Source: Acidobacteriaceae bacterium
GTDB taxonomy: Bacteria; Acidobacteriota; Terriglobia; Terriglobales; Acidobacteriaceae
Direction: 5' to 3'
NCBI GenBank assembly: GCA_003151985.1
Contig: PLZC01000459.1
Location: 1-32,145, forward strand
DNA length: 32,145 bases
Of this stretch, positions 1-32,145 are shown piece by piece. Position numbers and translations under genes: made by a program. The notes below the pieces were generated by a model. The model did no database searches, was not told the origin of the DNA, and saw nothing but the letters and a program-made list of their open reading frames with translations. Position 1 is the first letter of the stretch; every line of letters begins with the position of its first letter.

Positions 1-2
1 GC

Positions 3-767
3 GAAGACTCCGCCATTCTCGACCCATCGGAGCAGCTGAACGAAGAGGCCATGTACGCCATTTATGAAAAGGATGGCGGCACGAACCTGAGTCTCTTTGA
101 GGACGCAGACGAATTGGTCGATCTGAATGAGGCCGAGGAAATCCTTCGCCAGCTCAAGAAGGAGAATCCCGGCGAGTACGACCGCATTGCCGCGCTTCGC
201 GATGGAATACGGACGGGCAAGCCCGCGTTGAACAGGGGGACGTTTGTGTTCTGCCAGGCTGATCGGTTCCAGCAGCTCTTTCTACTGGATGAGAAAGGGA
301 AGGTTACTTCGCGTGATATTCCGAAGGTTCTTGGAATGATTAAATGCGCGCCTGATTTGAAGGGAAATGCAGTCCCAGAGGGCTACAACGCCGCGGTGAT
401 GCGGGTGAAGCGCCTCTTCATTGAGGAGGTCAAATCCTGGAAGTCGCAAAAGGACCACACACTCTCCTTGTCTCACGGACAGCGATATGTTCTGAAGGAA
501 CTGCGTATCTATTTCAGCGCGGTGGACGATGAAGACGAAAAAGCGAAGATCAACCTGCTGGAAGGCGTATTCCGCCAAACTGGGCTAACGCGGGCCGTGC
601 GAGATGAATTGAACAAACTTCGCCGGAACAATGTCATCGGCCAGAACCTGTACAAGTCGCTTTCTGGCATCTACTTGAGACACAATCTTCGGGACTTGCA
701 AGAAAGGCCGCAGAACGAAGCTGAGACTCCTATACCGAGGATCGTTTGTAGCGAGTCTTTGGGGTAG
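3..767 (+). CDS. C-terminal part of a SNF2/RapA-like helicase (5' end outside window)
   Basis: Frame is open upstream of the listed ATG to the window edge (EDSAILDPSEQLNEEAMYAIYEKDG...). Sequence ...GEYDRIAALRDGIRTGK...FCQADRFQQLFLLD... resembles C-terminal regions of SNF2-type helicases. Confidence 0.6.
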   Translation, partial: EDSAILDPSEQLNEEAMYAIYEKDGGTNLSLFEDADELVDLNEAEEILRQLKKENPGEYDRIAALRDGIRTGKPALNRGTFVFCQADRFQQLFLLDEKGKVTSRDIPKVLGMIKCAPDLKGNAVPEGYNAAVMRVKRLFIEEVKSWKSQKDHTLSLSHGQRYVLKELRIYFSAVDDEDEKAKINLLEGVFRQTGLTRAVRDELNKLRRNNVIGQNLYKSLSGIYLRHNLRDLQERPQNEAETPIPRIVCSESLG

Positions 768-768
768 G

Positions 769-1096
769 TTCAAGGAAGTGCAGCACGCGTTGCTAATCAA
801 CAGCGAGCCGCGCCTCGGTGAGCGGATCGAAGTTCACTCAATGAACACGCTTGTCCATCAGTACCATGCACCTTGCCAAGGGCTTGGAATTCAGGGCAGT
901 GGCGGTGATGGCTTGCGACGATGAGGTGATTCCGCTCCAAGAACGGATTGAGACGGTGGCCGACGAAGCCGATCTTGAGGACGTATATAACACCGAGCGC
1001 CACTTGCTTTACGTTGCCTGCACCCGAGCCCGCGACCATCTGCTGGTGACGAGTACTGCCCCGTCGTCAGAGTTTCTGGACGATCTGCGCATCTGA
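769..1096 (+). pseudogene. UvrD-like helicase remnant, internally deleted and frameshifted
   Basis: 769-~862 reads FKEVQHALLINSEPRLGERIEVHSMNTLVHQYHA in one frame. 851-1096 in another frame reads STMHLAKGLEFRAVAVMACDDEVIPLQ...NTERHLLYVACTRARDHLLVTS, i.e. UvrD motifs V and VI. The middle of the gene is missing. Confidence 0.75.
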
Positions 1097-1387
1097 GGAA
1101 TTGCTGAGGCACAAGTCATCGACGGCGCTTCTTTGGCTTCGGACTCGTAACCCGCAGTATGCAAAGATTGGTTGTCGTGGGCATGGAGGGCCACTCTTTG
1201 CATTGAGCCTCTGCCCTGAGGAGTCAGCGGATTACAGCCAAAACGATTGGGTAATGAGCCCTCTTTTGTAAACTGCTGTATACAATCTGAGCCGCCCAAG
1301 ACCGCCTCGTTTACATGACCTGAAATTGGATGGCCGAGAATTTGCAAACCCGCATAGCTTGGACTGATTCGAAATGGAGCCTCAGCC

Positions 1388-1945
1388 ATGACGATTGATA
1401 CGAGCGGACTCTCAGAGGAACAAAAGGCAACCGCCGAATTCAAATCCATGTATGCCGGTATGATGCGCCAGTTGAACGCCCCCGGCTTTATCCCATTCCT
1501 TTGTGCTCACGAGGCCGCTCACGTTGTTTATTACAGGATGATGGGGGCGACTCAATTTAAGCCGCTGCCTCCAAGAATCACCTGCGAGGCGAAGACTGGG
1601 AAGCTCATCCCGCACCTTGCAGCCGTTGAGATAATTGATAAGCCCCCTTGCCACGGTGAGAGTTGGCAACACTGGCTTAGGATGGATGCACGGGCAAGCG
1701 TTGCGGGCAGTGTGGTTGCTCGTAAGCTAGGCTCTACAGATACTGGCGGAGAAGAGGGCGATAGACTCGCATTCAATGATGACTGCGCCCAACTCGTGGC
1801 TCATTTCGGAGGTATTTCAATAAACACAGACTGGCTATGGGCATGGGCACAGCGGTCAGTAGAGAAGGACTTAGAAGAATTTCCAGATCGTATGGAGTCG
1901 ATTCAAACTCTGGCTCTTGAGCTTCGGCCCCAGTTCGGCCTGTAG
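1388..1945 (+). CDS. Small protein with HEAAH (HExxH) zinc-protease-like motif; uncharacterised
   Basis: 185 aa ORF containing CAHEAAHVVYYRMMG, with a later acidic segment GGEEGDRLAFNDD reminiscent of the M41-type third ligand region. Confidence 0.55.
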   Translation: MTIDTSGLSEEQKATAEFKSMYAGMMRQLNAPGFIPFLCAHEAAHVVYYRMMGATQFKPLPPRITCEAKTGKLIPHLAAVEIIDKPPCHGESWQHWLRMDARASVAGSVVARKLGSTDTGGEEGDRLAFNDDCAQLVAHFGGISINTDWLWAWAQRSVEKDLEEFPDRMESIQTLALELRPQFGL

Positions 1946-1982
1946 ATGTATCCATCCCGCCCTCAGTCATCTCGCCAATGGT

Positions 1983-3005
1983 TCAAGGGTTCACTCGATT
2001 TGGAATCGTGACCTCTTCGATTATTTCCAAAATCTTTGGGTAGTTCGGAGTGTCATTGAAGCGAACACGATACCCATGCTGGCGATGCAGCTCTGCCGCA
2101 AGAGCCGGGGATGCGAAAGCGTAGCAGCTTTGGGTATACATGCCGGTATCTTCTGAGAACACATCGAAGCGCACTTTGTTCTCAGCCTTTCCCAAAAGAG
2201 TCTTCTTGTAAGGCCGGATGACAGCCAATTGACCGTTTACAGGAAAGCGTGTTGCAGTGCCTTTGACGAGAGACTTCGCAACGATTCCCGGTCTGAAACC
2301 TCGGTCGGTGTCTTGTCCGCCACGCTTGGCAGCAACTTTCGCGGCTCGGTCAATGGTCTTCAAGATGGGCGTTTTCTTTCCTGACGTCCATTCGAAATGA
2401 ACGGTGATTCCGACTCTCTGGTAGGCAGAAAGGAATTCCCTCCAAAGGTCTCTGTTCTCTATTGGCTCTCCAAATTGATTCCGCCAGTCGTTCTTCCGCC
2501 AGCTTGGCGCTCGAATAATGTTGTCTTTCACATATCGAGAATCTGTCACAATCTGCACACGCGAAACGCCCGGCCAACGCGAATCGCTGCGAATCCACTT
2601 CAGAGCCTGAATGCACGCGAGCAACTCCATCCTCTGGTTGCTGCTTTCCGAACAGCCGAAATCGACAATCTGCTCATCCTCTCGACCGAGATGCTCAGGA
2701 TACTGAACAATTGCAGCGCAGCCGGAGCTTCCGCCGGGATTGCGGTAGCAGGAACCGTCCGTGTAGACGTGGACTGCGTGTGGGTCAAGCGGCATCTTAT
2801 CGTTCACTATATGCCTACCCGAAGCAAGGCGGACCTCCGAAGCATCACCCAACTCGCTATCGGTGAAATGGGTGATGACGTTCACGTCTTCCGGCACAAC
2901 TGCAATCACCATCAGATGTACTTGCCGGGTGAAATCCCCCTTGAACCTCCTGGAGAAATTGATTAGGCCAATGCAGTCCTGATCGAGCAGTGGCTCACCT
3001 CGCAT
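1983..3005 (-). CDS. RNase H type I-fold protein with N- and C-terminal extensions
   Basis: VYTDGSCYRNPGGSSG, NQRMELLACIQAL, IVTDSRYVKDNI and TIDRAAKVAA match RNase HI active-site blocks. A C-terminal ~120 aa region is extra. Core may begin at Met 2795. Confidence 0.75.
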   Translation of the reverse strand: MRGEPLLDQDCIGLINFSRRFKGDFTRQVHLMVIAVVPEDVNVITHFTDSELGDASEVRLASGRHIVNDKMPLDPHAVHVYTDGSCYRNPGGSSGCAAIVQYPEHLGREDEQIVDFGCSESSNQRMELLACIQALKWIRSDSRWPGVSRVQIVTDSRYVKDNIIRAPSWRKNDWRNQFGEPIENRDLWREFLSAYQRVGITVHFEWTSGKKTPILKTIDRAAKVAAKRGGQDTDRGFRPGIVAKSLVKGTATRFPVNGQLAVIRPYKKTLLGKAENKVRFDVFSEDTGMYTQSCYAFASPALAAELHRQHGYRVRFNDTPNYPKILEIIEEVTIPNRVNP

Positions 3006-3150
3006 TCAAGGCACTTCATGAAACACTGGCCGACGTGCTTGGATTCCCCGAGGTTCTTTAATCCAAGACACCCCGAGAGCCGAAGTGCCTCCGAGCGACC
3101 CGAGCTGCAATTGATTGCAATCGGCAACAAACAGCAAAGCTAGACTCGGT

Positions 3151-3330
3151 TCAGAAGATCGTCATAAGCGCACTTGCCGTCGCTTTTGAAGCTTGCTGGT
3201 CGCTGGTCGTTACATAGCGCATCGTACTGCCAATCGACTTGTGGCCGAGTTGTTGCTTAACCAAGGCGAGATTGACGTTGGCCGATACCATGTGACTGGC
3301 GAGGGAATGCTTCAGTGCATGGGGATGCCT
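3151..3330 (-). pseudogene. Tyrosine recombinase/phage integrase C-terminal fragment
   Basis: Minus-strand frame reads RHPHALKHSLASHMVSANVNLALVKQQLGHKSIGSTMRYVTTSDQQASKATASALMTIF*, i.e. catalytic HxLKH, LGH and Y-containing blocks. No N-terminal part is present. Confidence 0.8.
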
Positions 3331-3737
3331 GAGTGATAAAGCGTTGGAGACAACGTGTCTGTTCCACCGCAGTTGCGCATGTTCATGCGAATGACGTTGC
3401 AGCCGGCGTTCCAGGCACGGGCGGCCACACCCTTTATGTATCCGGACTCCGAGGAGCCTTCGAGGCCATGCACCGGGACCACGGTCAATCGGCGAGCCAT
3501 CCCCGGGTCAGGTTGCCAATGGCAATGACACACTACCCGGCTGCCGTTGGACGGGTCCACTTCAACCGTATCTTCAGAGGCGGGAACGAGAAAGGCGGGG
3601 CGCGGGAGATAGTTCCCGACGATGGTTTGCAAATGGCCGTTGGTGAGGCCGCGGCGCAAATGCAACCAACCACAGCCGGAAGCGGGCGGTGCCCAACGAT
3701 ATGCCAAGAATGCCATAAATACCGGCGACCCTCGCAC
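3312..3737 (-). pseudogene. YheT-like alpha/beta hydrolase, N-terminal half only
   Basis: GHLQTIVGNYLPRP, VPVHGLEGSSESGYIKGVAARAWNAGCNVIRMNMRNCGGTDTLSPTLYHSG match the N-terminal half of the YheT/UPF0017 family. It then stops where the integrase sequence begins. Confidence 0.75.
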
Positions 3738-3904
3738 TCTGCTGACCCGTTCCAGGTTGTCTCAAAAGCGTTAACGGGAGTTCAGCGGCAAGAGGCGGCG
3801 GAGCACCGTTTACCAGGAGCCGATCTGTGCTTTGCTTTGCTGGTCGGGGCGACACAGCGGTTGAGGGCAGCCAACAAGACATACTGGCCGAACGAGCGCT
3901 GTGT

Positions 3905-6664
3905 TTAGTAGGTCGCTAGAATCAAGTACTTCTCTTTGCCCACGTTTGGAACTCGCACCCACTCTTTCGTTGGGTCAAAATCCTTCCACGGCCTTCCATT
4001 GACTGTCACGTGTTGCATCAACTTCCCTTGCGGATGGCGAATCCGCAGCAGTGCTGTTGTCCCAGGCTGACGGACTTCGAGTTGCAGAGATGCTTCGATC
4101 CTGCCGGTACTCGCAGCACTGCGAATTTCGAATGAGATGTTTCCGAACCAGGTAGGCGCGCTTTTCACCTCAATATGTTTGCCGTCTTCCAACCATGCCC
4201 GAGGGGTCGATTGCGCTAGAAACAACGTGTGGTCATCGGCTTCCCGGACGAGCATATTGCGGTACAGCTCAAACCATGCTCCATCTGTGCTAGGCGGCCC
4301 GAAATATTGCCCCCAGCGCCAACGATGTTCTACAGGCTCATACACGCTGTGACTGAAGCCGCCGGCCATCATGCTATAGAATGCGTTGATAGATGCTTTC
4401 ACATCGTCGCGGAGCAGATAGGCTGTTGCCTGTTGGTTGTAGACGGGCTCATTTGCCAATCCCCACCCGTGCAGAAATAGGTTGTCCTCCTGGTCATTCA
4501 GTAGAGAGTCGGCAAGTTCGTCTTGCGCAGGCAAAGCTCCAAGGCGAAGCAGATGGGCAGCTCCGGTATCTACATCGGATGGGTACCACAGCTTGAAGTT
4601 ACGCCCTGGCTCCAAAGCATTTGAGGGCATATAGGGAACCCAGGTGTGATCGCGTAACTGGACGAGGGGGGACTGAACGCTGGCCAAGCTTATGCCATGG
4701 CCAATTGCCGTACGGTATTGTTGCGCAACACGCAGGCATTCCGCGGCACGGTGATTGCCGTCTCGCTCGAGGGCCTGGCCCATCAACTCAACTCCCGCGT
4801 AGAGATAAGCCTGGTTGAACGCCCAATATCCATCGCCTGTCAAATCATTGAGCGGACCGGCGACGAGGCCTCGCGCCGGGCCAGGAGCTGAAGACGCACT
4901 TTGTATCTGTGCAATGGACCAATCGAGCGCCTTGAGCGTCTCCGGGAGCAAGGCTTCAAAGCTCTCCCGGTCGTTCGACAAGAGATAATCTTCCGCCACG
5001 GCGTATAACATTCCGGGACTGTACGTTAGCCAATGCGCCCACCCATTTACACTGCCATTAAACTCCTGGTTGTTGCGATAAATAGCATGAAGTTCTTCAG
5101 TCGCAATCTTGTTATAGCCTCGTAGTCCGTAGAGCATGTAGTCAACATATACGGCTTGATTGATTGGCCAGGGTGTTCCAGTTTGACTATAGGCAAAGTT
5201 GGAATAGGGCAGATCGATTTGGCCATCGCTATGTTTGCGCGGCAGCATCAGGGCATGCCATAGGTTAGCGCGAAAGAGGTCATTGACCGCTTGTTCAGGA
5301 ACTTCGAACTGCGCGCCCTGCTCCAAATACGAAGCCCAGAATTCCAGAGTGCGCGCCTTGGTATTCTCATAGTCCAAATTGGCCAGCGTATTACGTTGAT
5401 CGGCAGCGACAGTTGGGGAAGGTAACGAAACGAGAAATTCTTTGGCGCCGTTGGCGGGGAGCGAAACTGAAATCGTGACATCCACTCGCTTTGCCTTCTG
5501 ACCTTCCTCCTGTACACCAGCCCACGCCACTTTGGCGCCTGCGGGGCTGATTGCAACCAAAACGTTGCGATGTGCTTGCTCCTCGATCAGAAGCTTCCCA
5601 CCCACATACTCTTCTGTGATGCCTGGATCGTCCTGGGATGGCAGGTTGCGCTCATGCACGATGGTCACGGGAATGACGCGCGCTTGTCCTGACATATCTG
5701 TCATTCGCACACGCTGTAGCAACACCATGTTCACATCGCCTTGCCGCTGCCGCGGGGGACCGTCCAACGGATAGGCGAACTGCTCCACTTCGTAGCGCAC
5801 ATTGTCACGCTCAAAGACGGTGGTTATGACCGGCAACCCGTTATGGAGTCTTTGACTCTTCCAGTAGGGACGAATCCCTTCAGCCAGATTCGCGAACTCG
5901 AACCAAAACCGGAACTGATCCGGATTCCCATAGTCACTCCAGACTCCGGCGCCACGATCGATTCCAAACTTAGGGAGAGTCGAGTCCCAACTAAGGCAGA
6001 CGATGTGGCCCGGGCCTACCTGCGCTGGATGGGCATAATCCGGATTTCCCATGTCCGCCCACTTCATCTTGAATGCGGCATAACTTGCCTCAGGTGCATG
6101 TTTGACTTGATCGAGGATGCGCAATCCAGCGTACTGCGCAAGCTGGCGCTGTGTATCGGAAAACGAGACCGGGGCATCGCCAGTACTCACGTAAAGATCG
6201 AGGGAAGGAATCCAAAAGGTCCTGGCTTGAAGCAACTGATCGAGGGTTAATGAGAATCCGCTCGTACCCTCGGGGTTCAGCTCGACCGTAATCTTGCGCT
6301 CATCTGCGCGCCATGCAGGATCTTGCGTAAGACGGTGCACCGTGTCTGCATCGCTGTGCGCAATCAGGTCGGACCAGATGACGTGCATCTGTTGGACCGG
6401 GTGGATTTCCACCTTTGGATATCTAAGCGTATATGTCTGGGTCTCGACCTGACCGGCGCCGGCTGTGCCCAGCCATTCGCCCTGCTTGTCGACCGATACG
6501 TCGTAGGATGGAATCAGCTTTACAAAGAATGGCGCGCGCTGAACCGAGGTATTGCCGAGGGAGACTTGGACTTTGAGCTCGTCGATCGATTGGCACAGCA
6601 AAACAGCCGGGGCGAGACCTAAGAGCACAAATAGCGCCAATGCGGACCGGTACATTGTTCGCAT
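3905..6664 (-). CDS. Large secreted six-hairpin (alpha/alpha)6 glycosidase-like protein
   Basis: Signal peptide MRTMYRSALALFVLLGLAPAVLLCQ (likely start 6664; ORF runs to 6751). Alpha/alpha-toroid-like central region (PWPINQAVYVDYMLYGLRGY...NGWAHWLTYSPGMLYAVAEDYLL) and a C-terminal beta domain typical of large bacterial glycosidases. Confidence 0.6.
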   Translation of the reverse strand: MRTMYRSALALFVLLGLAPAVLLCQSIDELKVQVSLGNTSVQRAPFFVKLIPSYDVSVDKQGEWLGTAGAGQVETQTYTLRYPKVEIHPVQQMHVIWSDLIAHSDADTVHRLTQDPAWRADERKITVELNPEGTSGFSLTLDQLLQARTFWIPSLDLYVSTGDAPVSFSDTQRQLAQYAGLRILDQVKHAPEASYAAFKMKWADMGNPDYAHPAQVGPGHIVCLSWDSTLPKFGIDRGAGVWSDYGNPDQFRFWFEFANLAEGIRPYWKSQRLHNGLPVITTVFERDNVRYEVEQFAYPLDGPPRQRQGDVNMVLLQRVRMTDMSGQARVIPVTIVHERNLPSQDDPGITEEYVGGKLLIEEQAHRNVLVAISPAGAKVAWAGVQEEGQKAKRVDVTISVSLPANGAKEFLVSLPSPTVAADQRNTLANLDYENTKARTLEFWASYLEQGAQFEVPEQAVNDLFRANLWHALMLPRKHSDGQIDLPYSNFAYSQTGTPWPINQAVYVDYMLYGLRGYNKIATEELHAIYRNNQEFNGSVNGWAHWLTYSPGMLYAVAEDYLLSNDRESFEALLPETLKALDWSIAQIQSASSAPGPARGLVAGPLNDLTGDGYWAFNQAYLYAGVELMGQALERDGNHRAAECLRVAQQYRTAIGHGISLASVQSPLVQLRDHTWVPYMPSNALEPGRNFKLWYPSDVDTGAAHLLRLGALPAQDELADSLLNDQEDNLFLHGWGLANEPVYNQQATAYLLRDDVKASINAFYSMMAGGFSHSVYEPVEHRWRWGQYFGPPSTDGAWFELYRNMLVREADDHTLFLAQSTPRAWLEDGKHIEVKSAPTWFGNISFEIRSAASTGRIEASLQLEVRQPGTTALLRIRHPQGKLMQHVTVNGRPWKDFDPTKEWVRVPNVGKEKYLILATY

Positions 6665-6990
6665 TCCGCACGGGAATAACATCTTTTCCGGTCCACGGCG
6701 TACCACTTGTGTCCATGATTCTGTTAAGAGCAATTTCACATTCGCATCCATATTTTATTGTTGAGAGAGTTATGCGGCATCGAGTCATGCAAAGACAAGT
6801 ATCGCCGCTTTTAATCCTATTAGGAGGACAACATCGCCCTTTTGTTCAACTGGAGGGAATACGCTGGACGGATGCAGGTAAGGTTGGGTAGCCAAGTGCC
6901 TATAATGAAACCTCGCGTTCCCTCGGAGCGCAGTGTTTTCCGAGCGTGGTTGCTGCTGAGTCTAAATGATCTCTGAGAGGATTTCCTACC

Positions 6991-7920
6991 TTGGTTGAAA
7001 TCGAGTCATCTGCTCTGCTCGTCTCAATCCTTCCCGAAGTCGGAGGCAAAGTGGGCCAGATCCGCGATAAGGTCTCCGGCAGTGACATCCTGATTCCGCC
7101 GCAGAGACCTTATCGCGCCATCCCGATCGATGGCGACTGGCTAAAGCACGACACGAGCGGCATGGACGATTGTTTTCCCAACGTCTCTGCTGGCGAGTAT
7201 CCTGAAGCACCTTGGACGGCAACACATCTTCCCGATCTGGGCGAATGGACACATAGAGTTTGGAATGTTACGAAGGCTGGCGCCAGTGAAATTGTGATCG
7301 AGACAACAGGCAGCGCCCTGCCATATTACGCAGTCAAGGCGATACGTTTCGTGGATGAGCAAACGTTGGAGTTTTCTTATCGGGTCGAAAATCGGGGCCA
7401 GTTTTCCATCCGGTATCTATGGTCGGCGCATCCGTTAATTTCAGTGCCGGATACCTATGATCTTCAGATGCCTCCCGGAGAGTTGAGGTTTCGTCTCTTC
7501 CCTACGGATGGAACCGTGCGGAGATGGCCGATATTCAAGGGTGCATCCCTCACAAACGAGTGGATACCCCAAGGCTCGGATTTGAAAGTATTCGTGACCG
7601 GACTGGAGGAGGGATGGTGTGCATTGCGGCTGCCTGCGCACACGCTCCGCTTCATTTTTGATTTGCACACCCTACCCGCAGTGGGTATCTGGTTTAACAA
7701 CTACGGGTTTCCGGCAGAAAGTGACCGGCCGTTTCGATGCATTGCAGTGGAGCCGTGCACCTCGCCATCGGATCTGCTGGATGAGCTTGATCCAGCGGCG
7801 TATCCGAGAATCGCACCCGGCGCGGTGTCGCAATGGTCGTTGCGTTTGAATATTGCGCAGCACGGCTCGCCGAGGCTGAGGAGCACGAGTGCCAGAATAC
7901 ATCCGCTCCTTGATGCGTAG
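6991..7920 (+). CDS. Galactose mutarotase/aldose 1-epimerase-like protein
   Basis: 309 aa ORF (TTG start) with LPEVGGKVGQIRDKVSGSDIL, LWSAHPLISV, WFNNYGFP and VEPCTSPSDLLDE, characteristic of mutarotase-like superfamily proteins. Confidence 0.7.
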   Translation: MVEIESSALLVSILPEVGGKVGQIRDKVSGSDILIPPQRPYRAIPIDGDWLKHDTSGMDDCFPNVSAGEYPEAPWTATHLPDLGEWTHRVWNVTKAGASEIVIETTGSALPYYAVKAIRFVDEQTLEFSYRVENRGQFSIRYLWSAHPLISVPDTYDLQMPPGELRFRLFPTDGTVRRWPIFKGASLTNEWIPQGSDLKVFVTGLEEGWCALRLPAHTLRFIFDLHTLPAVGIWFNNYGFPAESDRPFRCIAVEPCTSPSDLLDELDPAAYPRIAPGAVSQWSLRLNIAQHGSPRLRSTSARIHPLLDA

Positions 7921-7978
7921 ATCCGGCGAGTCAACATGCCGTCTGCCTTCCCTATCTACTATTGCACGAGGGTAGACT

Positions 7979-8932
7979 TCAGCTAGAACGTCGCTGCGCG
8001 AACCATGCCAGGATCTCATTTTCGTACACGGTAACCGCGAGCGTGCTTACCAGGACGATTCCCCCACCAATCATCACGAACGGCGTGAGGATCTCTTTGA
8101 GGGCTAGCACGGCAAGCAGCCCCATAAAGAATGGCAGTGCGTAACTGCTCAGATTCGCCTGGGTAACGTCAAGCCGCTTCAGGATAGAAAAGAACAACAG
8201 CATCGACGCACCGTAGACGATAAGAGCCAGTTCTAGAATCCCCCACAGCGCACCGCTATTCATGCTCGATATCTCAGCCCAGTGGAGCGGCTCAACCCAA
8301 ATAAACAACGGGATACTGAAGACGCTTCCAACCGCGGATGTATAAAGCAGGACCTCGAGTTCGGTATATTGTCTGTCAATCAGCAGCTTGCAATATGTGT
8401 TGTAGAAAGCCGATGCGGCGCAGGCAACAAGAAAGAGCAGGTCTCCGACCAGGTATCTCCTGACTCCGAAGTGCGAGCTGCGGAGATCTGGAATTGACGT
8501 CATCAGAACGCCCGCGAGCGCGAGCAGGAAGCCAACCACGCGAACCGACGTCAGCTTTTCGCCCAACATGATAGACGCGGCAATCGCAACCAATACGGGA
8601 ATACTCAACGTGATAACCGCGGCGTTTGCGGCGAGGGTTCGCTGGGCACCAAGAGTATATGCGAATTGCAGAAGGAAGAAGCCAAAGAACCCAGCGATCA
8701 GGAAATGCTTGGCGTCATGCCACTGCCATTGGGGTGGTCTACCCTTTCTTTTACTTTCGTACAGCAGCACCGGAAGGAAGAGGAGAGTGCTCAGGATCAT
8801 GGGCACAAATGCGATTGCCACGGGTCCCAGGTGATCGCCAATAAGTTTGATCACAATCACCTGCGTGGCCCACATAAAGTTGACCAACATCAGACAAAGC
8901 CAATCAAAATATTTGTTCGCCTTAAGCGTCAA
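7979..8932 (-). CDS. EamA/DMT-superfamily transporter
   Basis: ~10 hydrophobic segments in 317 aa; MWATQVIVIKLIG...; duplicated EamA-like organisation. Confidence 0.8.
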   Translation of the reverse strand: MTLKANKYFDWLCLMLVNFMWATQVIVIKLIGDHLGPVAIAFVPMILSTLLFLPVLLYESKRKGRPPQWQWHDAKHFLIAGFFGFFLLQFAYTLGAQRTLAANAAVITLSIPVLVAIAASIMLGEKLTSVRVVGFLLALAGVLMTSIPDLRSSHFGVRRYLVGDLLFLVACAASAFYNTYCKLLIDRQYTELEVLLYTSAVGSVFSIPLFIWVEPLHWAEISSMNSGALWGILELALIVYGASMLLFFSILKRLDVTQANLSSYALPFFMGLLAVLALKEILTPFVMIGGGIVLVSTLAVTVYENEILAWFAQRRSS

Positions 8933-8972
8933 ACTTATTCCCTTCCCGGCGCAGACTCGGCTTCACTCCCAG

Positions 8973-10397
8973 TTATTTCCCGAGCAGCTTATGCAGCCAA
9001 TCAACGGGCTCCATGGCCCAGGACTCCATCCCGAATGGCTCAAGACGAATTTCAGTTGGCGCAGAGCCGGGCAAAAGCTTCACGTCTGGCAATGGCCGAA
9101 GGCGCGCATTTTCATCCTCAGAGGGGGATTGTGCATCAAGCAGTCTACGATGCGCAACCAAGGCGTCTGCCAGGCCATGTGCATCGAGCCTGACGGTGAC
9201 CGGCGTACTGGAGAAGTTCCAAAAGAGAAGATTGTAGGTTTCGTACGCCTTATCGTAGGCGAGGAAAGCATGTACTGACTCGTCGGTCGAGTCAGCCTGA
9301 AGACGGTCACCGGTCACCCTCGCTAACAGCTCGAAGGTGAAGTACGCGGGCCGCATGACGTTCTGATAGTCGAACAGCCCCGAGTATTGCGGCATCCGGT
9401 TCCACCAACTCGCCATAAACGAGGCTCCCCCAGGCGAGAAGAACGGCGCAAAACGATCACGGTCAACGTGGTAATCGCGGATATGGTAAAAGCAGGAATA
9501 CGTCAGGCCGGATGCTTTCATGCGCCAAGCTGTCTCCGCAACATAAGCTGGCTGAATGCGGAGATCCGTGGGCGGCACGCTCAATGCCATATTCCACTCA
9601 TCGAGTATGGTTTCAGGCTGCAACGATGGATGTTGCGCAAGCAAGGCTTTCACTCCCTCGATGGTGCCCTGGATTGCCTTTGGGTCGCTGTCGTAGATGT
9701 GCCATGACACGAAATTTAGCGGCACTTTTTCTTGGTCGCAGAACGCAATCAGTGCGGGAAGGATAGGCGACTTCCAGCCGGCCATGGCGGGACCGCCAAC
9801 GTGTGCGGTCGAGTCGCCCCGAAGGACGGCGGCAACCGTATGCCGATAGTAGCGCACATAGTTTTCCGGAGTGAATCGATAAGGCGAGCCTCCCGACTCT
9901 CCGATATCTCCTTCGTTCCCGACCTCCCAATAAAATCCAGCCAAGCCCTTTTCCCTGTAATGACTCACAACATGAGCGATGAGCTGCTCCCACTTGCCGT
10001 AGTCGTTTGGATCCACTACGTCCTGGTCGGTCTTTGGAAACAACACCTTTGGCTTAATTGTCACGCACATCAGCGGCAGCGCGCCGGCCCGGACAATTTC
10101 ATCGACAGATTGATCGAGCGTGTCAAAGTGATAGTGTCCATCTTCCGGGAGCAGATCGAAGTACTCCTGGACAAACAACCGGATTAGACGCGGATGGAGG
10201 GCACGAATCTCGGCAATACGGTTATCCCAAATCGGGTCCGGCGAGAGGCCACCTTGCCCAAGGGAAATGTGATCCATTTCCATGGGGCCAATATTCTTTG
10301 AAAAATTGAGCGTCAGAGTCGCGTTACGGGTTTGTGCGGCAGCCCCGGATATCATTCCGGCCGCAAGTACGAATGTCAGCAACCGTGTAACTTTCAT
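8973..10397 (-). CDS. GH39-like secreted glycoside hydrolase
   Basis: Signal peptide MKVTRLLTFVLAAGMISGAAAQ. GFYWEVGNEGD (acid/base NE) and ETILDEWNMAL (nucleophile E) in a clan GH-A-type context. Confidence 0.7.
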   Translation of the reverse strand: MKVTRLLTFVLAAGMISGAAAQTRNATLTLNFSKNIGPMEMDHISLGQGGLSPDPIWDNRIAEIRALHPRLIRLFVQEYFDLLPEDGHYHFDTLDQSVDEIVRAGALPLMCVTIKPKVLFPKTDQDVVDPNDYGKWEQLIAHVVSHYREKGLAGFYWEVGNEGDIGESGGSPYRFTPENYVRYYRHTVAAVLRGDSTAHVGGPAMAGWKSPILPALIAFCDQEKVPLNFVSWHIYDSDPKAIQGTIEGVKALLAQHPSLQPETILDEWNMALSVPPTDLRIQPAYVAETAWRMKASGLTYSCFYHIRDYHVDRDRFAPFFSPGGASFMASWWNRMPQYSGLFDYQNVMRPAYFTFELLARVTGDRLQADSTDESVHAFLAYDKAYETYNLLFWNFSSTPVTVRLDAHGLADALVAHRRLLDAQSPSEDENARLRPLPDVKLLPGSAPTEIRLEPFGMESWAMEPVDWLHKLLGK

Positions 10398-10487
10398 CTA
10401 CCTTCTCCATTGAAGCTAAATGAGCCGTCCAAACGCAGGCTCCCAGATACTAACCGCACTTCTCGAATGGCCTGAGAAGCAGTGCGA

Positions 10488-11258
10488 CTAAGCACGCTTT
10501 CTTGCCGAGCTTGCGGTCCAGCCGCCATCCACCGGAAGCGTAACCCCGGTGACGTAGGAGGATTCGTCTGAAGCAAGGAACAGTGCGGCCCATGCGACTT
10601 CCTCAGGAGAGCCGACACGGCCAAGCGTGGTCTGATCGCACTGCCAATGATAATGAGGGTCGTCGGGCCCTTCCGCAATCCTTGTTTGGATCGGACCGGG
10701 GCACAGCGAGTTAATGCGGATATTATCAAGACCGTAGTCATAGCAGACGCTCATCGTATAGCCCAGGAGCGCCGCCTTCGTCGCAGTGTAAGCGACCGAA
10801 GTCATCATGCCTTCCATCGCCTGAATGGAGGCGACATTCACGATGGAGCCGGATCTTTGGGCGATCATGTAGGGCAAGACGGCCTTGGTAAAGTAGTGTG
10901 TACCCATGAGCGCGACATCAATGCACTTGCGCCACTCTTCGTCAGTCGATTCCAAGACGGCATGGAAGTCGGGAGCAAGATAAGCCGCGTCGTTACAAAG
11001 AATGTCGATGCGTCCCGTCTGAGCAGCAGCAAGCTCGACGGCGCGTTGGATGTCCTCGCGATTTGATACGTCGCCCCTGCAAAATGCGGCCTTTCCACCC
11101 TTCTCACCAATGCTGGCCGCGACGCTCTGGCCCGTTTCTTCTTCTATGTCGACCACCAGAACCCAAGCTCCTTCATCGGCAAATCGTTCACAGATCGCTC
11201 TCCCGATTCCGTTGGCCCCGCCCGTAACAATTGCAACCTTGTCTTTTAGCCGGTTCAT
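10488..11258 (-). CDS. Short-chain dehydrogenase/reductase (SDR)
   Basis: VAIVTGGANGIGRAI, VAYTATKAALLGYT, RINSLCPGPI, YVTGVTLPVDGGW are classical SDR motifs. Confidence 0.92.
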   Translation of the reverse strand: MNRLKDKVAIVTGGANGIGRAICERFADEGAWVLVVDIEEETGQSVAASIGEKGGKAAFCRGDVSNREDIQRAVELAAAQTGRIDILCNDAAYLAPDFHAVLESTDEEWRKCIDVALMGTHYFTKAVLPYMIAQRSGSIVNVASIQAMEGMMTSVAYTATKAALLGYTMSVCYDYGLDNIRINSLCPGPIQTRIAEGPDDPHYHWQCDQTTLGRVGSPEEVAWAALFLASDESSYVTGVTLPVDGGWTASSARKRA

Positions 11259-12406
11259 GGTCTCTCCACTCGGTACTTCTCGATTGTTGCCTCATCCACC
11301 TCAACGCCCAGCCCTGGCCCCTGTGGAACCCGCAGAAAGCCATCTTCAAGCCGGATCGCACTATGGCATAAGTCGCGACTCAAGGGGCCGCTCGTAACGT
11401 TGAATTCCTGAAAAACGGATCTGCGCATGAAGGCGTTCAGATGCAGCGAGGCCGCGGTAAGCAAATCTGAAGTCCACGCATGCGGAATGCAGAGCCGGTT
11501 ATGAAGCTCCGCCAGGTGCACAATCTTGCGCGCCGCCGTGAAGCCCCCACAACGAGATAGATCCGGCTGGATTACATCGACTTGACCCTGTTCAATCAGG
11601 GTGCGAAAGCCCCACTCCGTGGCCTCCTGCTCACCGCAGGCAATGAGCGTGTCAACGGCGCCTGAAAGCTGCGCGTATCCGTCATAATCTTCAGGCGACA
11701 ACGGCTCCTCAATCAGAAAAGGCCGAAAAGGCTCAAGCCGCCGCACCATCTGAATCGCTTCCTTGGCCGTGCGATGGATGTACCATCCGGTATCGATCAG
11801 CAATTCTACGCGGTTTCCCAAGGCCTTCCGCGCCGACGCCACCAGCGCGACATCCTGCTCACGATCTTCGCCGAAAACTCCCCACCCAAATTTAACGGCT
11901 GTGAAGCCTTGCTCGACATACCCGCGACTCGCCTCAGCCATCCCCTCTGGAGTGGAGCGAAACAATGTGCTTGCATAAGCAAGCACCTTATCGCGATAGC
12001 CTGCGCCAAGCAATTTGTAGATTGGCTGCCTGACACTCTTCCCAACGATGTCCCAGAGCGCTATATCAATCCCAGAGATAACCTGCATGGCTGCCCCCCG
12101 TCTGCCGTAGTAGACAGAGGCCATGTACATCTTGTGCCAGAGGCGCTCAACCTCGAATGGATCTTCTCCGATAAGAACCGATCTGAGGCCCAGGAATCCT
12201 TGAGCCGAACCTTCAGACGGAGCGTCGACAATCGCTTGCGCTACATGCGGCTGGGTTTCGAGATCGGCATACCCTGTAATTCCAGCATCGGTTTCGACTT
12301 TGACAACGCCCAGATATTTAATTCCGGAAGCCTCTTCACCGCCGGCTGTCGACTGATATGCCCCTGGCGATTCAAGTACGATTACGTTGACGCCGGTAAT
12401 CTTCAC
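11255..12406 (-). CDS. Mandelate racemase/muconate lactonizing enzyme (enolase superfamily), probable sugar-acid dehydratase
   Basis: IKYLGVVKVETDAGITGYAD, DIALWDIVGK, FTAVKFGWG, LLIDTGW, LIEEPLSPED, ACGEQ and DVIQPDLSRCGG match the MR/MLE metal-binding pattern. GTG start. Confidence 0.88.
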   Translation of the reverse strand: MKITGVNVIVLESPGAYQSTAGGEEASGIKYLGVVKVETDAGITGYADLETQPHVAQAIVDAPSEGSAQGFLGLRSVLIGEDPFEVERLWHKMYMASVYYGRRGAAMQVISGIDIALWDIVGKSVRQPIYKLLGAGYRDKVLAYASTLFRSTPEGMAEASRGYVEQGFTAVKFGWGVFGEDREQDVALVASARKALGNRVELLIDTGWYIHRTAKEAIQMVRRLEPFRPFLIEEPLSPEDYDGYAQLSGAVDTLIACGEQEATEWGFRTLIEQGQVDVIQPDLSRCGGFTAARKIVHLAELHNRLCIPHAWTSDLLTAASLHLNAFMRRSVFQEFNVTSGPLSRDLCHSAIRLEDGFLRVPQGPGLGVEVDEATIEKYRVERP

Positions 12407-13251
12407 GCATTCTCCAATCCGAGACAGGTCAGCGTGGGGCTGTAAATGAGCCGCTCAATCTCTTCGCCGTCGAGCCGGGGAAGATTGTTGCCCTCAGCAA
12501 AATGATTGATATTGCGCAACCCATCAATCTGCGCTTCAGGGGTGGTGAAGGGATAGTCGGAACCGAACAAAAGCTTGTCGAGCACGCCGTACTCTTTGGC
12601 CATAATCAACGCATTGTAGAACTGCCAAGGACGATAGTGCAGCGCCGAGATATCCGAGTAGAGGTGGGGATGCTTACGAATGAGAACGAGAGTGTCGGCG
12701 ATCCACGGATGTCCGAGATGGGCGATGATCATCTTCAACTCGGGAAACTCAACCACTACGTCTTCCAGCAGAATCGGCAGCGCATACTTCAACGGGCCTG
12801 TTCTGACGAATGTAGTTCCCTGATGAATCATGATGGGAAGCCGATGTGCCTGACAGAACTGGTAGACCGTCATCATCCTGGGATCGGTCGGATGAATATT
12901 CTGATAGATCGGGCCGAGCTTGACACCGCGGAGTTTGAGCCGCACGATTTCATCAAGCGTTTCGTCAATTGGATCGACCGCGGGGTCAATTGCGCCGAAG
13001 CCAATGACCTTTTCCGGATGGCTTGCGGCATACGTAGCAATGTACTCGTTCGGAACTCGCAGTCCCGAATGATGGGCTCGCAGCCCGAATACGATCACCT
13101 TATCGACACCTGACATAGCTTGCAGGTGTTTTTCCGGCGGAATGTCAAGGTCCAGTTTATGCCCACGACTTCTCGCGTTAGCCTCGTTTACAAATTCGTC
13201 GGAGAGATGGCCGGGATAGGCCCACACATGAGAGTGGCAATCAACCAGCAT
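12403..13251 (-). CDS. Amidohydrolase family 2 (TIM-barrel) protein, candidate lactonase
   Basis: MLVDCHSHVWAYPG, GVKLGPIYQNIHP, MIIAHLGHPW, LLFGSDYPFT typical of amidohydrolase_2. Confidence 0.85.
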   Translation of the reverse strand: MLVDCHSHVWAYPGHLSDEFVNEANARSRGHKLDLDIPPEKHLQAMSGVDKVIVFGLRAHHSGLRVPNEYIATYAASHPEKVIGFGAIDPAVDPIDETLDEIVRLKLRGVKLGPIYQNIHPTDPRMMTVYQFCQAHRLPIMIHQGTTFVRTGPLKYALPILLEDVVVEFPELKMIIAHLGHPWIADTLVLIRKHPHLYSDISALHYRPWQFYNALIMAKEYGVLDKLLFGSDYPFTTPEAQIDGLRNINHFAEGNNLPRLDGEEIERLIYSPTLTCLGLENA

Positions 13252-13401
13252 GATCCAACCCCTCTATCAATTCAGGTTAGCGTTAATCTAACACCCGCAC
13301 CACGGAAGAACAACGAAGAGGCTGTCTACAAGTGATGAAGCATCCTGCTAATCGGATGCATGAGAATGGGACCTGCACCGGCTGCCGGATGTCGCTTCCC
13401 C

Positions 13402-14316
13402 CTATGTCGTCAGCGGAGAGATTGCCGGAACTTCGATACGGGAGAAGAATTCCGGAACACCGGGAATCTGCGCTTTAATCCGGAAAAGAGCCCCCGCCAC
13501 AGGGTCGCACTCCACCGAGGTATTTCCGCCTGCGGTAGTGATATAGATGTCAGCATAATCGTCTCCGCCGAAGGTCAAGCTCGACACTTGAGAGGTTGGA
13601 AGACTGATCCGCTCGGCAATCTCGCCACCGGAACTTAGGCGAACAATACTAGCCCCGTCCCATAAAGCGCACCACAACCTGCCTTGAGAGTCGAGAGTCG
13701 CCCCATCCGGGAGACCATCTGCCTCATCGAAACGAGCAAAGACTCGGCGATCGCTGATGGAGCCGTCTTCGAGATTGTAGTTGAACAGATAGATCTCCCT
13801 GGCAAGCGAGTCGGTATAGTAGAAACTCTTGCGATCAAGGGCAAACGCCATGCCATTCGAGCAGCCAATGCCGTCTAAAAGCAAATGAAGAGAAGCGTCT
13901 TGATCGAGTCGGTAAAGCCTTCCTTTACCTTCTCCGTTGGGCACGGTGCCGCAGAAGACGCGGCCGTAAGGGTCGGCAATGGCATCATTGAAGCAGCATT
14001 GACGTTCAGAGGGAATTTCCGTCACGATTTCAGTCGCAACTCCGTCGCGCCAAAGAGCGATTGTGCCGCGATCCATAAACAGAAGTAGCGCCCCGTTCGC
14101 CTGTATGGTAAAGCCGCCTACTGGCCTGCCCTGATAACACTGCTCATGCGCGCCTGTCGACGGAGTGTAGCGGAATAGGCGTCCGGCCGGAATATCGCTC
14201 CAATAAAGTCGTCGTTCCTTGGGATGCCAGAGTGGGCTTTCTCCGGTTTCGCAAGCATAATTCGCAATCATATCCGGCTTCGCTTGCTCGGCATCTGCCA
14301 GGGATTCATGCGACAC
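13402..14316 (-). CDS. SMP-30/gluconolactonase/LRE family protein, candidate lactonase
   Basis: GESPLWHPKERRLYWSDIPAGRLFRY, CFNDAIADPYGRVFCGT, CSNGMAFALDRKSFYYTDS, DGATLDSQGRLWCALWDG. Confidence 0.92.
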   Translation of the reverse strand: MSHESLADAEQAKPDMIANYACETGESPLWHPKERRLYWSDIPAGRLFRYTPSTGAHEQCYQGRPVGGFTIQANGALLLFMDRGTIALWRDGVATEIVTEIPSERQCCFNDAIADPYGRVFCGTVPNGEGKGRLYRLDQDASLHLLLDGIGCSNGMAFALDRKSFYYTDSLAREIYLFNYNLEDGSISDRRVFARFDEADGLPDGATLDSQGRLWCALWDGASIVRLSSGGEIAERISLPTSQVSSLTFGGDDYADIYITTAGGNTSVECDPVAGALFRIKAQIPGVPEFFSRIEVPAISPLTT

Positions 14317-14354
14317 GGTTTAGCCGGTCCTTTGAGGCGATCGACACCTCCGCA

Positions 14355-15053
14355 CTATAACACCCCGTACTTTGCATAAACGTCCCTCAAATAGTCTCCT
14401 CGCAACAGGTCGGCGCGGCTTCCGTCTTCCTTCTTGGCTTTTTCATCGGCAAGCTTGATGACGTCGGGAAGAACCTCGGCTGGTACAGCTACCACACCAT
14501 CGTAGTCGGCAAACACCAAGTCCCCCGGCGAAACAAGCACCCCAGCACATTCAACCGGGACGTTGTAGTCGATGATGGTTCCGCGGCCTTTTGAATCCAC
14601 AGGCTTTATACCGCGAGCAAAAACCGGAAATCCGAGTTGATGTATCTTTCGTACATCACGAACAAGTCCGTCGATCACAGCCCCTCTCGCTCCTCGCGCA
14701 CGTGCCGCCGTCGACAGCAATTCACCCCACGGCGCGGTCTGCAAGGAGCCCGCAGTAGACGCGACGACGACCTCGCCTGTAAGGATAGAGTCCAAGGCTT
14801 CGATTTCCATGGCATAGGGGTCGGGAGGGATATGGTAAATGTCTGCATAGGCGAATGTTCGCGCCCAGCCGGCGAATCGATCGTTGGGAGAGAGGGGCCG
14901 AATGAATTCCCGGAATGCTTGGTTACGGTATCCGAGCTCATCAAGGGAATCGGATATTACCGCTGTATAAAGATGCGATTCGATATGTGCGAACAACTCA
15001 AGATCTACTGTTGTTGCTGGGCTTCTTAAGATACGTTCCGATTGGTTGGCCAT
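14355..15053 (-). CDS. RraA family protein (HMG/CHA aldolase-like)
   Basis: Likely start MANQSERIL at 15053 (ORF to 15167). GRGTIIDYNVPVECAGVLVSPGDLVFADYDGVVAVPAEVL and GAVIDGLVRDVRKIHQLGFPVFARGIKP are diagnostic. Confidence 0.9.
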   Translation of the reverse strand: MANQSERILRSPATTVDLELFAHIESHLYTAVISDSLDELGYRNQAFREFIRPLSPNDRFAGWARTFAYADIYHIPPDPYAMEIEALDSILTGEVVVASTAGSLQTAPWGELLSTAARARGARGAVIDGLVRDVRKIHQLGFPVFARGIKPVDSKGRGTIIDYNVPVECAGVLVSPGDLVFADYDGVVAVPAEVLPDVIKLADEKAKKEDGSRADLLRGDYLRDVYAKYGVL

Positions 15054-15253
15054 GCCCTCAAGACTAACTGCAAAACGATGAAAGTTAAAGACGCAAATTA
15101 CCGGCTTTCCACGAACTGTCCGATACTGAGGACACTGCCAGAACACCGTGTGCCCGATAAATGTCACGAAAGCGACCTACACCCAAACGTTCATTGGTAG
15201 CGCCCCGCGTGAGAAGCGCCACCACAAACGAGCCGGCAATCCAACTTAAGAGC

Positions 15254-18200
15254 TTAGAAGGTGAATTTGAGGGCTCCCTGCATCACGCGAGGCGGTGTAA
15301 CACCAGTCGACGTAATCTGCCCAGTGTTGCCACTCGATGGATCGTTGCTCGGAATACCAAAGCTGGGATGATTGAGAGCATTAAACATCTCCCAGCGGAA
15401 CTGGATGGCATACTTTTCGTGGAACTGCCAATTCTTGTCGATGCCAATATCAGCGGTATCGGTCCCGGGCGCCTGAAAGATATTTCTTCCGGAGTTGCCA
15501 AACGTTCCAGGCGCATTTACCGCGAAAGCACCAGGATTGAAATACTGATTCAGCCAATGAGATTTCCCTCCCTGATGAACCTGATATGACTTTCCTGTTA
15601 CATCGGCACGATCCCCGTACTGAAGTGCCCCTGAGTTGTTATTTCCATCACCACCGACAATGCCGAATGGTTGGCCCGATTGCAGGGTCCATATCCCACT
15701 CACCTGCCATAGTCCGAGAATGTTCCTCATGAGATAGCCTGAATTCTTCAGGGAAGGAGTCTCATAGATGAAACTTGTAATCGAAATGAAAGGGAAATTC
15801 AAACTGGAGATCCCACGATTCCATTTCAAATCAAAGGGGTCGCCTATTTGGCCACCCTGGGCTAAGCTCCCGATGCTGTTTATGTCGATGGCCTTTGACC
15901 ACGTAAAGCTCGACTGAAACTGAATACCGTGCGAGAGATGCTTATTCAGAGCGGCCTGCAGTGAATGATAAGATGCCGTTCCTGCGGTCATCGACTCATT
16001 AATGGGGCCCATCAACGGATAAGTGCTTCGATTGCTCTGATTTGCATATATCCCGGGATTCAGGTCAATTGGAGTAGCCTGATGGTACGATTGACTTCCT
16101 ACATATGCTATATGCAGGGCCATCTGCCATGGGAGCTCCTGCTCTGCGGAAGCATTCCAACTCTGCGTCACACCTAGTTTGAAATTCCTTGCAAACGTCC
16201 CCTGGAGAGTTACGGGCGTAACAAATTGAACATTTGCCGGCGGATTATAGGTAGCGGAGGCAAAAGGAGGAAACGGACTCTTTCCACCGGTGTATGCAAA
16301 CCCAATCCATGGATTATCGAAAGAGACCGGTGAGCTAGCCGTTGCATTCAAAGTATAGGCCGGGTCGAAGGGCGGGACGTCTCCGAAAGGGCTGTACTGC
16401 GAATACTGCATTGGCGCTACGAACATCCCAAATCCCGCCCGGAATGCCGTCTTCGGCATGTTGCGAGGTTGAAATGCGAGACCAATTCGGGGCTCAACAA
16501 TTGAGTAATCGTTTGGCGCGAGGCCCTGTTGCACTCCTTTATCACCAATGAACACCAAGCCTTCCGGCGCATTTGGAAAGCGTTGGCTCTGCTGTCCCGG
16601 TAGAAAGGCAGAACCATGTCCACCCGCAATTACCGCCGGAACGTACGGCTCCCATCGGAGACCGGCAGTCACCGTCAGCGACCGAGATGCCCGGTATTGG
16701 TCCTGGCCGTACACACCGAGGACCCAACCCTGCTCGACATTCACCTCACCTCCGCCTTGCAGGAAGGAACCGATATCACCAAGTAGGAAATCTGCAAGTC
16801 CAAAACCCGTAGCGTATCCGGAAAAGTAAAGTTGTGGATATGCAGGCCAAGTACTGACCTCATGCGCTAACTGACGGTAGGCGTCCACCCCGGCAGTGAG
16901 TAGGTGATTTGAAACTGTTTTGGTTATTGAATCTGTTGCGCCCCATGAAATCCTGTGGTATGTGTAGGGCATCGCTGGTGGAACGGAAAATCCATTGGAT
17001 GCCCCCACAAAGTTCATATAACATCCGGGTGGTTCTGCAATATCGATAAATTGACTCAAGCAGGCGGGAGAACCATCCGCGCGTTCTTCATGTCCTCCAA
17101 AACCGGCATCCAATCGTGTCCACGATCCTTCAAAGACATTTACCAGGCTTGGACCGATCGTCCATGTATGGCCAAGAACTTCATTGAACGATCTGCCGCT
17201 TTCACCAGACTGATTGATCGCGATTGCCAAAAGATTCCCTGGAGTCGCCACTGACGGACTATCGTAGTTGATTATGAAGCTTCTCAAGATCATGTGCTGT
17301 TTGTCGGAGAGTGCGTAATCGACGCGGCCAGTGCCTTCATCGTAGGAAATCTTGTACGCGGGCCCCAAGTAATTCACTTCACCGGTACTTAAGTTTTGCC
17401 CTAATGGTATGAGCTTGGCGAGTGCAAGCGCCCCTTTACTGAAGAGCGATGGATTGACCTGATTCGGCACCCCATTCACTGTTTGAAATGGTCCGCTCAG
17501 AACCTGCGGTACGGCACTAAAATCGCCATTGAGCATGGCTTGGGTTGGATCGAATGTGGTGTTGGTCGATGATGCTTCGCTGGCCCTGGTCGCTTGATAG
17601 TTAAGGAAGAAGAAGAGCTTTTGCTTGAGCACGGGTCCGCCGATAGCCCCGCCAAACTGATTCCTTTTCAGTGGATCGACCAGGCTGGAGAAATAGTTTC
17701 CCGCGTTAAGATCGTTGTTCCTCAGGAATTCGAACAGCGCTCCGTGAAATGTATCCGTGCCCGATTTCGTTTGGATGCTGACCACGGCGCTCGGCGCAAA
17801 TCCGTATTGAGCACCGTAATTATTCGATATTACCCTGAATTCCTGGGTCGCATCCGCATTTGGAAACGGCGCTGCGGTAAGCAGATAAGTGTCCATGTTG
17901 GGAACGCCGTCGAGGAGGTAGTAGGTGCTTCCTTGTCGTCCACCTCCCGCAGATGCGGCGGTTTCAGTGGGGATCGCTGCCTGAACCCATCCAGCACTTG
18001 TGGCCAGGACGTTCGACACGCCTGTCGTCAGGAGGACCAGGCTTGATGGATCCCTGCCGTTGAGCGGCAGATCCTTTACCTCATCTTCATTGATGACCGC
18101 ACTAATGTCCGCCGATGTGGAATTGATCAGTGCGCCCGTAGACGTTACTGTGACCGTTTGCGTTGTCTCGCCGACCGTCAGTGAGAAGTTGAGAGTTTTC

Positions 18201-18520
18201 CTGTCGCCAACGTTCAGCGTGACACGGTCGACTACCGTCTTCCTGAAACTAGCGGCTTCTACAGTAACACGATAATTGCCCGGCTCCAGCGCGGGAACGA
18301 CGAAGGCTCCGGACTGATTCGTCTCGGTGCTCCGGCGTGCGCCAGTCCCTTGATTCACGATCAGCACGTTTGCACTCGGCAAAATCGCACCGGAACTGTC
18401 AGTGACCACTCCTCCGATTTCGGCGGAAGACACTTGCGCATGGGCTGCGGGAAAGAACCAGAGAAGAGCCAACGCACAGCAGACTATGAAGAATTCAGAA
18501 TTCGCCTTGAAACATTTCAT
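15254..18520 (-). CDS. TonB-dependent receptor, Oar/Cna-B-like
   Basis: 1088 aa; signal peptide; GGVVTDSSGAILPSANVLIVNQGTGARRSTETNQSGAFVVPALEPGNYRVTVEA (CarboxypepD_reg), plug DLPLNGRDPSSLVLLTTGVSN, terminal aromatic residue ...LKFTF. Confidence 0.92.
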   Translation of the reverse strand: MKCFKANSEFFIVCCALALLWFFPAAHAQVSSAEIGGVVTDSSGAILPSANVLIVNQGTGARRSTETNQSGAFVVPALEPGNYRVTVEAASFRKTVVDRVTLNVGDRKTLNFSLTVGETTQTVTVTSTGALINSTSADISAVINEDEVKDLPLNGRDPSSLVLLTTGVSNVLATSAGWVQAAIPTETAASAGGGRQGSTYYLLDGVPNMDTYLLTAAPFPNADATQEFRVISNNYGAQYGFAPSAVVSIQTKSGTDTFHGALFEFLRNNDLNAGNYFSSLVDPLKRNQFGGAIGGPVLKQKLFFFLNYQATRASEASSTNTTFDPTQAMLNGDFSAVPQVLSGPFQTVNGVPNQVNPSLFSKGALALAKLIPLGQNLSTGEVNYLGPAYKISYDEGTGRVDYALSDKQHMILRSFIINYDSPSVATPGNLLAIAINQSGESGRSFNEVLGHTWTIGPSLVNVFEGSWTRLDAGFGGHEERADGSPACLSQFIDIAEPPGCYMNFVGASNGFSVPPAMPYTYHRISWGATDSITKTVSNHLLTAGVDAYRQLAHEVSTWPAYPQLYFSGYATGFGLADFLLGDIGSFLQGGGEVNVEQGWVLGVYGQDQYRASRSLTVTAGLRWEPYVPAVIAGGHGSAFLPGQQSQRFPNAPEGLVFIGDKGVQQGLAPNDYSIVEPRIGLAFQPRNMPKTAFRAGFGMFVAPMQYSQYSPFGDVPPFDPAYTLNATASSPVSFDNPWIGFAYTGGKSPFPPFASATYNPPANVQFVTPVTLQGTFARNFKLGVTQSWNASAEQELPWQMALHIAYVGSQSYHQATPIDLNPGIYANQSNRSTYPLMGPINESMTAGTASYHSLQAALNKHLSHGIQFQSSFTWSKAIDINSIGSLAQGGQIGDPFDLKWNRGISSLNFPFISITSFIYETPSLKNSGYLMRNILGLWQVSGIWTLQSGQPFGIVGGDGNNNSGALQYGDRADVTGKSYQVHQGGKSHWLNQYFNPGAFAVNAPGTFGNSGRNIFQAPGTDTADIGIDKNWQFHEKYAIQFRWEMFNALNHPSFGIPSNDPSSGNTGQITSTGVTPPRVMQGALKFTF

Positions 18521-18572
18521 TTGCAGCCTCTCCTTCGAGTGATGCGTGCGTTAAGGACTCATTAGCTCGTAC

Positions 18573-20849
18573 TTAGATCTGTCTCCTTGGATCCATGCGG
18601 TGGATACGGTTCTTATCCCCCCATACCGATTCGCTGTTTTCCAATATTTCCCCCGGGGTAAGCCAGAAGGGCTTGATGCGGTGTTCGCTATGCAGCTTTG
18701 CCAAGTCGTTGTAGTGGGGGGACGATGGATGCTCCGACTCGCCGTATGGCAACAGGCTCCAGACCTGCTTGGGCTTACCGCTTGCCGGATCCTCCTCCAT
18801 AACAACCATGAAGTGTCCCCAACCGTCATTGCAGAAGATCCGTCCGTCATCCTGTTCCGGCCCTTCGTCGGGATGGAGCACTCCAAACAGCTCAACGCTG
18901 GCTCCATCCATCGGAAATACGCCGCCGCGCACCAAGACGTTAATCTGTCCCCAGGGGATTTCCACCTTGCCAAACTTTTTGCGCAGACGCTCGATTGCCT
19001 CTACAAACGCGCGCCATGCCATGTCCTGCTCCTCCGCGGAGTGGATGTCGATTGTGCCGCGATCGTAGGCCATAAAACGGGCATACTTCGCTTCCGAAAA
19101 AATCTCCTGGTAGGTTTTGGCCCAATAGAAGAGATAGGTCATGGCTAGCGAATCGATTGCCGAACGGTGGTCCCAGGCCTTCAACTTCTCGAGCGGCGAC
19201 CGCAACCGGGCGTCCTTTAGCCAAGTCTTAGCGGCCTCCACGAGCAGCGGCACGATCACATCGGCGGGCAGGATATATGTGTCGTAACCGAGATCGGTCA
19301 TCTCGTCCAACGTGAACTTCCGGACCTGACCCAGGACCTGAAACAGCCGCTCGCCGCGCGTGTTTAACGCCGCCATGTACGTACCCTGCTTGACCGGATT
19401 CGACAGCAGATAGTAGGGCCCGAGCATCAGTGGATCCAAGCCTGAGTTAGGAGTAGAGACCCAGAAGGGGTTGTTGCAGTTCTGGAGAAACCCGGAAGCA
19501 GGGTTTGTGAGCTGGGGATATTTCCCGAACGGGATGAACGGCCCCCATTCGGTCTCTCTTGTCCATCCCGGAACCGGCTTCAGCCAGTTATATTTTTCAT
19601 TCCTGCGGGGAACAGTGCCGTTGTGTACCCAATAGATGTTTTTCGAGTCGGAATACAGAAAGTTCCAGCGCGGAATGAGCTGGCGCGCCAGTGCCTCTTT
19701 AAACTCATCGAGATTGAGTGCCTTCATCAATCCATATAAGCCAAGCGAGTAATTCACGCCGTCGAAGTTGGGCAGTTTAACCGCCCAGGCGCGGTGCTGC
19801 TCCTTATCGAACTTTACGACCGGACCGTGGTGTGTGTAATACAGAGGGAGCGAGACTGACTCCGTGTCCTTGGGTCCCTTCACACGGAAATTTGCGGTTT
19901 CAACGCGAATGTCCCGCCACGCGTCTTCGTACAGGTATTGCAGATTGTTTGCGGGGTTGATCTTTTCTTCGTATACGTCGGACATGTTGGGCTGGTTCCA
20001 GGTTGCCGACCAAGTGATCTTGTCGTTAAACCCCATCAGGAAAAACGGACTCCCGAACCAGCTCATTCCGCCTGCGTTCAGCTTGCCCGGAACCATCAGG
20101 TGCGCCTCGTAATTCTGAAAGTGGTTTGCCCATGGCATGTGCGTGTGTTCAACGTGAATGATGCGCCCATTGGCCGACTTGGCTGGAGAGATTGCCCATT
20201 GATTGGAACCGAAATTCGGGAAGTTCCAGGTCTCGTCTGACAGCTTCATGAGCGCCTCGTGAATGGTGTAGAAGCGAAAATAATTACTACGTTCGAATGC
20301 TTCGATATCTTCTGCCGTGATGCTGTCAATCCATGTAGGGATTTCTTGCCGATGCTTGGCAATGTAATAGTTGACGCCGCGCGCGAAGGCATCGAGAATC
20401 TTGAAAACAGCGGGATCGATTTTGGATTTGTTTTCCAGCACACCTTGCTTGGTGCGGAGAAGCCGCTGCAGGTAATCGCCGTCCCAGCGGTATTCATAAG
20501 GGATGAAGTGCAGATAGCCGTCGCCCAAGGCTTCGAATCCAAGGACCTCCGCGCGACGACCCTGCGCATCCCGGTATTGCAGCATCATCCGCTCGAGATG
20601 ATCTTCCGCCTGGGCATAGCCATACCCAAAGAACGCGGCTTCCTCTGTCTCACCCACGATATGCGGAACGCCGTATGTATCACGGTAGATCGTCACTTCG
20701 TTTACGAGCGGCTCATTCCGGTTGGACACGGCGGGGGCCGGGGAGTCGAACAGCTTGGGTTCGCTCAGGACTTGACTCTCGATCAATGTAGACACGCCGA
20801 GTAAAATCACTTCTCGGCGATTAATCTTCATCGAAAACTCCTGTTGCAA
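18573..20849 (-). CDS. Penicillin-acylase/N-acyl-homoserine-lactone-acylase-type Ntn hydrolase (S45)
   Basis: VTIYRDTYGVPHIVGETEEAAFFGYGYAQAEDHLERMMLQ; predicted autocleavage/nucleophile site FGSNQWAISPAKSANGRIIHVEHTHMPW; YYTHHGPVV; GFLQNCNNPFW. N-terminus MKINRREVILLGVSTLI is Tat-like. Confidence 0.88.
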   Translation of the reverse strand: MQQEFSMKINRREVILLGVSTLIESQVLSEPKLFDSPAPAVSNRNEPLVNEVTIYRDTYGVPHIVGETEEAAFFGYGYAQAEDHLERMMLQYRDAQGRRAEVLGFEALGDGYLHFIPYEYRWDGDYLQRLLRTKQGVLENKSKIDPAVFKILDAFARGVNYYIAKHRQEIPTWIDSITAEDIEAFERSNYFRFYTIHEALMKLSDETWNFPNFGSNQWAISPAKSANGRIIHVEHTHMPWANHFQNYEAHLMVPGKLNAGGMSWFGSPFFLMGFNDKITWSATWNQPNMSDVYEEKINPANNLQYLYEDAWRDIRVETANFRVKGPKDTESVSLPLYYTHHGPVVKFDKEQHRAWAVKLPNFDGVNYSLGLYGLMKALNLDEFKEALARQLIPRWNFLYSDSKNIYWVHNGTVPRRNEKYNWLKPVPGWTRETEWGPFIPFGKYPQLTNPASGFLQNCNNPFWVSTPNSGLDPLMLGPYYLLSNPVKQGTYMAALNTRGERLFQVLGQVRKFTLDEMTDLGYDTYILPADVIVPLLVEAAKTWLKDARLRSPLEKLKAWDHRSAIDSLAMTYLFYWAKTYQEIFSEAKYARFMAYDRGTIDIHSAEEQDMAWRAFVEAIERLRKKFGKVEIPWGQINVLVRGGVFPMDGASVELFGVLHPDEGPEQDDGRIFCNDGWGHFMVVMEEDPASGKPKQVWSLLPYGESEHPSSPHYNDLAKLHSEHRIKPFWLTPGEILENSESVWGDKNRIHRMDPRRQI

Positions 20850-21289
20850 TCAGAATGATGAGAACAACCAACCGGCCACCTCGTTCTGGGAAAACCAGTG
20901 GTTGCAATGAGGTGATCCAACCGAGAGTCACTCCTGTGGATCTCGTACGACGCTCTGATCTTGTGCACAATAATCCGGTATCCGGTATGGTTTTTATAGT
21001 GGGCGCGAAGCCATTTCAGCAATTTGCATCCGACCGGCTGGACGTGATGACGGCTTGGAATACAGGAGTTGAGGCGCAACGGAACCTAAACCGCCTGGAG
21101 TTGAGCGGAAAGCCTTGGCAGGACATCACCGTCAACAGAGAGAGGCCGAGTGGAACTGACGTAGAGGCAAGCTCATGCAAAACAACTGCTCATACTCTCC
21201 AAAATGGAGTACGCCCGTTGCCCATTCCCCCAACACGGAAGCACTGGCCCGATTCCAGACCATCAACCAGGCCTCAAACCGGAAAACGC

Positions 21290-22117
21290 TCAAGCGATCT
21301 TAAATTGGGATTCTTCCGCCTGGGCCGACACACAGGACTTATTGCAGACTGAACCGATATGCTTCGACAACGAAGCGGCAGCATGCATCACGAGGGCCGC
21401 CTTGCCGGGGATGTCTTCAAGCTCCGCTCTTGTGCCCGAGATACTGATTGCAGCTGCAACCTCACCGTCGACGCTGTATACAGGCGCGCCGACACATCGC
21501 GTACCAATCTCCTCTTCCTCATCGTCTAAGGCATAACCCAACTGCCGAACCTGTTCGCAGGCTGAGTGAAGCTTTCGCATGGAAATAATAGTATTCTCGT
21601 TGTAGCGACAAAGCCCATGTTTGGCGATAAGGTTTTCCAGTTCCGCAGCGGGTAAATGAGCGATCAAAGCTTTCCCTAGAGCGGTACAGTGTAATCCCAT
21701 TCTCTTGCCCACCCAACTGGCCAGCCGGGGCGCTTCAGGTGGTTGGATTCTATCGATCAGGATGGCTTCACCTTCAACCATGACGGCGAGATGCACTGTC
21801 AGCCTCGTCTCTAACATCAATCGGTTGAGGATAGAAGAGAGTTGTTCATGCAGGAAGTTTCTGCACAGCGCCATGTTGGCAAGTGTGTACAGGCGCCAAC
21901 CCAGACAATAGCGGCCTGTTTCTCTTTCCCGTTGTAAATACCCACAGCGTTGGTACGTGAGTAGAAGCGCGTGCACTGTACTCCGAGACAGCTGAAGTTT
22001 GCGTGTCAACTGCGACAAGGTGACACCACGCCGCGACTGGGCGAGCTGCTCAAGAATTAGAAGCCCCCTCTCCAACGCAGGCACGGATTGCGTTTTTAGT
22101 CCATCAAATGTACCCAT
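21290..22117 (-). CDS. IclR-family transcriptional regulator
   Basis: VPALERGLLILEQLAQSRRGVTLSQLTRKLQLSRSTVHALLLTYQRCGYLQRE (wHTH) followed by an IclR effector domain (GLHCTALGKALIAHLP, GYALDDEEEEIGTRCVGAPVY). Confidence 0.92.
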   Translation of the reverse strand: MGTFDGLKTQSVPALERGLLILEQLAQSRRGVTLSQLTRKLQLSRSTVHALLLTYQRCGYLQRERETGRYCLGWRLYTLANMALCRNFLHEQLSSILNRLMLETRLTVHLAVMVEGEAILIDRIQPPEAPRLASWVGKRMGLHCTALGKALIAHLPAAELENLIAKHGLCRYNENTIISMRKLHSACEQVRQLGYALDDEEEEIGTRCVGAPVYSVDGEVAAAISISGTRAELEDIPGKAALVMHAAASLSKHIGSVCNKSCVSAQAEESQFKIA

Positions 22118-22157
22118 GTGGCGTACTTTAACACGAAATTCGACTGGCGTGTGTAAT

Positions 22158-22191
22158 ATGTCCGACTAATTGAAATGTCCGACTAATTGAA
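22158..22191. repeat. Perfect tandem direct repeat, 2 x 17 bp (ATGTCCGACTAATTGAA)
   Basis: 22158-22174 and 22175-22191 are identical; located ~41 bp upstream of the iclR start codon. Confidence 0.9.
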
Positions 22192-22253
22192 CGGTTTTAC
22201 AGGCTGCCGAAAAAGGCAAGAGTTTCGGACAAAGACTCCCAAAATGTCCCTCA

Positions 22254-22305
22254 GGGGCTTAGAGCCCGCCCGATTTTAAGCCATTCATGCACGGGCTGAA
22301 GCCCG
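22254..22305. repeat. Paired short palindromes (GGGCT-n-AGCCC) resembling an interspersed intergenic repeat
   Basis: gGGGCTtagAGCCCg and cGGGCTgaAGCCCg about 30 bp apart in an intergenic region. Confidence 0.5.
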
Positions 22306-22612
22306 CACCCTTCAATGGATTAAGTTCTTCTGCCAGAGACTGTTTAGCCGGTTCATCTGCACGGTCTGTGCGGGGGCGTACCTGGGGCCAAATATCAGCA
22401 CGTTGCTGCCGTAGGCAGAATTCACCTGCGCCAGATCGTGAATGCTTCCGCTGAGAGCCTGATCCCCTTTTGAGCGGGAGTCGTTGGGCCTCGCGGAGTC
22501 ACGCAGATAGCTGCGAGGTTCGATTTCCATCCGGCGGGCCGGACAATCTACTCCTTCGAGGTCTTATCTCCATTGCTTAATAATCCGTCGAATTGAAGAA
22601 TGAGTCCACTAA

Positions 22613-22657
22613 AGTCGTTTGCGATTATGGCTCGTCGCTCGAACACCGCAAACGACT
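22613..22657 (+). promoter_or_regulatory. Inverted repeat with 11-bp stem immediately upstream of the TBDR Shine-Dalgarno
   Basis: AGTCGTTTGCG (22613-22623) ... CGCAAACGACT (22647-22657), followed directly by aggagaggatctccATG. Confidence 0.75.
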
Positions 22658-22671
22658 AGGAGAGGATCTCC

Positions 22672-25600
22672 ATGAACAAATTAATTGTTTTGATTGCAAC
22701 GCTATTTGCCGTGACTAGCATCCCGCAAGCCCAGATTGCAAATGAAGGTATCGTTCTTGGCGTCGTCGCGGATCAGAGCGGAGCTGTGATCCCAGGAGCG
22801 AAGGTGACGGCAAAGAACCTGGATACCGGGTTCACCAAAGAGGTATTGACCAATGCGTCCGGCGATTTCGAGATATTGTCGCTGCCCATTGGCCAATATT
22901 CTGTGACGGTTTCGATGAATGGCTTCAAGGGCTGGAAGCTGGAAAAGATGGTGCTGGAGATCGGCCAGCGAAGCAGGCTGTCTCCCGTGCTCCAATTAGG
23001 AAGCGTAAGCGAACAGGTTACGGTGGCAGGACTAGCACAACAAATCCAGACTGAAAGTGCCGCCGCAGAGACTGTGATTCAACAGAAGCAGGTTGTTGAC
23101 CTGCCCCTGGATGGCCGTAATGTCATCCAACTCGTAGGCCTCGCGCCCGGCATGCAATATACCGGTCAGGCGGGCGGCCAATTCGGCGCGGAACGTGGGT
23201 CAACTGTTCAGGGCTCCGGTGTCGCAAGTGGCCAGACGCAGTTCCAGTTGGACGGATCCAACGCCAATGGTTCGATGGATGAGGGCGCGATCGCGATTCC
23301 GAGTGTGGACACCATTGCGGAGTTTAATGTTCAAACCTCAAACTTCAGCGCTGAAAATGGACGCTTTCCGCTGCAGGTTCTCGTTGCCACCAAAGCAGGC
23401 GCCAATCAGTACCACGGCTCCGCTTGGGAATTCGCGCGAAATAGTGCTTTCTCGGCGAAAAACTACTTTACCCCACCTAACTCAAGTAACCCAAGGCTTA
23501 TCCAAAATCAATTCGGCGTAGCTGGGGGTGGCCGAATCATTCGCGACAAGACCTTCTTCTTCGGTAGCTGGGAGCTTCTTCGTGTCCGGCAGGAACAGTT
23601 CTTCGACAACCGAGTTCCCACGCCCGCGATGCTTACGGGAGACTTTTCAGGTAGAAATGCAATCTACGACCCCACGACGAGCCAGCAGTTCAGTTACAAC
23701 GGGCAGTCCAACGTGATTCCTCCCGATCGCATTGACTCCGCCGCGAAGTTTTTCTTTCCTTATTGGTTAGCCTCCTCCACCGGACGCTATCAGGCTATTG
23801 CGCCAGTCATCGACGACACCAGCTCAGGCACCGCGCGCATCGATGACGAACTCAGAACCAACCAGCACCTCTACGGACGCTGGGTTCGCTACGGCAGTCC
23901 CACCACGTTCTATAACGATACACCCGCTGAATCTGAACTCAACAACACGATCCAGCAGAGCTATACCCTGAACTACGCCTACACAATCAGTCCGACAATA
24001 CTTTTCAGCATCAATGGCGGCTTTCAGGAATCGCACAATTCATTCGTCAGTCCTGGGGTTGGAGTAACCAATCTTGACACTGCGGCCGGCATCGCAGGAT
24101 TCACGAATCCAGCCCAGCAAGCCTTCGCAGGAATTCCCGGCGTGTCGGCTACCGGGTTGACCGGTTTCGGCCTGCCCTGGGGTGTGAATGGACGGCTCTG
24201 GTCTCACAGTTGGAATGGCACGACCAGCCTGAATCTAGTGCGGGGAAAGCATCTCATTGACTTTGGTCTGCAGGGCGACGTTCGTGCTGTTTATGGAAAC
24301 CACGCTTCATTCGCCTCTAGAGGTAATTTCGGCTTCAATGGCCAATACACGGCACTGGGGGTGGGTACAGGAGACGGCTTTGCCGACTATCTGCTCGGTC
24401 TGGTCTCGTCCGCGTCCCGCAACTTTCCTCTCGCGCCCTTTGGCGTGCAGCGCGCACCTTATGGTGCCGCGTTCGTGGAGGATACCTACAAGGTAACTCG
24501 GCATCTAACGTTGAATTTGGGCCTGCGGTACGACTATTGGTACGAGAAGCAGCTCCTGTATGGAAACGGGGCTACGTTTGACCCGCAGATCGGCAAAGTT
24601 GTGGCGGGTGTTGACGCAAGCGGAGATGTCAATCTGGTTGCTCAGGCGGCTGCGCCGTACTTTGCGGCAGCGACAGCCGGTGAATGGATTCCCGCCAACC
24701 AGGTCGGTGTTCCAGCGGGCCTGTTCAAGGCGAATGGATATTTTTCTCCACGAGTCGGCATTTCATGGAATCCTTTCAAGGACACCGTCATTCGGGGCGC
24801 GTACGGCATTTTCACGAGTAGCTTCCAAGGCAACATCTCTGCCTCTTCCATCGTCGGCCCCCCGTACTGGAGCTACGAGACGCCGAACTTCTCATATGGA
24901 ACCATGCAAAAATGGGAAACAGCGTTCCCTGCCGGCCTAAACGATTTCGGTCCTTCCAGCGTGGCATCGCCCGCGTGGGATGTAAGATCGCAGAAGCTGC
25001 ACGAGTGGAATATGTCCGTTCAACAATCGCTTCCCTTCCACTCTGCGTTGACGCTTTCCTATGTTGGCAACCGTCTCTTCGATGGAATCTCCGGGGACCA
25101 GGACTACGATGCTGTTCCGGCTGGGAACTATCCGAATCTGCAAGCAGCGCTGCCGTATCCCGACCTTACCAATATCACTCTGTTTCAGAATTTGGGACAA
25201 TCCTGGTACAACGGACTCCAGGCTAAGTGGGAGCGGCGGATGACCGATGGGTTGACGTTCACCGGCTCCTATGCGTTCAGCAAACTCATGCTGAATAACA
25301 TGGCAGCGGGCGGTCCGTACAACAGCGTTCAGCCGTTAACTCCTGCAGGATATACCCGCGGACGCTCGCCCAGTGACGTGAGAAATCTCCTCACTGTGAA
25401 CAGCGTCTACGAGCTTCCGACTGGACGAGGCAGAAAATACCTTTCAACAATAAACCAGGCTGCCGACCTGATCCTCGGGGGTTGGGAAATCAGCGGAATT
25501 TTCTCATTCGCATCAGGCACACCGCTATCCTTCGATGTACCTGGCGCTACGCTAGGCAACGGGTATGACACACGGCCCAACCTCATAAGTGGCGTAAGCC

Positions 25601-25914
25601 TGCAGGTGCCACATCCGAACGCGACTCTTTGGTTCAATCCTGGTGCCTTGGCTGCGCCTCTCCCCTATACATATGGCAGTTCGGGGATGGGTATTTTCGA
25701 GGGGCCGGCTAACTACAACCTGGACACCGCGCTGCTCAAAAACTTTCGCTTCCGCGAGGGGACTTACCTGCAGTTCCGTTTTGAGGCGTTCAACATGCCG
25801 AATTTTGTCAACCTGGGGAGCCCAGACACCACCATCAACGACGGGACGACCGGCGAGATCTTCAGCGCAGGTGCTCCGCGCGAACTGCAATTCGGGTTGA
25901 AGTTGATCTTCTAA
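22672..25914 (+). CDS. TonB-dependent receptor, Oar/Cna-B-like
   Basis: 1080 aa; signal peptide; LGVVADQSGAVIPGAKVTAKNLDTGFTKEVLTNASGDFEILSLPIGQYSVTVS; DLPLDGRNVIQLVGLAPG; C-terminal QFGLKLIF. Confidence 0.93.
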   Translation: MNKLIVLIATLFAVTSIPQAQIANEGIVLGVVADQSGAVIPGAKVTAKNLDTGFTKEVLTNASGDFEILSLPIGQYSVTVSMNGFKGWKLEKMVLEIGQRSRLSPVLQLGSVSEQVTVAGLAQQIQTESAAAETVIQQKQVVDLPLDGRNVIQLVGLAPGMQYTGQAGGQFGAERGSTVQGSGVASGQTQFQLDGSNANGSMDEGAIAIPSVDTIAEFNVQTSNFSAENGRFPLQVLVATKAGANQYHGSAWEFARNSAFSAKNYFTPPNSSNPRLIQNQFGVAGGGRIIRDKTFFFGSWELLRVRQEQFFDNRVPTPAMLTGDFSGRNAIYDPTTSQQFSYNGQSNVIPPDRIDSAAKFFFPYWLASSTGRYQAIAPVIDDTSSGTARIDDELRTNQHLYGRWVRYGSPTTFYNDTPAESELNNTIQQSYTLNYAYTISPTILFSINGGFQESHNSFVSPGVGVTNLDTAAGIAGFTNPAQQAFAGIPGVSATGLTGFGLPWGVNGRLWSHSWNGTTSLNLVRGKHLIDFGLQGDVRAVYGNHASFASRGNFGFNGQYTALGVGTGDGFADYLLGLVSSASRNFPLAPFGVQRAPYGAAFVEDTYKVTRHLTLNLGLRYDYWYEKQLLYGNGATFDPQIGKVVAGVDASGDVNLVAQAAAPYFAAATAGEWIPANQVGVPAGLFKANGYFSPRVGISWNPFKDTVIRGAYGIFTSSFQGNISASSIVGPPYWSYETPNFSYGTMQKWETAFPAGLNDFGPSSVASPAWDVRSQKLHEWNMSVQQSLPFHSALTLSYVGNRLFDGISGDQDYDAVPAGNYPNLQAALPYPDLTNITLFQNLGQSWYNGLQAKWERRMTDGLTFTGSYAFSKLMLNNMAAGGPYNSVQPLTPAGYTRGRSPSDVRNLLTVNSVYELPTGRGRKYLSTINQAADLILGGWEISGIFSFASGTPLSFDVPGATLGNGYDTRPNLISGVSLQVPHPNATLWFNPGALAAPLPYTYGSSGMGIFEGPANYNLDTALLKNFRFREGTYLQFRFEAFNMPNFVNLGSPDTTINDGTTGEIFSAGAPRELQFGLKLIF

Positions 25915-26255
25915 GAGGTAAGACAGGAAGCGGCATATAGACCGTTCTTCCCCTGAACGACGACGTCTGTAATCGTGAGCGTGGAGGAGCCCTTCTCCCA
26001 GTTAAAGCGCACGAGGTCAGTTGGTGCGCCAACGCGGAGTACACCGCGGGCGCCGACGAAGCGGCTGGGGTTGGCGGTTGCCATCAGAATGGCATCGCCA
26101 ATGCTGATGCCGGTTTTGGCAGCGACGAATGCGATGCAGACGTTGAGCGTGGCTGTTGCGCCGGCGAGGTAGACGCTTTCAGCGACGTTGAGCATGCGGG
26201 ATTCAGCCACACTAACAGTAAAATCGTTGAGCGAAGGTTTTTCCAGATTCGACAT
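25911..26255 (-). pseudogene. N-acetylglucosamine-6-phosphate deacetylase (NagA)-like C-terminal fragment
   Basis: VYLAGATATLNVCIAFVAAKTGISIGDAILMATANPSRFVGARGVLRVGAPTDLVRFNW matches the NagA/amidohydrolase C-terminus. No metal-binding N-terminal region is present. Confidence 0.7.
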
Positions 26256-26267
26256 GTCGATCCTTAA

Positions 26268-27533
26268 TTAGGTAGGTTCCTGTGAAGTTTCATTGCGATT
26301 CTGAATGCTGTGGGCGAGATTTTCGTCCGGGGTGGAATCCAGATTGATGCTATGCAACAAAGCGTTGGCGGTTGGCCTGGTTCTGCGCGTGAAGAGCCCG
26401 ACCACAACGTAGAGAACAAATGTAGTGACGACGGGGCCACCGACACCGACGGCAGTGGCCATGTCGCCGGCAAAGTCAATTATCTGCCCAGGGAAGACGA
26501 ATTTGATAGCAATAAAGGTAAGTACGCCACCGCCCCATACGGTGAGCTCGGCAGCAGGACCGCAGCGGCGAAACGGAAGCAGCATACCGAGCAGCATCGG
26601 AATTGCGGTAGGCCCGGAAAGCGCCGCAAACCAGAGAATGATCAGGCCGAGTACGCCGGCGAAGCGATCGGCATAGTAGGCGATGATCATGCTGAGAACA
26701 AGGAGCACAAACGTGCAAATGCGACCGGCGAGCAGTTGTGCGATGCCGCTCATGCGGAGGCGGTCGCGGCGCAGCGCGGGGAGAATGTCACGCACAACCA
26801 CTGCGGAGATGGCGTTTGCATCGGAGGAAGTCATGGCCATGGTGGAAGCGAAGAGCCCGCCCAGCACTAGGCCGAGCACGCCGCGCGGCAGCATCATCTG
26901 GACCATCAGCGCATAGCTTTTGGATGGGTCGACAAGATTCGGCAAAAGCAGCGGCGCAGCCCACACCGGAAAAAACAGCACCAGCGGCCATACGAGATAG
27001 AGTGAGGCCGAGAGCAGAGCGGCTTTCTTCGCATCGTTTCCGTTGGGCGCGGCGATGAAGCGTTGCGCGAGACCCCATGAACCACCGTTGTAAGAGAGTG
27101 TGTTAAGGACCAGGAAAACCGCGGCAAATAATGGCGTGTAGGGCGCTACAAAGAGATGCGAGTGCGATGGCGGGAGACGGCGCCAAATTATCCATAGGGC
27201 CGAGATGCCGCCAAGATGCGAGAGCACCGCGAAGAGCATGATGAAGCCGGCGGTGACCTGAATTACGAATTGGCTGAAGTTTGTTAGTGCATTTGCCCAT
27301 AGGCCGCCGGCGACAGCATAAATGAGAGAAACGCTGCCGGTGAGCAACACGCCATAGGCAAGGGGCACATTGGCGAGGACGTTGAGCAGAATCGCGGTGG
27401 CAGTCCACTTGGCGCCGATATCGAATATCTTGAACAGAGCGCCGCTCCAGGCCACACTAGAGGTAATATCCGCTTTGACAGCGGAAGCACGAAACCCGCC
27501 CGCGAAGGCAACTCCAACCCCAACTGAAAGCAC
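26268..27533 (-). CDS. Sodium:solute symporter family transporter, 5' end apparently lost/replaced
   Basis: GLWANALTNFSQFVIQVTAGFIMLF, TMAMTSSDANAISAVVVRDILP and many hydrophobic segments fit SSS. The first transmembrane helices expected before this are absent. Confidence 0.72.
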   Translation of the reverse strand: MLSVGVGVAFAGGFRASAVKADITSSVAWSGALFKIFDIGAKWTATAILLNVLANVPLAYGVLLTGSVSLIYAVAGGLWANALTNFSQFVIQVTAGFIMLFAVLSHLGGISALWIIWRRLPPSHSHLFVAPYTPLFAAVFLVLNTLSYNGGSWGLAQRFIAAPNGNDAKKAALLSASLYLVWPLVLFFPVWAAPLLLPNLVDPSKSYALMVQMMLPRGVLGLVLGGLFASTMAMTSSDANAISAVVVRDILPALRRDRLRMSGIAQLLAGRICTFVLLVLSMIIAYYADRFAGVLGLIILWFAALSGPTAIPMLLGMLLPFRRCGPAAELTVWGGGVLTFIAIKFVFPGQIIDFAGDMATAVGVGGPVVTTFVLYVVVGLFTRRTRPTANALLHSINLDSTPDENLAHSIQNRNETSQEPT

Positions 27534-27679
27534 ACAAGCAATACAAGCGGGATTCTCTTTTGCATGAATTCCCTCACGGGCTGTTCGTGGAAATCTTCCC
27601 GCCCGTCAATGAGCAATCGAATGGGCATTCTCCTTTTCTCCAGTTGCAACGATTGCAGTTTCGGGCCAAAAAGATGCAT

Positions 27680-28366
27680 CTACCGTTCCCCTCCGCTCGG
27701 TTGAGTATTGTCCTTTCTATCGCCATTCCTCGAATTGGATTTGTTCCGATCGCCACGGATTTCACGATATACAATTCGAGGAAGGTCCGCGGGATCGACG
27801 ATTGGAATAACGACAAACCCGGCTTGTCGCGCACTCGCGATACCGGCATCCGAGTCTTCGAAGACGAGGCCCGTCTTGACATCGAGCCGACTGCCGAGCA
27901 GGAGATATGGGTCAGGCGCTGGTTTATGGCGCTCCACATCATCTCCGAACACCACAGCCTCGAAGCACTTGAAAACTCCGGCAGCGCGAAGAACCGGTTC
28001 CACATCGAACCTTGCGGAGCTAGTCACGAGCCCGAGCCGGTAGCCCTTGAGAGAATGCAACAGCTCAATTGTTGCTTCATGGATGGGAGGTACGCTGATG
28101 CACATATCTCGCATGATTTCGTTGCGAAGTGCGACCTGTTTTTCCACTCCCAAAAGCAGAAGAGGGTCTTCGACAAGCTGGCCCAGTGTGGCGATCATTT
28201 GCGCCTCTTGGATGCCACGGCCAATTTCGCAGTACCGATCCCAGGTAAACGGAATGCCCCGCGGCTCCAATATCTCTGCCCATGCTCTCCAGTGGAGTCG
28301 TTCCGTATCCGCAATTACGCCATCGTAATCGAATATGAGTGTGCCGATGCCGCTCTGATGGGTCAA
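27680..28366 (-). CDS. HAD-superfamily hydrolase, beta-phosphoglucomutase-like
   Basis: LIFDYDGVIADTERLH, LGLVTSSAR, KPAPDPYLL, VFEDSDAGIASARQAGF are HAD motifs I-IV. Confidence 0.88.
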   Translation of the reverse strand: MTHQSGIGTLIFDYDGVIADTERLHWRAWAEILEPRGIPFTWDRYCEIGRGIQEAQMIATLGQLVEDPLLLLGVEKQVALRNEIMRDMCISVPPIHEATIELLHSLKGYRLGLVTSSARFDVEPVLRAAGVFKCFEAVVFGDDVERHKPAPDPYLLLGSRLDVKTGLVFEDSDAGIASARQAGFVVIPIVDPADLPRIVYREIRGDRNKSNSRNGDRKDNTQPSGGER

Positions 28367-28769
28367 TTGGATGTCCCTTCAATTCCCGAAGAACGGAAGA
28401 CGAAAGGCGCTTGTTCTTTCGGGATTTATTCCGGAACTCTCGCGTAACATGCCTGTCCTCATCTGTCTTCAAGCAAGATCGACAGGAACGCAAGAAGTGC
28501 TGACGGGTGGCTCTCCTACCTCAAAGCGAATATTCCGAATATAAACCAGACTGCCAAAGGATCCGTAGTAATGTGCAAAACTACACAGACAAATCAAAAG
28601 AGCTATGGCATTCTGCATGCCATTGCGGCGAAGATTCATTGTTTGCTACGTTGAGGAGTGCTTACAGGGATACTGCACCTCCACATTGGGAATGCAGAGA
28701 ACGCCGGCAAGTCTGTTGGGCCCTTCAAACAGCGTCGCCGTAGGCCGATATCCGGTAGGAGGTTATGTA

Positions 28770-28887
28770 ATGAAGCGATTAGTGCTCCTGTTGTGCGGGT
28801 TCCTCCTGTCGGCCACAGGCGCATTTTGTGGCGTAACAGGCAGCGTCGTAGGGACGGTGACCGATACCACAGGCGGTGTCATTGGGA
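28770..28887 (+). pseudogene. TonB-dependent receptor N-terminal stub (signal peptide + start of CarboxypepD_reg)
   Basis: MKRLVLLLCGFLLSATGAFCGVTGSVVGTVTDTTGGVIG; then reading frame switches to unrelated permease sequence. Confidence 0.75.
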
Positions 28888-29394
28888 GGGATTCTTATTC
28901 TCGCGGCGCTGGGGAGTGGTATCACCGGAGGCCTCGGAGCAGCACGGCTGTTATTTGGAATGGGGCGCGATGGTGTACTCCCGCGCAGTTTCTTCGCACA
29001 TCTGAGCCCTAAGTCGAACACACCCACTTACAACATTCTTTTGATAGGCGCCGTAGCTTACTTTGGGGCGATCGGTCTCAACTACATTGGCAGTGCCTAT
29101 GAACACGCCGGCGAACTTCTTAACTTCGGTGCATTCCTCGCCTTCATGGGTGTGAATCTTTCGGTCTTTTGGCACTTTACAATCCTGAACCGCAAGGAGA
29201 GACGGCCAAGGATATTCATTGACGCAGTTCTGCCCCTGTTGGGCTTTGCGTTCTGTGGATTGATTTGGTTGAATCTCAACATAATCGCCAAGATTGCAGG
29301 TGGAATCTGGTTCGCCATAGGGCTGAGTTATCTGTGTATAACTACACGCGGCTTCACACGTGGCCCCAAAACGATCGACTTTACCGAATCCTGA
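28888..29394 (+). pseudogene. APC-family amino-acid permease C-terminal fragment
   Basis: ILILAALGSGITGGLGAARLLFGMGRDGVLPRSFFAHLSPKSNTPTYNILLIGAVAYF...LNFGAFLAFMGVNLSVFWHF is the C-terminal third of an APC permease (ORF listed from 28876). Confidence 0.78.
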
Positions 29395-29476
29395 CGGTTG
29401 CGTCCAGCAGTTGCAAGCGAGTGAGCTGCTCTCCGGCAATCCGACAGCAGCAAAAAAAAGGAGGAGCTTGGAAGCT

Positions 29477-31948
29477 ATGGTAGATGGCGGATATATGGGT
29501 CTTGGGTGCCTTGAAAGAGGCGCAATGCTCAAATTGATCTTTAACAGCCACGCAAGCACGGTGCGCCGCCTCCGAACTGTATCCAGCATTTCTTTGCTGA
29601 TCATTGTCCTTCCGTGTTGGTTCAGTGGTGTCGCGCAATCCAATAGCTCTAGTCCACCCTACCTCGATGCGACGCAACCGATTGAAGTGCGGGTCAACGA
29701 CTTGATGAGCCGCATGACTCTCAAGGAGAAAATTGGACAGCTCAACCTTCCGTGTGCCTATGTTGATGAACTCGGGAAGACAAGGACAGAGAAGATGGCC
29801 GCGAGCAGAAAATTCGCCGCGGGTACTTACACAGACGAGATTGGCCCTGGCTCCGGGTTCTTTACCTTGGGAGACGAGCTGAGGTTGCAAGACCTCTCTC
29901 AGCAGGTTGAATTCTTCAACGAACTCCAGAAGATTGCAGTGACCCAGACGCGGCTCAAGATCCCTCTTCTTGAGGATGAAGAGGGAACGCATGGCGCAAT
30001 GTTTCCCAATGCTACCGTGTTTCCTGAGGGATTGTCGATTGGGAGCACATTCGACTTAGCTCTGGTGAAGGAGATTTACGCTGCGGCTGCACAGGAGGCC
30101 AGAGCCTCCGGAATTCATATTCTTTCGACCTTGGTGTTGGAGGTTGATCGCGACCCGCGCATGGGGCGGAACATGGAGGCCTACACGGAGGATCCCTATC
30201 TGTATTCGCGGATAGCGGAAAACATTGTGTGGGGAGCCCAAGGCTCGAACGTTAACGCTCCCGACAAGGTTGCCGCCTTGATGACAGACTTCCCAACCCA
30301 GAGCGAGCCGGCCAGCGGCATGGAACGAGGCGCAATTGAAATATCGGAGCGCGGCATACGCGAGAACTTCCTGCCTCCCTGGAAGGCGGCTTTCGATGCC
30401 GGCGCCTTGGGGGTTATGGCCGGGTATCCAGAAATTGACGACGTACCGGAGCATTCATCGGAAAAGTGGAATACAGAAGTCCTTCGCCAGGAACTGGGTT
30501 TCAAGGGAATTGTGCAGAGTGAAGGCGGAGGCTTCGGGACCTTGATCTATGAAGATATTGTGCCCACCCAAAAAGAGGCCGGAGCACTTGCCTTGCGGGC
30601 TGGCGTTGACATGAATATCACTTATGAATCAGCTTACATGGGTCCCCTGGTTGAGAACGTTTTAGAAGGAAAAGTGCCCGAAGCACTTGTCGATCGCGCT
30701 CTGCGCCGGGTACTCGATCTGAAATTCCGCCTGGGACTGTTTGAGCACCCCTATGTCGAGGTGAAGCAGGCCGAGCAGGTTGTGCATTCGAGGGAACATC
30801 AGCAACTTGCCCTGCAGACAGCGCGTGAAAGCATTGTTCTGTTGAAGAACCAGGGCAACATATTGCCGCTGAAGAAGGATCTCAAGTCCATTGCGGTAAT
30901 TGGTCCGAATGCAGATGATGGCTGGCGCCAATTGGGTGACTATTCGCCGAAGCTTGTGCCACAAAAGGTGATTACCGTTCTCGACGGTATCAAGCAAAAG
31001 GTATCACCGGGGACACGGGTTGAATATGTTCGCGGATGCGAAGTTATCGGCGGAAAAGAGGATATTGCGAAGGCAGTTGAAGCTGCACGGAATGCAGATG
31101 TGGCAGTCTTGGTCGTGGGCGAAAATCCAGGCAATGCGGGCAGTGGAAGTATTCCGGAGACCGATGGCGAAGGCCATGATGTGGCCACACTTGATCTGAC
31201 AGGTGTGCAGGAAGAACTTGTCAAAGCCGTTCAAGCAACAAGAACTCCGGTTGTGCTGATATTAATCAATGGCAGGCCGCTCTCGGTCAGTTGGGAAGCA
31301 ACTCACCTCCCGGCGATTATCGAAGCATGGGAGCCGGGCGAAAATGGCGGAGAGGCAGTTGCCGATGTGCTCTTTGGCGACTTTAATCCAACCGGGCGCT
31401 TGGCCATAACCATTCCACGCAGCGTCGGGCAGCTACCTTCCTACTACAACTACAAACCTTCGAAGGAGTACTGGATCAACGACGGAAATCACCACGGAGG
31501 ATATGCCGACATGCCGGGCACGCCTCTTTATCCATTCGGGTATGGTTTGAGCTACACGGACTTCAAGTACGGCAATCTGCGGATCACTCCGCCACAGATC
31601 TACCAGGGCGGAAATGCGGTGGTAAGCATCGACGTGACAAATGTGGGGAATCGAACCGGCGTGGAGGTTCCACAATTGTACGTGCATGAGCGCTATGCCC
31701 CTGTGTCGCTTCCGATCAAGCAGCTTAGGGGCTTTGACAGAGTTTCACTCACTCCCGGTGAAACAAAGACAGTCACAATGAAACTCACGCCGGAAGCCCT
31801 GATGCTCCTCGATCGCGACATGCATTGGACAGTTGTGCCGGGAAGCTTCGACTTGATGATTGGCAAATCTTCAGGAGATATAGTGTTGAGAGGCTTCCTC
31901 GAAGTGAAATCGGCAGACGCACTCACTGGTGAAGGTTTTGGCAGGTAA
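29477..31948 (+). CDS. Glycoside hydrolase family 3 (beta-glucosidase/xylosidase-like), secreted
   Basis: LMSRMTLKEKIGQL, EDEEGTHGAMFPNATVFPEGLSIGSTFD, GVMAGYPEIDDVPEHSS, ESIVLLKNQGNILPLKKDLKSIAVIGPNA, C-terminal Fn3-like FGYGLSYTDFKYGNL. Candidate starts 29477 (after AAAGGAGG) or 29525; the ORF opens at 29360. Confidence 0.93.
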   Translation: MVDGGYMGLGCLERGAMLKLIFNSHASTVRRLRTVSSISLLIIVLPCWFSGVAQSNSSSPPYLDATQPIEVRVNDLMSRMTLKEKIGQLNLPCAYVDELGKTRTEKMAASRKFAAGTYTDEIGPGSGFFTLGDELRLQDLSQQVEFFNELQKIAVTQTRLKIPLLEDEEGTHGAMFPNATVFPEGLSIGSTFDLALVKEIYAAAAQEARASGIHILSTLVLEVDRDPRMGRNMEAYTEDPYLYSRIAENIVWGAQGSNVNAPDKVAALMTDFPTQSEPASGMERGAIEISERGIRENFLPPWKAAFDAGALGVMAGYPEIDDVPEHSSEKWNTEVLRQELGFKGIVQSEGGGFGTLIYEDIVPTQKEAGALALRAGVDMNITYESAYMGPLVENVLEGKVPEALVDRALRRVLDLKFRLGLFEHPYVEVKQAEQVVHSREHQQLALQTARESIVLLKNQGNILPLKKDLKSIAVIGPNADDGWRQLGDYSPKLVPQKVITVLDGIKQKVSPGTRVEYVRGCEVIGGKEDIAKAVEAARNADVAVLVVGENPGNAGSGSIPETDGEGHDVATLDLTGVQEELVKAVQATRTPVVLILINGRPLSVSWEATHLPAIIEAWEPGENGGEAVADVLFGDFNPTGRLAITIPRSVGQLPSYYNYKPSKEYWINDGNHHGGYADMPGTPLYPFGYGLSYTDFKYGNLRITPPQIYQGGNAVVSIDVTNVGNRTGVEVPQLYVHERYAPVSLPIKQLRGFDRVSLTPGETKTVTMKLTPEALMLLDRDMHWTVVPGSFDLMIGKSSGDIVLRGFLEVKSADALTGEGFGR

Positions 31949-32029
31949 AGAAGGAGTGGCGACTTTGCTTCGCAGTGCGCCAGCGACAGGCAAGGAGAAG
32001 CATCAGAGAGTCAGCGAAACCGCCGGCAG

Positions 32030-32145
32030 CAAGTACACAATCGAGGCCTGCATTGGGATGCGTTGGATGAGGACATTTCGATTGACGGTCTACTTGCGGG
32101 CGTGACCGATCAGAGCACAACCCGCACACCAAGCTGGCCACCACG
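32030..32145 (+). pseudogene. DUF2442-like C-terminal sequence without a recognisable start codon
   Basis: Frame reads ...QVHNRGLHWDALDEDISIDGLLAGVTDQS..., resembling the (G)LHW-LDEDIS-GLL signature of DUF2442 proteins. It is in the same frame as GH3 after its stop, with no ATG. Confidence 0.5.

Follow-up and report, generated by a model that had tools for sequence, protein, structure and literature searches.

The window, i.e., the whole stretch of DNA analysed here, is one complete contig of 32,145 nt (G000:C118) with a GC content of 54%. It belongs to a draft bin of 6.03 Mb that comprises 468 contigs and is 73% complete with 3% contamination. Truncated genes are found in two stretches that sit close to both ends of the contig. 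The sequence-only reading described them as scars of deletions, in which the start of one gene is joined to the end of another, and named repeated assembly artefacts as the alternative.

Truncated genes at the right end

The ORF at positions 26268–27533 (minus strand) has 421 residues and represents a sodium:solute symporter (SSS), to which ten family relatives match only from its residue 26/27. The SSS remnant itself occupies positions 26271–27454 (minus strand); it has 394 codons with no stop codon and lacks about 125 N-terminal residues. It is joined to a gene start at positions 27455–27561 (minus strand) with an ATG at 27561 and AGGGA upstream, which is probably out of frame with the SSS. 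A similarity search found no relative of these 107 bases, which include a plausible ribosome-binding site. The closest named relative of the window SSS is from an Acidobacteria MAG. A relative closer than the ten above, with 82% protein and 79% DNA identity, was found by a scan of genome contigs in a MAG from a Barre Woods sample (JABDHA010000196.1, here L205); the study matching L205 used sorted, MDA-amplified cell pools plus bulk DNA (PMC7065516). In L205 the SSS N-terminus is intact and a GH20 gene lies upstream (GH20-SSS). At position 27454 the DNA identity to L205 drops from about 90% to background over a few bases. The replacement of the SSS 5' end that had been proposed from the sequence is borne out both by this end of homology and by the matches of the relatives. 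DNA comparison of the genome of L205 (G337) to the rightmost 19 kb of the window shows essentially the SSS alone in common, so that genome offers no counterpart for the other breakpoints. Among 80 genomes of the genus the SSS is present in one, the window's own, and the other 79 are without it.

Just downstream of the SSS is an ORF at positions 25911–26255 (minus strand) that matches PF01979 in a profile search only from profile position 271 on, which is the end of the family. The nagA C-terminal remnant (25914–26221, minus strand) has about 90–100 residues in a frame that is open up to the stop, and about 330 N-terminal residues are absent. Its alignment partners are the terminal parts of complete nagA genes in L033, L036–L039, L041 and L042; together with the profile match, this confirms the NagA-like C-terminus noted earlier. 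The beginning of the ORF (26222–26255, minus strand) comes 12 bases after the SSS gene. It reads MSNLEKPSLND, has a ribosome-binding site and forms an in-frame fusion with the nagA tail. These approximately 11–20 residues show no significant similarity in a search and are too short for identification; they lie at the place of nagB, and nagB is thus placed as the partner by position only.

The SSS surroundings were read in ten family relatives. In seven of these a full-length nagA is downstream of the SSS, in the order SSS-nagB-nagA in L033, L037, L038, L041 and L042, and directly adjacent without nagB in L036 and L039. The remaining three have the SSS and then nagB, which in the relatives belongs to the glucosamine-6-phosphate isomerase family. 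From the sizes in the relatives, the sequence lost at the nagA junction is about 1 kb if it comprises the nagA part alone and up to 1.7 kb if nagB is included. The bin has a second nagA and nagB (G000:C153).

A third junction is on the plus strand. Positions 28770–28885 represent the start of a TonB-dependent receptor (TBDR), with a signal peptide and the beginning of a carboxypeptidase-regulatory-like domain. Its 38 residues have TBDR heads as best matches (score 64 vs. a shuffled maximum of 54). It is joined at about 28890 to an out-of-frame APC amino-acid permease C-terminal remnant (28889–29394, plus strand) of about 168 codons with no stop codon, whose DNA homology to relatives starts at 28891/28892. 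Full APC proteins of 458 residues are found in two genomes of the same genus, G015 (G015:C467, 76% aa identity) and G296 (73%). These and the TBDR-head matches substantiate the TBDR stub and APC tail of the sequence-only reading. In G015 the APC gene is preceded by aminotransferase-like and Gfo/Idh/MocA genes and followed by an MR/MLE enolase-like gene. The enolase-like gene of this APC cluster (L043, positions 906–4169) shares 43% identity with the central MR/MLE gene of the window. No relative with the same TBDR/APC neighbour pair was found.

Intact genes are also present. An HAD/beta-phosphoglucomutase-like hydrolase (27680–28366, minus strand), which covers its full profile, sits between the junctions, and a homolog is found near the APC gene in G296. 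The GH3 gene at 29524–31948, beside the 26–29 kb stretch, is intact as well.

Since the intact relatives keep the gene order on the SSS-nagA side, the SSS and nagA junctions are best read as deletions in one operon. A deletion is also plausible at the TBDR/APC junction. To this extent the proposed start-to-end deletion scars are supported; the yheT/integrase junction described below is not of this type.

Truncated genes at the left end

Positions 3–767 (plus strand) match the C-terminal part of a PLD/SNF2 helicase of 1113 aa; the gene keeps its natural C-terminus and is cut by the contig start alone. A relative of this tail is found in only one other of 200 genomes of the class (G163), where it lies in a defence island (L133, G163:C8, positions 454–12726) with an Eco57I-like methylase, the PLD/SNF2 helicase, GmrSD and a Gabija-like GajA/GajB pair. 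It is followed in the window by a UvrD-like helicase C-terminal remnant (851–1096, plus strand) from which about 610 N-terminal residues are absent. Both had been taken for ends of UvrD. The headless tail at 851–1096 is real, and the segment at 3–767 is the helicase end, not UvrD. That two pieces of UvrD were joined by an internal deletion is not supported, as no significant match was obtained for the upstream piece. Within the left accessory segment, positions 1388–1945 hold an ORF of 185 residues that has no Pfam match and adjoins an RNase H-like gene.

At about position 3321 the head of yheT is joined to the tail of an integrase. The tyrosine integrase C-terminal remnant (3151–3326, minus strand) matches PF00589 at profile positions 128–171 of 172. 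The yheT 5' fragment (3321–3704, minus strand) is a partial second copy; an intact yheT with 86% DNA identity is present at G000:C195, and nearly all matching genomes of the genus have a single copy. Differences between the two copies are distributed 8/5/25 over the three codon positions, which implies that both diverged as working genes and that the fragment was cut recently. The head-to-tail junction previously noted here is therefore real, but a deletion does not fit it because the piece of yheT represents an additional copy that has diverged. This junction differs in kind from those of the right flank. The headless uvrD and the integrase tail with the extra yheT fragment were probably left behind by an integrated element.

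For this junction taken by itself, an element may have integrated in or near yheT and left a displaced 5' fragment beside its integrase, a reading that is compatible with the best explanation for the window. The integrase tail does border on a surplus 5' fragment of yheT, with a complete yheT also in the bin, and the adjoining genes look accessory, given the rarity of the helicase tail and its occurrence beside Gabija-like and restriction genes in G163. However, the integrase is present as a tail only, cut at the HALKH motif, and not as a complete gene next to a site of attachment. A direct-repeat core was not identified, and the intact yheT has no directly adjoining integrase, although two recombinase-like ORFs are 6–8 kb from it. 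Such an integration is considered unlikely.

An origin of the yheT fragment in a different species is possible, as is mis-binning of the contig. In the latter case the window would belong to a sister species, and the yheT broken here would be that species' own. This explanation addresses where the contig comes from and is compatible with the others. It is in line with the synonymous-biased divergence of the second yheT and with the 3% contamination of the bin. The base composition also makes mis-binning possible: sampled contigs of the bin have GC contents of about 54–61%, and the window GC and GC3 (near 0.6) are under those of the typical contig. Contigs C144 and C7 of the same bin are equally low in both values, however, and a different origin would leave the cuts themselves unexplained. 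Mis-binning is rated as rather improbable.

Sequences at the junctions

Two 20-mers at the right-flank junctions resemble each other, GATTTTACTGTTAGTGTGGC at the nagA junction (26205–26225, minus strand) and GATATTACCTCTAGTGTGGC at the SSS junction (27450–27470, minus strand). They are near-identical and in a common reading frame (D-F/I-T-x-S-V-A). The 20-mer common to the two junctions, GATWTTACYKYTAGTGTGGC, has a score that 2.3% of random coding pairs also attain, where the null includes some overlapping pairs and ten junction pairs were compared. Its significance is marginal and suggestive at most. No motif is common to all junctions. No clear microhomology is visible at 27454 (compared with L205) or at the yheT junction (compared with C195), with one parent compared in each case. 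A transposase-free local hotspot that fuses gene starts to ends around the sugar locus, perhaps at the GATWTTACYKYTAGTGTGGC motif, is very improbable. A deletion-prone region on both flanks, as had been proposed, is not supported; nor is a special deletion mechanism. In agreement with the sequence-only reading, no transposase was recognised among the scanned ORFs.

Age and frequency of the truncations

There are no stop codons in 2307 remnant sites of SSS, APC, nagA and yheT, which caps the neutral divergence accumulated after the cuts at about 6%. As none of the four remnants tested contains a stop codon, the cuts are recent. The fused forms do not appear to be conserved units: no DNA match spans the junctions in 35 genomes of the genus, and the SSS is missing from the other 79 of the 80 genomes. 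Full-length homologs across the cut exist in relatives for SSS, nagA, APC, yheT and UvrD.

No comparable gapless truncation was found elsewhere in about 14 RND pumps, about 60 TBDRs and sampled homologous genes; these samples are small and biased in that contigs were partly picked for the RND and TBDR families. Damage in the approximately 14 RND pump genes consists of N gaps, frameshifts or contig-end truncation only. The roughly 60 TBDRs are mostly intact, and the partial copies examined, eight of about thirteen, run into contig ends, N gaps or frameshifts. A further 315 kb of other contigs has few partial matches, which are either naturally complete genes or at N gaps. A genome-wide wave of deletions is not seen in the RND, TBDR and contig samples, which show no clean cuts.

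N gaps occur in the assembly itself at a frequency of about one per 10 kb. Gap sizes are unreliable because roughly 70–140 bp are apparently absent from RND genes on C19, C146 and C358 at gaps written as 2–16 N. Gaps of 2-base N are numerous in contigs L069, L100–L103, L111–L112, L119, L132, L136–L137 and L140 of the same genome.

These properties bear on a possible artefact in which low-coverage, strain-variable accessory DNA was misjoined, by chimeric molecules or short-overlap merging, and gene parts were skipped. The frequent gaps and the bases missing at some of them would fit such an origin, as would the perfect frames of the remnants, the closeness of the affected stretches to both contig ends, and the 14% divergence of the yheT fragment, which is mostly at third positions as if from a working gene of another species. 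The window junctions, however, are without N, and the same assembly writes N at its scaffold gaps. The SSS and nagA cuts retain the ancestral order and orientation within one operon. A k-mer misjoin needs at least 20 common bases; on the comparable side, no such stretch is seen at 27454 when set against L205, nor at the yheT junction when set against C195. In addition, the missing halves are not on other contigs: the SSS N-terminus, GH20 and the APC N-terminus have only distant paralogs elsewhere in the bin, which argues against a simple joining of two loci that had been assembled separately, although in a bin that is 73% complete this search is not decisive and yheT is an exception. The absent repeats and missing halves lower the chance of a graph misjoin, and chimeric molecules could still be the source. 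An assembly origin is on the whole a doubtful explanation that nevertheless carries some weight.

Interpretation

The preferred explanation, to which we assign a probability of roughly 0.55, is that recent, independent and ordinary deletions produced pseudogenised remnants of an N-acetylglucosamine (GlcNAc) operon and of a neighbouring TBDR/APC locus. An ancestral uptake and catabolism operon of the order SSS-nagB-nagA would have been beside the TBDR/APC locus, and several such deletions would have left the remnants at 25.9–29.4 kb. Illegitimate recombination of the ordinary kind, acting in the living genome, would have made the cuts. They may have been tolerated because the locus is accessory, with the SSS in no other genome of the genus and with nagA and nagB elsewhere in the bin. 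As counterpoints to this explanation, a single 32-kb contig with five cuts, when sampled genes elsewhere have none, is much for chance, and remnants in perfect frame are also expected from an assembly chimera.

The remnants resemble deletional pseudogenes (Pseudofinder, PMC9336565; review, PMC3899985) in that truncated accessory genes have intact homologs in relatives and head-to-tail fusions are a product of deletions within operons. They differ from the usual ones in that several very young cuts are clustered, the central catabolic genes are whole and such cuts are absent from the sampled genome. The left end is similar to remnants of integrative elements with partial duplication of a target gene, where an integrase end is found beside the 5' part of a gene whose intact copy lies elsewhere, but the window has no complete integrase and no attachment repeats were found. 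The blunt junctions and gene fragments in perfect frame are also features of misassembled or chimeric draft contigs (PMC5771137); unlike these, the window cuts preserve order, contain no N and show no common repeats at comparable junctions.

If the junctions are artefactual, they call for caution over gene fusions that are called from draft bins. If they are real, a short ORF in a draft of this kind can be a fused remnant and not a small gene, and accessory loci for polysaccharide use in soil Acidobacteria would erode quickly.
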